From Desulfohalovibrio reitneri (GTDB taxonomy: Bacteria > Desulfobacterota > Desulfovibrionia > Desulfovibrionales > Desulfovibrionaceae), in assembly GCF_000711295.1 (NCBI RefSeq), contig NZ_JOMJ01000004.1:62001-126000 (forward strand): 64,000 nucleotides of DNA, written 5' to 3'. The notes beneath the pieces were generated by a model, which was given only the letters and a program-made list of their open reading frames with translations, searched no databases and had not been told where the DNA came from. Positions 1 through 64,000 of this stretch are shown here, piece by piece; the first letter of the stretch is position 1, and each line of letters begins with the position of its first letter. The translations under genes were made by a program, and so were the position numbers.

Positions 1-1968
1 GACATCTCCTCCTTCCGCCAGACCGTTTTGGATGTGAATTCCCGTGGCGAGCCGGTGCAGGGCATCGAACTCGGGCGTGGCGGCTTCGCCATCCGTGGGC
101 TGGCTCCGGTCGAGTCGGGCGGGCGGCAGCTTGGCAGCGTGGAAACCCTCATCAGCTTCGAGCCCATCCTGCGCTCCGCGGCCAAGGGCGAGGCCGGAAA
201 CCTCATCCTCTATATGAACGCGGACAAGCTGCCCATCACCACCAAGCTGCAGGACCCTGATGAATATCCCGTGCTGGGCGGGGAGTATGTGCGCATAACC
301 TCCACCGCCCGGGGCGGCGGCGTTCCCGAGGGGGTGGACCGCGCCCTGCTGAACGCCGGGACCGGGGGCGTGAGCATGCGGCAGGTGGAGGGCGGCGCCC
401 TGGCAGCCTTCCCGGTGAACGACTACAAGGGCGATCAGGTGGGCGTGCTGGTCTACGCCCTGGACACCTCGGCGCAGCAGGCGGTCATCGGCCGCGCCGA
501 GCGGATATTCCTGGGCGTGCTGGCGGCCATCCTGGTCATCCCCGCCCTGCTGGTGGCCCTGCTGGCCGGCCGCTACATCGCCGGGCCGGTCTCCCGCATC
601 GTGGCCGTCATCAAGGACATCGCCCAGGACAAGGCCGACCTGACCAAGGAGCTGGACATCAAGCAGCGCGACGAGATCGGCGAACTGGCCACCTGGTTCA
701 ACCGCCTCACCCGAAAGATAGACACCATCCTCTGCGACAGCGAAGGCTACGTGAACATGCTCAACGCCGTGGCCGACCCCATCTTCGCGGTGGACGACGA
801 CTACAACATCACCATGGCCAACAAGGCCACCCAGCGGTTCCTGGGCATGGACATGGAGCAGTTGAAGAACAAGCGCTGCTCCCAGCTCTTCAAGACCGAG
901 CTGTGCGGCACCGACCGCTGCCCCATGGGCCAGACCATGCGCCACGGCAAGTGCACCGAGGCCGAGGTCATCCGCATCGGCGACGAGAACGACCCCACCT
1001 ACATCCTGCCGACCACGGACATCCTGCTGGACTGCCACGGCAAGAAGGCGGGCTATGTTGAGGTGGCCCGCAACGTCACCGACCTGATCAAGAAGGAGCA
1101 CGAACTCAACGCCAACCTGGAGCGCGTGGAGCGGGTCAACTCGCAGGCCTCCGGCGCGGCGGGCGAGGTTTCGGACGCCGCGGACAACCTCTCCGTGGCC
1201 TTCGAGCAGATCGTCACCGGGGCCTCCCGCCAGCGGGAGAACGTGCAGGACACCGCCTCGGCCATGGACGAGATGAACTCCTCCGTGCTGGAAGTGGCCA
1301 GAAACGCCTCGGACACCGCCTCCCAGGCGGACACCGCCCGGGAGCGGGCCACCGCCGGGGCGGAGATCGTCTCCCAGGTGGTGGAGGCCATCGACACCGT
1401 GCGCAAGCAGGCCAACGAGACCGCCGAATCCATGTCCGAGCTTGGCGAGCGGGCCGAATCCATCGGTCAGGTCATGAACGTCATCACGGACATCGCGGAC
1501 CAGACCAACCTGCTGGCGCTCAACGCGGCCATCGAGGCCGCCCGCGCGGGCGAGGCCGGGCGCGGTTTCGCCGTGGTGGCCGACGAGGTGCGCAAGCTGG
1601 CGGAAAAGACCATGTCCGCCACCAAGGAGGTGGGCGAGGCCATCCAGGCCATTCAGGACAACGCCCGCAAGAACGTGGATGGCGTGCATGCCTCGGTGAA
1701 ATCCGTGGAGCAGGCCACGGAGCTGGCCAACCAGTCGGGGGAGGCCCTGCAGGAGATCGTGGCCATCGTGGCCCAGACCACCGACCAGGTGCAGTCCATC
1801 GCCTCGGCCGCGGAACAGCAGTCCGCCACCTCCGAGGAGATCAACCGCTCCATTTCGGAAATCTCCCGCATCACCGACGAAACCGCCGACGCCGTGGACC
1901 GTTCCGCGCAAAACGTCCGCAAACTGGCCGACCTCGCCTCCACCCTGCGCGACATCTCGCAAGGCTAG
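1..1968 (+). CDS. Methyl-accepting chemotaxis protein, 5' partial
   Basis: Transmembrane chemoreceptor; 655 residues are visible. The frame is open to base 1, so the true start and first membrane segment lie upstream. Visible order: end of a periplasmic sensor domain (about residues 1-165), a transmembrane helix (about 167-190), HAMP (about 190-245), a cytoplasmic PAS domain (about 250-350) and the methyl-accepting coiled coil (about 385-650). The signalling hairpin tip carries [20 protein letters not shown], which binds CheA/CheW. The PAS domain has several cysteines (around bases 880-960), so haem or redox sensing is possible but unproven. The helical region resembles Desulfovibrionales receptors. 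A strong terminator follows directly. Confidence 0.95.
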
Positions 1969-1991
1969 AAAGCGCTGGAAAAACATGGAAG

Positions 1992-2028
1992 GCGGCGGAA
2001 GGGCACAGCCCTTCCGCCGCTTTTTTTT
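1992..2028 (+). terminator. Rho-independent terminator after the chemoreceptor
   Basis: A perfect 13-bp stem (GCGGCGGAAGGGC, loop ACA, then its complement) is followed by eight T. It lies 24 bases after the chemoreceptor stop. The rest of the gap to base 2302 shows no gene or other clear signal. Confidence 0.92.
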
Positions 2029-2302
2029 CGTGCGATGCGGGAAAGAGGGTGGAAGGGAATGGTGGAAGGGAACGCGTGGTTGTTGGCGGGTAGGTGAAAG
2101 TTTCCTTTGGAGTCTGCGCATCAAGAGCCAAACGGCCGGGATGGGTTGCAACCGGTTGGATTCGCCTCGAAATCGTACAATCGCCGGGGCGCTCCCTCGC
2201 CGCACTCCACCGCGCGTCATCACTCGTCACAACCGCAAACCGAGTTTGCCTCGGACCCGGGGCCGCGCAGGCCCTGGCCGCCCGAAGGGGGAATGCCCGC
2301 CG

Positions 2303-2794
2303 TCAGCGTGTTACGGCGATCAGTTCCCGCACGGCTCGGATGAAGTCGTTCATGCGGACGGGTTTGCTGAGGTAGGCGTCGTAGCCGCCGTCGAGGATGC
2401 GACGCCGGTCTCCTTTCATGGCGCAGGCGGAGACGGCCAGGATGGGGATGGCGGAAAGGCCGGGAGTGGCCTTGATGCGGCGGACTTGCTCAATGCACTT
2501 TTCCGGCGGGTACTGGACGTCGAGGACGATGAGGTCGAAGTCGCAGGTATGCAGCTTTGCCAGTGCTTTCTCTTCGTGGTCCACACCAACGGGCAGCATG
2601 CCGGCGCGTTTGAGAACGCTGATGAAGAAGTATCTGTTGCTCAGGACGGGCTCGTTCACCAGCACCAGGGGCTTGGCGGTCAAGCGGGGGGTATCGGCGA
2701 GGCGGTCGTGGCAGAAGGTGACTGATTCGCGCGCCGAGGGACCAGCCGGAAGTGCTTGTGGAAAGTCGCTGCTGTCATGGAAACGGATATTCAT
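2303..2794 (-). CDS. Single-domain response regulator (receiver only)
   Basis: 163 residues: about 40 unstructured residues, then one receiver domain and no output domain. The phosphoacceptor is Asp92 (motif IVLDV), with Ser122 and Lys144 (LSKP) in the expected places. The usual acidic pair after the first strand is Asn47-Glu48 instead of two acidic residues, which may alter Mg2+ binding and phosphorylation. The start is supported by GGAG five bases upstream of ATG. It is divergent from the STAND regulator at 2940 across 145 bp. A role relaying phosphate or tuning chemotaxis is a guess; no kinase is adjacent. Confidence 0.85.
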   Translation of the reverse strand: MNIRFHDSSDFPQALPAGPSARESVTFCHDRLADTPRLTAKPLVLVNEPVLSNRYFFISVLKRAGMLPVGVDHEEKALAKLHTCDFDLIVLDVQYPPEKCIEQVRRIKATPGLSAIPILAVSACAMKGDRRRILDGGYDAYLSKPVRMNDFIRAVRELIAVTR

Positions 2795-2939
2795 GATGGC
2801 TCCGAAAGTTGCTGCGTACTGTACGGTCCACGTTTTTATCCGCCTCCTCTTACATATTTCTCACCCGCCCAACTTGTGGGTTCTGGACGCGTATCGGCTT
2901 TGGCCATACCCTGGCCGAAACCGATAGAGGGAGCGGGAT

Positions 2940-5900
2940 ATGACCACCATTCGCCGCAACGCCGCGCTGGAGCAGTGCGAGTTGCTGGATCGTTCGCCGT
3001 GCCGGGTGCTGCTGGTGCAGGCCAGGGCCGGGCAGGGCAAGACGGTGCTGGCCGGGCAGTTCGCCGAGGAGGGCGGGGGTCCGGCGGGCTGGGTGGCCCT
3101 GAGCGGGCTGCACGCCTCGCCCACGGTGTTTCTGGAGGCTCTTTTGCGGGAGCTTTCGCGTCTGGCCCCGGAGGTGTCGCCGGAGGTGGTCATGGCCCCG
3201 GTGCTGGCCAGCACCACGCCAGGGGAGCGGGAGGTGGCCTTCCGTTCCGCCCTTGAGGCCGCCTTCGACGGCCGCGACGTTCGCCCCGCGCGGCTGGTGG
3301 TGGACGACGCCCATTTGCTGCTGGACTCCCCGGAATCCCTCGGCCTTCTGCGGGCGGCGGTGGACGCCACCCCGGACAGCCTGTCCTGGCTCGTCCTCAC
3401 CCGGCACAAGCTGGAGCGGGAGGGCAAGCCGCTGTTCCGCTTCAACGAGTACCTGCGCATCGACGAGGGGCTGCTGGCCTTCGAGCGGCGCGAGGTGGTG
3501 GAACTGTACTCCGAGGTCTTCGGGGAGAAGCTGACCTCGGGCGAGGCGGACGGACTGCTCCGGGCCACCGAGGGCTGGCCCGCGGGGCTTGTGCTGTTGC
3601 ATTCGGAGTCGCGCGGGCAGGGGCTGAACCTCACCCCCGGGGCCTCGCTGGACAGCTACTTCCTCAGCCTGTGCCTGGCCGGGGCGGACGAGGAAACCGC
3701 CACCCAGGCCATGCTCCTGGCCCACCTCAAGGAGATGCCCCGCGAACTGCTGGAGGAACTGCGGCTGGAGAAGGCCCAGGCATGGCTGGAAGGGCTGGCG
3801 CAAAGGCGTCTGTTCGTGCGGCGGGCGGAACGGGCGGGAGGCGTTACCTACTTCTTCCACCACCTGTTTCAGGAGAGCCTGCGCACGGCTGCTGGGGAGA
3901 ATCTCGATCCGGAGCGTTTGCGGGAGTTCTGCCGCGCCGCCGGGGACAGGCTGGCCCGCCACGGCTCGCCGGAGGAGGCCATGCTCCTGGCCGCCTCGGT
4001 GCAGGACTGGCCGGTGCTGCTGGATATCCTGCGGGAGCACGGCGTGGGCCTGCTCTTCCGCAACCGCGACTCCCTGGTGCGCCAGGCCCTGGCCGACTGC
4101 CCGCAGGGAGATTTGGAATCCTCGGCCTGGGCCTGTCTCTGCCTGGGCCGCGCCCTGCTCACGGAAGACCCGGGACGCAGCGAACAGCTCTACCAGCGTG
4201 CGGCGGAGCGGTTCGTGGAGGCGGAGGATAGGTTTGGGGAGTTGTTGGCTCTGGTGTTGTTCGTCCAGTTCGAGATTTTCGTCAAAGCGGATTTGCGAGG
4301 GATGCGTGACATAGCCCCACGGTGTGAACGTCTCCTAGAAGAGCTTCAGGAATACTTGCCGCCAAAGCTAGAGCAAATCTGTTTGGAGCAGATATGCTAT
4401 GCCATATGCTATGGCACAGGCGACTTTACTCACGCCACCAAAACACTTGAAAAATGCAGTGCATTTTCTTCACAGATCGGATTTGGCTCTCTCCCTCCGG
4501 AATTGCTCATTGTTGCCAGCCATATATGGACCGTGCAAGGTAATGAAATCGCCGCATTGCGAATGCTGCAAAAGCACTATCACAGCCGCAATGATGCATC
4601 TCTCAGTCCAGTAGCAAAAATTCTTTTCAATATTGTCTATCTCAACACAAGTCATATGCGAGGCAGGTTGGATGACTATGCATCCATGCGTGATGAATTG
4701 CTCTCTAATCACCAAGATGCATTGCAGAACAGCTATTTTGATGGCTTCATACGGATTTGGGATATTGATCTTGTCCGGAAGAAAGACGACCAGCAGGGTG
4801 TCCTGCTCATGGTGGATGAAGCCCTCTCGGATCCGAGAGTCGCCGGTATCTCCCATATTTCCAGTTTATGCTACATGGCCCGGGCTATGGCCTTGGCCAT
4901 GCTCGGGGAGTCCGACAAAGCCTGGACTTCCATATCGCAAGCACTGCGGCTGCGTGCGAAATGTGGCGGGTTGATGTTTATTCACCTCGGCCATTCGGTG
5001 ACCGCCTGCGTGCTCTCTCTCATTGGCGATCATCGCCGTGCTGAGCACGTTTTCGCGCGTTGTCTGCGGCGTTCGGACCAGTTTGGGGAGTATTCCGTCC
5101 GCGCCCAGCTCTACGCCTACCGCGCCCACATGCGGCTGGACCAGGGGCGGATGGACGAGGCTATGGCGGATTTTCGGGCCATGCTGGCCACCCTGGCCGT
5201 GTACGGCAACACCTACTTTTTCTACTGGTCGGACCGCGTCATGCTGCGGCTGTTCGGGGAGGCGGCCCGGCGGGGAGAGATGACCGCCCAGGCGGAAAAG
5301 ATTCTGCGGCGGCAGCTCGACCACGGCGTCCACCAGGGGGAGATCGTGCCGCTGCTGCGTGTCCGCTCCATCGGCGAGTTGCGCTTGAGCGCGGCGGACG
5401 GGGCCGCCCTGGACCGGGGCGACCTGACCGCCGGGCAGGAGGCGCTTTTGCGTTTGCTGTTGCAGCGGCCGGACAGAAGTCTGGCCGTGGAGCGGGTGAT
5501 GGCCGCGCTGTGGCCGGAACAGGCCCAGGGCAAGGCCAGGCGCAGCTTCGACACCGCCCTCTCCCGGCTGCGCAAGCTGCTGGACGCCACCTTCGGCTCC
5601 GGGCGCGGCAAGGCGTATCTGCGGACCCGCTCCGGGGTGCTGCGGCTGGCCTGCTGCCGGGTGGACGCCGAGGAGCTGCGGGCGGAGATCGAGGAGGGGC
5701 TGCGGGCCGCGCGGGAGAACGAGCCCTGGCACGCGGACATGCGCTTCAGGGCCATGCGGCGGCTGGTGGAGGCCGCGCCGGGGGACGCGGAGTGGCCTTT
5801 CGAGCTGGCCGAGGCCGTCAGCCGGGCCGCCCTGGCCTGGGCGGACATCCTGGTGGCGGCGCGGGAGAGCCAGCGCGCCGTGGAGGCCCTGCAAAGCGCC

Positions 5901-6074
5901 CTGCGCCCGGCTCCGCTGGACGAGCCCCTCAACATGCGCCTCTACCGCCTGCTGCTGGACACCCGCCAGTCCGACCACGCCGCCAGGCACCTGCGGGAAT
6001 ACGCCGACCGCCTCCTTGAAGCGGGCTTTTCCCAGGACGACGTGGAGGAGGTTCTGGCGGGATTCGGCGAGTAA
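2940..6074 (+). CDS. MalT-like STAND ATPase regulator with SARP/BTAD-type C-terminus
   Basis: 1044-residue transcription regulator. Residues about 1-330 are a STAND NTPase domain: Walker A ARAGQGKT (28-35) and Walker B LVVDD (119-123). The middle (about 350-810) is helical, TPR-like and probably senses an effector. The C-terminus (about 820-905) looks like an OmpR-type winged helix (ALWPEQAQGKARRSFDTALS) followed by a BTAD domain (about 906-1040), the AfsR/SARP arrangement, where MalT itself has a LuxR-type helix-turn-helix. GGGAG six bases before ATG fixes the start. Bases about 4255-5050 are far richer in A+T than either flank, with no break in the frame. Target genes are unknown; the neighbouring sulfotransferase and PEP-CTERM genes are candidates. 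Confidence 0.85.
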   Translation: MTTIRRNAALEQCELLDRSPCRVLLVQARAGQGKTVLAGQFAEEGGGPAGWVALSGLHASPTVFLEALLRELSRLAPEVSPEVVMAPVLASTTPGEREVAFRSALEAAFDGRDVRPARLVVDDAHLLLDSPESLGLLRAAVDATPDSLSWLVLTRHKLEREGKPLFRFNEYLRIDEGLLAFERREVVELYSEVFGEKLTSGEADGLLRATEGWPAGLVLLHSESRGQGLNLTPGASLDSYFLSLCLAGADEETATQAMLLAHLKEMPRELLEELRLEKAQAWLEGLAQRRLFVRRAERAGGVTYFFHHLFQESLRTAAGENLDPERLREFCRAAGDRLARHGSPEEAMLLAASVQDWPVLLDILREHGVGLLFRNRDSLVRQALADCPQGDLESSAWACLCLGRALLTEDPGRSEQLYQRAAERFVEAEDRFGELLALVLFVQFEIFVKADLRGMRDIAPRCERLLEELQEYLPPKLEQICLEQICYAICYGTGDFTHATKTLEKCSAFSSQIGFGSLPPELLIVASHIWTVQGNEIAALRMLQKHYHSRNDASLSPVAKILFNIVYLNTSHMRGRLDDYASMRDELLSNHQDALQNSYFDGFIRIWDIDLVRKKDDQQGVLLMVDEALSDPRVAGISHISSLCYMARAMALAMLGESDKAWTSISQALRLRAKCGGLMFIHLGHSVTACVLSLIGDHRRAEHVFARCLRRSDQFGEYSVRAQLYAYRAHMRLDQGRMDEAMADFRAMLATLAVYGNTYFFYWSDRVMLRLFGEAARRGEMTAQAEKILRRQLDHGVHQGEIVPLLRVRSIGELRLSAADGAALDRGDLTAGQEALLRLLLQRPDRSLAVERVMAALWPEQAQGKARRSFDTALSRLRKLLDATFGSGRGKAYLRTRSGVLRLACCRVDAEELRAEIEEGLRAARENEPWHADMRFRAMRRLVEAAPGDAEWPFELAEAVSRAALAWADILVAARESQRAVEALQSALRPAPLDEPLNMRLYRLLLDTRQSDHAARHLREYADRLLEAGFSQDDVEEVLAGFGE

Positions 6075-6102
6075 GGCGGGAAGCTGGCCGCCTCCACGCC
6101 GG

Positions 6103-6849
6103 TCAGAACTCGTAGCCGAACGCCTCCACGTCCTTGGCGTACACGTCGGCCACGATTCGTTTCGACGGCTCATCGTAGTATTCCCTGTACGGCCGCTTGG
6201 CCCTGTTCACGTTCTTCCTGTCCAGTCTGGCGCGCAGTCCGAGTTTATCGGAAATGACGCCGAAATCCTTGCCCAGCGTCTCCAGCCTGGCCACGTAGCC
6301 CACGGACAGGTTTTGGCCGTCCAGAGTCAGGTAGTCGAACTGCGGCCGGAAGTGATGGTACGTCCGGGCGTTTTCCGGCGAGAGCCAGCCACTGACGAAG
6401 GCGGGGAAGTCGTTGAAGCGGGCGATGTGCCGTTCCGCCCACCGCCTGTCGTCCTCGTTCATCCCGCCGCGCTTGAGGAAGAGGAAGGCGGAGACCAGCC
6501 TGTCCCACGGGTTCCTGACCACGGTGAACTTGAAGAACTTCCGGAACTCGCGCGGGCTGAATATGGCGGCGTATTCACGGATGGTCCTGTGCCCCCCGGC
6601 GAGGTTTCCGAACAGGGCCAAGCACACGGAAACGCCCGCGCATTTGGGGATGTGGACGAAGATGGCCTGGTGGTCGAGGAAGGGTTTCAGGGAGTAGGTC
6701 GTCGTCGTGGTCCTGCGCCGCAGAACCATGTTCCGGCAGCTCTCCAGGGGGGAGAGGAACGGATGGGTGTAATGACGCAAGGCGAGGGCGAGGCGAACCT
6801 CATCCCGGCCCGCCTTGTGTTCCCCTCCTCCCTGGTGGATTCGCGGCAT
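6103..6849 (-). CDS. Sulfotransferase (Sulfotransfer_2 type)
   Basis: Predicted to move sulfate from PAPS to a carbohydrate hydroxyl. The 5'-phosphosulfate loop is FVHIPKCAG and the 3'-phosphate site is FKFTVVRNPWDRLVSAF, the pair typical of polysaccharide sulfotransferases. I place the start at 6849 (248 residues) because GGGAGG lies eight bases upstream; a start at 6729 (208 residues, just before the domain) is the alternative. No signal peptide is evident, so it probably acts in the cytoplasm on lipid-linked sugars. It converges on the STAND gene with a 28-base gap. A second, unrelated-looking sulfotransferase is at 47865. Confidence 0.85.
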   Translation of the reverse strand: MPRIHQGGGEHKAGRDEVRLALALRHYTHPFLSPLESCRNMVLRRRTTTTTYSLKPFLDHQAIFVHIPKCAGVSVCLALFGNLAGGHRTIREYAAIFSPREFRKFFKFTVVRNPWDRLVSAFLFLKRGGMNEDDRRWAERHIARFNDFPAFVSGWLSPENARTYHHFRPQFDYLTLDGQNLSVGYVARLETLGKDFGVISDKLGLRARLDRKNVNRAKRPYREYYDEPSKRIVADVYAKDVEAFGYEF

Positions 6850-6949
6850 GGCGTGCGCCTCCCGGTTTTGCCCGACAGGTGGGGAGAAAAGCACCATCTC
6901 AGATGGTCGCTTGGATGCCGGGCCTGCCCGCGCGGGACGCGAACCCCTT

Positions 6950-6965
6950 TGCAAATGGCGTGCGG
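6950..6965 (-). promoter_or_regulatory. Degenerate sigma-54-like element upstream of the sulfotransferase
   Basis: Reverse strand reads CCGCACGCCATTTGCA. The -12 part (TTTGCA) and the spacing fit, but the nearly invariant GG at -24 is CG. It is about 100 bases upstream of the 6849 start. It is weak and could be chance. Confidence 0.25.
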
Positions 6966-7131
6966 CGGGGCGGCGAATAGCCGCCGGTTCCTTGACCGCC
7001 GAAGGGCTTCTCATGGAAAGCCGGAGAGTTCGACGCGGGACTGCGGGTATGGGAGGGCCGTGCGTATCCTACCGGACGGGGCGGAATGTAAAGGCCGCCG
7101 ACGTCCGTGCCTGAAAAATTGACAACATTTC

Positions 7132-7866
7132 TCAGCCGCGCCGTTTGCGGCGGGCCTTCCAGACCACCCCGGCGCCGCCTGCCAGCAGCAGGGCCTGGCT
7201 GCCCGGTTCGGGAGCGGGCACGGGGCCCTGGCCGTGGAGCGCGTCGTTGGCGCAGTTCATGGTGAAGCCGTAGGTCAGGGTGCCGCCGGGGCTCAGGCCC
7301 AGCAATCCGCTTATTCCGGACACGTCCCAGTAGGCGCTGTAGGTGTCCGCCAGCACAGGGTCTTTTTCCCAGCCGGAGAAGGCGGCGGAGCCGATGAGCC
7401 CTGCCTGCTCCAGCGTGGCCAGCACGGGATGCCCCTTGCGCTCCAGGCCGCCGAGGGCGTTGTAGACGTCGTCGGAGAAGGCGTAGGACCCCGCGTCCCC
7501 GTATGCCAGGTTCACGCCGTAGACGTTCCGGCTTCCGGCCTCGCGGCTGAGGGCGTTGGCCAGCGCCACGTCCCAGTAGCCGTCGGAGTCCACGTCCAGG
7601 AACCAGTCGCCGGGGACCACCGTGTCCCACAGGGCTGTGGACGGCGCGGAGTAATCAACCCGGATTCCTAGCAAATGCTGCCCATTAAAGACGAACTCGC
7701 CGCCCAGCAAGTCGGGGGTTCCGTTGACGTCCCTGGCGTTCTGCCCGGAAAGCGGGCTGGCGTAGCCGGGCCAGTGGACCACGGAATCGGAAAAGACGAA
7801 GCCGTGGGCGGGGAGGGGGGAGCCGAGCAGGAGGGCCAGGGTGAGCAGGAGCGGGAGTCGGTACAT
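7132..7866 (-). CDS. PEP-CTERM protein 1 (exosortase substrate)
   Basis: 244-residue secreted protein. It has an N-terminal signal peptide (MYRLPLLLTLALLLGSPLPA) and a C-terminal sorting tail: APEPG, a short hydrophobic helix, then WKARRKRRG. Such tails are processed by exosortase, and one is encoded at 47032. The middle holds no enzyme motif that I recognise; an Asp-rich stretch around FLDVDSDGYWDV might bind Ca2+. The start at 7866 is preferred over 7878 because GGAG sits six bases upstream, and the sigma-54 element would leave almost no leader for the longer form. It is divergent from PEP-CTERM gene 2. Confidence 0.88.
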   Translation of the reverse strand: MYRLPLLLTLALLLGSPLPAHGFVFSDSVVHWPGYASPLSGQNARDVNGTPDLLGGEFVFNGQHLLGIRVDYSAPSTALWDTVVPGDWFLDVDSDGYWDVALANALSREAGSRNVYGVNLAYGDAGSYAFSDDVYNALGGLERKGHPVLATLEQAGLIGSAAFSGWEKDPVLADTYSAYWDVSGISGLLGLSPGGTLTYGFTMNCANDALHGQGPVPAPEPGSQALLLAGGAGVVWKARRKRRG

Positions 7867-7893
7867 GATCTTCTCCATGATTTGTGGATAGTC

Positions 7894-7909
7894 AGCAAAG
7901 GACGTACCA
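7894..7909 (-). promoter_or_regulatory. Sigma-54 promoter of PEP-CTERM gene 1
   Basis: Reverse strand reads TGGTACGTCCTTTGCT, matching the -24 GG / -12 GC consensus TGGCACG-N4-TTGCW at all but one fixed base. Transcription should begin near 7883, giving a leader of about 17 bases that contains the ribosome site. Confidence 0.8.
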
Positions 7910-8048
7910 AAGCGATGCTGCCGTGCGGGGCGGATGGGCCGGACAAGTCGAACAACCTTACATTGGCGCGGATTGCCTGCGCGGGAGTGCAGGGGGACAA
8001 CACGGGGAAGATTGCATAACAGGCTGAAATGGCGTGCCTACGTATGCA

Positions 8049-8064
8049 TGGCGCACAGCTTGCA
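8049..8064 (+). promoter_or_regulatory. Sigma-54 promoter of PEP-CTERM gene 2
   Basis: TGGCGCACAGCTTGCA has the GG and GC elements at the right spacing and a perfect TTGCA. It is 40 bases upstream of the GTG start. With the divergent site at 7894-7909 it brackets about 140 bp that could hold shared enhancer sites. Confidence 0.8.
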
Positions 8065-8103
8065 ATACGGGCGGAAGGCATTCCCCACTAAAGGAGACTT
8101 CCC

Positions 8104-8805
8104 GTGAAAAAGATCGTGCTGGCTCTGTTTCTGCTCTGCCTGCCCTCCATGGCCTCCGCCCTGCCGGTGGTGAGCCTTGGGCCGTCAATCCAGTCCGACT
8201 CCGACTTTTTCTCCTGGCTGCCGGCCGGCGGCGTGGAGACGTTCGTGGCCCAGGGCCGCATCGGCGACCTCGGCGGCGCCGCCACATACGAGGTTGGGCT
8301 GCACGGTCCGGACATGTTCACAAACGCCGGGCCGATACCCGGAGGCAGCAGCCAGTGGGCCTGGTCCAACGGCGTGGGCTACGATTTCAGCCTGTCCCGC
8401 TCCGGCGGCCTCATAAACTTCCAGCTTGGCGGCTACGACGGTTCCCTGGCCGAGTCGGCCGAGACCAACCTGCTGGCCATCCGCATGTCCGTGGCCCCGG
8501 ACAGCGGCCTTGACCTGACAGGCCTGGAGATGGACGGCTCCCAGTTGCCCGACTTCGCCAACGACAACAACCTCGCCAACCGGATCGTGGCCTACATGGT
8601 GGTTGAGGGGTTCGGCGCCGACTTCTATTTGGACGGCCTGGCCGGGATGTCCTGGCTGAACCAGGCGCCGGGGCAGTCGAACCTGGCCTTCCAGATCAAG
8701 GGCTACAGCGTGCCCAACCCCGTGCCCGAACCGGCCACCCTGCTGTTTTTGGGCGCCGGACTCCTGCCCATGGCCTACATGGCCAGGCGGAAGAAGCGGA
8801 ATTGA
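8104..8805 (+). CDS. PEP-CTERM protein 2 (exosortase substrate)
   Basis: 233-residue secreted protein with a signal peptide ending near SMASA and the tail VPEPATLLFLGAGLLPMAYMA followed by RRKKRN. The middle looks like a beta-rich adhesin or matrix domain; it resembles the choice-of-anchor families seen on PEP-CTERM proteins, but this is only an impression. The start is GTG, with AGGAG eight bases upstream. It is a single-gene unit with its own sigma-54 promoter and a hairpin after the stop. Confidence 0.88.
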   Translation: MKKIVLALFLLCLPSMASALPVVSLGPSIQSDSDFFSWLPAGGVETFVAQGRIGDLGGAATYEVGLHGPDMFTNAGPIPGGSSQWAWSNGVGYDFSLSRSGGLINFQLGGYDGSLAESAETNLLAIRMSVAPDSGLDLTGLEMDGSQLPDFANDNNLANRIVAYMVVEGFGADFYLDGLAGMSWLNQAPGQSNLAFQIKGYSVPNPVPEPATLLFLGAGLLPMAYMARRKKRN

Positions 8806-8828
8806 AACGCCGGCCCGGGGCGGGAACG

Positions 8829-8858
8829 AGAGGCCGGTTCCTTCGGGAATCGGCCTCT
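8829..8858 (+). terminator. Hairpin with UUCG loop after PEP-CTERM gene 2
   Basis: A 13-bp stem with a single G-U pair closes a TTCG tetraloop (AGAGGCCGGTTCC / GGAATCGGCCTCT), 24 bases after the stop codon. No T-run follows, so it may act as a 3' stabiliser or an atypical terminator. Confidence 0.5.
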
Positions 8859-8982
8859 GGCGCGTGGTGCGGGGAACAATGCGTGGAACGGACAACTCGG
8901 CCCGCTCCATGTTTCATGGAAACGGGTGGAGCGGAAGCCGCGCAACCCCCTTGCTGTGGGCGGAAATAGCGGCTTTTCCTTT

Positions 8983-8998
8983 TGGCATGCTTCTCGCT
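8983..8998 (+). promoter_or_regulatory. Sigma-54 promoter of the acyltransferase operon
   Basis: TGGCATGCTTCTCGCT keeps the GG/GC spacing and shares the TCGCT -12 form with the sites at 17718 and 38445. It lies 95 bases before the GTG start at 9094. CGGACAACTCGG at 8889-8900, upstream of it, is nearly repeated at 38375-38386 upstream of another sigma-54 site. Confidence 0.7.
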
Positions 8999-9093
8999 TG
9001 ATTCTCGTGTTGGACCTTGCCGCCAGCCCCGCGCCAGGCCGTCCGCCATTGCCGCGAGGGCGGGCTTTGGGCGTGGTCCACGGGAGGAGAAGT

Positions 9094-9996
9094 GTGAAAC
9101 GGAGCATCGAACGGCGCCGCACCATCCGGATCCGGCGTTCGTCACTGCTGGAAGCCAGGCTGGAAGACCTGGACAGGCCGAGCATCAAGATCGCGGAGAC
9201 CCTGGACGAGTACATCCAGTCCTTCCGCCTGGTGCATGACGAGTATCTGGCCCAGGGATACATCCCCGTGCCGGAGTCGGGGGGAATGAGTTACAACCTG
9301 TACAATTTCCTGCCGAAAACCTGTATCTTCATCTTCAAGTCCTACCTGGACGTGCTGTCCACCCTGACCTACGTGCCGGACAACGACGTATTCGGCCTGC
9401 CCATGGACACCCTCTACAAACCCGAGGTGGACGAGCTGCGGGCCAGGGGGCGCAAGGTGGTGGAGCTGGGCGCGCTGGCCACCGTGCGCAGCAAGCGCTG
9501 GCGCAACATCCTGATGATGACGGTCAAGGCCATGTTCCATTACGCCAAGTTCACCCGGGCCAACGACCTCTGCATCACGGTCAACCCCAAGCATGTCCGG
9601 TTCTACAAGAACATTTTTCTTTTCGAGGACTTCGGCGAGGAACGCTTCTTCGAGAAAGTGGGCGCTCCGGCCGTGGCCCTGCGGGTGTCATTCGACAACA
9701 TCGAGGAAAAGCTGGCCAAGACCTACGGCGGCATGGACTTCGACACCGACCTGCACGGCTTCTTCGTGCAGATGAACCGCAACCCCATGGAGCCGGACAT
9801 TCCTGAATACCAGGTGGAGCGGCGCAGGCCCCTGGAGTACGAAGTGGCCAGGCACCTGCTGGCAAACAAGCCGGAGCTCCTGTGCGACTTCAAGAACGAG
9901 GAGCAGGCCAGATACTTCGAGGGCTTGTATCACAAGGCACTGTACGCGCCGACCGGGGTGGCCAGGGTTCCCTGCGCGCCCGACGTGACGCAATGA
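9094..9996 (+). CDS. FeeM-like N-acyl amino acid synthase / exosortase-associated acyltransferase
   Basis: 300-residue cytoplasmic protein of the autoinducer-synthase/GNAT-like fold, closest in look to FeeM (N-acyl amino acid synthase) and to the acyltransferases reported beside PEP-CTERM systems. Recognisable parts are the N-terminal IAETLDEYIQSFRLVHDEYL and the central ELGALAT strand. It should transfer an acyl chain from acyl-ACP or acyl-CoA to an amine; the amine is unknown. GTG at 9094 is chosen because GGAGGAG lies four bases upstream and conserved sequence begins only after it. The stop overlaps the next ATG (ATGA), so the two genes are probably translationally coupled. An N-acyl-homoserine lactone synthase is the main alternative. 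Confidence 0.8.
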   Translation: MKRSIERRRTIRIRRSSLLEARLEDLDRPSIKIAETLDEYIQSFRLVHDEYLAQGYIPVPESGGMSYNLYNFLPKTCIFIFKSYLDVLSTLTYVPDNDVFGLPMDTLYKPEVDELRARGRKVVELGALATVRSKRWRNILMMTVKAMFHYAKFTRANDLCITVNPKHVRFYKNIFLFEDFGEERFFEKVGAPAVALRVSFDNIEEKLAKTYGGMDFDTDLHGFFVQMNRNPMEPDIPEYQVERRRPLEYEVARHLLANKPELLCDFKNEEQARYFEGLYHKALYAPTGVARVPCAPDVTQ

Positions 9997-12047
9997 ACAT
10001 CATCGAGGACAAACGGCTCGAAGGCCCCTGGGCCGGTCCGCTGGGCAGGCTGGGCATCACCACGCTGGAGCAGTTCCAGGACGAGGCCTTCGCCCGCAAC
10101 CTCGGCATCCTGGACTTGGCGGAGCAGGACAGGCTGTCCCAGGCCACCGTCTGCATCCCCGGCATGGGCGGGGTGGGCGGCCAGCACCTCATGGGGCTGG
10201 TGCGGCTGGGCATCCGCCGTTTCCGGCTGGCCGATCTGGACACCTTCGACCTGGCCAACTTCAACCGCCAGTATGGCGCCACGCTCAACGGCCTGGGCTC
10301 CCCCAAGCTGGACGCCATGCACTCCACGGCCTGGTCGGTGAACCCCTTCCTGGAAGTGGAGCAGTACCCGGACGGGCTGGGGGAGCAGAACATCTACTCC
10401 TTCCTCAAGGGCGCGGACCTGGTCATGGACGGCCTGGATTTCTTCGAGTTCCCCATGCGGCGGCGGCTGTTCACCCTGGCCAGGGAGATGGGCATACCAG
10501 TGGTCACGGCCGGGCCCCTGGGGTTCGGGGGCGCGCTTCTGGTCTTTACCCCGGAGGGCATGTCCTTCGACCGCTACTTCGACATCCGCGAGGGGCAGAC
10601 CCTGGAGGAGCGCTTTCTGCGCTTCGGCATGGGGCTGGCCCCCAAGGGGATGCACCTCAAGTACATGGACCTCGGACGGGTGAACCTGCACGCCAAGGCC
10701 GGGCCGTCCACCTCCATCGCCTGCCATCTGTGCGCCTCCCTGGCCTGCATGGAGGCCATCCGGCTGCTTCTGGACCGGCCCGGCGTGCGCGAGGCCCCAC
10801 GCTACATGCAGTTCGATCCCTACCTGACCAGGCTGCGCACCGGAAAGCTGCGCTGGGGCAACCGTGGACCGGTGCAGCGCGCCAAGATTTTCGTGGCCTC
10901 GCGTTTCCTTCTGGACAACGAGCCGCCGGCCGGGCAGCGCGCTCCGGATTTTCCGGACACCATCATGGTGGGCTCCTCGGTGAGCGACGAGGCCCTGCGC
11001 TACATCATGCACGCCGGCGTTGCCGCGCCCTCCGGGGACAACGCCCAACCCTGGAAGCTGCGGCCCAAGTCCTCGGCCGTGGGCCTGCACCTGGACGCCG
11101 ACGCGGACCGCTCCTTCTTCAACGTGCGCCAGATCGCCTCCCTCATCTCCTGCGGGGCGGTGCTGGAGAATATGCGCGTGGCGGGGGCGGCCATGGGGCT
11201 GCGGGGCGAGGTGGTGGAGGCGGACTCCTTCCCGGGGAACGGCCCGGTGGCCGAGCTGCGACTGACCGCCGCTCCGGAGGTTGGGGACGCCCTGCACGAC
11301 GCCATCTGGGAGCGCACCACCAACCGCCGCCTTTACAGCCGCAAGCCGGTGCCCGAGGGGGTGCAGCGCCGCCTGGCCCGCGAGGCCGGGCTTGTGGGCG
11401 GGGTGCGTTTGCACTGGCTGGAGGGGAAGGAGAGCCTGGAGCGGCTGGCCCGCGTGGTGGCCAGGGCGGACACCATCCGCACGGAGCACCGGGGGCTGCA
11501 CGAACATTTCCACGCCATGCTGCGCCACTCCAAGGACGAGGCGCGCAAAACCCGCGACGGCCTGCCCGTGGACAACCTCTACGCGGGCAAGTCCGGGGAG
11601 TTGTTTCTGCGGGCCACCGGACCGTGGCCGGTCATGCGGACGGCCAACCTCTTGGGAGCCAGCCGCATGATGGCCATGCACTCGGCGCGGGGCATCCGCC
11701 ACAGCGGGGCGGCCGTGCTGCTGACCACCACCGGCTTCGGCTGGGAGGACTTTCTGCGAGGCGGCCGGGCGCTTGAGCGGTGCTGGCTGCGGCTCAGCCA
11801 GCTGGGGCTGGCCATGCAGCCCATGACCGCCATCACGCTTTTCCGCCTGCGTTGGGTGCTGGAAGGGGAGGAGGAGTTCGACCCGGTGCACAGGAAGCGG
11901 CTACGTTCCCTGTGGCCCATCTACCAGGAACTGTTTCCCCAGGCCAACCTGGACCGCGAGGGCGAGGTCATGCTCTTCCGCATCGGTCACGCCCGGCCCA
12001 TCACCCGCGGCACCCTCCGCCGCAAGCTGGATTCCTTCATTCTCTAG
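9993..12047 (+). CDS. ThiF/E1-like adenylyltransferase fused to a nitroreductase-like domain
   Basis: 684-residue two-domain protein. Residues about 35-270 are an E1/ThiF/MoeB-like domain: nucleotide loop GMGGVGG (57-63), NFNRQ (89-93), Lys105, MDGLD (145-149) and cysteines in ACHLCASLAC (243-252). Residues about 325-670 are a nitroreductase-like FMN domain with APSGDNAQPW (345-354) and a typical C-terminal GLAMQP segment. The layout resembles the Rv1355c family of mycobacteria. E1-like plus FMN oxidase pairs also occur in azole biosynthesis (McbB/McbC type). Here the likely task is activating the carboxylate of the acyltransferase product and then oxidising it; this is inference. The ATG overlaps the upstream stop. 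Confidence 0.82.
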   Translation: MNIIEDKRLEGPWAGPLGRLGITTLEQFQDEAFARNLGILDLAEQDRLSQATVCIPGMGGVGGQHLMGLVRLGIRRFRLADLDTFDLANFNRQYGATLNGLGSPKLDAMHSTAWSVNPFLEVEQYPDGLGEQNIYSFLKGADLVMDGLDFFEFPMRRRLFTLAREMGIPVVTAGPLGFGGALLVFTPEGMSFDRYFDIREGQTLEERFLRFGMGLAPKGMHLKYMDLGRVNLHAKAGPSTSIACHLCASLACMEAIRLLLDRPGVREAPRYMQFDPYLTRLRTGKLRWGNRGPVQRAKIFVASRFLLDNEPPAGQRAPDFPDTIMVGSSVSDEALRYIMHAGVAAPSGDNAQPWKLRPKSSAVGLHLDADADRSFFNVRQIASLISCGAVLENMRVAGAAMGLRGEVVEADSFPGNGPVAELRLTAAPEVGDALHDAIWERTTNRRLYSRKPVPEGVQRRLAREAGLVGGVRLHWLEGKESLERLARVVARADTIRTEHRGLHEHFHAMLRHSKDEARKTRDGLPVDNLYAGKSGELFLRATGPWPVMRTANLLGASRMMAMHSARGIRHSGAAVLLTTTGFGWEDFLRGGRALERCWLRLSQLGLAMQPMTAITLFRLRWVLEGEEEFDPVHRKRLRSLWPIYQELFPQANLDREGEVMLFRIGHARPITRGTLRRKLDSFIL

Positions 12048-12403
12048 GCCCCGGTTGGGGCGCTTTCCAGGGGCTTCATCCCGGCGACCGGGCGGTAGCC
12101 GGGAAGCCGGGCGTTCCCGTGGTGCTTGATTCAATTCCATCCAAGGGCTTTGCTTACCCGCCGAAGCTGGGGACTGGTATTCGCTTGATTCATGAATCGC
12201 CAGTAGCAGACGCCGGCGGCGTCTCGCGGGTCAGGGGCCTGTTGCTTCGGGCCTCGCTTGGGGAGCCGGAGCGGCCGCGATTACAAAGCCTGCCCGGCCA
12301 GGGGGCGCATATGGTGGAAACCGGAGCAGGGGGATGCGGCGCCGCCGTGTCGCCGTCGTGGAGTCCCGGAAAAGCGATCGTTCCGGTTGGTAAACAAAAA
12401 AGT
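12048..12403. other. Intergenic stretch without a recognisable gene
   Basis: A small GCCCC/GGGGC hairpin (12048-12061) right after the fusion-gene stop, and a 7-bp stem AGACGCC/GGCGTCT (12208-12224), are the only structures seen. Neither has a T-run. Short frames exist but lack ribosome sites or familiar sequence. Confidence 0.5.
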
Positions 12404-12429
12404 GCGGGAGGGCCCGAGGGCCCTCCCGC
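12392..12429 (-). terminator. Terminator of PEP-CTERM gene 3
   Basis: On the reverse strand a 12-bp arm GCGGGAGGGCCC pairs with GGGCCCTCCCGC and is followed by a T-rich run (ACTTTTTTGTTT). It lies 32 bases past the stop of the gene ending at 12462. Confidence 0.9.
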
Positions 12430-12461
12430 GATGTGGGGGGGGGAAGTGACGTTGTTGGGGC

Positions 12462-13286
12462 TTAGGCCGCGGCGTTCTTCTTCTGGCGGCGGCGGAAGCC
12501 AGCCAGGCCCAGCAGGCCGGCGCCGGTGATCAGCAGGGTGCCCGGCTCGGGGGTGGCCAGGACCGCGGGGTCGTCGCTGATGAAGGCCCACTCGGAACCG
12601 GCGTTGGGGTTGGTCTGGAAGGTGGACTCGCCGTAGAGGTTGACGTCCAGGTCGAAGAGGGCTTCGGCCGGATCGTTCAGGATGATGTCGGCGAAGGAGG
12701 AGTTGTAGTAGTTCAGGCCGAACCAGGTGTCGCCCTGCACCAGACCGGAGGTGGGATCGATGGTCGGGGTGCTCCACCAGTAGCCGCCGTCGAGGGTCAG
12801 GTCGAGCCAGGTGTTGCCGTCGGTGTAGGTGGTCAAGCCATCGGCCACGGTACCGGCGTCGGGGACGGATTCGGTGCTGTCGGCGTAGAGCTTCAGGACC
12901 ACCTCGTCGCCCAGCTCGGCGTCGCTGATGATGCCGTTGGGGTCGGTGGAGGGGGCGCCGAAGATGAAGTTGCCGAAGCCGTCGATGGACGTGACTTCGA
13001 GCAGGAAGTAGCCGGTCAGGGTGTCGAAGCCGCCGGCGACCGTGTCGTCAGAGTTCCAGTACGTGGTGGACTGGTCGAGATTCGTGATGTTCTGGGCGGT
13101 CAGGATGCCGTAGAAGGTGGAGCCGACACCGGCAACTTCCTGTCCTTCCTGAAGGATCACGTTCTCAAAGTTGTTGAAGAAAATCTTGTTCAGCCCCGGG
13201 CCGAGAACGGGAGCGGCGAAGGCGCTCCCAGCAGCGATCACCATGATCGCAGCGCTGAGGATGAGGGTTCTGAGGGTCGTCCGCAT
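12462..13286 (-). CDS. PEP-CTERM protein 3 (exosortase substrate)
   Basis: 274-residue secreted acidic protein. The start at 13286 has GGAGGT six bases upstream and begins a clean signal peptide (MRTTLRTLILSAAIMVIAAG, ending SAFA). The sorting tail is TPEPGTLLITGAGLLGLAGF followed by RRRQKKNAAA. The body has many Asp, Asn, Thr and Tyr residues, as expected of an extracellular matrix or surface protein. No catalytic motif is recognised. It forms a single-gene unit with its own sigma-54 promoter and a strong terminator. Confidence 0.9.
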   Translation of the reverse strand: MRTTLRTLILSAAIMVIAAGSAFAAPVLGPGLNKIFFNNFENVILQEGQEVAGVGSTFYGILTAQNITNLDQSTTYWNSDDTVAGGFDTLTGYFLLEVTSIDGFGNFIFGAPSTDPNGIISDAELGDEVVLKLYADSTESVPDAGTVADGLTTYTDGNTWLDLTLDGGYWWSTPTIDPTSGLVQGDTWFGLNYYNSSFADIILNDPAEALFDLDVNLYGESTFQTNPNAGSEWAFISDDPAVLATPEPGTLLITGAGLLGLAGFRRRQKKNAAA

Positions 13287-13330
13287 CGTAAAACCTCCAA
13301 GTTGGTTTTTCTCCATCTGGAGGCTCTGTT

Positions 13331-13346
13331 TGCACGGGGTGTGCCA
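13331..13346 (-). promoter_or_regulatory. Sigma-54 promoter of PEP-CTERM gene 3
   Basis: Reverse strand reads TGGCACACCCCGTGCA: a perfect TGGCAC -24 box and TGCA at -12 with correct spacing. It is 45 bases before the ATG. Palindromes TGTCCCGACA (13417-13426) and TGTCGACA (13439-13446) lie upstream. Confidence 0.8.
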
Positions 13347-13447
13347 GTCTTTACTGTACTGAAATAACTGGCTATTTGTCATGTTTTTTCTCTGGCTGGG
13401 CCTTTGTCTGTAAGGTGTCCCGACAAGCGTGGCAGGGCTGTCGACAA

Positions 13448-14509
13448 TCATTCATCCGCTTGCGGCGCCCCGTCCACCTGGATGAAGGCGTCCATGCGCA
13501 GCCCGGGGTAGATGTCGGGGTTGCCTTCGAAATCGATGAGGACTTCCAGCACCCGGCGATCCTTGCGCTCCTCGGGTTCGCCGGTCTGGATGCGCTTGGG
13601 CCCCACCATCTCGCCCACGTCGATGACCACGCCGGGGAAGCGCCTGTCCCCGTAGGCGTCGGCCCGGGCGTAGGCGGGCTGCCCCTCGCGCACCAGGGCC
13701 ACGTCGCTCTCGTCCACCTCGGCCCGCAGCCGCAGTTGACTCATATCGCCCACGGTCATCACCGGGGAGGCGAAGAATTCCGACACGGCCTCCCCCTCCT
13801 TGCGGTGGATGCGCAGGATCTCCACGGAGCGGCGGGTGCGCAGTTCGGTGTTCTGCAGGGCGGCCCTGGCCTCGTCCACCCGCGCCTTGGCCTCTTCCAG
13901 GAGGGCGCTGGCCTCGGCGATGTCCTCCTCCCGGCCGGTGGCTGTCTGCTGGTACTGCTGCCGGATGGCCTCGTACCGCTGCTCCGCCTCCTGGTACTCG
14001 GTCCAGGCGCGTTCCGCGGTCTCCTGGTCGATGAGGTCCTGCTCCACCAGCTCCTGCCTGCGCTCGGCCTCCTTGCGGGCGTTGCGCATAGTCACCTGGG
14101 CCCGCTGCAGTTCGGCCAGAACCTCCTTCTGCTTTTCCGGACGCGCGCCGGAGAGCATGCGGTCCAGGGCGGCCTCGCGGGCGGTGACCAGGTTTTCCGC
14201 CTGGGCCAGCATGGCTTCCTCCTCCTCGCTTTCCAGGGTGGCCAGCAGGGTGTCGGGCTCCACGTTCCGCCCCTCTTCCACCAGAATCTCCTTGATAACG
14301 CCGGTGGCCTCGAAAGAGAGCAGGATTTCCTCGTCCAGGGGCTCCGCCCGTCCGGCGGCGGCCACCCACCGCCCGTCCTCCTCGTCGGGCATGGTCTCCA
14401 CGAAGGAGGATGTGGCGTTTTCCGCGGGCGCGGGCTGGCGGCTCTGCCAGATGGCCACCGAGCCGCCCGCCAGGATCAGGATCGCGAGCAGGAGAAGGAT
14501 GGTTTTCAT
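13448..14509 (-). CDS. HlyD-family periplasmic adaptor (DevB-like)
   Basis: 353-residue membrane-fusion protein linking an inner-membrane ABC exporter to an outer-membrane channel. It has one N-terminal membrane anchor (residues about 3-20), a lipoyl-like half-motif (FEATGVIKEILVEEGRNVEP), a long alpha-helical hairpin (about 100-225) and C-terminal beta domains. Its ATG overlaps the stop of the ATPase gene by four bases, making it the last gene of a four-gene operon. No outer-membrane TolC partner is encoded here. Confidence 0.88.
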   Translation of the reverse strand: MKTILLLLAILILAGGSVAIWQSRQPAPAENATSSFVETMPDEEDGRWVAAAGRAEPLDEEILLSFEATGVIKEILVEEGRNVEPDTLLATLESEEEEAMLAQAENLVTAREAALDRMLSGARPEKQKEVLAELQRAQVTMRNARKEAERRQELVEQDLIDQETAERAWTEYQEAEQRYEAIRQQYQQTATGREEDIAEASALLEEAKARVDEARAALQNTELRTRRSVEILRIHRKEGEAVSEFFASPVMTVGDMSQLRLRAEVDESDVALVREGQPAYARADAYGDRRFPGVVIDVGEMVGPKRIQTGEPEERKDRRVLEVLIDFEGNPDIYPGLRMDAFIQVDGAPQADE

Positions 14510-15228
14510 GGTTCGCCTTCGGCATCTAGAGGTTGTTCCCTGGAAAGCTTGCCGTCCTCGATGGTCACGACCCGGTCGGCGTACCGGCGGATGCGCGGGT
14601 CGTGCGTGACCACCACCAGCGTCCTGCCCAGCTCGAAGGTCAGCCGGTGGAGCATGTCCAGGATGCGTTGGCCGTTCTCCGAGTCCAGGGCGGCCGTGGG
14701 CTCGTCAGCCAGGATGATTTCCGGTTCGCCGCACAGGGCGCGGGAGACGGCCAGCCGCTGCTTTTGGCCGCCGCTGAGCTTGGCCGGATAACTTGACAGC
14801 TTGTCCGACAGCCCCACCCAGTCCAGCCGTTCCTCGGCTATCTCGCGTGCCTTGCGGCCCCGGATTCCCTTGAGGTCCAGCACCACCAGCAGGTTCTGCA
14901 CCACACTGAGGGTGTGGAAGAGGTGGTATTCCTGAAAGATGAAGCCGATGTGGCGCAGCCGCACCTCGGCCAGGCGGCCCCGGCCCAGGGAGGTGATGTC
15001 CTGCCCGGCGATCATGATCCGTCCGCTGTCCGGGGTGAGGATGCCACCCATCATGGACAGCAGGGTGGTCTTGCCGCTGCCGGAGGGCCCCATGAGCAGC
15101 AGGGTCTCACCCCTGCGCACGCGCAGGTCGGCCCGGTTCACGGCCAGGGTGGCGGAGGGGCCGGAGCCGAAGCGCTTGGTGACGTCGCGCAGCTCCAGCT
15201 GGATGGAGTCGTCCCGGGACATGCTCAT
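14506..15228 (-). CDS. ABC transporter ATP-binding protein (LolD/DevA-like)
   Basis: 240-residue ATPase with Walker A GPSGSGKTT, signature LSGGQKQR, Walker B IILADEPTAALD and the switch His in VVVTHD. This belongs to the MacB/LolD/DevA class that works with FtsX-type permeases. The ATG at 15228 overlaps the permease stop (ATGA); an ATG six bases further on is an alternative. With the permease and adaptor it should export a lipid, glycolipid or peptide across the envelope; the cargo is not shown by sequence. Confidence 0.92.
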   Translation of the reverse strand: MSMSRDDSIQLELRDVTKRFGSGPSATLAVNRADLRVRRGETLLLMGPSGSGKTTLLSMMGGILTPDSGRIMIAGQDITSLGRGRLAEVRLRHIGFIFQEYHLFHTLSVVQNLLVVLDLKGIRGRKAREIAEERLDWVGLSDKLSSYPAKLSGGQKQRLAVSRALCGEPEIILADEPTAALDSENGQRILDMLHRLTFELGRTLVVVTHDPRIRRYADRVVTIEDGKLSREQPLDAEGEP

Positions 15229-16355
15229 CGCCCCTTGAAGACCAGCATGGGGTCGGTCTGGGTGATCTTGTTGATGGAGACCAGGGACGCGCCCAGGCAC
15301 ATGGCCAGGGTGAGGAAGAACATCCCCCCCACCACGGGCCAGGGCAGGCGGATGAGGGCCTCGGCGTTCTGGCTGAGCCGGGCCACTCCCAGGCTGGCGG
15401 CCATGCCCAGCAGGTAGCCCCCCACCGCGCTGATGACCGCCTGGGCGATGAGGATGCGGTAGATGTACGCGTTGGGCGCGCCCACCGCCTTGAGGGTGGC
15501 GAATTCCGGCAGGTGGTCCATGGTGGTGGCGTAGAGTGTCTGGGCCACCACCACCATGCCCACCACCAGCCCCAGGAAGGCGGCGATGAGCAGGGCCATG
15601 CCCGCGCCGGTGCTGAGCATCCAGTAATTGATGGTTTTCAGGCTGAATTCGCCCGTGGTGAAGACGTCCACGTCGTCCACCCTGGCCAGGATGCGTTTCT
15701 TGAGCTCACTGGAGGAAACGCCGTCGGCGGCCTCCACCAGGATGTAGACCAGCTGGTCCTCCTGGACTGTGGAGTACTCCAGGGCGTTCTTGAAGGAGGT
15801 GAAGACGTAGGGGGAGGTGGTGAAGGAGCGGATGCCGTGGGTGAAGGCCACCACCCGCGCCCGCTTGTTGGCGATTTCGGCCGAGTCGCCCAGATCCACC
15901 ACGCCCAGCTTCTCGGCGTACAGCCTGTCCACCACGATGGTGTCGCGGATGTCCAGCCAGTCCGTGTTCCCTTCCACCAGGTTCCACGGCCCGCCAAGCC
16001 CCTTCTCCAGCTCGTAGCCCACGATCTCGATGGATTCCAGGTCGCCGTTGGGCTTTTTCCAGTTGGCGAACTGGATGATGAGCTTGCCGGTGCGCGCCAC
16101 CCCGGGCACGGCCATGACCAGGTTGTTGGTGCGCTCCTCCATGGGCAGGGCGATGTCGAAGTTCTTAATGCCGCGCGAGGCCACCCACACGTCCGCCCCG
16201 GAGTTGTCGATGACTCCGGAGATGGTCGTGGTGAAGCCAATGAACAGCCCCAGTTGCACACTTATGAGCACAACCGCGAAGATGACCCCGATGAGGGTCA
16301 CAGCGAGCCGAACCTTGTCGTGGACAAGGTTGCGGTACGCCAGAGGTACGATCAC
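15225..16355 (-). CDS. FtsX-type ABC transporter permease (DevC-like)
   Basis: 376-residue inner-membrane permease: one N-terminal helix (about 17-37), a large periplasmic domain (about 40-245), then three helices near 250-275, 300-325 and 340-362. This is the usual topology of FtsX/MacB/DevC proteins. Overlaps of four bases on both sides (wbpP upstream, ATPase downstream) show one operon. It resembles the cyanobacterial DevC exporter that secretes heterocyst glycolipids, but here the substrate is unknown. Confidence 0.9.
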
Positions 16356-17404
16356 CGCATCACCGCCTCCGCTCCGGACAGGGACGGGAGATACCAGTCG
16401 GCGGCCTTTTGCAGTCCCTGCCGTACATCAAAGGCCGGTTCGTATCCAAGCAAAGAGCGTGCCTTGCTTATGTCCGCCAGGGAATGCCGCACGTCTCCCG
16501 GGCGTTCCGGCCCGTATTCCGGCTCCATGTCCAGCGCGGAAGGACGCACCTGGCCCACGATTTCTCGAATGAGTCCGAACAATTCGTTGAGCGAGGTGCG
16601 CTGGCCGAAGGCCACGTTGTACACCTGCCCGTGGGCCTCGGGGTTGGGGCAGCGGGCGGCCAGCAGGTTGGCCTGCACGGCGTTGTCCACGTAGCAGAAG
16701 TCGCGGCTGGTCTCGCCGTCGCCGTTGATGACCGGCCTCTCCCCGCGCAGCATGGCCGCGAACCAACGGGGGATGACCGCGGCGTACGCCCCGTCCGGAT
16801 CCTGCCTGGGACCGAAGATGTTGAAGTAGCGCAGCCCGATGGCCTTGAAGCCGTAGCAGGACTGAAAGACCTCGGCGTACAGCTCGTTGACCAGCTTGGT
16901 CACGGCGTAGGGGGAGAGCGGACGGCCGATGGTGTCCTCCACTTTGGGCAGGTCAGGATGGTCGCCGTAGGTGGAGGAGGAGGCGGCGTAGACGAAGCTT
17001 TTCACCTCGGCGTCGCGGGCGGCCACCAGCATGTTCAGAAAGCCGTCGACGTTGTTGGCGTTGGTCAGGGCCGGGTCCTCGATGGAGCGGGGGACGCTGC
17101 CCAGCGCGGCCTGGTGCAGCACGTAGTCCACCCCCTCGCAGGCTCGGGCGCAGGTGCCTGGCTCGCGGATGTCCCCCTTGATGAATTGGAATCGCGCCCG
17201 CTGGGACGCGCCCACCCCGTCCAGGGCCTCCTCCACATTGATGAGGTAGCCGGTGGAGAGGTTGTCCAGCCCCACCACCTCCTGATCCAGGCGCAAGAGC
17301 GTTTCCACGAGATTCGATCCGATGAAGCCGGCCGCCCCGGTGATCAGCCAGCGAGCTGGCCGGTCCGAGCTGAGGAGAAGAAGATTTTTTTCCGTAATGT
17401 CCAT
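16352..17404 (-). CDS. wbpP: UDP-N-acetylglucosamine 4-epimerase (WbpP/TviC type)
   Basis: 350-residue short-chain dehydrogenase-type epimerase that interconverts UDP-GlcNAc and UDP-GalNAc (or their uronic acids). The NAD loop is GAAGFIGS (23-30) and the catalytic pair is Tyr166/Lys170 with Ser142-144. The stretch [13 protein letters not shown] and the [16 protein letters not shown] and [13 protein letters not shown] blocks match WbpP of Pseudomonas closely from memory. The start at 17404 has GAGAGGG upstream. It heads an operon whose next three genes form an ABC exporter, overlapping by ATGA. It probably also supplies precursor for the polysaccharide operon that starts divergently. Confidence 0.92.
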
Positions 17405-17846
17405 GCATCCCTCTCTGCGGTTTGGTTCACGCGGGTTGTTCAAGAAGCGTGCAAGCCGGGGGAAGCGGTCGGGCAAACCAGCCCATTCGAGTTAAAATCG
17501 TGTGCTTCCAGCTGGTTGTCTTGCCACCCTTCCAGGCTGGGAGCCTGTCGGGGGCGAACCGAGGGTGCGGAAACGTCCCGGTGGTGTCCGGGGAAAGTAT
17601 TTCGCGGGCGGACTATTCCGAAAAAACCGGACAAGCGGGGGGTGGTCGGAGGGGGCAGCGTGGGGGCTGTGTGTTCTACTAGCTTGAAATGTTTATTTTT
17701 ATTTTGCCAGCGGATGCTGGCACGCATTTCGCTCAAGAGGGGGACAGGCATCGGGCCCGGCCGCCGTGACGCGGCTTGGGGACGAAGAGAACAGGCCGGC
17801 CCTCCTCGGCCGGCAATCGGGGAAACAACCTGGGGAGAGTGAACTC
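17405..17846. promoter_or_regulatory. Divergent control region between wbpP and prsT
   Basis: 442 bases without a gene. It holds the sigma-54 element at 17718-17733 for prsT, and upstream of it TGTCCGG (17585-17591), the palindrome CGGACTATTCCG (17609-17620) and CCGGACAAG (17627-17635), which could be activator sites. An A/T-rich patch (17680-17705) lies between. I see no clear promoter for wbpP. Confidence 0.6.
17718..17733 (+). promoter_or_regulatory. Sigma-54 promoter of the prsT polysaccharide operon
   Basis: TGGCACGCATTTCGCT has a perfect -24 box and correct -12 GC spacing. The same 16 bases recur at 38445-38460 before the second polysaccharide operon. It is 114 bases before the prsT start. 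Confidence 0.82.
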
Positions 17847-20507
17847 GTGTTCAGAGCAAGAACCTTTCTCGCGGCCGTATGCGCGGCCTTCCTGCTTCTG
17901 GCGGCCGGATGCGGCCAGGACAAGGCCTCCCTGTACGAACAGGGCCGCGAAATGCTGGAAAACGGGGACTACAACGGGGCCATCGTGCATCTCAAGAACG
18001 CCCTGGAGAAGGACCCCAATCTCGAGGACGCGCGCTTCGACCTGGGCCGGGCCTACATGGAGGCCGGGAAGTTCGACCGGGCCGAGGCGGAATTCAAGAA
18101 GGCCCTCCTCCTGGATCCCTACGACAAGCGGGTCAGCCTGCATCTGGGCCGCATAGAGAACTCCCGCCGCAATCCGGACAAGGCGAGGGAGCACATCCGC
18201 GAATACCTCGAGGAATACCCGGAGGACGCGGCCGGGTACGAGCAGTTGGCCTACGCCTACTCGGTGGACGGCCGGCCGGAGTTGGCCGTCACCCAGCTGC
18301 GCAAGGCGCTGGAGCTCGAACCGGACAGGACCTCGGCCCGTCTGGGGCTGATCCACACCCTCATGGACATGGGCGAGAACCGCGCCGCGGGGAAAGAGGT
18401 GGAGATCATCCTGACGGACGATCCGGACAACCGGGCGGCGCTGCACGCCAAGGCGCAGCTGGAGAGTCAGGAGGGCGACCTGGACGCCGTGCTGGCCACT
18501 TACACCCGCATCGGTTCGGCCCACCCCGGGGACCTCTACGCCCGCTACAAGGCGGCCACCCTGCTCGGAGATCGCGGCGAACTGGACGAGCTGAACAAGA
18601 CCGCCGAAAAGATCATGGCCGAGTACCCCAAGAAGGCCCAGGGCTACAAGCTCAAGGGACAGTACCATTTCAAGACGGGCAACTACGAGGAAGCGGTCAA
18701 CTCCCTGCGCGAGGCCATCAAGATTCAGCCCGACCTGGAGTCGTACTACCTCCTGGGCCTGGCCTTCTCCCAGCTGGGCAACCTGGAGATGGCGGTCAGC
18801 CAGCTCAACACCGTGCTGGACTACAGCCCCGAATTCACCAAGGCCCGCCTGCTGCTGGCCGAGGTGCTGGTGCGGCAGAAGCGCGGCGACATCGCCTTGA
18901 GCGAAGTGGACAAGGTGCTGGAGTCCAATCCGGCCGATCCGGCCGCCCTGGCCCTGAAGGGCGACGCCCTGCTCTCCATGAACCGCAACCGCGAAGCCCT
19001 GGAGTGGTTCGACAAGGCCGCCGAGCGGGCCCCGAAGATGTACCAGCTGCACCTCAAGAAGGGCATGCTGCGGGTGGTCATGGGGGAGCACGAACAGGGC
19101 GAGGTAGACCTGCGCCGCGCTGTTGAGGAGGCTCCCGAGGTCAACGCGCCGCGCCTGGCCCTGCACGCCCTGCTCAACGGCCAGGGCCGCGCCGAGGAGG
19201 CCGAGGCGGTGCTGCGCGAAGGGCTGGGCGGCGGCAAGAGCGACGCCACGCTGCTCAACGCCCTGGCCGGAATGAAGATCCGCGCCGGAAAGCCGGATGA
19301 GGCGGAGCGCCTCATGGCCCAGGCCAAGGAGGCCGACCCGGATTTCCTGCCAAGCTACCACGGCCTGGCCACCACGTATCTTTCCCGGGGCGACAAGGAG
19401 AAGGCCCTGGCCGAGTACCAGGCCGCCCTTGAGCGCGCCCCGGAAGACCTCAAGTCACTGCTGGGGGCGGCGGCCGTGCTGGATATGCAGGGCGAGACCG
19501 TCCGTGCCGGGGAGTACCTCCGGCGCGCCGCGGACGGCGGCAGCGAGCGCGGGATCACCACCCTGGCCCGCTTCCACATGCATCACGACAAGCCGGCCGA
19601 GGCCCTGACCATCCTGGAGGAGGGCATGGAGCTGCACCCGCACTCCAAGAGCCTCCAGCTGCTCAAGGCCGAGGTCCACTTGGCCATGGACGATTTCGAC
19701 AAGGCCATGGCCGAGTACTCGGCCATTGAAACCCGCGACCCCTGGCTGGGCCTGCTGCACAAGACCCGCGCCCTGGCCTCCCGGAAGCGCTTTGGCGAGG
19801 CCGAGGACATGGCCCGGCAACTGGCCCAGGTGAAGCCGGACAACGGCTTCTCCTACCTGCCCCTGGCCCTGGTGCTGGAACTGAGCGGCCGGCGAGACAA
19901 GGCGGATGAGGTGCTCCAGCGGGCCATGGAGACCGATCCGGACAATGTGGAAGTGATCATGGCCCGGGCCAGGCTGAGCAGGGCGCAGGGCCGTCTGGAC
20001 GAGGCCGAGAAGCTGTACGATCGGGTGGTCGAGCGCGATCCGAAGAATCCGGACGCCCTGACCAACAAGGGCGTGCTGCGCCAGATGCAAGGCGACGAGA
20101 AGGGCGCGGAGCGGGCCTATGCCCTGGCCGTGCGGGCCGATGCGGACTACGTGCCGGCCCTGAACAACCTGGCCATGATCTACGCCGACATCGAGGGCAA
20201 ACGGGACCTAGCCTACAGAATGGCTGTCAAGGCCTACTCGGCCGCCACCGGCAGCCCCGGCGTCGCCGACACCCTGGGCTACGCCATGCTGCGCAACGGC
20301 CGCCCGGAGGAAGCCCTGAAGATGTTCAACCGCGCCCTTGAAGGCGCGCCCGAGAACCCCACCATCCACTACCATCTGGCCCTGGCCCACATCGAGTTGG
20401 GCCAGACCGAGCAGGCCGTGGCCAGACTGGACGAGGCCCTGCGGGTCCCCGCCTTCCCCGATCGGGACGAGGCCGGGCGTCTGCTGGACTCCCTGCGGAA
20501 CAACTAG
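17847..20507 (+). CDS. prsT: PEP-CTERM-system TPR lipoprotein PrsT
   Basis: 886-residue lipoprotein built almost entirely of tetratricopeptide repeats. The lipobox LLAAGC puts the lipid-bearing cysteine at residue 22. At least 15 helix pairs of TPR type follow to the end. Length and position at the head of an exosortase-linked polysaccharide operon match PrsT (TIGR02917 family). It probably scaffolds the export machinery in the periplasm, as PelB or AlgK-type TPR proteins do. GTG at 17847 follows GGGGAG and starts the signal peptide; longer frames run into the promoter. Confidence 0.9.
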   Translation: MFRARTFLAAVCAAFLLLAAGCGQDKASLYEQGREMLENGDYNGAIVHLKNALEKDPNLEDARFDLGRAYMEAGKFDRAEAEFKKALLLDPYDKRVSLHLGRIENSRRNPDKAREHIREYLEEYPEDAAGYEQLAYAYSVDGRPELAVTQLRKALELEPDRTSARLGLIHTLMDMGENRAAGKEVEIILTDDPDNRAALHAKAQLESQEGDLDAVLATYTRIGSAHPGDLYARYKAATLLGDRGELDELNKTAEKIMAEYPKKAQGYKLKGQYHFKTGNYEEAVNSLREAIKIQPDLESYYLLGLAFSQLGNLEMAVSQLNTVLDYSPEFTKARLLLAEVLVRQKRGDIALSEVDKVLESNPADPAALALKGDALLSMNRNREALEWFDKAAERAPKMYQLHLKKGMLRVVMGEHEQGEVDLRRAVEEAPEVNAPRLALHALLNGQGRAEEAEAVLREGLGGGKSDATLLNALAGMKIRAGKPDEAERLMAQAKEADPDFLPSYHGLATTYLSRGDKEKALAEYQAALERAPEDLKSLLGAAAVLDMQGETVRAGEYLRRAADGGSERGITTLARFHMHHDKPAEALTILEEGMELHPHSKSLQLLKAEVHLAMDDFDKAMAEYSAIETRDPWLGLLHKTRALASRKRFGEAEDMARQLAQVKPDNGFSYLPLALVLELSGRRDKADEVLQRAMETDPDNVEVIMARARLSRAQGRLDEAEKLYDRVVERDPKNPDALTNKGVLRQMQGDEKGAERAYALAVRADADYVPALNNLAMIYADIEGKRDLAYRMAVKAYSAATGSPGVADTLGYAMLRNGRPEEALKMFNRALEGAPENPTIHYHLALAHIELGQTEQAVARLDEALRVPAFPDRDEAGRLLDSLRNN

Positions 20508-20519
20508 GGAGGGACGGAC

Positions 20520-21881
20520 ATGAAAGGACTGCTGCTGCGACACTTCGCCACGGACACGCTGCTGGCGCTGCTGGCCCTGAGCGCGGCCACCCTGGCCCTG
20601 GCCGGGGGGGTCGAGGACCTGCTGCAACGCGGCATTCTGCCGGACGAGTCGGTGCGATTCCTGCTGGTGGCCGTTATTCCCTCGGCTCTGCTGGGCATGT
20701 TCGTCCGCGAGAGCAAGCCGTTCGAGCGGCTGATGAAAGGGCTCATCGGCGGCCTGTCCGCCTTCGCCGTCTCCCTGGCCGTACTCTTCCTGCTGGATTC
20801 GGTCCAGGCGCTCAGTCCGGACCGGCTGGACTCCATGCTCATGGCCCTGATCCTCTTCGCCGCGCTGAAGATGCTGGTGGCCCTGGGAGCGCGGCTGCGC
20901 GGCAATCTGCCGGGAATGGCCAAGCGCATCCTGGTGGTGGGCAGCGGGCCCCTGGCCGAGCAGATGGGCAGCCTGGCCGCCCAGAGCGGCGAACGCTTCC
21001 GCTTTCTGGGACGCGTGGACTGCCCGGGCTGCGGCGACAACGCCTGCTCCGACGGCGGCGAGGACACCTCCCGGCTGCTGCGCGTGGCCAGCAACTTCAT
21101 GGCCGACAAGGTGGTGGTCTCCCTGGCCGAGCGGCGCGGCGTGTTCCCGGTGCGGGAGATGCTCTCCTGCAAGCTGAGCGGCATCGAGGTGCTGGACGCC
21201 CCGTCCTTCTACGAGCAGGTCAACGAGAAACTGCTCATCGAGAACATCACCCCGAGCTGGTTCATCTTCAACCCCGGCTTCCGAATCAACCCCATCAAGC
21301 GCTTCAACAAGCGGACCGTGGACATCCTTCTGTCCCTGGTGGGCATCGCCGTCGCCCTGCCCGTCATCCCCTTCGTCATGCTGGCCATCAAGCTGGACTC
21401 GCCCGGACCGCTGCTGTTCAGCCAAGTGCGTGTGGGCCGGGGCGACAAGCCCTTCACCCTGCACAAGTTCCGCACCATGCGCCAGGACGCCGAATCCGGC
21501 ACCGGCGCGGTCTGGTCGCAGCCCGACGACCCGCGCATCACCCCAGTGGGACGCTTTCTGCGCAAGTCGCGGCTGGACGAGCTCCCGCAGCTGATCAACA
21601 TCCTGCGCGGCGACATGAGCCTTGTGGGGCCGCGTCCGGAACGCCCGGAGTTCGTGGCCAAGCTCAAGGAGCGCATCCCCTATTACTCGGAGCGGCACTA
21701 CGTGAAGCCGGGCTTAAGCGGCTGGGCGCAGGTGCGCTACCCCTACGGCTCCTCCGTCGAGGACGCCATCGAGAAGCTCCGCTACGACCTCTACTACGTC
21801 AAACACCTCTCCCTCTGGCTGGACCTGCGGGTCATCATGCGGACGGTGTCCGTGGTCCTGCTGGGCAAGGGCGGGAGGTAG
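20520..21881 (+). CDS. Initiating sugar phosphotransferase (EpsB/WcaJ-like)
   Basis: 453-residue membrane enzyme that loads the first sugar-1-phosphate onto undecaprenyl phosphate. N-terminal membrane helices lie at about 12-30, 40-60 and 70-95; a Rossmann-like CoA-binding domain (about 130-245) follows. The sugar-transferase domain occupies the last 190 residues, after an entry helix (about 268-292), with KFRTMRQDA and KSRLDELPQLINILRGDMSL. GGAGG upstream and a 12-base gap from prsT support the start. This order (prsT-epsB-type-wza-wzc) is typical of PEP-CTERM loci. Confidence 0.93.
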   Translation: MKGLLLRHFATDTLLALLALSAATLALAGGVEDLLQRGILPDESVRFLLVAVIPSALLGMFVRESKPFERLMKGLIGGLSAFAVSLAVLFLLDSVQALSPDRLDSMLMALILFAALKMLVALGARLRGNLPGMAKRILVVGSGPLAEQMGSLAAQSGERFRFLGRVDCPGCGDNACSDGGEDTSRLLRVASNFMADKVVVSLAERRGVFPVREMLSCKLSGIEVLDAPSFYEQVNEKLLIENITPSWFIFNPGFRINPIKRFNKRTVDILLSLVGIAVALPVIPFVMLAIKLDSPGPLLFSQVRVGRGDKPFTLHKFRTMRQDAESGTGAVWSQPDDPRITPVGRFLRKSRLDELPQLINILRGDMSLVGPRPERPEFVAKLKERIPYYSERHYVKPGLSGWAQVRYPYGSSVEDAIEKLRYDLYYVKHLSLWLDLRVIMRTVSVVLLGKGGR

Positions 21882-21887
21882 AAAACC

Positions 21888-22736
21888 ATGTTCAAGAAAA
21901 GGGAGAAACCCATGAAAAGGAATGCGTTGCTTTCGCTGGCCGCGGGGTGTCTGATTTGCTTCATGGCGGGTCTGCTGGCCCCCTCCGCCGCATCGGCACA
22001 AGGGGATTACGTCATCGGAGCCGGCGACCAGCTGGCGGTCTCGGTCTGGGGGGAGGACGCCCTGAACTTCTCCGCCCTGGTGCGGCCCGACGGAAAGATC
22101 ACAGTGCCCGGGGTGGGCGACATCAAGGCCGAGGGACACACTCCGGCCGAGTTGCGCGACGTGCTCAAGGAGGAGCTGAGCAGCCTGGTGCGCGACCCCT
22201 TCGTCACCGTCTCCATGGAGGAAATCGTCAATTGCAAGGCCTACGTGGTGGGCGGGGGCGTGCAGCCCGGCGTCTACGACCTGCGCCAGCGGACCTCCCT
22301 GCTACAGCTTCTGGCCTCCCAGCCCCTGGGCGCGGCGGACCTCAGCCGGGCCTACGTGGCCCGGAGCGGCGAGAAGATCCTCACGGACTTCCGCAGCCTC
22401 TACCACGAGGGCGACCTCAGCCAGGACATCAGCCTGGAGCATAACGACATCGTTTTCATCCCCGGCCAGCGGGAACCCTTCGTCTACGTCCTGGGCGCGG
22501 TCATGGCCCCGCAGGCGGTTCCCTACCGCGACAGCATCACCGTGCTGGACGCCATCCTGCAAAGCGGCGGCTACAACAAGTTCGCGGACAAGGGCGACAC
22601 TGTGGTCGTCCGCCGCAACGGCGAGGAAAAGGACGTCATCAAGATCCAGGGCGACAAGCTCATGGAAGGCGAGCTGGAACAGAATCTGGTGCTGGAGCAG
22701 GGCGACTACGTCATCGTGGACGAGAGCTACTTCTAG
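21888..22736 (+). CDS. Polysaccharide export protein (Wza-like, SLBB)
   Basis: 282-residue periplasmic/outer-membrane export protein with a signal peptide ending near SAASA, a Poly_export domain (IGAGDQLAVSVWGEDALN, about 42-110) and two SLBB-like domains. Unlike E. coli Wza there is no lipobox cysteine at the cleavage site. Two starts are possible: 21888, with GGGAGG nine bases upstream, or 21912, with AGGGAG close upstream; both keep the signal peptide. It should form or gate the outer-membrane exit for the polysaccharide. Confidence 0.92.
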   Translation: MFKKREKPMKRNALLSLAAGCLICFMAGLLAPSAASAQGDYVIGAGDQLAVSVWGEDALNFSALVRPDGKITVPGVGDIKAEGHTPAELRDVLKEELSSLVRDPFVTVSMEEIVNCKAYVVGGGVQPGVYDLRQRTSLLQLLASQPLGAADLSRAYVARSGEKILTDFRSLYHEGDLSQDISLEHNDIVFIPGQREPFVYVLGAVMAPQAVPYRDSITVLDAILQSGGYNKFADKGDTVVVRRNGEEKDVIKIQGDKLMEGELEQNLVLEQGDYVIVDESYF

Positions 22737-22844
22737 ACACTGGTCTGACCCGGAAAAGAACACACACGTGCGCATTGCCGATCGGGCGGGGCGGGGGAAG
22801 CGCCGCCGGACGCACGCACCCCAGCGAAAGGCGGATAACGAGAC

Positions 22845-24377
22845 ATGAACGTCGGCAACTACGGATTCAAGGACTACCTCAAGGTGGTCTCTCGCCGGAA
22901 AGGGCTCTTCATGCTGGTGGCCCTGGCCGTCATGAGCTGCGCCCTGATGGTCAGCTACCTGCTGCCCAAGAAGTACGAGGCCCAATCCACGGTATTCATC
23001 GAGCAAAGCGTTGTCTCCGACCTGGTCAAGGGCATCGCGGTGACGCCGTCCATGGACTCCAAGGTCAAGGTGCTCAGCTTCACCATGCTCAGCCGCAGCA
23101 TGCTCATGGACGTGCTGCGCAAGCTGGACAAGGACGTTACCCTTTCCAACCCTTCTGAGCGCGAGGCTTACATCGAGAGCCTGCGGCAGCGCACGAGCAT
23201 CGTCATCAAAAAGAAGGAAGGCGTTTTCTTCGTCTCCTTCCGCGACTCCTCCCCGGAGTTCGCCCGCAACTACGTGAACATGCTTACCCAGACCTACATC
23301 GAGAAGAACACCGCCTCCAAGCGCGAGGAGTCCATGGAGGCTACCCGGTTCCTCTCCGAGCAGATCGAGGTCTTCAAGAAACGCATGGACGCGGTGGACA
23401 AGGAAATCGACCAGTACAAGAGCAAGCACGGCATGGTCCTGGCCCTCAACGAGGGCAGCCTGAGCCGCGACATCGACCAGGCCCAGAAGCGCCTGGAGGA
23501 ACTGCGGCTGCAGCGCATGGGGCTGGAGGCCAAGCGGCGTTCCCTCATGGCCCAGTCCCCCAGGCGGCAGAAGATCGCCAATCTCGAGGGCGCCCTGGAG
23601 AGCCTGCGCAGCCGCTACACCGAGAACCATCCGCAGGTGATGCAGGTGCAGAGCCAGCTGGAGGCCCTGCGAGAGGGCGACGACGACAAGGCCACCCTGG
23701 CCTCGAACGACCGCGAGGCCCTGGAGATGACGAGCATCCAACTGGAGTCCGTGCGCAGGCAGGAAGCCCAGCAGGAGAAGATCATCGAGGAGAGCAAACA
23801 GCTCCTTCGGGAGATTCCCGCCATCCAGAGCGGTTTGCAGGAGCTTCTGCAGCGCAAGGAGAACGAGCAGCGCATCTACGACCAACTCGTTTCCCGCTAC
23901 GGCCAGTCCGAGGTCTCCAAGCAGATGGAGCTGGAGAACAAATCGGTCAGTTTCCGCATTATCGACCCGGCCATCCTGCCCAAGGCGCCCGTCAGCCCCA
24001 ACCGGGCCATGATCATCTCCGGCGGGGCCATGGCCGGACTGGGGCTGGCCTTCGCCCTGGCTTTCCTGCTGGACCTGCTGCGCGGGGCCATCAAGTCCCC
24101 GTCCGAGTTGAAGGAGTTCGGCCTGCCGGTCATGGGGGTCATTCCCAGGATGACCATCCCGGAAGAAGAGCGGCGCCGCAAGCGAATCGAGTTGGGCATG
24201 TACATGGCCGGAGGCACCTGCGCCTCGCTCATCCTGGCCGTGGCCATCAGCGAGGCCCTGGGCGCGTCCTTCGTGGACCAGCACCTGGGCGTCCATCTGC
24301 GGGGCGCGCTGCACGAAATGACCGAGCCCGGAGGTAGCGTCCGGACCTTCCTGAACAGCCTGGCCAACCGCTTCTAG
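22845..24377 (+). CDS. Chain-length determinant / Wzc-type co-polymerase
   Basis: 510-residue inner-membrane protein of the exosortase-linked chain-length family (TIGR03007 type). There is a first helix at about 20-41, a Wzz domain, a long periplasmic coiled coil (about 165-340), and a C-terminal helix near 385-412 preceded by the usual PKAPVSPNR motif. A further hydrophobic stretch lies near 446-468. The kinase part is a separate protein encoded next. It controls polymer length and couples to the export protein. The 108-base gap before it shows no other signal. Confidence 0.92.
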   Translation: MNVGNYGFKDYLKVVSRRKGLFMLVALAVMSCALMVSYLLPKKYEAQSTVFIEQSVVSDLVKGIAVTPSMDSKVKVLSFTMLSRSMLMDVLRKLDKDVTLSNPSEREAYIESLRQRTSIVIKKKEGVFFVSFRDSSPEFARNYVNMLTQTYIEKNTASKREESMEATRFLSEQIEVFKKRMDAVDKEIDQYKSKHGMVLALNEGSLSRDIDQAQKRLEELRLQRMGLEAKRRSLMAQSPRRQKIANLEGALESLRSRYTENHPQVMQVQSQLEALREGDDDKATLASNDREALEMTSIQLESVRRQEAQQEKIIEESKQLLREIPAIQSGLQELLQRKENEQRIYDQLVSRYGQSEVSKQMELENKSVSFRIIDPAILPKAPVSPNRAMIISGGAMAGLGLAFALAFLLDLLRGAIKSPSELKEFGLPVMGVIPRMTIPEEERRRKRIELGMYMAGGTCASLILAVAISEALGASFVDQHLGVHLRGALHEMTEPGGSVRTFLNSLANRF

Positions 24378-24396
24378 CCAAACGAAAGGAGCACGC

Positions 24397-25197
24397 ATGA
24401 GCCGCATTGAAGAAGCCCTGGCGCGTGCCGGGCGGGACCGCATTTCCCACGGCGGGGGCTCCGGATCGGAGCGCACGCGCCATGAAAGCACCCTTCCACC
24501 CCTGCATTGTCCCGAGGACATGTGTGTCCCGGAGCCGCGCCTGGTGGTGGTCAACTCGCCCTTCTCCCAGCAGGCGGAGGAATACCGCAAGCTCAAGGAG
24601 GCGGTGGTCAAGAAGACCAAAGGCGAGTCCTTCCGCAACCTCATCATGGTCACAAGCCCCAGCGCCGGGGACGGCAAGAGCGTCACGGCCATCAACCTGG
24701 CCGCCAGCCTGGCCCAGGAGTACGACCATACTGTGCTCCTGGTGGACGCCGACCTGCGCGCCCCCGCCTGCCACAAGTACCTGGGCATCGCGCCCTCGGA
24801 GGGCCTCTCCGACTGTTTGGTGGACGGCAAGGATATCGGCTCCGCCCTCATCAAGACGGGTATCGGCCGGCTGGTATTCCTTCCGGCTGGCAGGACCATC
24901 CCCAACCCGTCGGAAGTATTCGCCTCCAAGTCCATGAAGCGCCTCATCCAGGAGGTGAAGCAGCGCTACTCCGACCGCTTCATCATCATCGACACCCCGC
25001 CGGTGATGCCCTTCGCGGAGACGCGCACCCTCTCCAGCCTCATGGACGGGGTGTTGATGGTGGTTCGCGAGGGCAAAAGCTCCATGGGCGAGGTGGAGTC
25101 CTCGCTGCGCGCCCTGGGCAGCAACGTGCTGGGCCTGGTCTACAACGAATCTTCCGAGTCGGAATCCACCGCCTACGGCTACAAGTACTACGGCTAG
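24397..25197 (+). CDS. BY-type tyrosine autokinase of the export complex
   Basis: 266-residue cytoplasmic kinase of the Wzc/CapB class (TIGR03018 type). Walker A is SPSAGDGKS (87-95), Walker A' VLLVDADL (113-120), Walker B IIIDTPP. The C-terminal tail has a tyrosine cluster (Tyr260, 262, 264, 265) for autophosphorylation. The N-terminus MSRIEEALARA is the usual opening of this family. It should cycle with the chain-length protein to regulate polymerisation and export. Confidence 0.94.
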   Translation: MSRIEEALARAGRDRISHGGGSGSERTRHESTLPPLHCPEDMCVPEPRLVVVNSPFSQQAEEYRKLKEAVVKKTKGESFRNLIMVTSPSAGDGKSVTAINLAASLAQEYDHTVLLVDADLRAPACHKYLGIAPSEGLSDCLVDGKDIGSALIKTGIGRLVFLPAGRTIPNPSEVFASKSMKRLIQEVKQRYSDRFIIIDTPPVMPFAETRTLSSLMDGVLMVVREGKSSMGEVESSLRALGSNVLGLVYNESSESESTAYGYKYYG

Positions 25198-25209
25198 CGG
25201 AGAGCGATC

Positions 25210-26445
25210 TTGTACGAGGAATTCTTCGGACTGGCTGAAAAGCCCTTCACCCTGCTGCCCACGCCCAAGTTCCTGTTCCCCAGCAGGGCGCACCGCAAGG
25301 TGCTCACCTACCTGCAGCACGGCATACGGGAACGGGCCGGGTTCATCCTGCTCACCGGCGAGGTGGGCTCCGGCAAAACCACCATCATCCGCGAGATCGT
25401 CAAGAGCCAGCTCACCGATCTGACCCTGGCCAAGGTGTTCAACACCAAGGTCGACTCGCACCAGCTCCTGTGCATGATCAACGACGACTTCGGGCTGGAG
25501 ACGCGGGACAGGGACAAGGCGACACTGCTGCGCGACCTCAACGAGTTCCTCATCAACGAGTACGCCGCCGGGCGGCAGGTGGTGCTCATCATCGACGAGG
25601 CCCAGAACCTCACTCCGGACCTTCTGGAGGAGGTGCGCATGCTCTCCAACCTGGAGACGGAGAGCGGCAAGCTGCTGCGCATCATCATGGTGGGCCAGCC
25701 GGAGCTGCGGGAGACCCTGGCCCGGCCGTCGCTTCTGCAGTTGCGGCAGCGCATCCAGATCAACTGCCACATCGACCCCCTCTCCGAGGAGGAGGTGGAG
25801 GAGTACATCCTCTACCGCCTGGAGCGGGCGGGCAACCGGGAGGCGCTGCGCTTCTCCCCCGGGGCCATCCGGGCCATTCACTCCTACAGCCGGGGCATAC
25901 CCAGGCTGGTGAACATCCTCTGCGACTACATCATGATCGACGCCTACTCCGCCGAGACCCGGGACGTGGAGGAGGAGTCGGTGCACGAGCTGGCCCGCGA
26001 TCTCTCCTTCGAGTCCCACTACTGGGAGGGAAGCGGCGGGAAGGACGCGGAGAACGGCGAGGAGGCCGTGGCGGCCCTGACCGGCGGCAATGGAGGACGG
26101 CCGTCGTCTGCCGCCTCGCGGCGCGCGGGGGGAGGCAACCACTTCAAGGCCAAGCTGCACGGCCACCTCCTGTCCCTCAGCCGCCGCCTTTCCCTGCTCG
26201 AGGAGGAGGCCAACCGCTGCGGGCAAGGCCAGATCGTGGAGTTGTCGGAGCGGGTGGACAAACTGGAGAAAACCCTGGAGCGGCACATGGAGGAGTGGAG
26301 GCGTCCCCTGCGCATGGAGGAGAGGCCTCGCGAGGAACCCGCCGTGTACCAGCGCCCCATGGGGGCCGCCCCCCCGCCCGCGTCCGAGGAGCCCAAAAAG
26401 AGGGGAACCATGCGTCTTGTATGGAAATTCCTGTGGGGGGAGTGA
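25210..26445 (+). CDS. ExeA-like ATPase of the exosortase polysaccharide locus
   Basis: 411-residue AAA+-type ATPase (TIGR03015-like). Walker A GEVGSGKT (50-57), Walker B VVLIIDEAQ (124-132). After residue about 270 the protein is low-complexity and ends with a coiled coil and a proline-rich stretch. The start is TTG: MYEEFFGL is the standard opening of the family and GGAG lies eight bases upstream. In type II secretion, ExeA remodels peptidoglycan or assembles the secretin; a similar envelope-assembly role is likely. Confidence 0.9.
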   Translation: MYEEFFGLAEKPFTLLPTPKFLFPSRAHRKVLTYLQHGIRERAGFILLTGEVGSGKTTIIREIVKSQLTDLTLAKVFNTKVDSHQLLCMINDDFGLETRDRDKATLLRDLNEFLINEYAAGRQVVLIIDEAQNLTPDLLEEVRMLSNLETESGKLLRIIMVGQPELRETLARPSLLQLRQRIQINCHIDPLSEEEVEEYILYRLERAGNREALRFSPGAIRAIHSYSRGIPRLVNILCDYIMIDAYSAETRDVEEESVHELARDLSFESHYWEGSGGKDAENGEEAVAALTGGNGGRPSSAASRRAGGGNHFKAKLHGHLLSLSRRLSLLEEEANRCGQGQIVELSERVDKLEKTLERHMEEWRRPLRMEERPREEPAVYQRPMGAAPPPASEEPKKRGTMRLVWKFLWGE

Positions 26446-26609
26446 AACAGTGACGCGTACTTGCGGCGGACGGGGCTTCCCAGGAGCCGAAAGATGGGGT
26501 ATTGCCCTCGGCGAGCAGGGTTTGTATCGCGTGGCGAACGGGGTTTGCGCGCCGTCGGCCGGCGATGTCGCGCCCACCCGAGCCACGGCCAACGAACAGG
26601 GACCTTTGC

Positions 26610-27857
26610 ATGCGGTATCCTCTTTTCTGCGCTGCGCTACTCTTCCTTCTCCTGCCCGCTTCAGCCCTGGCGGAGACCCTCTTCGACTTCTCGCTGGGCG
26701 TGGCCGAGGAGTACATCTCCAACGTCAACGAGGCCCCCAGCGGCGAAGGGGAGGAGGACTACGCCACCTCCCTCCGTCCCACGGCCTCCTTCCTCTACGA
26801 GAAGTCGCGCCTTCTGCTGGAGGCGGACTACTCGGCATCCTTCATCTACTACGCCCTGCAGAACAGGGAGGACGAAGCGATCCACAACCTTCAGGCCCAC
26901 GGGCTGCTGGAGGCGGTGGAGGATTTCCTCTTCCTGGATGTGACCGAGAGCGTGCGGCAGGTGAACCGCGACGTGACCAGGGGCGAGACGGTGGAGGGCG
27001 ACACCACGGAGCGCCAGGTCACGCAGAACACCTTCGCCGCCTCGCCCTACACCCTAATCCGGCTGGGGCAGCGGGGCGAGGCCAAGACCGGCTACCGCTT
27101 CTCGAAGATCTCCTACTTCGATGGCGAGGGCGAGGGGCGCACGGAGCACCAGGGCTTCACCGACCTGACCTACGAGATGACCGGGCGGCTCACCAGCCTG
27201 GGCGGCTACTCCCTGACCCGTTCCGAGGCGGACACCAGGGACTACACCCGGCACCTGGCCTACCTGGGCGCCAACTACGCCTATGCCGAGGATTCCTCGG
27301 CCTACTTCAAGGCCGGGCCGAGCATCATCAACTACAGCGACCAGGAGGACAGCACCACACGCTTCTTCTGGAATGCCGGCCTGACCCACGTCATGGGCTC
27401 CGTGACCGCCTCGCTGGACACCGGCCTGGACTACGAGGACGATCCGCTGGCGGACACACCCACGGTCACGAAGTACGCCGGGCTGACGGTGAGCAAGAAC
27501 TTCGAACGCTCCACCGCGGCGGTATTCACCCGCGTGGAGGACTACGACAGGGACGTCGCTCCGGAAAACACGGTTTCCTCCGCGGACGCGGACACCGGCA
27601 GGCACTACGTGGTGGGGGTGCGCGGCACGCACCAGCTTTCCGAACGGTGGAGCGCCAACGCCGACGCCCGCTGGGACCTGCAGGACCGCGACGTCAACGA
27701 CGTCACCCGCTGGTACACCGGAGTGGGGCTGAACTACGAGATCGGCCACGGCTTCACCGCCGGAACATGGTACCGGCTGAAGCTGGTTTCAGGGGACCGG
27801 GAGGAGGACAAATACAACGTCAACCGCGTGGGGGTGCAGCTGACCAAGCACTTCTAG
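26610..27857 (+). CDS. PEP-CTERM-system outer-membrane beta-barrel protein
   Basis: 415-residue protein with a signal peptide ending at SALA followed by many alternating aromatic/polar strands and a C-terminal aromatic residue (VQLTKHF), a typical outer-membrane barrel. Length and position match the TIGR03016 family of exosortase loci. It may be the polysaccharide exit pore or an accessory porin. The start at 26610 is chosen because the signal peptide begins there. A 164-base gap before it contains no convincing promoter. Confidence 0.85.
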   Translation: MRYPLFCAALLFLLLPASALAETLFDFSLGVAEEYISNVNEAPSGEGEEDYATSLRPTASFLYEKSRLLLEADYSASFIYYALQNREDEAIHNLQAHGLLEAVEDFLFLDVTESVRQVNRDVTRGETVEGDTTERQVTQNTFAASPYTLIRLGQRGEAKTGYRFSKISYFDGEGEGRTEHQGFTDLTYEMTGRLTSLGGYSLTRSEADTRDYTRHLAYLGANYAYAEDSSAYFKAGPSIINYSDQEDSTTRFFWNAGLTHVMGSVTASLDTGLDYEDDPLADTPTVTKYAGLTVSKNFERSTAAVFTRVEDYDRDVAPENTVSSADADTGRHYVVGVRGTHQLSERWSANADARWDLQDRDVNDVTRWYTGVGLNYEIGHGFTAGTWYRLKLVSGDREEDKYNVNRVGVQLTKHF

Positions 27858-27954
27858 CCTCCGCCGGGTCCCTTCCGGGGACCGCCGGACCGCGCCTTCC
27901 CTCGCGGGCACACCGCGCCGAGCGCGCCGAAGAGGGGAACAGGGGAGGTCCGGC

Positions 27955-28848
27955 ATGAACAACGCACTGACCATCGACGTGGAGGACTATTTCCACGTCA
28001 CCGCCTTCGAGGGGACGGTCCAACGCAAGGACTGGGACTACTACCCCCTCCGCGTCGTAGACAACACCCACCGTGTCCTCGACCTGCTGGACGAGTTCGG
28101 CCGCCGGGGCACCTTCTTCGTCCTGGGCTGGGTTGCCGAAAAGGCCCCCGAACTGGTGCGGGCCATCGCCCGCCGGGGTCACGAGGTGGCCTGCCACGGC
28201 TACGGTCACGAACTGGTCTACACCCTCTCCCGCGAGGACTTCCGCCGGGACGTCACCTCCGCCAAGTCGCTGCTCGAGGACATCCTGGGGCAGCCGGTCA
28301 CGGGCTACCGCGCCCCCAGCTACTCCATCACCGAGCGCTCCATGTGGGCTCTGGACGTCCTGGTGGAGGCGGGCTTCACCTACGACTCCAGCATCTTCCC
28401 CATTGTGCACGACAACTACGGCGTGCCCCACGCCGAGCGGTTCCCGCACGTCATCGAGCGCGAGGCGGGAAGTTTGGTGGAGTTTCCGCTGACCACCCTG
28501 CGGACCAGGCTGCTGGGCCGGGAGTTCAACCTGCCCATCGCAGGGGGCGGCTACCTGCGCCTGCTGCCGGCTTCGCTGGTGGCCAGGGGGATCAAGCGGA
28601 TCAACCGGGCGGAGCGGCAGCCGGCCGTGCTCTACTTCCACCCTTGGGAAGTCGATCCGGACCAGCCCCGCATCAAGGCCGGGCTGAAATCCAGCTTCCG
28701 CCATTACCTGAACCTGGACAAGACGGAAGACAAACTGCGCCATATGCTCTGCGCCGTGCCCTTCGGCACCATGCGCGCGGCCATCGCGGAGTGGAGCGAG
28801 GCGCGGCAAGCGTGCCCCGCGGCCGAGGCAGCCGCGGAAGCCACCTAG
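27955..28848 (+). CDS. Polysaccharide deacetylase, exosortase-locus type (DUF3473)
   Basis: 297-residue NodB-fold enzyme. It begins directly with TIDVEDYFHV, the metal-site Asp region, followed by the His pair in RRGHEVACHGYGHE and the RAPSYSI loop. No signal peptide is present, so it acts in the cytoplasm, presumably on lipid-linked N-acetyl sugars. Features match the TIGR03006 family. GGGGAGG seven bases before ATG supports the start. Confidence 0.92.
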   Translation: MNNALTIDVEDYFHVTAFEGTVQRKDWDYYPLRVVDNTHRVLDLLDEFGRRGTFFVLGWVAEKAPELVRAIARRGHEVACHGYGHELVYTLSREDFRRDVTSAKSLLEDILGQPVTGYRAPSYSITERSMWALDVLVEAGFTYDSSIFPIVHDNYGVPHAERFPHVIEREAGSLVEFPLTTLRTRLLGREFNLPIAGGGYLRLLPASLVARGIKRINRAERQPAVLYFHPWEVDPDQPRIKAGLKSSFRHYLNLDKTEDKLRHMLCAVPFGTMRAAIAEWSEARQACPAAEAAAEAT

Positions 28849-28861
28849 AGGGGAGTGGAGC

Positions 28862-30265
28862 ATGCGGGAAGTCAATCGCGGCGACATCTATTCCCGAGTG
28901 GTGCGTCACGTGGTGGCGCCCATGTGGGCCGCCTGGGAAGGCTCGCCATACCTGAAGCACCTGGCCCGGCTGCGCCGGGCGCAGTACCGTACCCTGGAAG
29001 AAGTCAAGGCGGACCAGTTCCGGCGGCTGCGCGAACTGCTCTCCCACGCCTACGCCCACGTCCCCTACTACCGGAGCCGGTTCGACGCCGCCGGGGTGCG
29101 GCCGGAGGACGTGGCCTGCCTGGACGACCTGCGCCGCCTGCCGGTGCTGACCAAGGACGATATCCGGGCCAACCGCGAGGCCATGGTGGCTGACAACGTG
29201 CCCGCCGACAGGCTGCACCCGCGCAAGACCTCCGGCTCCACCGGCGTCTCCCTGCAATTCTCCGTGGACGATGACAGCATGCAATGGAAGCGCGGCTGCA
29301 CCTACCGCCACGACGAGTGGGCGGGCTGGCGGCTGGGCGAGCGGGTGGGGCTGGTCTGGGGCAACCCGGAGTACAAGGGGTCCTGGCGCGGCTGGCTGCG
29401 CAATGCCCTGTTGCACCGGGGCACCTACCTGGACACCCTGCGCATGGACGACGAGGCCATGCGCGACTTCCACTCCCGGATCATGCGGGAGAAGCCCACG
29501 CTGCTCTTCGGCCACGCCCACTCCCTGTACCTCTTCGCTTGCTTCGTGCGCGACAACGGGCTGGAGCCGCCCAGGCCCAGGGGCGTCATCTCCACGGCCA
29601 TGGTGCTGCACGACTACGAGCGGCGCGTGGTGGAGGAGACCTTCGGCTGCCGGGCCACCAACCGCTACGGCTGCGAGGAGGTGAGCCTCATCGCCTGCGA
29701 GTGCGAGGCGCACCAGGGGCTGCACGTGAACATGGACACCCTGGTGGTGGAGTGTTTGCGCGACGGCCGTCCGGCCGAGCCGGGCGAGACCGGCGCGCTG
29801 GTGGTCACCGACCTGACCAATTACGGCATGCCCTTCATCCGCTACCTGGTGGGCGACACGGCCCGCATGGCCGCCGATCCCTGCTCCTGCGGCCGCGGCT
29901 ATCCCCTCATCGAGTCCCTGGAAGGGCGCATCGCCGACTACGTGCGCACTCCGGAAGGGGAGTACGTCTCCGGCATCTCCCTCACCGAAAACTTCGCCAT
30001 GGTGCTGGAAGGGGTGAAGCAGATGCAGATCGTGCAGGACCGGCTGGACCACCTGGTTTTCCGGGTGGTTCCGGGCGAGGACGGCAACCAGGGCTTGGAG
30101 GCGGACATCGCCTCCCTGGTGGAGCAACGCTTCGGCAGGGGCATGGAGCACCAGGTGGAGTACGTGGACTCCATCCAGTCCGAGGAATCCGGTAAGTACC
30201 GCTTCTGCATCTCCAAACTGGACGCGGCCCAAGCCTTCCGGGCCGGAGAGGCGGCCAGGCAATGA
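28862..30265 (+). CDS. CapK/PaaK-like adenylate-forming ligase
   Basis: 467-residue member of the phenylacetate-CoA ligase family, of the branch found in capsule clusters (CapK). The AMP-binding motif is KTSGSTGVS. A Cys pair lies in ECEAHQG and CSCGRGYP. It probably activates an acid that decorates the polysaccharide or is passed to a transferase such as the FemAB-like protein; the substrate cannot be read from the sequence. Thirteen bases separate it from the deacetylase, and its stop overlaps the next start. Confidence 0.88.
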   Translation: MREVNRGDIYSRVVRHVVAPMWAAWEGSPYLKHLARLRRAQYRTLEEVKADQFRRLRELLSHAYAHVPYYRSRFDAAGVRPEDVACLDDLRRLPVLTKDDIRANREAMVADNVPADRLHPRKTSGSTGVSLQFSVDDDSMQWKRGCTYRHDEWAGWRLGERVGLVWGNPEYKGSWRGWLRNALLHRGTYLDTLRMDDEAMRDFHSRIMREKPTLLFGHAHSLYLFACFVRDNGLEPPRPRGVISTAMVLHDYERRVVEETFGCRATNRYGCEEVSLIACECEAHQGLHVNMDTLVVECLRDGRPAEPGETGALVVTDLTNYGMPFIRYLVGDTARMAADPCSCGRGYPLIESLEGRIADYVRTPEGEYVSGISLTENFAMVLEGVKQMQIVQDRLDHLVFRVVPGEDGNQGLEADIASLVEQRFGRGMEHQVEYVDSIQSEESGKYRFCISKLDAAQAFRAGEAARQ

Positions 30266-31422
30266 CCGCCCTGCTTCTGGCCATTCCCCTGGCCGGCCTG
30301 ACCCTGGCCGTGGCCTACCTCTGGCTCATGGCCCTGGCGGGCCTGCGCCGCCCGTCCGCCCGGGTGGAGGCGGCGGGCGAGTCCCTGCGCTTCGCGGTGG
30401 TGGTCCCGGCCCATGACGAGGAGGAGACCATCGCTCCCACCCTGGCCAGCCTGCACGCCATGGACTACCCGGCGGACTCCTTCCAGGTGGTGGTGCTGGC
30501 GGACAACTGCACCGACGACACCGCCGGGACCGCCCGCCGCGCCGGGGCGCGCTGCATCGAGCGCACCGCCCCGGATCGCCGAGGCAAGGGGCAGGCCCTG
30601 CGGCACGCCTTCGACATCCTGCTGGGCGAGGACGTCCAGGCCGTGGCCGTGGTGGACGCGGACACGGTGGTGGAGCCGGATTTCCTGCGGGCGGCGGATG
30701 CCCGGCTACGGGCGGGCGAGCGGGTGGTCCAGGCGCGCTACGGTGTGGAGAACCCGGACGACACGGCCCTCACCTACATGCTGGCCGTGGGCAACGCCAT
30801 CGAGAACGACCTCTTCCTGCGCGGCCGGGAGCGGCTGGGGCTGCCCTCCATCCTGCGCGGCAACGGCATGGCCTTCGGCGCGGAGCTGCTGCGGGAGCAC
30901 CCGTGGGAAGCGGGTTCCGTGGTGGAGGACACCGAATACTCCCTGGACCTGCTGCTGGCCGGAGTGCCCACCCGCTTCGCCGGGGAGACCGAGGTGCGCG
31001 CCCCCCTGCCGCGCACCCTGGAGCAGGCCGCCTCCCAGCGCGTGCGCTGGGCCTCGGGCAACAGCGGGGTGGCCCGCCGCAAGGCGCGCGATTTGCTGGC
31101 CGAGGGACTGCGCAGAGGGCGGCCGGAGCTTCTGGACACGGCCTTCTGCCTGGCCATCCGTAGCAAACCGCTTTTGCTGCTGGCCTCTTTTCTCCTGGCC
31201 GGGGCGAGCCTGCTGGCGGGCGAGCACGCCCCCTGGGCCGTGACCCTGGCCGGGCTGCTGGCGGCCTACATGGCGCTGGGCATGGTGGTCATGGGGCTCA
31301 CCCCCGCCCGGCTGCGGCTGGCCCTGGCCGCCCCCTTTTCCCTGGCTTGGCTCACGGCGGTCTCCCTGCTGGGGCTGACCGGCTTCCGGGGCGGGCAATG
31401 GACACGCACGGGGAGGGCCTGA
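30262..31422 (+). CDS. Membrane glycosyltransferase family 2 (processive type)
   Basis: 386-residue inner-membrane glycosyltransferase. A first helix (about 3-25) is followed by a GT-A domain with VVVPAHDEEETI, the acidic motifs LADNC and VVDADT, and QRVRW, the QxxRW motif of processive GT2 enzymes. Two to three helices close the protein (about 295-380). It may add or polymerise a hexose or N-acetylhexosamine. ATGA overlap with the upstream gene. Confidence 0.9.
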   Translation: MTALLLAIPLAGLTLAVAYLWLMALAGLRRPSARVEAAGESLRFAVVVPAHDEEETIAPTLASLHAMDYPADSFQVVVLADNCTDDTAGTARRAGARCIERTAPDRRGKGQALRHAFDILLGEDVQAVAVVDADTVVEPDFLRAADARLRAGERVVQARYGVENPDDTALTYMLAVGNAIENDLFLRGRERLGLPSILRGNGMAFGAELLREHPWEAGSVVEDTEYSLDLLLAGVPTRFAGETEVRAPLPRTLEQAASQRVRWASGNSGVARRKARDLLAEGLRRGRPELLDTAFCLAIRSKPLLLLASFLLAGASLLAGEHAPWAVTLAGLLAAYMALGMVVMGLTPARLRLALAAPFSLAWLTAVSLLGLTGFRGGQWTRTGRA

Positions 31423-32558
31423 TGCCGCGAATCGCCCATCTCATCGCCACCAATTTCTACGGCGGGCCGGAGCGGCAGATTCTCTGGCACGCCCGCCACC
31501 TGTCCAAGCGCGGCTACCAGCCTCTCATCGTCTCCTTTCAGGAGCACGGCAAGGAAAACGAGCTGCTGCTGGCGGCCGGGCGGGCAGGGGTGGACCACCG
31601 GGGCCTGAAGGCGCGAAGCCCCTTCCATCCCGGTTCGGTGTACGAGCTGGCCCGGCTGCTGCGACGCGACGGCGTGCGGGTGCTGGTCACGCACGGCTAC
31701 AAGGCCAACGTCGTCGGGCGGCTGGCCTCCTGGCTGACCGGCATCCCCGAGGTGGCCGTTTCCCGGGGCTGGACCGGGGAGAACGGCCGGGTGCGGCTCT
31801 ATGAGAAGCTGGACAAGCTCTTTCTGCGGCTGGCCGACCAGGTGGTGGCCGTGTCCGGCGGGCAGCGCGAGAAGGTGCTGGCCTGCGGCGTGCCCGGGGA
31901 GCGGGTCTGCGTCATCCACAACGGCATCGACCTGGAGAGTTTTCCCGGCCCCTGCGAGCACAGCGTGCGACGGGAGCTGGGCGTGCCGGATGATGCCCCC
32001 TTCGTGGTCTCCGCGGGCAGGTTGAGCCCGGAGAAGAACCATATGGGCTTCATCGAGGCCGCGGGCATGGTGCTCACGGAACGCCCGGACACCCGCTTCG
32101 CCGTGTTCGGCGAGGGGTTCCTCCGGCCTGAGCTGGAGCGGGCGGTGGCCGAACTGGAACTTGAGGACCGCTTCTTCCTGCCCGGCTTCCGGCCGGACGT
32201 GCGCTCGCTGCTGCACGAGGCGGACGTTTTCGTGCTGCCGTCCCACACCGAGGGCCTGCCCAACGTCATCCTGGAGGCCTTCGCCTGCGGCAAGCCGGTG
32301 GTGGCCACGGCCGTGGGCGGCACGCCGGAGGTGGTGCGGCACGGCGTGGACGGCTTCCTGACCAGGCCGAACGACCCCGGCGCACTGTCCGAGGCGTTGC
32401 TGGCGCTCATCGACTCCCCTGAATTGCGGGCCGAAATGGGTGGCAACGGGCTGAACCACGTGCGCGAGCGATTCGACTTCGCCGACCAGACCAACCGCTA
32501 CCTGGAGCACTACCAGCGGCTGCTGGAGACCAATTCGCGCGGGGAGGGCAGGGCATGA
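31422..32558 (+). CDS. Glycosyltransferase family 4 (GT-B)
   Basis: 378-residue cytoplasmic glycosyltransferase. The N-terminal motif is YGGPERQ; the C-terminal domain has SAGRLSPEKN and the nucleotide-sugar motif PSHTEGLPNVILEAFACGKP with the E-x7-E pattern. The start at 31422 (TGATG overlap, GGGAGG upstream) removes a longer frame that runs into the previous gene. It adds one sugar of the repeat unit; the donor is unknown. Confidence 0.92.
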   Translation: MPRIAHLIATNFYGGPERQILWHARHLSKRGYQPLIVSFQEHGKENELLLAAGRAGVDHRGLKARSPFHPGSVYELARLLRRDGVRVLVTHGYKANVVGRLASWLTGIPEVAVSRGWTGENGRVRLYEKLDKLFLRLADQVVAVSGGQREKVLACGVPGERVCVIHNGIDLESFPGPCEHSVRRELGVPDDAPFVVSAGRLSPEKNHMGFIEAAGMVLTERPDTRFAVFGEGFLRPELERAVAELELEDRFFLPGFRPDVRSLLHEADVFVLPSHTEGLPNVILEAFACGKPVVATAVGGTPEVVRHGVDGFLTRPNDPGALSEALLALIDSPELRAEMGGNGLNHVRERFDFADQTNRYLEHYQRLLETNSRGEGRA

Positions 32559-33626
32559 GTGGCCGGGAGAGGGAAGCCCCCTTCATCACGGTGGTCATGC
32601 CGGTGCGCAACGAGGCGCGCTTCATCGAGGGAACACTTTACAGCCTGCTGGAGCAGGACTACCCCGGGGACCGATTCGAGATCATCGTGGCCGACGGCTT
32701 TTCCGACGACGGCACCCGGGACATTGTTTCCCGGCTGGCCGGGAGCCATCCCCAGGTGCGGCTGGCGGACAACCCGGGCCGCCGCTCCAGCGCCGGGCGC
32801 AACGTGGGCTTCCGTCTGGGGCGGGGCGACTACTTCCTGGTGGTGGACGGCCACTGCCACATTCCCACCACCGGCCTGCTGGCCCACCTGGCCCGCATCT
32901 TCCGCGAGACGGGAGCGGATTGCCTGGGCCGCCCCAACCCCTCGACCCGCCCGACCTGACCCCCTTCCAACGGGCTGTGGCCGAGGCCCGGGCCTCGCGG
33001 TTGGGGCACGGCGGTGGCTCCCTCATCTATTCCGGCTACGAGGGCTACGCCAGCCCGGTGAGCAACGGCGCGGCCTACAGCCGCCGGGCCCTGGACCGGG
33101 TGGGGCTGGTGGACGAGTCCTTCGACGCCTGCGAGGACGTGGAATTCAATCACCGGGTGGAGCGCGCGGGACTGCGCACCTACACCAGCCCGGCCCTGAC
33201 CGTGCGCTACTACCCGCGCGAGTCCTTTTCCTCCCTGCTGCGGCAGATGGTCCGCTACGGCGAGGGGCGCTGCCGCTTGTGGCGCAAGCATCCCTCCAGC
33301 CTGTCCGCCACCACCCTGGTTCCGCCCCTGTTCGCGGCAGGAGCGGCGGCCGCTCCGGTCGGCCTGGCCGCCTCCGCCATCGGCGCGCTGCCCATGTGGC
33401 TGGGCGCGGCCCTGCCGCCGGGCTGGCCGCCTACGCTCTGTTGGTGACGGTCCAGAGCCTGGCCCTGGCCAAGAGGCTGGGCCGCTCGGCCGTCTGGCTG
33501 CCGCTCATCTTTTCGGCCATCCACGCCGGACTGGGCGCGGGCTTTTTGCGCGAGCTTGTCCGGGGGGGCGGCCGCGCCGAATCCGGCCCCGCCCGCCAGC
33601 CCGTGGGCGAGGAGGGCGGCACGTGA
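32555..33626 (+). pseudogene. ExoA-like glycosyltransferase family 2 gene with two frame breaks
   Basis: Homologous sequence runs through three frames. Part 1 (32555 to about 32940) holds TVVMPVRNEARFI and VADGFSDDGT, then stops at 32959. Part 2 (about 32935-33420) resumes with LDPPDLTPFQRAV and continues through ACEDVEFNHRVE. Part 3 (about 33420-33626) gives the C-terminal membrane helices and ends in a GTGA overlap with the next gene, the pattern of intact neighbours. One extra C in the CCCC run near 32935 would restore GRPQPLDPPDL; one extra base near 33410-33416 restores the second join. The repaired protein has about 357 residues. Sequencing error at GC-rich runs, true decay and phase variation are all possible. 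Confidence 0.8.
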
Positions 33627-34552
33627 GCCTGGTTTCGGTGGTCGTCTCGGCCTACAACTACGCCGCCTACATCCCCCAGGCCCTGGACTCGGTGCTGGCC
33701 CAGACCCACGCCGACCTGGACGTGGTGGTGGTGGACGACGGCTCCACGGACAACACCGCCGAGGTGGTGGCCCGCTACCTGTCCGACCCCAGGGTGCGCT
33801 ACGTGTACCAGGACAACGCCGGGCAGGCCGCGGCCAAGAACCGGGGACTGCGGGAGAGCGCCTCCGACCTGGTGGCCTTTCTGGACGCGGACGACGTCTG
33901 CCTGCCCACGCGCATCGAGAAGCAGCTCCGCCTCTTCGACGACCCGGACGTGGGTGTGGTCTACGCCAAGCGGGTGCTCATCGACGCCCTTGGCAAGGAG
34001 TCGCCCTTCAACCATCCCCCCCTGTACCGGGGCTGGGTGCTGGACCGCGCCTTCGTGGACAACTTCATCTGCTTTTCCTCCTCCATGGTGCGCAAACCGT
34101 TCTTCCTGCGGGCCGGGGGGTTCGACGAGTCCATGGCCATGGGCATCGACTACGACCTGTGGATACGCATGGCCGCCATCTGCGCCTTCGACTACGTGGA
34201 CGAGGAGCTGGTCAAGTACCGGGTGGGCCACGGCAACATGTCCACCAATACGGAAAAGCGGCTGCGCTCGGCCTGGGATATCCAGGAGCGGAACCTGCGC
34301 GATCCCGAAGTGCGGCGCAGGCTGCGGCCCGGCACCGTGGGCGAGGCCCGGGCCTGCCTGCTGCGCACCTACGGCAAGCTGCGGGCCGCCCAGGGCAGGC
34401 CTCTGGCCGCGCTGGGCTTTTTCGGGGCCTCGCTCTCGCGCCGTCCCTTGTGGGCCGGAACCTGGCGGGCCATGCTCCGGGCGGCCATGCCGCAGCGGGC
34501 GGTGGACCTGTACAAGGGACTGCGGCGGCCGAAGGAGGCGCGGGGCTCGTGA
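33623..34552 (+). CDS. Glycosyltransferase family 2
   Basis: 309-residue GT-A enzyme with VVVSAYNYAAYI, VVDDGSTDNT and the DXD-type FLDADDV. No membrane helix. GTG start overlapping the upstream stop (GTGA), which also shows that the broken gene before it once ended in this frame. It adds one sugar to the lipid-linked repeat unit; the donor is unknown. Confidence 0.92.
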   Translation: MSLVSVVVSAYNYAAYIPQALDSVLAQTHADLDVVVVDDGSTDNTAEVVARYLSDPRVRYVYQDNAGQAAAKNRGLRESASDLVAFLDADDVCLPTRIEKQLRLFDDPDVGVVYAKRVLIDALGKESPFNHPPLYRGWVLDRAFVDNFICFSSSMVRKPFFLRAGGFDESMAMGIDYDLWIRMAAICAFDYVDEELVKYRVGHGNMSTNTEKRLRSAWDIQERNLRDPEVRRRLRPGTVGEARACLLRTYGKLRAAQGRPLAALGFFGASLSRRPLWAGTWRAMLRAAMPQRAVDLYKGLRRPKEARGS

Positions 34553-35724
34553 AAACGCGCGTCTGCCTGCTCATCGACACGGTGTATTCCCCGTCCGGGG
34601 GGACGGAGAAGCAGCTCCTCCAGCTGCTGCGCCACATGGACCGGGACGAATTCGAGCCCAGGCTGTGCGTGCTGCGAAACTCGGATTGGCTGCGCCAGAG
34701 GTTCGACCTCGCTCCCCTGGACGTGCTCGGCCTGGACAGCTTTCGCCGCCCGAGCGGCTGGGCCGGGGTGCTGCGGCTGGCCTCCCTGCTGCGCCGCCAC
34801 CGCATCGACGTGGTCCACACGCATTTCCGCGACGCCTCCATCGCGGGCATTCCGGCGGCCAAGCTGGCCGGGGTGCGCGGGGTGGTGGCCGCCCGCCGCA
34901 ACCAGGGCTACTGGATGACCCCCCTGGAACTGCGCCTGCAGCGGACCCTCAACCGCTGGGTGGACGTCTTTGTGGCCAACTCGGACAGCACCCGGCGCTG
35001 GTGCCGGGAGACCGAAGGCGTGCCCACTGAACGGGTGCTGGTGGTCTACAACGGCCTGGACCTGGCAGCCTTCGACCCGGCGGACGCGGGTGGCCGGGAG
35101 GCCGTGCGCCGCGACCTCGGCATCCCGCCGGACGCGCCCGCCGCCTGCATCGTGGCCAATATGCGGCCGGTCAAGCGCATGGATGTTTTTCTACGCGCGG
35201 CGGCCCGGGCGAGGCAGAGCGTGCCCGGCGCGCGGTTCGTGGTGGTTGGGGACGGCCCCCAGCGCGGTGCAATGGAAGCCCTGGCGAGGGAACTGGAACT
35301 GGACGGCTCGGTCATCTTCCTGGGCAACCGGAACGACGTGCCCCGCCTGCTCCCGGCCATGGACGTCGGCGTGCTGGCCTCGGACTCCGAGAGCTTTTCC
35401 AACTCCGTGGCCGAGTATATGGCCTCGGGGTTGGCCGTGGCAGCCACGGACGTGGGCGGCTGCCGGGAAGCCCTGGGAGAGGAGGGCGTCGGGGCCATCG
35501 TGGCCTCGGGCGACCACGCGGCCCTGGGCGAGGCCCTGGCCGGGCAACTGCTGGACCGTCCGGCCCTGCTGCGGGCCCGGCGGGACAATCCGGCCCGGGC
35601 GGCCGAGCTCTTTTCCCTGTCCGAGTGCGTGAGGGCGCACGAATCCGTGTATCGTCGTCTGGCGGGCAACGACGTCGCGAGCGAAGCCGCGGACTCGGCC
35701 GCCCCGGCGGGGAGGGGCGCGTGA
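34549..35724 (+). CDS. Glycosyltransferase family 4 (GT-B)
   Basis: 391-residue enzyme with YSPSGGTEKQ near the N-terminus, VVYNGLDLAAF in the linker and the C-terminal motif ASDSESFSNSVAEYMASGLA. The GTG start at 34549 (GTGA overlap) is preferred to a frame reaching back into the previous gene. It probably acts right after, or on the same intermediate as, the family 2 enzyme encoded before it. Confidence 0.92.
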   Translation: MKTRVCLLIDTVYSPSGGTEKQLLQLLRHMDRDEFEPRLCVLRNSDWLRQRFDLAPLDVLGLDSFRRPSGWAGVLRLASLLRRHRIDVVHTHFRDASIAGIPAAKLAGVRGVVAARRNQGYWMTPLELRLQRTLNRWVDVFVANSDSTRRWCRETEGVPTERVLVVYNGLDLAAFDPADAGGREAVRRDLGIPPDAPAACIVANMRPVKRMDVFLRAAARARQSVPGARFVVVGDGPQRGAMEALARELELDGSVIFLGNRNDVPRLLPAMDVGVLASDSESFSNSVAEYMASGLAVAATDVGGCREALGEEGVGAIVASGDHAALGEALAGQLLDRPALLRARRDNPARAAELFSLSECVRAHESVYRRLAGNDVASEAADSAAPAGRGA

Positions 35725-36521
35725 GGGCGCTGAAGGACATGGTGCTGTGGGGATTCGTCTACCTGTGGTCGCCCTGCCGCAACGCGGTCCGCTCCCTGTT
35801 CGGCCGCTCCCATGCGGTCATCATCAACTACCACCGGGTGAACGACGCCCACCGCGACACCGTGAGCGTGGGGGAGGAGCAGTTCCGGCGGCAGATGCGC
35901 ATCCTCAAGCGCAGGTGCCGGGTGCAGGACATGCATAGCTTTTTGGAGGCGCGGGGCGAGAAACGCCGCCGCACCGTGGCCCTGGTGACCTTCGACGACG
36001 GCTACGACGACAACTACGAGGCGGCCAAGCACCTCCGCGAGGTGGGCCTGCCCTGCACGTTCTTCGTGACCACCCGCAAGGTTGGAACGGAGGAGGGCTT
36101 CGCCCACGACCTGAAAAAGCTGGGCCGGGCCGTGCCCACGCTCAGCTGGGACCGTGTCCGGGAAATGCGGAAGTGGGGGTTCGGCATCGGCAACCACACC
36201 GCCACCCACCCCAGGCTCTCCACCCTGGACACGGACGAGGCGCTTGGGGAGATAGCCTCCGGCATGGAGGACCTGCGCCGGGAGGTCGGGGCGAACTGCG
36301 GCGAGCGGTGGTTCGCCTATCCCCACGGCAGGCCGGAGGACATCAGCGACGAGGTCCGCCGGCGGCTGCCGGAAATCGGCGTGGAGTGCTGCTTCTCGGC
36401 CTACGGCGGCACCTGCCCGCCGGACTTCGACCGCTTCGACATCCGCCGCCAGGGCGTCCACCACGCCTTCAGCGACCTGTACTTCAAGGCCCTGGTCGAG
36501 GGGTGGCGGGTCCGTTCGTGA
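35721..36521 (+). CDS. Polysaccharide deacetylase (NodB fold), second in operon
   Basis: 266-residue deacetylase with the metal Asp in LVTFDDGYDDNY, the His pair in GIGNHTATHPRLS, and YPHGRPED near the end. An N-terminal hydrophobic patch (about 5-20) might anchor it to the membrane. It is distinct from the enzyme at 27955, so two deacetylation steps may occur, perhaps one cytoplasmic and one at the membrane. GTG start at 35721 in a GTGA overlap. Confidence 0.9.
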   Translation: MRALKDMVLWGFVYLWSPCRNAVRSLFGRSHAVIINYHRVNDAHRDTVSVGEEQFRRQMRILKRRCRVQDMHSFLEARGEKRRRTVALVTFDDGYDDNYEAAKHLREVGLPCTFFVTTRKVGTEEGFAHDLKKLGRAVPTLSWDRVREMRKWGFGIGNHTATHPRLSTLDTDEALGEIASGMEDLRREVGANCGERWFAYPHGRPEDISDEVRRRLPEIGVECCFSAYGGTCPPDFDRFDIRRQGVHHAFSDLYFKALVEGWRVRS

Positions 36522-36564
36522 ATCAGTCGTCCCGGGGTTCCGGGGCGGATTAGGGGGAGTGGCA

Positions 36565-38265
36565 ATGCGGATTTCCGTTCTGGAGGGAAGCCGGGCTGAA
36601 GAATTCCTGTTCGACGAGGATGCCGAACGGGCCTGGCGGGATTTGCTGGACGCCTGCCCGTGGAGCACGGTCTATCAGGACGTTCCCTTCGTCAGGACGT
36701 GGTGCGAGACCTACCGCGACGAGTGGGAGCCCGTGGTGGTCCTGGGCGGCTCTGTGGAAGATGGCCTGGACGGGCTTCTCCCGCTGGCCAGGGCGCGCGG
36801 CGACGGGCGGCTGGTCCCGCTGGGCGGCCGCGAGGCCGAATACCAGGGCTGGATAACCCGGCCCGGCGAGGCCGAGGACTTTCCGCGCAAGGCCTTGCAC
36901 GAGGTGAACGGCCGGTTCCCCGGTCGCGACCTCGTCTTTCGCTACCTGCCACCCGCCACCCCCCTGCAGTGGCTGGACAAGGGCGGCAACGGCTTCAGGT
37001 GGAGCGCCACGGAGTGGATGCGGCCCCTGGTGCGGGACCCGGCGCACCGCGCGGACAAGTCCCTGCGCAAGAAAAGCAACAAAAGCAGATTGAAGCAGAT
37101 GGCCCGGCACGGCGAGGTCAAGCTGGACCGCATCCGCGACGGGGCAGAACTGCGGGGGCTGCTTGCCCAGCTGGCAAGCTGGTGCGACCTGCGCCACGGC
37201 GCCTGGCACGGCGCGCTGCCCTTCGAGCGGGACGCGCTGAAGGGGCCTTTCCTCTGCTCCCTGCTGGACGCGGGCGTGCTGCACGGTTCGGTGCTCACCG
37301 TGGGCGGGGAGCCCGCCTCCATCTATCTGGGCTGTCTGGGACGGGGGACCATGCACCTCGGCGTCATCGCCCACACCCCCTTCCTGGCCAAATACTCCCC
37401 TGGCAGGTTCCACCTGTACCTGCTGGCCCGCATGCTGGGCGAGGAGGAGGTGCCCGTCCTGGACATGACCCCGGGCGAGGATCCCTACAAAGAGCGCTTC
37501 GCGGACAGTTTCGACGGCGTGCGGGAGCTGACCGTCCACGGCGGATTGTCCTCCTTCCTTCGGGACAGGTGCGCGGCCAGGGCGCGCAAGGTGGCCAGGA
37601 AGGCGCTGGAGCGCGCGGGCGTGGAGCCGGAGCGGGTCAAGGCGTTCCTCGCCAGGGCTCGGCGGGTGCGGCCCTCCAGCATTCCGGCCGAGCTGGTCAG
37701 GCGGATGCGCCACAGACTGTGGCGCGACGCGGAGTACCGCATCTATTTCTACGACCTCGCCGCCAACCGTCCCGAGCCGGGCGGCGAGGAGGTGGAGGCC
37801 GACTCCATCCCGGCCGTGCTCTCCTATCGACCCGAGGAGGCCTGGCAGACCAGGGAAGCCTTCCTGCGCCAGACCATCAAGGCGCTGGAGAACGGCCACC
37901 ATATCTACACGGTCAGCGATGCCGAGGGGCTGGTTCACTACGGCTGGGTCTGCAAGGAGAGCGAAGGGACATTCGCCACCGAGGTGGGCCAGGAAATCCG
38001 TTTTCCCCGGAAATCCCACTCCCTCTGGAACTCCTACACCGCACCGCGCGGCAGGGGGAAAAAGCTCTACCAAAAGACCATGCGCCAGACATTGTACGAC
38101 CTCCGCGCCAAGGGCTGCGACGGGCGGGTCTACGCGGGCGTCCTTTCGGACAACCACGCCTCGCGGCACGTGGTGGAGAAGGTGGGCTTCACCTACGAGC
38201 GCTCGGCTTTCGAGCGGGTGCGCTTCGGCCGGACGACCAGGTGGCAGGAGGACCCACCGGAGTAG
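36565..38265 (+). CDS. FemAB/CelD-like acyltransferase fused to a second GNAT domain
   Basis: 566 residues, far longer than a single GNAT protein. Residues about 1-330 form a FemAB/BcsL-like acyltransferase (YLGCLGRGTMHLGVIAH, SPGRFHLYLLARML, LDMTPGEDPYKERF), the type found in exosortase loci (TIGR03019 family) and cellulose clusters. Residues about 385-560 are another GNAT-like domain ending NHASRHVVEKVGF. Together they may acylate or aminoacylate the polysaccharide. ATG at 36565 has GGGGAG five bases upstream; a GTG six bases earlier is possible. It ends the first operon segment. Confidence 0.85.
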   Translation: MRISVLEGSRAEEFLFDEDAERAWRDLLDACPWSTVYQDVPFVRTWCETYRDEWEPVVVLGGSVEDGLDGLLPLARARGDGRLVPLGGREAEYQGWITRPGEAEDFPRKALHEVNGRFPGRDLVFRYLPPATPLQWLDKGGNGFRWSATEWMRPLVRDPAHRADKSLRKKSNKSRLKQMARHGEVKLDRIRDGAELRGLLAQLASWCDLRHGAWHGALPFERDALKGPFLCSLLDAGVLHGSVLTVGGEPASIYLGCLGRGTMHLGVIAHTPFLAKYSPGRFHLYLLARMLGEEEVPVLDMTPGEDPYKERFADSFDGVRELTVHGGLSSFLRDRCAARARKVARKALERAGVEPERVKAFLARARRVRPSSIPAELVRRMRHRLWRDAEYRIYFYDLAANRPEPGGEEVEADSIPAVLSYRPEEAWQTREAFLRQTIKALENGHHIYTVSDAEGLVHYGWVCKESEGTFATEVGQEIRFPRKSHSLWNSYTAPRGRGKKLYQKTMRQTLYDLRAKGCDGRVYAGVLSDNHASRHVVEKVGFTYERSAFERVRFGRTTRWQEDPPE

Positions 38266-38279
38266 GAAGGTTCTCCCGG

Positions 38280-38300
38280 GCGGCCGGACAATCCGGCCGC
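38280..38300 (+). repeat. Inverted repeat after the first polysaccharide operon
   Basis: Perfect 9-bp arms GCGGCCGGA / TCCGGCCGC with loop CAA, 14 bases after a stop codon. There is no T-run, so termination is uncertain. It contains the CCGGACAATCCGG palindrome and opens a cluster of similar palindromes before the sigma-54 site at 38445. Confidence 0.6.
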
Positions 38301-38386
38301 TCCCGGACTTGTCCGCTCCGGCCGCGTATGTCCGGGCTGGACGATTCCGGGAAAACCGGACCGCATGGCTCCGGCGGACAACTCGC
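38284..38386 (+). promoter_or_regulatory. Palindrome cluster, candidate activator (PrsR) sites
   Basis: Within about 100 bases: CCGGACAATCCGG (38284-38296), CGGACTTGTCCG (38304-38315), TGTCCGG (38329-38335), CCGGAC (38356-38361) and CGGACAACTCGC (38375-38386). They end 58 bases before a sigma-54 element, where enhancer sites of an NtrC-type activator are expected. Single copies of CCGGAC are common in this GC-rich DNA, so only the clustering is meaningful. The link to PrsR is inference. Confidence 0.45.
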
Positions 38387-38444
38387 AGCGATTTTCTTTA
38401 CACCCATTGTCCTGGAATCATTAAGTTGTTTGTGGCCGGTTTCT

Positions 38445-38460
38445 TGGCACGCATTTCGCT
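38445..38460 (+). promoter_or_regulatory. Sigma-54 promoter of the second polysaccharide/exosortase operon
   Basis: TGGCACGCATTTCGCT, identical to the element at 17718-17733. It lies 78 bases before the ATG at 38539 and drives a chain of overlapping genes that includes the exosortase, prsK and prsR, so the activator may control its own synthesis. Confidence 0.82.
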
Positions 38461-38538
38461 CTCCCCTTGTTTCGAAACGGGGGATTCGAGCGGCGCGGCA
38501 GGGGCCGGCCGTGGAACGAGCAACGATGTGGAGGGGCA

Positions 38539-40242
38539 ATGGCACCTATTCCCGCGATGCGGGCCGTCTGGTTCGCACTCGTCCTGAGTATCTGCATGGC
38601 CGGGGCGGCCCACGCCCAGGGCATATTCGAGCAGGGCGGCACCCTGCACCAGGACTCCTCCGCCCTGCTGCGCTGGAAGCTCAAGCCCGGCGTGGCCGAG
38701 CGGCTGAACCTGGAGATGATCCGCATCTACCGGGTGCGCACCGGCGACGAGCTGGGATTCGGCAAGAAGTCCCTGGAGCAGGTGGCCGAGCGGGACGTCG
38801 ACGGCGAGTACACGGTGGAGCGGCTTGAGAACGGCCAGCAGTACGCTTTCATCCTCCGCGCGGTGGACGCCTCCGGCACGGAGCACGGGCAGGCGCTGCT
38901 CATGGCCTACCCGGGCGAGGACGGCGAGGGCCCACCCCCGGCGGTGAAGAACCTCTACGCCGCGCCCGGGGCCGTCGGGGTGGGCGTTTTCTGGGATCGC
39001 CGCCGCGAAGTGGACATCAAGGGGTACGAGGTGGCCCGCAAGAGGCCGGGCGATCCCTCCTACCGCATCATCGCCCGCCTGCCCCGCGTCACCAAGGCCG
39101 GACAGTGGACCAGGGCGGCCACCGGCAAAATGGCCAACGCCCCCATGATCCGGCCCACCATGTACCTCGACACCAAGGCGGAAAAGGGCGGCGAGTATAT
39201 TTACCGGGTGCAGGCCGTGGACCTCGACGGAAACCTGGGCGAACCAGCGGAGGTGCGGACCACCGGCAAGACCGCCCCCCGCTCTCCGCGTTTCGACGAG
39301 GTGCTCCTGCTGGTTCGCGCCCGCGACGGCTCCTCCCGCCATGTGGCCGAAGAGTACGCCCGGGCGCGCAACGTGCCCGAGTCCAACATCGTCGAATTCT
39401 ACATCCCCGAGGACCGCTACGACTTCGGCTACGAACGCCACCTGGCCGAGCCGCTGCGCGAGCACCTGCTGGAGAACGGCCTGGCCGGGAAGATCCGGGT
39501 GCTGGTGCCCTGCTACCGCATGCCGCGCTCCACCGGGGCCAGGTCGGTGGACTCCATGCTCTCCGACCTTTTTGGCCGCTACACCTGGGGCCGGGTCATG
39601 GGCACTCCCAGCCCGCTTTTCCGCAGCGACAACCACTTCGACCCCGCCCTGGGCATGTACCTCGTCACCCGCCTGGACGGACCGGACGAGGAGACCGCAC
39701 TGAGCCTGTTCGAAAAGGCCAGGATCGCGGAGCGCCGCGTCACACCCGCCAGCGGCGACGCCTATTTCGTGCAGGACGAAAAGGGCAGGCGCATGGCCAA
39801 AATCGTGGAGAAGTACGGCGTGGAGTCCGTGCTGCACGGCCGGCTGCACACCAGGGAAAACCAGGTGCCCGACGGCACCATGTGGCTGTTCGCCTGGGGG
39901 CACGACTACATCCGCCTGCGCGACACACCCTGGCCGGACGGCTCGGTGGCCGCCTTTCTCAAGTCCAACTCCTTCGGCACGCTGCGCAAGGAAAACGGCA
40001 GGCCCAGCTGGGTGCAGGGGCTTCTGCAGGAGGGCGTCACCGCCACCTTCGGTTCGGTGGTGGAGCCGTACGTGCAGGGCTTCACCCGGGGCGACATCTT
40101 CTTCGACCGCTTCCTCAGCGGCCGCTACTCCTTCGCCGAGGCGTACGGCATGGCCACCCCCACGGTGCGCTGGGCCATGAGCGCCGTGGGCGACCCGCTC
40201 TACAGGCTGGATAGCTGGCAAGCCGCCGGGGAGGCCAGGTGA
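38539..40242 (+). CDS. TIGR03790-like secreted protein with fibronectin III-like domains
   Basis: 567-residue exported protein of unknown function. The signal peptide ends near GAAHA. Residues about 30-250 hold one or two fibronectin III-like domains (AVDASGTEHG, QAVDLDGNLGEPAEV). The rest matches my memory of the TIGR03790 family: LLLVRARDGSSRHVAEEYAR, then ARNVPESNIVEF and the late block EGVTATFGSVVEPYVQGF. No PEP-CTERM tail is present. GGAGG four bases before ATG 38539 supports the start. It leads the second operon, so it probably works with the exported polymer. Confidence 0.82.
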   Translation: MAPIPAMRAVWFALVLSICMAGAAHAQGIFEQGGTLHQDSSALLRWKLKPGVAERLNLEMIRIYRVRTGDELGFGKKSLEQVAERDVDGEYTVERLENGQQYAFILRAVDASGTEHGQALLMAYPGEDGEGPPPAVKNLYAAPGAVGVGVFWDRRREVDIKGYEVARKRPGDPSYRIIARLPRVTKAGQWTRAATGKMANAPMIRPTMYLDTKAEKGGEYIYRVQAVDLDGNLGEPAEVRTTGKTAPRSPRFDEVLLLVRARDGSSRHVAEEYARARNVPESNIVEFYIPEDRYDFGYERHLAEPLREHLLENGLAGKIRVLVPCYRMPRSTGARSVDSMLSDLFGRYTWGRVMGTPSPLFRSDNHFDPALGMYLVTRLDGPDEETALSLFEKARIAERRVTPASGDAYFVQDEKGRRMAKIVEKYGVESVLHGRLHTRENQVPDGTMWLFAWGHDYIRLRDTPWPDGSVAAFLKSNSFGTLRKENGRPSWVQGLLQEGVTATFGSVVEPYVQGFTRGDIFFDRFLSGRYSFAEAYGMATPTVRWAMSAVGDPLYRLDSWQAAGEAR

Positions 40243-41810
40243 ACGGACTCTCCGTTCGGACCGTGGCCGGGAGGAACGCCGCCTGGAGCCTCCTGCGCTA
40301 TGTGGTCAACTTCGGCGTGGTATTCGTCCTCACGCCGTTCATCATTGAAACGGTGGGGGACGCGCGCTACGGCCTCTGGGCCCTGGTTTTCGCCATCATC
40401 GGCTACGCCGGGTTCCTGGACCTGGGCGTGCAGCAGGCCACCATGAAGCTGGTGGCCCAGCACCGGGGGAAGGGGGAGAAGGACCGGCTCAACGCGGTGG
40501 CCTCCACGGCCATGGCCTTCTTCCTGCTCCTGGCCCTGGTGGCCGCCCTGGCCTGCTGGTTCGTCCTGCCCCACTGGATGCACCTCTTCGTGGACAACCC
40601 CGCGGACGTGCTGGAGTCGCAGCGGCTGCTCCACGTGGTGGGGCTGAACATGTTCTTCCTTTTCTGCGGCAACGTCCTCTCCGGCGTGGCCCTGGGGCTG
40701 CACCAGTACCACTACAAGGGCATGTTCGACAGCCTGACCGGGCTGGCCAGGCTGGGCCTGACCATCCTGGTTCTGCGCCAGGGGTTCGGGCTGGTGGGGC
40801 TGGCCTGGGTCAAGCTGGGACTGGATGCCGCCTCCATGCTCTTCATGGCCTGGGCCTGCCGCCGGGGGTTTCCCTCCCTGCGGCTGGCGCCGGGCCTGGT
40901 TGGGAAGGAGCCCATGCGGGAACTGCTGCGCTTCGGTACCAGCGTCTTCACCTCCTCCAGCGCGGTGCGCTTCAACCGCACCACCAACCCCATCATCGTC
41001 TCCTGGCTCCTGGGCACAGTGTACACGGCCTACTTCACGGTCTGCACCCGTCTGGTGGGGTACGCCAACGAGGTGCTCATGTCCCTGACCGCGGCCTTCA
41101 TGCCCATCTTCAGCGAACTGGGCGCGCAGGGCAGGGACCGGGTGCGGGAGGTCTACCTGCGCTACACCCGCTACCTGGTGGGGCTGACTCTGCCCGCCTA
41201 TCTGGCGGTGATGCTCTGCGGGCCGCACTTCGTGGCCCTGTGGATCAGCCCGGAGTACGCCCGGGAGTGCGCCTGGCCGCTGCGGATAATGGCCCTGGTG
41301 GCCCTCATCCGGGGGCTGCAGCCGCTGCAGGCGCGGGTGCTCATGGGATGGGGCGACGTGCGCTTCTATGCCCGCATGGTGGTCTGCTGCTCCCTTACAG
41401 CCACGGTCGTCGGGGCCGCCCTGGTGCCGGTGGCCGGGATAGCCGGGCCGCCCCTGGCCGGGCTGGCCGCCACGCTGGTGCAGCAAACCGTCTTCCTGCT
41501 GCACCTCTCCGACCGCATGGACTTTTCCAAGGCGCGGTTCGCGGCCTCGTGCCACCTGCGCCTGCTCGCGCCGGTGCTGGTATTCGCCGGACTGCTGGCG
41601 TGGATTCTGGGGCCGTTGGATGAAGCCAGCTATCCGCGCCTGCTTCTGGCCGCCGCCGCGGCGATCGCCGCCTATATTCCACTGGCCTTCATGGGGCTGC
41701 TGGATTCCGGCGAGAGGCGGGGCGTGCTGGCCAGGGTCCCGGGATTGGGCAAGAAACAACCCGGCGACGCGCCCGTCGCGCCGCTGGCCGAACCCGTGGA
41801 GCGGCCGTGA
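40239..41810 (+). CDS. Polysaccharide flippase (Wzx-like)
   Basis: 523-residue integral membrane protein of the MOP/MATE-like flippase class with about 12-14 hydrophobic segments. It opens with RNAAWSLLRYVVNFGVVFVL, typical of Wzx proteins, and has a conserved DLGVQQA near residue 65. It should flip undecaprenyl-linked repeat units to the periplasm. GTG start in a GTGA overlap. Confidence 0.9.
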   Translation: MNGLSVRTVAGRNAAWSLLRYVVNFGVVFVLTPFIIETVGDARYGLWALVFAIIGYAGFLDLGVQQATMKLVAQHRGKGEKDRLNAVASTAMAFFLLLALVAALACWFVLPHWMHLFVDNPADVLESQRLLHVVGLNMFFLFCGNVLSGVALGLHQYHYKGMFDSLTGLARLGLTILVLRQGFGLVGLAWVKLGLDAASMLFMAWACRRGFPSLRLAPGLVGKEPMRELLRFGTSVFTSSSAVRFNRTTNPIIVSWLLGTVYTAYFTVCTRLVGYANEVLMSLTAAFMPIFSELGAQGRDRVREVYLRYTRYLVGLTLPAYLAVMLCGPHFVALWISPEYARECAWPLRIMALVALIRGLQPLQARVLMGWGDVRFYARMVVCCSLTATVVGAALVPVAGIAGPPLAGLAATLVQQTVFLLHLSDRMDFSKARFAASCHLRLLAPVLVFAGLLAWILGPLDEASYPRLLLAAAAAIAAYIPLAFMGLLDSGERRGVLARVPGLGKKQPGDAPVAPLAEPVERP

Positions 41811-43099
41811 AGCACCTCATCTCCATCTACCTTTTCCTGCTGATCTTCAGGCCCTACGAGTACTGGCCGCAACTGGGCAGCCTGTACATCCAGAAGGTCT
41901 TCATGATCCTCCTGCTGATCTGCGCCTTCGTCTACCGCGACAAGCGGTTCCGCATGGACACGCTGCACCTGTGGCTGTTCGTCCTGGTGCTCAGCCTGCT
42001 CCTGTCCACGGCCACGGCCTGGGACGTGCCCCTGGCCTGGGAGATGACCGTCAAATACCTCAAGGTGATGGTTTTCTACCTGGTGCTGGTGATGACCGTG
42101 CACGGCCAGGAGAGGCTGGAGTACGTCGCCAAGGCCATGCTTGTCGTGACCATGATCTACGTGGGCAAGTCCGCCTGGGAGTTCTTCGTCCACGGCCGCT
42201 ACGTGTGGCGCATGGGAATCGCCCGCATGATCGGCATCGACCAGACCTACGCCATGCCCAACGCCTTCGCGGCCACCATCTGCTACTCCCTGCCGCTGCT
42301 TTGGGCGGTGCTTGGCAAGGGGCTGACCAAGCGCTGGATGCGCTTGGCCATGCTGGGCTACGGCGTGCTGGCCCCCATCTGCATCGTCATGACCGGGTCG
42401 CGCAGCGGCATGGTCACGGCGCTGTTGTTCGTGGCCATGATCTCCTGGCGGGCCAAGCGCAAAATCGGCGTGGCCGTGCTCTCCGTGGCCATCCTGCTGG
42501 TTGGCTGGCAGTTCGTGCCGGAGATGCAGCAGCGCCGCTTCATGTCCATCTTCAATCCGGAAGTGGGGCCGGCCGCGGAGTGGGCCGAGCAGTCCGCCGA
42601 GGGCCGCCTCCAAGGGCTGCTGCACGGACTGGAGCTGTTCACCCAGCACCCGGTCTCCGGCGTCGGCCCCAACAACACGCGCCGTACCTGGTACGGCGGC
42701 GACGGCCCCCAGGCGCACAACCTGGTGGGGCAGGTCATCGGCGAGTTGGGAGGCGTCGGCTTCGTGGCCTTCTTCGGCTTCATCGCGGCCATTTTCCTGC
42801 GGCTGCGAGCCACGGTGCGCCTAGCGGACAAGAGGCTGGCCAAGGAGCCCGACCCCCCGCTGGAGCGCACGCTCGTCTTCAACCGCCGCCTTGCCCTGGC
42901 CGGGCAGATGATCATCGTGCTCATGCTCTTCAACGGCCTCTTTGGACACAACATGTTCCGCTACAACTGGCTGTTCGTGGCCTTCTTCGCCCTGGCCTCC
43001 TCCGAGGTGGTGCGCGGCGAGGCCTCCCAGGGGGCTGGAGAGCGGGAAAGTGAACGCTTTTGCGGCGAGGATATGGAGTACGCCAGATGCCGCGCCTGA
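41807..43099 (+). CDS. O-antigen ligase/polymerase-like protein (Wzy_C type)
   Basis: 430-residue membrane protein with about 10-11 helices and a large periplasmic loop (about 245-300) holding ASPVSGVGPNN-like sequence (actual HPVSGVGPNNTR) after TGSRSGM, the Wzy_C/ligase signature. It resembles the exosortase-associated O-glycosylation ligase family (TIGR03097). It may polymerise the repeat unit or transfer the glycan to protein, perhaps to PEP-CTERM substrates; sequence cannot decide. GTG start in a GTGA overlap. Confidence 0.85.
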   Translation: MKHLISIYLFLLIFRPYEYWPQLGSLYIQKVFMILLLICAFVYRDKRFRMDTLHLWLFVLVLSLLLSTATAWDVPLAWEMTVKYLKVMVFYLVLVMTVHGQERLEYVAKAMLVVTMIYVGKSAWEFFVHGRYVWRMGIARMIGIDQTYAMPNAFAATICYSLPLLWAVLGKGLTKRWMRLAMLGYGVLAPICIVMTGSRSGMVTALLFVAMISWRAKRKIGVAVLSVAILLVGWQFVPEMQQRRFMSIFNPEVGPAAEWAEQSAEGRLQGLLHGLELFTQHPVSGVGPNNTRRTWYGGDGPQAHNLVGQVIGELGGVGFVAFFGFIAAIFLRLRATVRLADKRLAKEPDPPLERTLVFNRRLALAGQMIIVLMLFNGLFGHNMFRYNWLFVAFFALASSEVVRGEASQGAGERESERFCGEDMEYARCRA

Positions 43100-44856
43100 T
43101 CCCCCGCCTCCTGCTTCTCGCGGCGTTGCTTGTTTTCTTCCAGCCCGCCGGGCCGGCCATGGGCGCCAGCCTTCAGGACGTGCTCGCCCGCACCCCGGCC
43201 GGAGCACCCGTGGCCATGGGCCGCGCCGACATGGAGACCGGGGCCGGCCGGGCGGACGTCGCCCCGCGCCAGCGCAGCCGCAGAGTGGTGGTCAGCGGCC
43301 CGGCCGTGCTGAACCAGCGGCATACGGAATACGTTCTGGACCGTGACATCGAGACCGAGGGAACCGCATTCAGCATTAGGGCCAACCACGTCACCCTCAA
43401 TCTCAACGGCCATACCGTGGTCTACAACCAAAGCGAGAAGGGCGAGGGGGTGAGCCTGGACAAGTGGTGGCTGGAGGACGTGCAGGTCATCAACGGCACC
43501 ATCCGCCAGGGCCGGGCGCAAAGCCCCGGCTCGGAGCACGGCATGGGCTGCAATCCGATCTTTTCCCTCAGCGCCAAGAAGCTGCACCTGGGCGGTCTGC
43601 GCCTGGAGTGGTCCGCCCGGGACGTCATCGGGCTTTTCGTGCGGGGCAGCAAGGGCGTGGTGGTGGAGGCCTGCACCCTGGTGGACGGCGGCACGGAGGT
43701 CTCCAACCGTCATCAGGGGCTGGAGGCGCTCTACGTCAACGGCAACGACATCACCGTGGAGCGGGTCAAGGTGGTCAGCGCCCGGCAAAACGGCATCTCC
43801 ATTTTCGAAGGGGTTGTGCGCGACTGCGACGTGAGCCTGGAGAGCGTGGTGACCAACTCCACCGGCGTGCGCGTGGGCAAGGGCGAAATCGTTGGCAACC
43901 GGATCGTGGGCCGGGGGGTTCACCCGGTGGGCTTCTGGCCCGCGCCCAGGGTCAGGGCCTACTCCAACTATGTGGAGGTCATGAACACGGCTTCGGGCTC
44001 GGAGTACGGCTCCACGGGCTCGGCGGGCATGCGCATCGCCTGGGGCAAGAGCGACGGCATTGAGATCTTTTGCAACACCTTCCTGGTGCGGGCGGAGAAG
44101 AACCGAATCGGCCCGGGCGAGGACAGCTGGGGGAGGGCGGTCAACGTGGGCGTGCCCAATCCCAAGCAGACGGCCAGCTTCCACCACAACATCATCGCCG
44201 CTGTAAACGGGGGCGACGGTGCCAAGGCCGCGGCCGTGGGCGTGGTGGCCAACAACAAGTCACCCGGCCTGGTTTTCGAGAAGAACATCATCGCCAGCAA
44301 CTGGGGCGCTCTGCTGCTGGGCGACGACTACGGCCCCTGCGACGGTTTTCCGGTCTTCCGCGACAACACCATCGTCAAGCTGCCCGGCGGCGAGGACAAC
44401 CACACCATCCGCAGCGCCTACCGCGACTACGCCTCCACCGCCCTGCTGGTGGACAACCGCTACGAGGGCGGGGCCGCGCCGGAGGACATCTGGTTCGAGC
44501 TGCCCAGCCCCATGGCCAAGGAACTGCGCTTCGCCCGCCAAGTGGAGGTGGTGGTCCGCGATGGCCAGGGACAACCTGTTCAGGGTGCGGAGGTGTCCGC
44601 CATGCTGCCCGGGACCGGCGTGCTGGACACGGCGGTCAGCGGGGCCGACGGCGGGGCCGGGCTGGCCCTGGTCCGGCGGCGGCTGGTGGGCGAGCGCGGG
44701 AACGCCTCCCTGTTGACCAAGGTGCTGGGCATCGGCGGGGGCGGCCTGGTGGAAAAACCGGTGGACGAGGTGGTCCTGCGGGTTTCCGGCGACGGCTACA
44801 GCGCGGAGAAGCGGGTACCCACTGACGTCACCGGACCCGTGGAGGTGCGGCCGTGA
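43087..44856 (+). CDS. Secreted right-handed beta-helix protein
   Basis: 589-residue exported protein. A signal peptide (about 1-25) is followed by parallel beta-helix repeats (about 70-430; for example ITVERVKVVSARQNGISIFE). The C-terminal 110 residues look like a carboxypeptidase-regulatory (Ig-like) domain (VVVRDGQGQPVQGAEVSAML). Beta-helix proteins in polysaccharide loci are often lyases, epimerases or binding proteins; I see no clear catalytic signature. The start at 43087, with GGAG eight bases upstream, overlaps the previous gene by 13 bases. Confidence 0.82.
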   Translation: MPRLIPRLLLLAALLVFFQPAGPAMGASLQDVLARTPAGAPVAMGRADMETGAGRADVAPRQRSRRVVVSGPAVLNQRHTEYVLDRDIETEGTAFSIRANHVTLNLNGHTVVYNQSEKGEGVSLDKWWLEDVQVINGTIRQGRAQSPGSEHGMGCNPIFSLSAKKLHLGGLRLEWSARDVIGLFVRGSKGVVVEACTLVDGGTEVSNRHQGLEALYVNGNDITVERVKVVSARQNGISIFEGVVRDCDVSLESVVTNSTGVRVGKGEIVGNRIVGRGVHPVGFWPAPRVRAYSNYVEVMNTASGSEYGSTGSAGMRIAWGKSDGIEIFCNTFLVRAEKNRIGPGEDSWGRAVNVGVPNPKQTASFHHNIIAAVNGGDGAKAAAVGVVANNKSPGLVFEKNIIASNWGALLLGDDYGPCDGFPVFRDNTIVKLPGGEDNHTIRSAYRDYASTALLVDNRYEGGAAPEDIWFELPSPMAKELRFARQVEVVVRDGQGQPVQGAEVSAMLPGTGVLDTAVSGADGGAGLALVRRRLVGERGNASLLTKVLGIGGGGLVEKPVDEVVLRVSGDGYSAEKRVPTDVTGPVEVRP

Positions 44857-46040
44857 CCGTTCCCGCCGACACCGGGCGCATCCGCCTGCTGGCCGTTGTC
44901 CGCTGGCCGGTGGGGGGCATCCGCACCTACATGCGCTACACCTACGGCGCGTTCCCCGGGGAGACGGAGTTGACCATTCTGGCCAACCGCACCCAGGAGG
45001 AGGACCTGCTGCGCCAGGACGCGGCCGAACTGGGGGCCAGGCTGGTGCCGGTGGAGGGCGGAACCCGCGAACTGGCCAAGGCGGCCTGGCGGGAACTGCG
45101 CGGCGGCGGGCACACCGTGGTGCAGAGCCACGGCTTCAACGCCGCGGCCGCTGTCTCCCTGGCCAACGCGTTCCGCCCCCGTCCCCACCTGCTGACGGTC
45201 CACGGCATCCTGGAGCAGCGCCTGCTGACGGGCTTTTCCGGCCGGCTGAAGCGGCTCGGACTGCGGCGGCTGGTGCGGCGGCTGGATGCGGTGCACGCCG
45301 TGGGGCGGGACATCATGGAGCATCTGCGCGAGGAGATTCCCGGCCTGGAGGAGTCCGGTGTGCGCTGCGAAATCATCCCCAACGGCGTGGACACCTCCCG
45401 TTTCCTGGGCTGCCGCGACACCGCACCCGGCTTGCGCGCGGAGCTGGGGCTGCGGCGGGACGAGTTCCTGTTCGGTTTTCTGGGGCGGCTCATGGAGCAG
45501 AAGGGCTTCGACCTTGTCATCCGGGCGGCCAAGGAGCTGGCCGGGGAAGGCCGCGCCTTCCGCGTGCTGGTGGCAGCCTCCGGCGACTATATCCGCGAGT
45601 ACCGCCGCCTCATCACCGAGGCCGGACTGGCGGACCGCTTCGTCTTTCTGCCCTACCAGGACGACGTGCGGCGGGTGTTCGCCACGGTGGACGCGGTGCT
45701 CATGCCCTCCCGCTGGGAGGCCTGGGGGCTGCTCAAGGCCGAGGCCCTGAGCAGCGGGACGCCCCTGGTGGCCTCAACCTGCATGGGGCTGGCCGAGGAC
45801 ATCGAGGACAGCCCCACCCTTTTCGTGCGGCCCGGCGACGCGCCGGACCTGGCCCGGGCCATGCGCCTTGCCCTGGACGACCCGGACTTGGCGCGGCGGT
45901 TCGCGGAGTTCGCGCCGGAAGCGTCCAGGCGGTTTTCGGTCTGCAGGTCGGCGGAGCGCATGCGCTCCCTGCTGGGGGAGCTTCACCACAACGGGGCGGG
46001 CCGGGTGCCGGCCGGGCCCATGGGAGCGGTCGAGCCATGA
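44853..46040 (+). CDS. Glycosyltransferase family 4 (GT-B)
   Basis: 395-residue enzyme: RWPVGGIRTYMRYTY at the N-terminus, IIPNGVDTSRF in the linker, LGRLMEQKGFD and PSRWEAWGLLKAEALSSGTP in the donor-binding domain. GTG start in a GTGA overlap. It assembles part of the repeat unit. Confidence 0.92.
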   Translation: MTVPADTGRIRLLAVVRWPVGGIRTYMRYTYGAFPGETELTILANRTQEEDLLRQDAAELGARLVPVEGGTRELAKAAWRELRGGGHTVVQSHGFNAAAAVSLANAFRPRPHLLTVHGILEQRLLTGFSGRLKRLGLRRLVRRLDAVHAVGRDIMEHLREEIPGLEESGVRCEIIPNGVDTSRFLGCRDTAPGLRAELGLRRDEFLFGFLGRLMEQKGFDLVIRAAKELAGEGRAFRVLVAASGDYIREYRRLITEAGLADRFVFLPYQDDVRRVFATVDAVLMPSRWEAWGLLKAEALSSGTPLVASTCMGLAEDIEDSPTLFVRPGDAPDLARAMRLALDDPDLARRFAEFAPEASRRFSVCRSAERMRSLLGELHHNGAGRVPAGPMGAVEP

Positions 46041-47035
46041 GCGATTCCGGGGACGGCGCCGTGCAAGGCGTGTCCGTCATCATTCCCACCTACAACCGCG
46101 CCCGCTGCGTGCTGGACGCCATCCGCTCTGCCGTGGAGCAGGACCCGCCCCCGCTGGAGGTGGTGGTCATCGACGACGGCTCCACAGACAACTCCGGGGA
46201 GCTGATCCGCGACTTCGGCCATCCCCTGGTCCGGTACCAATGGCAGGAGAACAAGGGCCTCTCCGGGGCGCGCAACGCGGGCCTGCGGCTGGCCAGGGGC
46301 GACCTGTGCGCCCTGCTGGATTCGGATGACACCTGGCTGCCGGGCAAGCTGGCCGCCCAGGAACGGATCATGCGCGAGGACCCGGAATGCGCCCTGGTCT
46401 ACACGGACATGGTGGAGACGCGCTTCGGCGAGCTGGCCCACCGCTCCGTGCTGCACGAGAAGGGCTACCAGCGCCTGGGCGAGGGGTATCTCTACGAGAA
46501 CCTGCTGCATGAAAACTTCATCATACCCTCCACGGTCATGCTGCGCACGGAGGACGTGCGCCGCGTGGGCTATTTCGACGAACGGCTGCGCTCCTCCGAG
46601 GACCGCGACATGTGGCTGCGGCTGGCCGAGACGCGGAAGTTCCGCTTCGTGGACCAGCCGCTGTGCATGCGCAACATCGACTCCGACGCCCTGACCGGCG
46701 ACCTGGACAAGTGGATCACCAACCAGCTGGCCATGTTCCGCGAGCACCTGCGGCTGCGGCGGGCCGAGCCATTGGGCGGCCCCTACGAGGGGCGCGGGGA
46801 GGCCATCGTCAAGCGGCTGGAGGAAAACGTCCACCTCGCCCTGACCACCCTGGGGCAGAACTGTTTCCGGAACTTCGACCTGCCCCGGGCGCGCCGCCTG
46901 CTGCGCGAGAGCCTTGGGCGCAGGTTGGACAGGCACAACCTCAAATACTACCTGGCTTCGCACGTCCCCGCTCCGGCCCTGCGCCGGTTGAAGCGGCTCA
47001 AGGACGCCCGCGCGGCCGGGAGGGAGCACGCATGA
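46037..47035 (+). CDS. Glycosyltransferase family 2
   Basis: 332-residue GT-A enzyme with VIIPTYNRARCVLDA, VVIDDGSTDN and LLDSDDTWLPGK. No membrane helix. ATGA overlaps link it to the glycosyltransferase before and the exosortase after. Confidence 0.92.
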   Translation: MSDSGDGAVQGVSVIIPTYNRARCVLDAIRSAVEQDPPPLEVVVIDDGSTDNSGELIRDFGHPLVRYQWQENKGLSGARNAGLRLARGDLCALLDSDDTWLPGKLAAQERIMREDPECALVYTDMVETRFGELAHRSVLHEKGYQRLGEGYLYENLLHENFIIPSTVMLRTEDVRRVGYFDERLRSSEDRDMWLRLAETRKFRFVDQPLCMRNIDSDALTGDLDKWITNQLAMFREHLRLRRAEPLGGPYEGRGEAIVKRLEENVHLALTTLGQNCFRNFDLPRARRLLRESLGRRLDRHNLKYYLASHVPAPALRRLKRLKDARAAGREHA

Positions 47036-47868
47036 CGCTGACGACCGCTCTCCGCCGAACCTGGCCGGGCTGGGTGGCCTTCTTCGCCGTTCTTTCACTG
47101 GTTTATTTCCCCGTGGTTCAGGGCATGGTCGAGGACTGGGCCACGGACGAGAACTACTCCCACGGCTTCCTGGTGCCGCTCATCGCGGGCTACCTGGTCT
47201 ACCGCAAGCGGGACGAGCTGAACCAGACCCCGGTCGGCACCGCCCCCATCGGATTGGCCGTGGTGGCCGGAGGGGTGGGCATGCTGGTGCTTGGCTGGCT
47301 GGCCTCGGAGTACTTCACCATGCGCTCTTCCCTGGTGGTTGTCCTGGCCGGGGCCTCGCTCTTTCTGCTGGGACGACGGGTGACGGGCAAGCTGGCCGCG
47401 CCGCTGGCCTACCTGCTGCTCATGGTGCCCATCCCCTACGTGCTCTACAACGCGGCCGCCTTCCCCCTGAAGCTGTTCGTCACGGAAATCTCCGTGTTCA
47501 CGCTCAAGACCATGGGCGTGGTGGTCTGGCAGGAGGGGAACATCCTCATGTTCCCCCACATCACCCTGGAGGTGGCCAACGCCTGCAGCGGGCTGCGGTC
47601 CATCATGTCCCTGCTGGCCATCGGCGTGGCCTACGCCCTCATTTTCCACCGCTCCAACATCCAGCGGGCGCTGCTCATCCTGTCAACCATCCCCCTGGCG
47701 GTCATCACCAACGCCCTGCGCGTGGTGGGCACGGGCATTCTGGCCAAGTACTTCGGCGAGGCCGCGGCCAAGGGCTTCTTCCACGAGTTCGCCGGACTGT
47801 TCGTTTTCATGACCGCCGTGGCGCTGTTCGTGGCCCTCGGCGTGGTACTCAAGAGGATTGGGATATGA
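47032..47868 (+). CDS. Exosortase (PEP-CTERM protein-sorting peptidase)
   Basis: 278-residue inner-membrane transpeptidase-like enzyme with about eight helices. The predicted catalytic triad is intact: Cys185 in EVANACSGLRS, Arg230 in TNALRVVG, His251 in FFHEFAG. It should cut the PEP-CTERM tails of the proteins at 7132, 8104, 12462 and 55912. It lacks the C-terminal EpsI domain fused to many XrtA enzymes; EpsI is encoded two genes later, with a sulfotransferase in between. ATG at 47032 is in an ATGA overlap. Confidence 0.94.
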   Translation: MTLTTALRRTWPGWVAFFAVLSLVYFPVVQGMVEDWATDENYSHGFLVPLIAGYLVYRKRDELNQTPVGTAPIGLAVVAGGVGMLVLGWLASEYFTMRSSLVVVLAGASLFLLGRRVTGKLAAPLAYLLLMVPIPYVLYNAAAFPLKLFVTEISVFTLKTMGVVVWQEGNILMFPHITLEVANACSGLRSIMSLLAIGVAYALIFHRSNIQRALLILSTIPLAVITNALRVVGTGILAKYFGEAAAKGFFHEFAGLFVFMTAVALFVALGVVLKRIGI

Positions 47869-48806
47869 CCGCGCAGACCAAGCAGCCGCCGGTGTTCGTC
47901 GTCGGCGTCCACCGTTCGGGAACCACCCTGCTGAACCTCATGCTGGACAGCCACTCCCAGTTGTGGATTCCCTACGAGTCGCACTTCATCGTCAGGCTCC
48001 ACCGCAAGTACGTGCTGAACGGGCAAGGGGATTTCGAGTCCCCCGTCTTCCGCCGGGCGCTGGTGGAGGAGATTCTGGGCGACCACTTCGTCAAGGACTG
48101 GGAGGTGGACGTGACGCCCGACGAGGTGGACGTCGACGCCTGCCGGGACCTGTCCTCGGCCATCGACGCGGTTTACTCCGCGCACGCCGCCAAGGCGGGC
48201 AAGACCCGCTGGGGGGACAAGACCCCCTCCTACGTCTACCATGCGGACCTGCTCAACGAGTTGTTCCCGGAATGCAAGTTCATCCACCTGGTGCGCGACG
48301 GCCGCGACGTGGCGCGTTCCGTGGTCCGGCGGCACTGGGGGCCGGATGATCTGGTCTCCGCCCTGCGGGAGTGGGCGCGCAAGGTGGAGGTCTGCGACAA
48401 GATGCTGCGCATGCTGCCGCCCGGGCGGCGGAGCACCCTGCGCTACGAGGACCTGGTGGAGAAGCCCGGGGACAGTCTGCGAGGTCTCTGCGAGTTCCTC
48501 GATCTGCCCTTCGAGGAGTCCATGCTCCAGTATCAGGGCAGGTCGGCGGAAAAGCTGGGCCAGCGGCGGTCCTCCACGTATCACTCGGGCCTCATGGGCG
48601 CGCCCAGCAAGGACTTCGTGCAGCAGTGGAAGCGGGAGATGAGCCCGGTGGATCAGTCCATCGCGCAGGAGGTTGCCGGGGAAATGCTGGACTACTTCGG
48701 TTATGAGCCGGGCAGGAGGAACCACCCCCTCAAGGCGTGGGGCAGGTTCCGGCACAAAATAGACGAACGGCGCAGTTGGAAGACGAGAAAGGGGAGGGCG
48801 CAGTGA
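47865..48806 (+). CDS. Sulfotransferase (Sulfotransfer_1/3 type) inside the exosortase operon
   Basis: 313-residue PAPS-dependent sulfotransferase. The 5'-phosphosulfate loop is VGVHRSGTTLL and the 3'-phosphate site is FIHLVRDGRDVARSVV; WGDKTP is a further family motif. It lies between exosortase and epsI, overlapping both by four bases, so it is made with the sorting machinery. It likely sulfates the exported glycan or a lipid-linked precursor. Confidence 0.9.
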   Translation: MTAQTKQPPVFVVGVHRSGTTLLNLMLDSHSQLWIPYESHFIVRLHRKYVLNGQGDFESPVFRRALVEEILGDHFVKDWEVDVTPDEVDVDACRDLSSAIDAVYSAHAAKAGKTRWGDKTPSYVYHADLLNELFPECKFIHLVRDGRDVARSVVRRHWGPDDLVSALREWARKVEVCDKMLRMLPPGRRSTLRYEDLVEKPGDSLRGLCEFLDLPFEESMLQYQGRSAEKLGQRRSSTYHSGLMGAPSKDFVQQWKREMSPVDQSIAQEVAGEMLDYFGYEPGRRNHPLKAWGRFRHKIDERRSWKTRKGRAQ

Positions 48807-49435
48807 TGGTCTGGTGGCGTTTTCTGGCGGTTTCCCTGTTGGTGGCTTGCGCAGGTGCCTTCATGCATCTGCATGAGGACGTGGCCGTGCCTCTGGCCCG
48901 CCCCCTGGAGCAGTTCCCGGCCTCCCACGAGGGATGGCGCATGGTGGGGCAGTCCCAGCTCAGCTCGGGCGAAATCCAGGTGCTCAGGCCCACGGACTAC
49001 CTCGCCCGGCGTTACCGCCACGAGGACGGGCACACCGTGGACCTGTTCATCGGCTACTTCTCCGGCTCGGAGGAGGCGGGGGGCATCCACTCCCCGCGCA
49101 ATTGCATGCCCGGCAGCGGCTGGACGCAGTTGTCCTCAACCCCCACGTCACTGGACGTGGGCGGCGAACAGGTCAATCTGGTCAAGGCGGTCTACGGCAT
49201 GGGCCAGACCAGGGACATGCTCCTGTACTGGTTCCAGATGCGCGATTTGACCCTCAACGACGAGTACTCGCTGAAGATCAGGGAGGTGCTCAACTCCGCG
49301 CTGCACCGCCGCCGCGACGAGAGCTTCGTGCGCATCTCCACCCCGGTCCGTGGAACGAAAGACGCGGCTTGGGAGGCCGGAACCCGTTTCGTGCGGGACT
49401 TCTATCCGGTCATCGACGGATTCCTGCCGGAGTAG
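48803..49435 (+). CDS. epsI: EpsI-like exosortase-associated protein
   Basis: 210-residue protein with one N-terminal membrane anchor and a periplasmic EpsI domain: SHEGWRMVG, the LFIGYF strand and HSPRNCMPGSGW, containing the conserved Cys of the family. It is found with exosortases and polysaccharide export, though its biochemical role is unclear. GTG at 48803 (GGGGAGG five bases upstream, overlapping the previous stop) or the adjacent ATG at 48806 begins the gene. Confidence 0.9.
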   Translation: MMVWWRFLAVSLLVACAGAFMHLHEDVAVPLARPLEQFPASHEGWRMVGQSQLSSGEIQVLRPTDYLARRYRHEDGHTVDLFIGYFSGSEEAGGIHSPRNCMPGSGWTQLSSTPTSLDVGGEQVNLVKAVYGMGQTRDMLLYWFQMRDLTLNDEYSLKIREVLNSALHRRRDESFVRISTPVRGTKDAAWEAGTRFVRDFYPVIDGFLPE

Positions 49436-49437
49436 CC

Positions 49438-51561
49438 ATGCCTCGGAACCTGGCCTATCCCACCATTTCGGGCGCGGCCGTCATTCTGACCGTGGTCTTT
49501 TGCGTCTACCTGGTGGCCAGGACGGCGCGGGGACACGGAGGGGCGGCACACGCCGCCCTGGCCGCCGCCCTGGCCTGCACGGCCATGGTGGAGCTGTGCG
49601 ACCTGCTGGCCCTGCTGGGGCCGGAGGGTGTCGGCCCCTGGCGCCAGGCGGCGGTGGTGGCCGAGGGGGCCATGTGTCCTGCCTGGCTGCTCTTCACCGT
49701 GCTTTTCGCCCGCCGCTACGAGGAGCGGTCCATGCCCTGGACCCAGCGGGGCATGGTCCTGGCGGGATGCCTGATGCCCCTGTTCGGGGCCTACCTGGCC
49801 GTCCGGGGCTACTACTACGCGCCCAACTTCGACTCCGAGCCCATCCTTTTCCTGCACGGCGGGGCCTTCTATTTCTACCTGGGGGTCGTGCTGTGCTCGG
49901 TGCTGGCCCTGTTCAACCTGGAGGGCACCCTGGCCGGGGCCACCCACCACCGCCGCTGGAAGATCAAGTTCGTCCTGCTTGGCGCGGTGGCCGTGCTGGG
50001 CACCCAGGTGCTGTACTACAGCCAGGGGCTGCTCAATCGCTCCCTGAACCTCGGCCTGGCCCCGGCCCGTTCCCTGGCCCTGCTCCTGGGCGTGGGGCTC
50101 ATGTGGTACTCCCTGGCCCGCCGGGGCGGGGAGGTGAAGATCAGCTTTTCGCGGCGGCTGACCTATAAGTCGCTGGTGCTGGCGGCCGCGGGCATCTACC
50201 TGGTGGTGCTGGGGCTGGCGGGCGAGGGCGCGCGGCAGCTCGGCGAGTCTCTCAGCCCGGTGGTGCTCCTCTCCATTGGCATCGTGGCCGGGCTGGCCCT
50301 TCTGGTGGTCAGCCTCTCCGAAACGGTGCAGCGCAAGGTGAAGGTCTTTCTGCAGCGCCACTTCTACCAGGAAAAGTACGACTACCGGCAGCAGTGGATG
50401 CAGTTCACCAAGCGGCTGCACGCCGCCCGCACCGTCCACGAGTTGCATCAGACCGTTCTCGGTGCTTGGTGCGAGACCTTCGGGCTGGAGGGCGCGGCCA
50501 TGTTCCTGCACCGGCAGGCTGACAACCGCTTCGCCTGCGTCTCGGCCCTGGAGATCCTGCAGCCCGAGGTCCGGTTCGCCCCGGACTCTCCGCTGGTGCG
50601 CGCGCTGCGGCGCACAGGCGGCACGGTGGACGTGCGCGGCGGACTGGCGGGCGAGGGCGGCGAGGCGGCCAGCTACCTGGAGGCCTCCGGGGCCACCTTC
50701 GCCGTGCCCCTGACCCGCGAGGGCGAGCTGGACGGCTTCGTGCTCATGGGGCCGACCATCAACAAGGCGGAGTCCTACGACCTGGAGGACTTCGAGCTGA
50801 TGGACACCATGGCCGGGCACGTGGCCTCGGCACTTTTGAACATGCGGCTTTCCGACCAGCTGGCCAAGGCGCGGGAGATGGAGGTCATGGGCAAGGTCTC
50901 CACCTTCGTGGCCCACGACCTCAAGAACCTAGTCTACACGCTTTCCCTGGTGGTGGAGAACGCGGGCAAGTACATCGCCGACCCGGACTTCCAGAAGGAC
51001 ATGCTGGGCTCGTTGGACAGCACAGTGGGCAAGATGAAGGTCCTCATCTCCCGGCTGAAGGGGCTGCCCGAGCGCCACACCCTGAAGCGTGAGCCGGTTC
51101 GGCTTTTGACCGCCGCCCGAGAGGTGGCCGGGCTGGTGCCCGGCGAGCGGCTGCGGCTGAACGGCGACGACGTGTGCGCCGAGGTGGACCGCGAGGAGTT
51201 CTCCAAGGTCATCCTCAACCTCTGCCTCAACGCGGTGGAGGCCAGCACCGACGGCGGCGAGGTGCGGGTGGAAACCGGCAGCGACGGTGGGCCCTACCTG
51301 CGGGTGGAGGACTCCGGCCGGGGCATGGAGGAATCCTTTCTTTCCGAGGCCATTTTCCAGCCGTTCCAGACCACCAAGAAGGGAGGCATGGGCATCGGCC
51401 TGTACCAGTGCAAGCAGATCGTCGAGGCCCACGGCGGGTGCATCGAGGTCAGCAGCGCGCCGGGCGAGGGAACGGTATTCGTGGTGCGCCTGCCCGAGCA
51501 CGCGCTCTGCCGGGGCGGCGACGAGGCTGAATCGCAAAGGTTTTCCCAAGGGAGCGCGTGA
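49438..51561 (+). CDS. prsK: Membrane sensor histidine kinase PrsK
   Basis: 707-residue kinase. Eight or so N-terminal helices (about 8-295) form a membrane sensor; a GAF-like domain (about 325-470) precedes the H box FVAHDLKN with His493, the N box NLCLNAVEA and G boxes DSGRGM and GMGIGLYQC. The arrangement matches PrsK (TIGR02916 family), the partner of PrsR in PEP-CTERM systems. The signal is unknown. ATG at 49438 lies two bases after epsI; the cognate regulator is one gene downstream. Confidence 0.93.
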   Translation: MPRNLAYPTISGAAVILTVVFCVYLVARTARGHGGAAHAALAAALACTAMVELCDLLALLGPEGVGPWRQAAVVAEGAMCPAWLLFTVLFARRYEERSMPWTQRGMVLAGCLMPLFGAYLAVRGYYYAPNFDSEPILFLHGGAFYFYLGVVLCSVLALFNLEGTLAGATHHRRWKIKFVLLGAVAVLGTQVLYYSQGLLNRSLNLGLAPARSLALLLGVGLMWYSLARRGGEVKISFSRRLTYKSLVLAAAGIYLVVLGLAGEGARQLGESLSPVVLLSIGIVAGLALLVVSLSETVQRKVKVFLQRHFYQEKYDYRQQWMQFTKRLHAARTVHELHQTVLGAWCETFGLEGAAMFLHRQADNRFACVSALEILQPEVRFAPDSPLVRALRRTGGTVDVRGGLAGEGGEAASYLEASGATFAVPLTREGELDGFVLMGPTINKAESYDLEDFELMDTMAGHVASALLNMRLSDQLAKAREMEVMGKVSTFVAHDLKNLVYTLSLVVENAGKYIADPDFQKDMLGSLDSTVGKMKVLISRLKGLPERHTLKREPVRLLTAAREVAGLVPGERLRLNGDDVCAEVDREEFSKVILNLCLNAVEASTDGGEVRVETGSDGGPYLRVEDSGRGMEESFLSEAIFQPFQTTKKGGMGIGLYQCKQIVEAHGGCIEVSSAPGEGTVFVVRLPEHALCRGGDEAESQRFSQGSA

Positions 51562-52460
51562 TGGCTGACCTGGTTTCCGTTCTCATGGCCTGCTACAATG
51601 GCGAGAAGTATCTGGAGGAATCCATCCTGACCGTCCTGAACCAGACCTACCGTGATCTGGAGTTCTTCATCATGGACGACGGCTCGACCGACGGGTCGCG
51701 GGAGGTCATGGAGAAATACGCCGACAGGCTGACCGTTCTGGAGCACCCGGGAAGGGGCAACAGGGGCCAATACTACTCGCTGAACGAGGCCCTGCGCCAC
51801 GCCCGGGGGAAATACGTGGCCTTCATCGACGCCGACGACCTCTGGGAGCCGGACAAGATCGAGAAGCAGGTGGCGCTGATGCGGCGGACGGGGCGGAAGT
51901 TCTGCTACACCGCGGTGAAGGGGTTCCACGGCGACGACATGGACAGGTGGTTCTCCTTCACGGACAAGGACGGTCCCCTGGCCACGGCGGAAGCCATCCT
52001 GCTGGACTGCGGCATCTGCCCGGCGGCCACCATGGTGGAGCGGAGCGCCCTGGAGGACGTGGGCGGGTTCGCCGAGGACGTGATGCCCGGGGACCACGAC
52101 TTCTTCCTGCGGGTGCTGGAAAGGCACCCCGCCTGTTTCCTGCGGGAATACGCCACCTGGTACCGGTTCCATCCCGCACAGATCAGCGCCAAGCGGGTGC
52201 TCTGGGAGGACGGGTTCGCCGTTCTGCGCAGGGCGGCCGGGCGGTACCCCTACGGGCGGCGGCTGGTGCGCAAGCGCAAGGCCGTGCTGTACTACAGGCT
52301 GATGCGGCACGACCTGCGGGACAAAAAGCCCAGGTTTCTCTACTACGCCCTGCTTTCTTTTCTTTACGACACGAAACGGGCCGCCGGGCACGCGCTCGGC
52401 GCGCTCCGCAAACGGATGCGCGGGACGCCGCCCGGCGTCCGCCAGGGTGGTGCGGCATGA
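51558..52460 (+). CDS. Glycosyltransferase family 2 between prsK and prsR
   Basis: 300-residue GT-A enzyme with VLMACYNGEKYLEES, FIMDDGSTDGS and FIDADDLWEPDK. It separates the kinase gene from its regulator and overlaps both by four bases, so one transcript is likely. It looks intact and is presumably an ordinary repeat-unit transferase. Confidence 0.92.
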   Translation: MMADLVSVLMACYNGEKYLEESILTVLNQTYRDLEFFIMDDGSTDGSREVMEKYADRLTVLEHPGRGNRGQYYSLNEALRHARGKYVAFIDADDLWEPDKIEKQVALMRRTGRKFCYTAVKGFHGDDMDRWFSFTDKDGPLATAEAILLDCGICPAATMVERSALEDVGGFAEDVMPGDHDFFLRVLERHPACFLREYATWYRFHPAQISAKRVLWEDGFAVLRRAAGRYPYGRRLVRKRKAVLYYRLMRHDLRDKKPRFLYYALLSFLYDTKRAAGHALGALRKRMRGTPPGVRQGGAA

Positions 52461-53839
52461 GCAGCCTACTGATCGTCGACGACAACAAGGACATCCTGAC
52501 CCAGCTCAAGTGGGGGCTGGCCTCGGAGGGGTGGGACCTGCACTTCGCCCACGACGCGGACGAGGCCCTGCGGATGTATGACGAGGTGGCCCCCAAGGTG
52601 GTCACGCTGGACCTGGGCCTGCCTCCGGAGGAGGACAATTCCAGCGAGGGCTTCCGGTGCCTGGTGGAAATGCTCAAGTCCAACCACCCCGCCCGGGTCA
52701 TCGTCATCACCGGCAACGACGAGCGCGAGAATGCGCTCAAGGCCGTGCAGACCGGGGCCTACGACTTCTTCCGCAAGCCCATCGACCTGGACGAGCTGCG
52801 GGTCATCATCCGCCGCGCCTTCCACCTCTGCGACATCGAAGCGGAACAGCCCGGGGAGGAGGCGGAGGAAAGCAACGGCGTGGCCGAGAGCCACGGCATC
52901 GTGGGCACCTGTCCGGCCATGCGCTCCATCCTGACCATGATCGACCGTGTTTCCTCGTCGGACGTGCCGATCCTCATCTCCGGCGAGTCCGGCACGGGCA
53001 AGGAGCTGGTGGCCAAGGCTGTGCACGAGAAGAGCCCCCGCAGGGGGGGGCCATTGGTCACGGTGAATTGCGGGGCCATCCCGGAGAACCTGCTGGAGTC
53101 GGAGTTCTTCGGCCACGAGAAGGGGGCCTTCACCGGAGCCAGCTCCCTGGTGCGGGGCAAGGTGGAGTACGCGGACAAGGGCACTCTCTTCCTGGACGAG
53201 ATCGGCGAGCTGCCCATGAACCTGCAGGTCAAGATTCTGCGCTTCCTGCAGGAGATGGTCATCCAGCGGGTGGGCGGCCGCAAGGACATCGAGGTCAACG
53301 TGCGCATCATCGCGGCCACCAACGTCGATCTGCCCCAGGCCATCGAGGAGGGAGCCTTCCGCGAGGACCTCTACTACCGTCTCAGCGTGGTCAATCTGCA
53401 CTTGCCGCCCCTGCGGGACAGGGGCGAGGACGTACGGCTCCTGGCGGAGCACTTCCTGCGGCGGCTCACCGGGGACATGCACCGGGAGATAACAGGCTTC
53501 ACCCCGGAGGCGCTGGCCTACCTCACCTCCTATGACTGGCCCGGCAACATCCGCGAGCTGGAGAACAAGGTCCGCCGGGCCATCGTCCTGGCAGGCGGTT
53601 CCCGCATCACCCCGGAAGACCTGGGATTCGTGGGCCACGGCACGCGGGGCAACGGCGAGACCCCGCCCCTTTCCGGCACCCTGCGGGAGGCGAGGGCGGG
53701 GCTGGAGAAGAAGATGGTCAAGTCGGCCTTGACTCGCTGCCAGGGCAACATCCTCAAGGCTTCCGAAGAGCTGGGGATAAGCCGTCCCACCATGTACGAC
53801 CTGCTGAAAAAGCACGGCATCGAGAACTGGGGCAAGTAG
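52457..53839 (+). CDS. prsR: Sigma-54 response regulator PrsR
   Basis: 460-residue NtrC-family activator. Receiver domain with phospho-acceptor Asp52 (VVTLDLG); AAA+ domain with GESGTGKE (176-183) and the sigma-54 contact loop GAFTGA (223-228); C-terminal Fis-type helix-turn-helix (NILKASEELGISRPTMYDLL). The match is to the PEP-CTERM-box response regulator (TIGR02915 family). It should activate the -24/-12 promoters at 7894, 8049, 8983, 13331, 17718 and 38445. The ATG at 52457 overlaps the previous stop. Confidence 0.95.
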   Translation: MSSLLIVDDNKDILTQLKWGLASEGWDLHFAHDADEALRMYDEVAPKVVTLDLGLPPEEDNSSEGFRCLVEMLKSNHPARVIVITGNDERENALKAVQTGAYDFFRKPIDLDELRVIIRRAFHLCDIEAEQPGEEAEESNGVAESHGIVGTCPAMRSILTMIDRVSSSDVPILISGESGTGKELVAKAVHEKSPRRGGPLVTVNCGAIPENLLESEFFGHEKGAFTGASSLVRGKVEYADKGTLFLDEIGELPMNLQVKILRFLQEMVIQRVGGRKDIEVNVRIIAATNVDLPQAIEEGAFREDLYYRLSVVNLHLPPLRDRGEDVRLLAEHFLRRLTGDMHREITGFTPEALAYLTSYDWPGNIRELENKVRRAIVLAGGSRITPEDLGFVGHGTRGNGETPPLSGTLREARAGLEKKMVKSALTRCQGNILKASEELGISRPTMYDLLKKHGIENWGK

Positions 53840-53843
53840 GCGC

Positions 53844-54953
53844 GTGCAAACCATGACCACGAACGCGACGCCGGACCGCGCCGGGGACCAGCCCATGCGC
53901 GTGGTGCAGAACCAGCGCGGCTTCACCACACCGCCCTACAGCCGGGTGGCCACCCCGCTGGCAGAGGCGGCCAACGGGAGATGGCTGCGGATGCTGCGCG
54001 TCAGCCCCCGCCTGCGTGGCCTGGCGGACGGCCTCGGCTTCTACGCCGTGTCCGGGGATTTCGACGCCGTGGTCACGGTGGGGCACCAGGCGGCCAACGT
54101 CTACTGCATGCTCCGCCGGACCTTCGGGGACCGGGGGGCGCTGCACGTGGCCAAGGAGTTCTACCTGGAAAAAGCCAGGCCCAACGGCGCGGCCGGGTGG
54201 GCCAAACACGCCCTCAAGCGGCTGCTGGGGCTTTTCTATCCCGGAGTCTTTTCCTCGGTGGACCTGCTGGTGGTCAACGCCAGCGAGGAGGCGGACCTGT
54301 ACGCCGATCAGCTGGGCATCCCCAGGGAGCGGGTCGTCTTTCTGCCGTGGCCGAGCAATGTGGACCCCGTGGAGAGCCCCGTGCCCGGCAAGGGGTACGT
54401 GCTCGGCGTGGGCCGCAGCCATCGCGACTGGGAGACTTTCTTCAAGGCGGCCGCCGGGCTGGACGCCCGGGTGGAGGTGGTGGCCGGGGGCGAGGATTCG
54501 CGGGGGGTCGAACCGCCGGAGAACGTCCGCCTGCGGGTGGAGATCCCCCGGCCGGAGTACATGGAGTTGCTGGAGGGAGCTGACTGCGTGGTCATCCCCC
54601 TGAAAACCATGGGCCGCTCCACCGGCCAGGCCGCCTTCCTGGAGGCCCTGGCCCTGGGCAAGCCGCTGGTGGTCACGGACGCCGTGGGCTCCAGGGACTA
54701 CATCCAGGACGGGGGCAACGGCCTGCTGGTCCCCCCCGAGGACCCGGAGGCCATGCGGCGGGCCGTGTCCCGTGTGCTGGCGGAGCCGAAGCTGCGCCGC
54801 GAACTGGGCGAGGGCGCCCTGGAGAGCGTGCGCACCCGGTTCAACAGGCGGGTCTACTCGCGCGCCTTCCACGATGCCGTGCTTGAGGCTGTCCGGCGGC
54901 GGCGGGCGGAGGGGCGCGGCCCCGTCCAGGCTGCCCGGCCATCCGGCTCCTGA
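53844..54953 (+). CDS. Glycosyltransferase family 4-like protein
   Basis: 369-residue GT-B protein; the C-terminal half has LGVGRSHRDWETFFKAAAG, RSTGQAAFLEALALGKPLV and GNGLLVPPEDPEAM. The N-terminal domain is less typical than in the other family 4 enzymes here. Start uncertain: GTG 53844 or ATG 53853; neither has a strong ribosome site. It follows prsR by four bases and is probably read through. Confidence 0.85.
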   Translation: MQTMTTNATPDRAGDQPMRVVQNQRGFTTPPYSRVATPLAEAANGRWLRMLRVSPRLRGLADGLGFYAVSGDFDAVVTVGHQAANVYCMLRRTFGDRGALHVAKEFYLEKARPNGAAGWAKHALKRLLGLFYPGVFSSVDLLVVNASEEADLYADQLGIPRERVVFLPWPSNVDPVESPVPGKGYVLGVGRSHRDWETFFKAAAGLDARVEVVAGGEDSRGVEPPENVRLRVEIPRPEYMELLEGADCVVIPLKTMGRSTGQAAFLEALALGKPLVVTDAVGSRDYIQDGGNGLLVPPEDPEAMRRAVSRVLAEPKLRRELGEGALESVRTRFNRRVYSRAFHDAVLEAVRRRRAEGRGPVQAARPSGS

Positions 54954-55055
54954 TTGTCCGGCCCGGCGCTGGCGATTCGATTTCCCCGCCGATGCCCCGC
55001 CCTCTCCCGGAGAGCAGCGGGGCGGCGCATTATCAAACGCGACCGGGAGGCCCGG

Positions 55056-55754
55056 GTGGACACCGAAGACGGGAAACGGCGGTTGCATCCGTCTGTATTC
55101 GATTCCGACTGGTATTTGCTGACGAGGCTCCGCCAGGCCATTGAAGGCATGGTCGGTGCGTTTCCAGAGGCCTCGCGGGTGCTGGACTACGGCTGCGGCG
55201 ACCAGCCCTACCGCCCGCTGGTGGAGGGCGCGGGGCACTCCTACCTGGGCTGCGACCTGCCGGGCAATCCGCTGGCGGACATCTCCCTCGGCCCAGAGGG
55301 CGGAATCCAGGCCGGGGACGGGTCCTTCGACGCGCTGCTGTCCATCCAGGTCCTTGAACACGTGGAGGACGTGGGCGCGTACTTGTCCGAGGCCGGCCGC
55401 GTCTTGCGCAAGGACGGCCTCATGCTGCTCTCCACGCACGGGTGGTGGACGTACCACCCCTACCCGGAAGACTACTGGCGGTGGACGCGGGCTGGTCTGG
55501 AAAAGGTGCTCACGGACCACGGGTTCTCCATCGATCGGGAGGCTTCCGTCATGGGCATGTTGGCCTACAGCACCATGCTCCGGCTGCAATGCCTCAAGGG
55601 CGTCCTCACGGCGCCCCTGCCACGCAGGCTCGTCTTTTCCCCTCTGTCCCTGTATTCCCAGATGGCCATGCTCCTGGCGGACAGGGTCATCCCCGGTCAT
55701 ATCAAGCGGAACAACTCCGCCGTGTACCTCTTTTTGGTACGCAAGCCCTCCTGA
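55056..55754 (+). CDS. Class I SAM-dependent methyltransferase
   Basis: 232-residue Rossmann methyltransferase with VLDYGCGDQPYRPLV (SAM loop), LGCDLPG and the post-I block LLSIQVLEHVEDV. It ends with a hydrophobic stretch. GTG at 55056 is chosen because GGGAGG lies five bases upstream; a longer frame from 54954 lacks a ribosome site. It may methylate a sugar or the lipid-linked glycan. A 102-base gap separates it from the glycosyltransferase. Confidence 0.85.
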   Translation: MDTEDGKRRLHPSVFDSDWYLLTRLRQAIEGMVGAFPEASRVLDYGCGDQPYRPLVEGAGHSYLGCDLPGNPLADISLGPEGGIQAGDGSFDALLSIQVLEHVEDVGAYLSEAGRVLRKDGLMLLSTHGWWTYHPYPEDYWRWTRAGLEKVLTDHGFSIDREASVMGMLAYSTMLRLQCLKGVLTAPLPRRLVFSPLSLYSQMAMLLADRVIPGHIKRNNSAVYLFLVRKPS

Positions 55755-55764
55755 GCGGGACGCC

Positions 55765-55831
55765 CCGGACAAGGAAGTCCGGCGAGAAAAGCGGAAAGCG
55801 TCCCAAAGTGTCTGTCCGGCTAGCCAGGACA
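55765..55831 (+). promoter_or_regulatory. Two palindromes upstream of PEP-CTERM gene 4
   Basis: CCGGAC-N6-GTCCGG (55765-55782) and TGTCC-N9-GGACA (55813-55831). They resemble the palindromes before the sigma-54 promoters, but no -24/-12 element with correct spacing follows before the gene. Confidence 0.4.
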
Positions 55832-55885
55832 CAGGCGTTTCGCCCATCATTGCCTTTTCGGGTCCGTAAAAGGTGGAGAAGTGGT

Positions 55886-55915
55886 ATGCGTCTTGCTTCT
55901 CCATATGCATTATGA
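55886..55915 (+). other. Possible nine-codon leader peptide
   Basis: ATG with AGGTGGAGAAG just upstream would encode MRLASPYAL and stop in an ATGA overlap with the start of PEP-CTERM gene 4, which has no ribosome site of its own. This suggests translational coupling. A frame this short can be chance. Confidence 0.3.
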
Positions 55916-56619
55916 AGAACATCATCCAGAGAATCCACAAGGCGTCGAACAGGCTGCTTCTCGTTCTCACTCTGGTGGGTTGCCTGGTGCTCCTGGCGGT
56001 CTTTGCCAGCGCCTTCTCGGGCGGTGCGTCACCGGCTGCCCTTCTGGGATTCGACTTCAAGGAACGGGTGGACAAGCGCGTTCAGTCGGCGCCCAAGCCC
56101 GCCGTCAAGGCAGGCGGGGTTCAACATGCCGAATTCCCCGGGGATTCCCTGGTGCAGAATTGGCGGCAAGGCCGGTTCCTGCCCGACGACGGCGTGTCCT
56201 ACGCGGGCAGCATGGCTTCCTGGTTCGGCATGGGCTCGGCCAACGCCCACGGCTTCCGCCTGGGCGGCGGAGGCACCCCGCCTCAGCCGCGCCTCGGCTC
56301 CAACTCCCTGGCCAATGGTCCGCGCGCCGCGTCCTTCGGGCCGACCCTCAGCATGGCTGGCGGCGGGTTCTCCGGCGGCGGCTCCGGCGGCGGCTCCGGG
56401 GGCTCGGGCGGTGGCTCGGGGGACGGAGAAATCGGCGAGCTCGCCCTGATTCCGCAGGAGTTGCAGAACCCCGGCAAGAACCCCTTTGACTACCCCTGGT
56501 ACGAACAGCCCCGGGATTATCCCGTGGCCGCGGCCCCGGAGCCCGGCACCGGCATCCTGCTCGGCGCGGCGGCGGTCGTCGGCTTGGCCGCCCTGCGGCG
56601 CAAGCGGAACAAAGCCTGA
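55912..56619 (+). CDS. PEP-CTERM protein 4 with Gly/Ser-rich linker
   Basis: 235-residue secreted protein. A long N-terminal hydrophobic segment (about 15-36) acts as signal or anchor. Residues about 140-185 are very rich in Gly and Ser, an unstructured spacer, and the tail is APEPGTGILLGAAAVVGLAA followed by LRRKRNKA. No catalytic domain is seen. ATG 55912 lacks a strong ribosome site; GTG 55873 would add 13 residues. Unlike the other three PEP-CTERM genes no sigma-54 element is found. It ends at a strong terminator. Confidence 0.82.
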   Translation: MKNIIQRIHKASNRLLLVLTLVGCLVLLAVFASAFSGGASPAALLGFDFKERVDKRVQSAPKPAVKAGGVQHAEFPGDSLVQNWRQGRFLPDDGVSYAGSMASWFGMGSANAHGFRLGGGGTPPQPRLGSNSLANGPRAASFGPTLSMAGGGFSGGGSGGGSGGSGGGSGDGEIGELALIPQELQNPGKNPFDYPWYEQPRDYPVAAAPEPGTGILLGAAAVVGLAALRRKRNKA

Positions 56620-56656
56620 CCCGCTCCTTGTGATCAGGCGGCCCAGGGCCGCTGGA

Positions 56657-56690
56657 AAAACGCAAGCCGAAAGGCTTGCGTTTTCTTTTT
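56657..56690 (+). terminator. Terminator after PEP-CTERM gene 4
   Basis: A 12-bp stem (AAAACGCAAGCC / GGCTTGCGTTTT) with a GAAA loop is followed by CTTTTT. It lies 38 bases after the stop. The A-run on the left could let it act in both directions. The remaining bases to 56903 hold no recognisable gene. Confidence 0.9.
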
Positions 56691-56903
56691 GCGTGTCCGG
56701 CGGATGCCGCGGTGACGAGGCGATGGAGGATGGGGCGGAGGAACGTGGAGGCGTGGTTGCGTCCGGTGTTCACGGAACCGCCACGCGGCCTTGGGGAGAG
56801 GCGCGATGGTTTTCCCGGACGGGGAAGAAGGAGTGGAAGATTTTACAGAAAAACGTGTCGGGGGATTTGACAGAATTCGGTCGGAATATCCGGGCCGGGC
56901 GGA

Positions 56904-57419
56904 CTACATGAGGTAGCGCTGCATGACCAGATGGCTTTCGTTGAATGCCTGCATGAACTGGGCTCCGATATAGATCCGATGTTCGCTCAGCTCGCATCGG
57001 GCGCTCTGGCAGCGGAAGGCGAGCTGCTCGTCCTTGGAGGCCAGGGAGAAGAGGAGATCGAACTTGGTGCCTTCCTTTACTTCCTGGGGCTTTTCCGGAA
57101 CCTGGTGGGGCGCTTCCAGGCTCAAGCAGACTCCGCCCAGGGAAATATCCTGGATTTGTGCGTATTTGTACTTGTAGACGTTCTTCTCCTCGCCCGGCAG
57201 GGAGATGATGGCCGGAATGCCCATCTTCTCCCGATGAAACTTCCGCTTCTCGTTGGACGCCAGCATGGTGGCCTGGGCCCTGTGGACGTACCTGCTGAGG
57301 ATTCCCTCGGCCAGGTGCTCCGGGGACAGGCCTACGCTGGAGGAGATTGTCTTCAGCGCCTCGTAGATTTCCGGCTGGACGTAGACGATCCGGGGAGTTT
57401 CTTTTTTCATTGTGGCCAT
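56904..57419 (-). CDS. PilZ-domain protein with RHH-like N-terminus
   Basis: About 171 residues. The C-terminal PilZ domain has the cyclic-di-GMP motifs RKFHR and DISLGG. The first 45 residues (RIVYVQPEIYEALKTISSSV, then GLSPEHLAEGILSRYV) look like a ribbon-helix-helix (CopG-type) DNA-binding fold. A cyclic-di-GMP-responsive DNA-binding protein is therefore possible. Start uncertain: ATG at 57443, 57419 or 57410; AAGGA lies just before 57419. A further PilZ protein with the same layout is at 59283. Confidence 0.75.
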   Translation of the reverse strand: MATMKKETPRIVYVQPEIYEALKTISSSVGLSPEHLAEGILSRYVHRAQATMLASNEKRKFHREKMGIPAIISLPGEEKNVYKYKYAQIQDISLGGVCLSLEAPHQVPEKPQEVKEGTKFDLLFSLASKDEQLAFRCQSARCELSEHRIYIGAQFMQAFNESHLVMQRYLM

Positions 57420-57654
57420 GGTCCTTTGGAGGTGTGTTTCCATGAAGGGTGCGATGAAAGAATGATGCCAAAAAATGAGGGGGTTTCGCGGCCATGCCGA
57501 AAGTGCAGCTCCTTCGTGAATTATTTCCCCGAACGCGGCCGGGGCGGGTGGTGTGTCCGGTTTTTTCCGTGCGGGGCGAAGAGGCGCAAGCTCCTGGTTT
57601 AGCATGCGAAGTCTCTCGCGGACTTTTTTTCTGAAAGCGTGTATGAGGGGAGGT

Positions 57655-57670
57655 TGGCACGACATCGGCA
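57655..57670 (+). promoter_or_regulatory. Possible sigma-54 element upstream of the NtrC-type gene
   Basis: TGGCACGACATCGGCA has a perfect -24 box and GC at the right distance, but the -12 box is CGGCA rather than TTGCA, and it is 190 bases from the start at 57860. The divergent gap 57420-57859 has no gene; an A/T-rich patch lies near 57715. Confidence 0.4.
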
Positions 57671-57859
57671 TGGGGTGTCCGAGAAAGATGGATTGGTGGG
57701 GTGAAACCGGACCAAATTACATGATTACCCGCATTGGCAAGGACGCCCGATGTTGCCAAGGTGCATACTAGACTGGACTGGTTTTCATTTCGCCACAATT
57801 GCTGCGAAACCTGGGAGCCCTATCCCATAAAGGGGCGCTTTAGCGGGGGATTTTGGAAC

Positions 57860-59305
57860 ATGGGGTACATTCTTCTCGTAGACGACGACCAGACCTTCCT
57901 TGAATCGTTCGAAGCCTCCCTGCGGAGCCTTGGACACACCTGCGACCGGGCCACCAGCCTCAACGCGGCCTTGGCCATGGTGGCCAACAACGATTACGAG
58001 TTGGTTTTCCTGGACCTTTGCCTGCCCGACGGCAATGGGCTGGACATGATATCCACCATTTCCGGAGCCAAGTGCGGTCCGGCCCTGCTGGTCCTCACCG
58101 GTGTCAACGACACCGACGCGGTGGACAGGGCCCTCAAGGCCGGGGCATGGGACTACCTGCTGAAGCCGGTGCAGCTGGTGCAGCTCGGCCCGCTGGTGGA
58201 ACGCACCATCCAGACCCACCGGGCCCAGGAGCGAAACAACTGCGACCCTGGATTCGATTCCTGCGGCATCATCGGCGAGAGCCCGCAGATCCGGCAGAGT
58301 CTTGAGCAGGTGGGCCTGGCGGGCAAGAGCGACGGCAACATCCTCATCACCGGCGAGACCGGCACGGGCAAGGAGCTGTTCGCCAAGGCGGTGCACCGCA
58401 ACAGTCCCAGGCGCGACGGCCCCTTCATCGTGGTGGACTGCACCAACCTGCCGCCCACACTGGCCGAAAGCCTGCTCTTCGGGCACGAGAAGGGCTCCTT
58501 CACCGGTGCGCAGGACTCCAAGGAGGGCCTGTTCAAGCAGGCGGACGGCGGGACCATTTTCCTGGATGAGATCGGCGACCTGGGCTACGACCTGCAAAAG
58601 ACGCTGTTGCGCGTGCTGCAGGAAAAGCGTTTCCGCCCGTTGAGCAGCAAGCGCGAGGTTTCCAGCGACTTCCGCCTCATCGCGGCCACCAACCGCGACC
58701 TTTTCGACATGGTGGAAAAGGGCGAGTTCCGCCACGACCTCTACTACCGCATCAAGACGGTGCATCTGGAGCTGACCCCCCTGCGCGACCGCAAGGAGGA
58801 CATTGAGCCCATCGTCAAAGAGTATTTGAAGAAGATCTGCAATTCTCTGTCGCTGAAGCGCAAGCTCCCCACGGAGGCCTTCATCAACGCGCTGAAGAGT
58901 TACTCCTGGCCGGGCAACGTGCGGGAGCTGATCAACACCCTGTACTGCGCGGTGAACATGGCGGTCTACGAGAACGACCTCGAGCCGCACCACCTGCCCA
59001 TCGAGCTTCGCTCCTTCCTGGCCAAGCAGCGGCTGGAGGGCAAGAAGGACAACGGCGGCCCGACCCTTTCCTCGGCCATCTCCTTCTACGAAAACGGACG
59101 GCTGCTTGAAATCCGCGACATCAGAAAGCGCACCATCGACGTCATGGAACGCAGCTATCTGGACAGCCTGGCCGAAGCCAGCGGGCGTTCAATTACCCGG
59201 GCCTGCAAGATCTCCGGCCTGTCCCGCGCCCGGCTCTATGAGTTGTTGCAAAAGCACGACGTGAAGCTGGCGGGCAAGGGGGCTATTCAGCCAGGAAACT
59301 CTTGA
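57860..59305 (+). CDS. NtrC-family sigma-54 response regulator (second)
   Basis: 481-residue activator: receiver with Asp52 (FLDLCLP), AAA+ domain with GETGTGKE (165-172), Walker B GTIFLDEIGD, and a C-terminal Fis-like helix-turn-helix (ITRACKISGLSRARLYELLQ). The sigma-54 contact loop reads GSFTGA (212-217) instead of GAFTGA, a variant seen in some functional activators. No kinase is adjacent. ATG at 57860 begins the receiver; upstream sequence in frame is not domain-like. It overlaps the convergent PilZ gene by 23 bases. Confidence 0.92.
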   Translation: MGYILLVDDDQTFLESFEASLRSLGHTCDRATSLNAALAMVANNDYELVFLDLCLPDGNGLDMISTISGAKCGPALLVLTGVNDTDAVDRALKAGAWDYLLKPVQLVQLGPLVERTIQTHRAQERNNCDPGFDSCGIIGESPQIRQSLEQVGLAGKSDGNILITGETGTGKELFAKAVHRNSPRRDGPFIVVDCTNLPPTLAESLLFGHEKGSFTGAQDSKEGLFKQADGGTIFLDEIGDLGYDLQKTLLRVLQEKRFRPLSSKREVSSDFRLIAATNRDLFDMVEKGEFRHDLYYRIKTVHLELTPLRDRKEDIEPIVKEYLKKICNSLSLKRKLPTEAFINALKSYSWPGNVRELINTLYCAVNMAVYENDLEPHHLPIELRSFLAKQRLEGKKDNGGPTLSSAISFYENGRLLEIRDIRKRTIDVMERSYLDSLAEASGRSITRACKISGLSRARLYELLQKHDVKLAGKGAIQPGNS

Positions 59306-59804
59306 GCTTGGAGAGGATGTGCTGGCTGGGGGCGCTGACCTCCCCGGCCAGAAAGAGGGAGCCGTTGCTTCGCACCCGCCTGGGCGCGCAGTCCAGGTGA
59401 ATGAAATCCCGCGAATCCGGCGAGGTGAATACCACCTCGAACTGTTCGGCCGCGGCGAATACCTGCCTGTCCTCCTCGTTTTCCAATTGCACCTGCAGGA
59501 GGACACCCCGCAGGGAGCAATCCCTCACGAAGGCCTTGGAGAAGGCCGTCCTGCCCCCGCTCACGGCGTTGACCACCGCCGGGTAGTCCACCCGCTTGCG
59601 CGGCGACCGCCGCCGCTCCTTGCCGCCGGACGAGTCGTCCGCATTTTCCCGACAGTTCTCGAAGCCGTCCACTATGGCCCGACGCGCGGCCTCCTCCTCG
59701 GAGACCCCGAGCTCGCTCGCCAACTCTCGCAGCTTCTCCCGTTCCCGGGGGCCAAGGAGGAGGGACAGGGGCTGGCCGGGGGACTCTGCGGGGTGATCAT
59801 TCAT
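59283..59804 (-). CDS. PilZ-domain protein with RHH-like N-terminus (second)
   Basis: 173 residues. The C-terminal half is a PilZ domain with an Arg-rich RRSPRKR region and DCSLRG in place of DxSxxG. Residues about 10-48 (LSLLLGPREREKLRELASEL, then GVSEEEAARRAIVDGF) resemble a ribbon-helix-helix or similar short DNA-binding unit. The layout repeats that of the gene at 56904, though the sequences differ widely. It is convergent with the NtrC-type gene, and its 3' end overlaps that gene. Confidence 0.75.
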   Translation of the reverse strand: MNDHPAESPGQPLSLLLGPREREKLRELASELGVSEEEAARRAIVDGFENCRENADDSSGGKERRRSPRKRVDYPAVVNAVSGGRTAFSKAFVRDCSLRGVLLQVQLENEEDRQVFAAAEQFEVVFTSPDSRDFIHLDCAPRRVRSNGSLFLAGEVSAPSQHILSKLKSFLAE

Positions 59805-59953
59805 GGTGTGCGGGTCTCTCGGGTTGCGGGTCCGTTGGTTTCATACTTGCAAGTCCGAAGTGCCATAAGCATGCCAAGACCGGGAGCGTGCAGGACGCGA
59901 ACCAGGCGAGGCTTCCCCGGAACCGGGGCGACGCGGAAGAGGGGCGAACACGA

Positions 59954-61360
59954 ATGTCGGAAAAGCGAAACGACGACAGGGCCGAACACGAGATCGACCT
60001 CGTCTTCAACAAGGTGATGGCCTGCGACGCCGGGGAGCGGAGCCGCTACCGCCTGGACACCATGCCCGGCACCCACGCGGGTGGGGTCGTCCAGAAAAGG
60101 TGGAGGGAGCAGGAAGTCCGTCCGGAGGAGATGGCCATCGAGGCATACGGCCGCATGACCCGGGAGGGCGCGGGGATGCTGGTGGTCGGGGACGGCGAAC
60201 GCCTGCTCGGCTACCTGCAGCCGGACGACCTGGCCCGCTGGGTGGAGGTGGGCACCGACCTTTGGAAAACGCCGGTGCGTGAGATCATGAACGGCAACGT
60301 GGTCCGCGTGGCCCCCACCACGCAGCTCAGCCTCATCCTCTACAACATGTACGCCCAGGGGGCCTCGGTGGCCTCGGTGGAGCGGGACAACCGCTGTCTG
60401 GGCTTCATCCGCCGCGACGCCCTGGAGAAGTCCCTGCGACACCTGCTGGGCGGCGAGGACGTCCAGGCGCCTCGGGATTCCTGGGAGCTGCACCTGCTGG
60501 ACGAACTGCTGGACGTGGGGGTCATCATCACCAACGAGCGCCGCGAGATCATGTACTTCAACAGCTGCCTTTCCCACCTCCTTTCCGGCAAGGGGACTCC
60601 CAGGATAGGAGACGACGTCATGGAGTACCTGCGCTCCGAACTCAACGAGGACGTCTTTCACCGGCTTTCCAGGCGGGAGCACGGCGTCGCCGGAGAGGAG
60701 CGCTTCGAGTGGCGGTTCGACGGGCGCATCCTCTCCTGCAAGGTACAGCGCTGCGCCGAGACGGCCGAGGCGTGCGGCTTCGCCGTGCTCCTGCGCGACG
60801 TGACCCGCGAGCGGTTGGAGATGGAGAAGGTCAAGAAACTCGCCCTGCGCGACCCCCTGACCCTGTTGGCCAACAAGACCCTCTTCCTGGAGCGGCTGGC
60901 CAACGAGATCAACCGGGCCAACCGCTACGGCGGCAGCCTGGCGGTCATCTTTCTGGACATCGACGACTTCAAGTATCTCAACGACACCCACGGCCACCTC
61001 ATCGGCGACCGGGTGCTGCAGGCCATGGCCGCCCGCATGGCGGACACGGTGCGGGAGTCGGACACTGTGGCCCGTTTCGGCGGGGACGAGTTCGTCTTTC
61101 TGCTGCCCAACGTCAACAGCGACGAGAGCGCCAACCGCTTCATCAGGAAAATACAGGAGGAGATCCGGCGGCCGCTCAACGTGGACGGCCGGGTGTTCGA
61201 CGTCTCCATCAGCGTGGGCTACGCCATCTACCCCTGGGACGGGACCACCGCAGAGTCCCTGCTCTCCCTGGCGGACAGGAGCATGTATGAGGCCAAGCGG
61301 AACCGCGCGGCCAAGAAGAGGATGCGGCGCGGCGGCGGACAGGGCCTGTCCGCCGAGTGA
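59954..61360 (+). CDS. Diguanylate cyclase with CBS pair and PAS domain
   Basis: 468-residue cytoplasmic enzyme that makes cyclic-di-GMP from GTP. CBS-like tandem (about 55-165), PAS domain (about 175-290) and GGDEF domain (about 295-455). The active motif GGDEF is intact (376-380), and RESD five residues before it forms the inhibitory I-site. The CBS pair may sense adenine nucleotides. ATG at 59954 starts a new protein after a leader without ribosome site. Confidence 0.92.
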   Translation: MSEKRNDDRAEHEIDLVFNKVMACDAGERSRYRLDTMPGTHAGGVVQKRWREQEVRPEEMAIEAYGRMTREGAGMLVVGDGERLLGYLQPDDLARWVEVGTDLWKTPVREIMNGNVVRVAPTTQLSLILYNMYAQGASVASVERDNRCLGFIRRDALEKSLRHLLGGEDVQAPRDSWELHLLDELLDVGVIITNERREIMYFNSCLSHLLSGKGTPRIGDDVMEYLRSELNEDVFHRLSRREHGVAGEERFEWRFDGRILSCKVQRCAETAEACGFAVLLRDVTRERLEMEKVKKLALRDPLTLLANKTLFLERLANEINRANRYGGSLAVIFLDIDDFKYLNDTHGHLIGDRVLQAMAARMADTVRESDTVARFGGDEFVFLLPNVNSDESANRFIRKIQEEIRRPLNVDGRVFDVSISVGYAIYPWDGTTAESLLSLADRSMYEAKRNRAAKKRMRRGGGQGLSAE

Positions 61361-61382
61361 GCCCGGCGGCGGGCCGGGGCGG

Positions 61383-62864
61383 CTATTCAGCCATGGCCGC
61401 CTTGCGGGCTTCCTCGGAGAAGGAGGGGGAGGAGGCGATGTCCACCCAGGTGTGCACCATGCGTTCGTCCCACTGGCTGCCGGCCCCCCGGCGCAGCCGC
61501 TCCATGGCGTCGCGGTAGGTCATGCCCTGGCGGTAGGCGCGGTCGGAGGTCATGGCCTCGTGGCCGTCCACCACGGAGATGATGCGCGACAGGGGCGGGA
61601 TGTCCCCCAGGGGCAGACCTTCGGGATAGCCCAGGCCGTCCGGCCGCTCGTGGTGGCAGTAGATGAGCGGCAGGACCTCCTCCAGAAAGATGACCCGCCT
61701 GACGATGTCCTTGCCCACCGAGGCGTGCCTCTTCATGACGGCGTATTCCTGGCTGGTCAGCGGACCGGGCTTGTTGAGGATGTGGTCGGGCACCCCGATC
61801 TTGCCGATGTCGTGCAGAAGCCCCGCGATGCGCAGCAGCTTCAGGTCCTTGGAGGCCAGCCCCATTTTGCGGCCAAGCATGACCGCGTAGCTGCTGACCC
61901 GCTCGGAGTGGCCGCTGGTGTAGTGGTCCTTGGCCTCCACCGCCCGCACGAAGGAGGTGATGACCCCCATGTTGATGCTGCGCATGCGGCTGTCCTTGAG
62001 GGCGTTGGCCAGCATGACCGTGGCGTGGGAGGCGAAGAAGGTGAGGTATTGCAGCTCTTTTTGGGTGTAGTCCGAGGCGCCGGGGTGGCGGAAGAGGGCC
62101 AGCGAGCCGATGCGGGTGTCGTCGTGGCGCATGGGCACCACCAGCAGCGAGACCTCGGGCACGTCCTGTGGCACCACGTTTCCGGCGCGCTTGGCGTTGG
62201 CCAGGGTGGCCGGGTCGAAGAGGCGGGGCTGATTGCGGTCCAAGAGGCGGCCGCCCACGGCCTTGCACCAGCGGGTCAGGGAGGGGTGCCAGGCATCGCC
62301 GCCCCAGACCGTGGGACCGGCCTCGCCGTTGACGTGGCCGTCCGGGAAGAAAGCCAGGCCGTGCGGAGCGAAGAAATCCCAGGTCTGCTGCAGAAATTCC
62401 TGCAGGAGGGTGGAGAAGTCCTTCTTGTCCTTGAGCGACTCGCTGAAGCCCAGCACATCCATGAAGGAGGTGGCCTCCTGCACGGAGGAGCGCAGGCGGC
62501 GCTCGCCCAGAGCCTTGTCCAGCCTCGCCGTGAGCTCGTCGATGTTGAAGGGCTTGAGCAGGTAGTCCACCGCGCCCAGTTGCAGGCACTCCACGGCGTT
62601 GTCCACCCCGCCGTAGCCGGTGAGGAAGATGACGTCCGCGTCGATGTTGCGGCGCTTCATTTCCTTGAGCAGGCTGACCCCGTCCATGCGCGGCATGCGC
62701 TTGTCCAGCAGGGCCAAGTCCACGGGGCGTCCGGAGGACAGGACCTCCAGCGCCTCCACGCCGTTGGCGGCGGTGAGGACGGTCCAGCCGCGCTCGGTGA
62801 GCGCCTCTCGGCAAATGTCGCGGAGTTCGGCTTCGTCGTCTACAAGAAGGATGCGGCCACTCAT
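61383..62864 (-). CDS. Response regulator with HD-GYP domain
   Basis: 493 residues. Receiver domain with Asp54 (LALLDKRMP), a GAF-like middle (about 165-305), and an HD-GYP phosphodiesterase domain: HSERVSSY, LLHDIGKIGVP and the GYP loop HHERPDGLGYPEGL. It should break cyclic-di-GMP when phosphorylated. GGAG six bases before ATG 62864 supports the start. It converges on the diguanylate cyclase gene with a 22-base gap. Confidence 0.93.
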   Translation of the reverse strand: MSGRILLVDDEAELRDICREALTERGWTVLTAANGVEALEVLSSGRPVDLALLDKRMPRMDGVSLLKEMKRRNIDADVIFLTGYGGVDNAVECLQLGAVDYLLKPFNIDELTARLDKALGERRLRSSVQEATSFMDVLGFSESLKDKKDFSTLLQEFLQQTWDFFAPHGLAFFPDGHVNGEAGPTVWGGDAWHPSLTRWCKAVGGRLLDRNQPRLFDPATLANAKRAGNVVPQDVPEVSLLVVPMRHDDTRIGSLALFRHPGASDYTQKELQYLTFFASHATVMLANALKDSRMRSINMGVITSFVRAVEAKDHYTSGHSERVSSYAVMLGRKMGLASKDLKLLRIAGLLHDIGKIGVPDHILNKPGPLTSQEYAVMKRHASVGKDIVRRVIFLEEVLPLIYCHHERPDGLGYPEGLPLGDIPPLSRIISVVDGHEAMTSDRAYRQGMTYRDAMERLRRGAGSQWDERMVHTWVDIASSPSFSEEARKAAMAE

Positions 62865-63064
62865 GCCCGGCTCCAGGTCTGGATGCCGCGTCCCCGCGGT
62901 GGAGGCGCCGGGGAGCAACGGACCATGTGCGGAAAGCGTGTTCTGCATACACGAGGGAATCCGCGTTGTCCACGTATCCAAGAAGCGATGCGCTCTTTTC
63001 TTTGTTCAGGTTTCCCAGTACGGTGCGCGTATCCGTCAGACGTGGGGTAAAGAGAGGCGATGCT

Positions 63065-64000
63065 ATGGACAAAGCGGCGACGGCCTCGGGCGGCGAGGGA
63101 AGGTGGGACATGGAGTCCCTGATCAAGAGTCTGGAGCAGCTTCCCTCCCCGCCACACGTGGCAACGCGGATTCTCTCCTCCGTATCGGACGAGGACGAGT
63201 TCGAAGAGATCGCGGATCTGGTGCGCTCCGACCCGGCCATGGCCGGGAAGGTGTTGCGGCTGGCCAACTCCCCGGCCTACGGCCGGCACAGCCAGGTCAA
63301 CACCGTGGAGGACGCCATGCTGGTGCTGGGCGCGTCCACTCTGCGGACCATCCTGCTCGGCTCCTTCATACGAGACACGGTTCTGAAAAAGGGGGCCGGG
63401 AGCGACCCGGCGGTAACGGGCGTCTGGAAGCACTCGCTGCTCACCGCCTCGACCGCCCGCCTGTTGGCCGCCCGGCTGTACCCCTCCATGCAGCAGCGCG
63501 CTTTCACCTCCGGCATGGTGCACGACCTGGGCAAGATGGCCCTTCTGTGCGTGCGGCCGCACCGCTACGAGCGTTTCCTGGACCGAGTGGAACGCGGCGG
63601 GCTGGAGATGTTGCGGGCCGAACAGGAGGCGCTGGGGGTTGACCACTGCCAGGCGGGCAAATGGCTGGCCGAGCACTGGGGCCTGCCCGGCTATCTGGTG
63701 GAGGTTGTCTGGCTGCACCACCACCCCTGGGAGGCCCTGCGGGAGGCCGCCGCCCACCCGGAGCTGCTGGACATGGTCTGCATGGCCAACCGCATCGCCC
63801 ACGAAATCGCCGTGGATTACGCCGAACCGCACTTCGCCAACGGCACCAGGGAGCTTGCGGAAAAGGCCGGCTTCGACGCCCAGACCCTTGAGGGGGTGCG
63901 GGGCGAGGTGGTGGAGGAGTTCACCCGCACTGCCGCCCTGTTCGACATGGAGATCGAACCGGGCGAGGTGTACCTGGAGGCCTTGGGGCGGGCCAACTCC
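63065..64000 (+). CDS. HDOD-domain protein, 3' partial
   Basis: 312 residues are visible and the frame runs off the window. It starts MDKAATASGGEG after AGAGAGG (seven bases upstream). The HDOD domain covers about 17-215 with SDPAMAGKVLRLANSPAYGR, VWKHSLLTAST and MVHDLGKMALL. HDOD proteins are common in signalling and motility control, and many carry a C-terminal kinase or GGDEF output; whatever follows is outside the window. It is divergent from the HD-GYP gene across about 200 bases. Confidence 0.88.
   Translation, partial: MDKAATASGGEGRWDMESLIKSLEQLPSPPHVATRILSSVSDEDEFEEIADLVRSDPAMAGKVLRLANSPAYGRHSQVNTVEDAMLVLGASTLRTILLGSFIRDTVLKKGAGSDPAVTGVWKHSLLTASTARLLAARLYPSMQQRAFTSGMVHDLGKMALLCVRPHRYERFLDRVERGGLEMLRAEQEALGVDHCQAGKWLAEHWGLPGYLVEVVWLHHHPWEALREAAAHPELLDMVCMANRIAHEIAVDYAEPHFANGTRELAEKAGFDAQTLEGVRGEVVEEFTRTAALFDMEIEPGEVYLEALGRANS

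Follow-up and report, generated by a model that had tools for sequence, protein, structure and literature searches.

A gene pair probably for N-acyl-oxazolone synthesis near an exosortase A locus in Desulfohalovibrio reitneri

The gene pair and its setting

The window, a stretch of 64,000 nucleotides from Desulfohalovibrio reitneri, contained two overlapping genes on the forward strand (Table 1). Gene 1 (300 aa) started with GTG, and an ATGA overlap joined its stop codon TGA to the ATG start codon of gene 2 (684 aa). Pfam analysis showed that gene 1 matched the FeeM family over cut-off (PF21926, E 1.3e-42), and it also matched the solved FeeM structure 2g0b (1e-8). Gene 2 matched ThiF (PF00899, E 3.4e-40) and Nitroreductase (PF00881, E 3.7e-6), both over cut-off, and carried the motifs GMGGVGG, NFNRQ and APSGDNAQPW. 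The coordinates, Pfam matches and motifs confirmed the overlapping FeeM-like and ThiF-nitroreductase genes described in an earlier sequence-only reading. The only NCBIfam model over cut-off for gene 2 was NF006077 (PRK08223, "hypothetical protein"), which covered the ThiF part (342 against 266). The match to PRK14851 (NF011424, "hypothetical protein") was near full-length (E 2.7e-252; 838.7 bits, below the cut-off of 1170), and the Rv1355c and Acg families also scored below cut-off (248 against 476 and 164.1 against 199, respectively). PRK14852 (NF011425), likewise below its curated cut-off, is one 989-aa model that corresponded to two genes here, with positions 5-283 matched by gene 1 and 292-795 by gene 2. 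In PHROGs, gene 1 had zero matches, and gene 2 had only weak matches to families of unknown function, in the ThiF part.

Table 1. Features of the operon and of the surrounding exosortase locus in the window
Feature	Position	Strand	Basis or remark
PEP-CTERM protein gene, composite promoter 7940/8049	8104..8805	+	TIGR02595 over cut-off
CGGACAA, putative activator site	8889..8895	+	94 bp upstream of sigma-54 element 8983
Sigma-54 (-24/-12) promoter-like element TGGCATGCTTCTCGCT	8983..8998	+	matrix scan; 95 bp before gene 1 GTG
Gene 1, FeeM-type N-acyl amino acid synthase (OxzA/TyzA/TrzA-like)	9094..9996	+	Pfam FeeM, 2g0b, alignment A2
Gene 2, oxazolone synthetase-like ThiF-nitroreductase fusion (OxzB/TrzS-like)	9993..12047	+	NCBIfam, Pfam, AlphaFold2, Foldseek
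ThiF/E1-like ATP-dependent cyclase domain, gene 2 residues ~1-300	9993..10892	+	invariant residues, 19 aligned sequences
Acg-type flavin-dependent oxidase domain, gene 2 residues ~325-684	10965..12044	+	2ymv phmmer; R496, Q609
DevBCA-type ABC exporter (HlyD, ATPase, permease)	13448..16355	-	NCBIfam DevB and DevC families, below cut-off
TPR protein, possibly PrsT, composite promoter 17628/17718	17766..20507	+	Pfam TPRs
Exosortase A (XrtA), domain from near 47074	46612..47868	+	TIGR03109 217.7 bits, cut-off 208
PrsK histidine kinase	48934..51561	+	TIGR02916 503.5 bits, cut-off 300
PrsR response regulator	52466..53821	+	TIGR02915 608.2 bits, cut-off 502.6
Second NtrC-type sigma-54 regulator, rival candidate activator	57734..59305	+	293 vs PrsR cut-off 502.6, below

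The AlphaFold2 model of gene 2 had a pLDDT of 88.1. The top Foldseek match of the model was Acg (2ymv), as reported for the oxidase domain of TrzS, and ThiF (1zfn) was also matched; the oxidase domain matched 2ymv by phmmer at 5.2e-10. An alignment of 19 sequences showed that G57, G59, G60, G62, N89, N91, R92, Q93, K105, D146 and D149 of the ThiF domain were invariant, and the ATP site of this domain is, judged by sequence, intact. The actinobacterial TrzS-like proteins, which shared about 25-31% identity with gene 2 over the part aligned, differed at some of these positions, with Ser for G60, Glu for D146 and a gap at Q93. Residues D149, R496 and Q609 were kept in all 35 Desulfovibrionales sequences, window included, so that catalytic residues were not lost in the alignments. 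These are the inferred counterparts of D217, R540 and Q651, the residues mutated in TrzS, an equivalence bridged by a Mycolicibacterium homologue with numbering off by 13 (R, Q) or 15 (D), since TrzS was outside the alignment. A Rhodococcus homologue carried His at the Q609 position. The flavin-site residues were fully conserved across the aligned sequences, and desaturation is therefore probably under selection. The gene 1 alignment (A2) contained 24 sequences.

Exosortase A, PrsK and PrsR were all over cut-off, and the window thus holds an XrtA/PEP-CTERM locus. Polysaccharide genes surrounded the operon, and of 31 relatives, 23 had a homologue of the TPR protein close to the operon. The DevBCA-type transporter, whose ATPase (14506-15300) was identified by visual inspection alone, is a candidate exporter of the pathway product; its permease was near the operon in 12/31 relatives. 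Both rpoN and dsrA were found in the host genome, and the host is presumably anaerobic.

Distribution of the synthetase and linkage to exosortase

The synthetase was found in 36 of the 297 genomes of the class Desulfovibrionia. All 36 encoded an exosortase, compared with 82/297 overall (hypergeometric 7.5e-24, a p value that overstates independence since the genomes compared are related), and the two genes were 12-52 kb apart in 30/30 same-contig cases. An acyltransferase gene lay upstream on the same strand as the synthetase in 35/36 loci, window included, which showed that the pair is conserved beyond this genome; the remaining locus, with no acyltransferase gene upstream, was on a short contig. 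Twenty of the upstream acyltransferase genes were adjacent, three were fused to the synthetase in a single 967-968-aa frame, and 12 were at 1.1-5.3 kb. In Nitratidesulfovibrio (Desulfovibrio) vulgaris DP4, all three domains were encoded by a single 989-aa plasmid gene near PEP-CTERM genes. Gene 1 may also act alone, because nine genomes had the acyltransferase without the synthetase (E <= 1e-60). In 50 further genomes tested, exosortase was not found in 12. Among the best 80 matches listed, sorted by likeness to the query, many titles named sulfate-reducing groups, and relatives in Roseomonas and Methylomonas, which are groups of aerobes, were also included.

The operon promoter and its candidate activators

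The sigma-54 element proposed in the sequence-only reading was a good match, with TGGCATGCTTCTCGCT reaching 18.3 out of 19.4 on a home-made matrix based on a consensus sequence. Scores of at least 16.5 showed no excess in the window (28, vs 34.3 in shuffles), and an excess appeared among the strongest only (9 vs 4.1 at 17.5). Chance matches therefore matter for this element. Stronger evidence for a promoter came from a composite pattern of CGGACAA followed by a sigma-54 site. There were 25 tight sigma-54 matches in the genome, six of them in the window, and CGGACAA was upstream of 5/6 in the window vs 0/19 elsewhere. The composite had five genome matches, all in the window, and none in the reversed control, although the pattern was fitted to these very promoters and CGGACAA was picked after inspecting them. 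The composite promoter was common to the operon, one PEP-CTERM gene and three other genes. CGGACAA by itself had 30 copies in the window vs 7.7 expected; it was dropped as a signal of its own and is informative only in combination with the sigma-54 site.

A strong sigma-54 site was present within 400 bp upstream of 9/43 acyltransferase copies vs 3.2% of random windows (for one copy, G126, an overlong stretch was used as the contig piece ends within the gene; it scored below 17.5 and the count is unaffected). Sigma-54 control is therefore not universal. In N. vulgaris DP4, a sigma-54 site scoring 18.4 was found both for the fusion gene and for that of the TPR protein.

In the PrsR/sigma-54 regulon of Haft et al. 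2006, the sigma-54 -24/-12 site (motif 2) is preceded at a distance of 32-92 nt by motif 1, which ends with TTTACA. Motif 2 was present upstream of the operon (8983-8998), but no TTTACA was found on the + strand in 8806-9093. Among five other window sites checked, only the 38445 promoter had TTTACA within 150 bp upstream. In 12/31 relatives, a homologue of the second NtrC-type regulator lay no more than about 10 kb from the operon (identity 35-47%, 43-47% in eight). Control by PrsR was therefore not accepted as proven, and the second regulator is an equally good or better candidate activator.

Proposed pathway, alternatives and significance

Three characterised systems resemble the gene pair. 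OxzAB of Pseudoalteromonas rubra (de Rond et al. 2021, via PMC10404671 and PMC12856293), which makes N-acyl tyrazolones and phenazolones, also consists of an acyltransferase gene and a single ThiF-nitroreductase fusion protein, a likeness in the described architecture. Unlike the present pair, OxzAB is from a gammaproteobacterial host, and the published accounts, in the parts drawn on here, do not link it to exosortase or sigma-54. TrzAS (Rv1356c-Rv1355c) of mycobacteria and Rhodococcus shares the two-gene layout, the ThiF-flavin oxidase fusion and the Asp, Arg and Gln equivalents; it is actinobacterial, was reported beside cyclic di-GMP genes and makes tryptazolones with O2 (PMC12856293). Tryptazolones are reported not to survive acid or methanol. 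TyzACB of Mycobacterium tuberculosis has the same three activities and proposed reactions, but its ThiF and oxidase are separate proteins, unlike gene 2, and its step order is not obligate (PMC10404671). The activities of OxzB and TrzS were demonstrated, and desaturation by TyzC and TrzS needed O2 in the assays (PMC10404671, PMC12856293). The sequence-only reading had considered the pathway possibly undescribed and had compared it with azole biosynthesis; the architecture is instead that of these characterised systems, and the N-acyl-oxazolone pathways are nearer. Azole/RiPP chemistry was set aside, since no YcaO was found among the window proteins scanned (part of the genes of the window) and an oxazolone pathway explains all three domains.

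The observations made here cover the order of the genes, their domains and catalytic residues, the linkage and the promoter sequence in common. The two genes probably encode an N-acyl-oxazolone pathway like those of OxzAB and TrzAS, co-expressed with the exosortase A locus via a shared type of sigma-54 promoter. From the characterised relatives we infer the reactions and their order as follows. Gene 1 would N-acylate an amino acid, probably aromatic, with a fatty acyl chain supplied by acyl-ACP or acyl-CoA, and the ThiF domain of gene 2 would adenylate the carboxylate of the N-acyl amino acid. The amide oxygen would close on the adenylated carboxylate to give a 5(4H)-oxazolone, and the FMN domain would take off two hydrogens to give a conjugated alkylidene oxazolone. 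The acylation, activation and cyclisation or oxidation suggested by the sequence-only reading agree with the characterised OxzAB, TyzACB and TrzAS (PMC10404671, PMC12856293). Because the operon would be read from a promoter resembling those of the PEP-CTERM gene and other exosortase A locus genes, the lipid may be produced at the same time as the matrix and would perhaps be exported by the adjacent DevBCA-type transporter. The final oxidation step may differ here, because TyzC and TrzS need O2 while the host carries dsrA.

An O2-free pathway, in which the flavin domain feeds another electron acceptor or is idle so that a saturated oxazolone results, is possible but doubtful. The dsrA gene and the sulfate-reducing groups among the best 80 matches favour it, and under limited O2 TrzS gave the cyclised, saturated intermediate (PMC12856293); the fully conserved flavin site and the Roseomonas and Methylomonas relatives argue against it, and the analysis points to no alternative acceptor. 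It is very unlikely, although conceivable, that the sulfate-reducer pathway acts as an O2-gated switch for matrix formation with the lipid as both O2 reporter and matrix component. Without O2, such a pathway would end with a saturated oxazolone that hydrolyses readily, and with O2 the flavin domain would make a conjugated, stable lipid that signals or seals the exosortase-dependent matrix after export by the neighbouring DevBCA-type transporter. We also consider it unlikely that the oxazolone is only a transient that hydrolyses to an open-chain N-acyl dehydro-amino acid, serving as a matrix surfactant or antimicrobial. Oxazolones hydrolyse easily (PMC12856293), and the stieleriacine, thalassotalic and kyonggic acid producers have acyltransferase, ThiF and nitroreductase genes with no oxazolone seen in the account of PMC12479983. 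The Stieleria clusters, which yield open-chain N-acyl tyrosine products, share these three genes with the present locus, and that of S. maiorica contains a PEP-CTERM gene (PMC12479983, PMC7293339). However, ThiF and nitroreductase are separate proteins in the clusters of all these producers, two of which carry a methyltransferase (PMC12479983), and methyltransferases are present in the Stieleria clusters, whereas the fused form here is like OxzB and TrzS, and TrzS yielded an oxazolone in vitro (PMC12856293).

E1-like enzymes commonly hand adenylates to a nucleophile, and the operon sits amid polysaccharide genes, both of which would fit a ThiF domain that activates the carboxylate so that the acyl amino acid is attached to a polysaccharide or protein instead of being cyclised. 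This is highly improbable, as none of the window proteins scanned was recognised as a carrier, E2-like or sulfur-carrier protein, and the oxazolone pathway accounts for the oxidase fusion. That the gene pair is an ordinary neighbour of the exosortase locus without co-regulation would be consistent with the few acyltransferase copies preceded by a strong site and with the choice of CGGACAA after viewing the promoters. It is nevertheless improbable given that CGGACAA precedes 5/6 tight matches in the window and 0/19 elsewhere, and given the two high-scoring sites of N. vulgaris DP4. Coupling of the operon to the exosortase locus, as proposed earlier, is supported by the co-occurrence, the linkage distance and the shared promoter.

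A general link of N-acyl amino acid synthases to PEP-CTERM/exosortase was already published in 2011 (Craig, Cherry and Brady 2011, cited in PMC4897644 and PMC7293339), and the FeeM-type synthase here lies in a similar exosortase setting. Apparently new are the tie of the fused synthetase to XrtA-type loci in sulfate reducers, the composite promoter common to the operon, the PEP-CTERM gene and three others, and the puzzle of O2-using desaturases (TyzC, TrzS) as relatives of an enzyme in a dsrA-carrying host. The physiological role of acyl-oxazolones was left open by the characterising authors in the account of PMC12856293. In the sulfate reducers, gene content, distance and promoter tie the pathway to one process, exosortase-dependent matrix formation. 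D. vulgaris Hildenborough without its own plasmid pDV1 is reported to form three-fold less biofilm (PMC3333781); the plasmid-borne fusion gene described above is that of DP4. The finding raises the question of how enzymes of an O2-using kind work in an anaerobe, and the single fusion gene in N. vulgaris makes the role of the oxazolone testable in a laboratory organism.

Gene pair and known oxazolone pathways

The sequence-only reading had described two genes with an ATGA overlap, encoding a FeeM-like protein and an E1/ThiF-nitroreductase fusion, and this agreed with the coordinates, the Pfam matches, and the structural comparisons. Gene 1 matched the solved FeeM structure 2g0b at 1e-8, and the AlphaFold2 model of gene 2 (mean pLDDT 88.1) was best matched among solved structures by Acg and E. 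coli ThiF (2ymv and 1zfn; target TM 0.79 and 0.85, respectively). An existing 989-aa NCBIfam model, NF011425, had the same three-domain layout and was named "hypothetical protein".

Features in the window
Feature	Position	Description
Sulfotransferase-family genes	6103-7014; 47865-48806	exopolysaccharide region (Pfam)
Divergent region, 225 bp	7878-8104	sigma-54 elements at 7909 (-) and 8049 (+)
Composite promoter	before 8104	PEP-CTERM gene
Composite promoter (8983 element)	before 9094	operon of genes 1 and 2
Gene 1	9094-9996	300 aa; FeeM-type N-acyl amino acid synthase (Pfam 1.3e-42)
Gene 2 (synthetase)	9993-12047	684 aa; ThiF/E1-like and Acg-type nitroreductase domains
DevBCA-like ABC exporter	13448-16355	HlyD, ATPase, permease; convergent with operon
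Composite promoter	before 17766	TPR gene
PaaK/AMP-dependent CoA-ligase-like gene	28862-30265	below cut-offs
Composite promoter	before 38467	TIGR03790 gene
Composite promoter	before 55873	
57734 regulator	57734-59305 (+)	NtrC-type, sigma-54
GGDEF diguanylate cyclase gene	59888-61360	close to 57734 regulator

The pathway had also been called possibly undescribed, which did not hold, since all three activities predicted for the pair are found in three published pathways, OxzAB, TyzACB (PMC10404671), and TrzAS (PMC12856293). As in gene 2, the ThiF and nitroreductase parts are fused in OxzAB of Pseudoalteromonas rubra (PMC10404671) and in TrzAS of mycobacteria and Rhodococcus (PMC12856293), whereas the proteins are separate in TyzACB of M. 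tuberculosis (PMC10404671). In these pathways, an aromatic amino acid is acylated, cyclised in an ATP-dependent step, and desaturated (PMC10404671, PMC12856293). By mechanism, rather than by product, the gene pair is best classed as a newcomer among the oxazolone pathways.

Alignment of 19 gene 2 sequences, including that of the window, revealed invariant residues in the ThiF part (G57, G59, G60, G62, N89, N91, R92, Q93, K105, D146, and D149) and beyond it (APSGDN-QPW, R441, T443, N444, R445, R496, H503, Q609, and P610). In TrzS, D217A was reported to abolish the cyclised product, R540A to cause the cyclised intermediate to build up, and Q651A to lower the product (PMC12856293). A Mycolicibacterium plasmid homologue (L155) served as the bridge to this numbering, the TrzS sequence itself being outside the alignment. 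Residues R527 and Q638 of L155 (both offset from the published numbering by -13) and D202 (offset by -15) were paired with R496, Q609, and D149 of gene 2, which would thus be equivalent to R540, Q651, and D217 of TrzS. Loss of catalytic residues had been named as an argument against the pathway; these three were kept in 35/35 Desulfovibrionales sequences, window included, in a set that left out draft genome G126. The synthetase homologue of G126 (C115:1131-2962) lay in two different frames, so that either the copy is broken or the assembly is wrong, and its exosortase match was a long 540-aa frame. Unlike gene 2, the Rhodococcus homologue (L154) had His at the Q609 position, and in both actinobacterial homologues G60 was replaced by Ser and D146 by Glu, and Q93 fell opposite a gap; these differences count against a close match.

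Conservation of the pair and linkage to exosortase

Gene 2 was present (E <= 1e-60) in 36 of the 297 genomes of Desulfovibrionia. A same-strand upstream acyltransferase was found at 35 of these 36 loci, window included, and the remaining locus was on a short contig. The acyltransferase adjoined gene 2 at 20 loci, lay 1.1-5.3 kb away at 12, and was fused with it into a single frame of 967-968 aa at three (G078, G246, and G068). Strong FeeM matches (E < 1e-30) occurred in 45/297 genomes, including all 36 with the synthetase; nine had no synthetase at E <= 1e-60. On the N. vulgaris DP4 plasmid pDVUL01, the acyltransferase, ThiF, and nitroreductase parts formed one 989-aa gene, DVUL_RS15680 (L153:19128-22097), flanked by an exopolysaccharide operon on one side and PEP-CTERM genes on the other; a nif cluster lay about 15 kb away. 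The side-by-side search thus showed that the pair was kept beyond the host, and by these sequence comparisons the two genes form a unit.

The proposed linkage to exosortase was supported. Exosortase (PF09721) exceeded the cut-off in 82/297 genomes, including all 36 with the synthetase (hypergeometric 7.5e-24, ignoring kinship of the genomes). The two genes shared a contig in 30 genomes, 12.1-51.9 kb apart (median 26.8 kb), and were on separate contigs in the other six, which were drafts. At the curated XrtA cut-off (TIGR03109), the synthetase was found in 26/34 genomes versus 10/47 other genomes with a match; at 184 bits, a threshold picked after inspecting the data, it was found in 36/48 genomes above versus 0/33 below. 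Among genomes drawn from 80 named-record loci (the best 80 of 211 relatives), 38 of 50 tested had exosortase, as a raw count. A link between N-acyl amino acid synthase and exosortase was reported in 2011 by Craig et al., as cited in PMC4897644 and PMC7293339, and a PEP-CTERM gene was noted in the stieleriacine cluster (PMC7293339). In open-licence papers, the sole co-mention of oxazolone and PEP-CTERM was an unrelated use.

Within the exopolysaccharide region of the window, the two sulfotransferase-family genes could mean a sulfated matrix polymer. The CoA-ligase-like gene was inside the exosortase-associated polysaccharide operon.

Promoter, candidate activators, and neighbourhood

The tight sigma-54 pattern occurred 25 times in the 3.39-Mb genome, as often as its reversed control (25); six of the 25 sites were in the window, versus about 0.5 expected if evenly spread (binomial 5.9e-6). 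With CGGACAA 61-113 bases upstream, five matches were found genome-wide, all in the window (control, 0), and CGGACAA accompanied 5/6 window sites versus 0/19 elsewhere (Fisher 1.1e-4). These p values are optimistic because both patterns were shaped on the same window sites. Judged by these patterns, the 8983 element belongs to a set of shared promoter-like sites. Across the relatives, a strong sigma-54 site was located within 400 bp upstream of 9/43 acyltransferase copies, window included, versus 3.2% of random windows. Scores of 17.7-18.4 were obtained in N. vulgaris DP4 upstream of four genes: the fusion gene, one PEP-CTERM gene, one hypothetical gene, and the TPR gene. Two other PEP-CTERM genes scored lower (15.2 and 16.5), as did a PilZ gene (15.5) and, lowest of all, the regulator gene (13.0). 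The divergent region in the window had a sigma-54 element facing the gene on either side; one of these genes was assigned to PEP-CTERM by a model and the other by eye only.

Control by RpoN and PrsR, as the sequence-only reading had suggested, found partial support: the sigma-54 element belonged to the shared set and rpoN was present, but the PrsR motif was absent upstream of the operon. This motif, ending in TTTACA, was the basis on which PEP-CTERM genes were predicted to be under PrsKR/sigma-54 (Haft et al. 2006, PMC1569441). The 57734 regulator, not PrsR by cut-off, is another candidate activator of the operon, from its sequence and neighbourhood; it was 46 kb away in the window, but 12 of 31 relatives had a homologue of it (35-47% identity) close to the operon.

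Those 31 relatives, each with at least 14 kb of sequence and the window excluded, also had near the operon an acyltransferase (31), a TPR protein (23), an ABC ATPase (13), a DevC-type permease (12), HlyD (12), and EpsB2 (10). Wherever the permease occurred in these relatives, it was encoded on the strand opposite to gene 2 and 4-6.4 kb downstream of it, matching the window, and the DevBCA-like transporter is a reasonable candidate exporter of the lipid. At the N. vulgaris locus, the PEP-CTERM genes were separated from the ABC exporter by a PilZ-domain gene and a sigma-54 regulator (L153:25383-29738), which hints at c-di-GMP input. Genes for c-di-GMP are reported to flank trzAS in mycobacteria (PMC12856293); in the window, the GGDEF gene was near the 57734 regulator.

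Electron acceptor and significance

The host is probably a dissimilatory sulfate reducer because dsrA and rpoN were found in its genome. Dependence on O2 was reported for TyzC and TrzS (PMC10404671, PMC12856293), which raises the question of the electron acceptor of gene 2 in this host; this is the main reason to expect a departure from the known oxazolone cases. Two features lift the pair above routine annotation, its close association with XrtA-type exosortase loci of sulfate reducers and the single-gene version of N. vulgaris, and they offer a route to testing the role of oxazolones.
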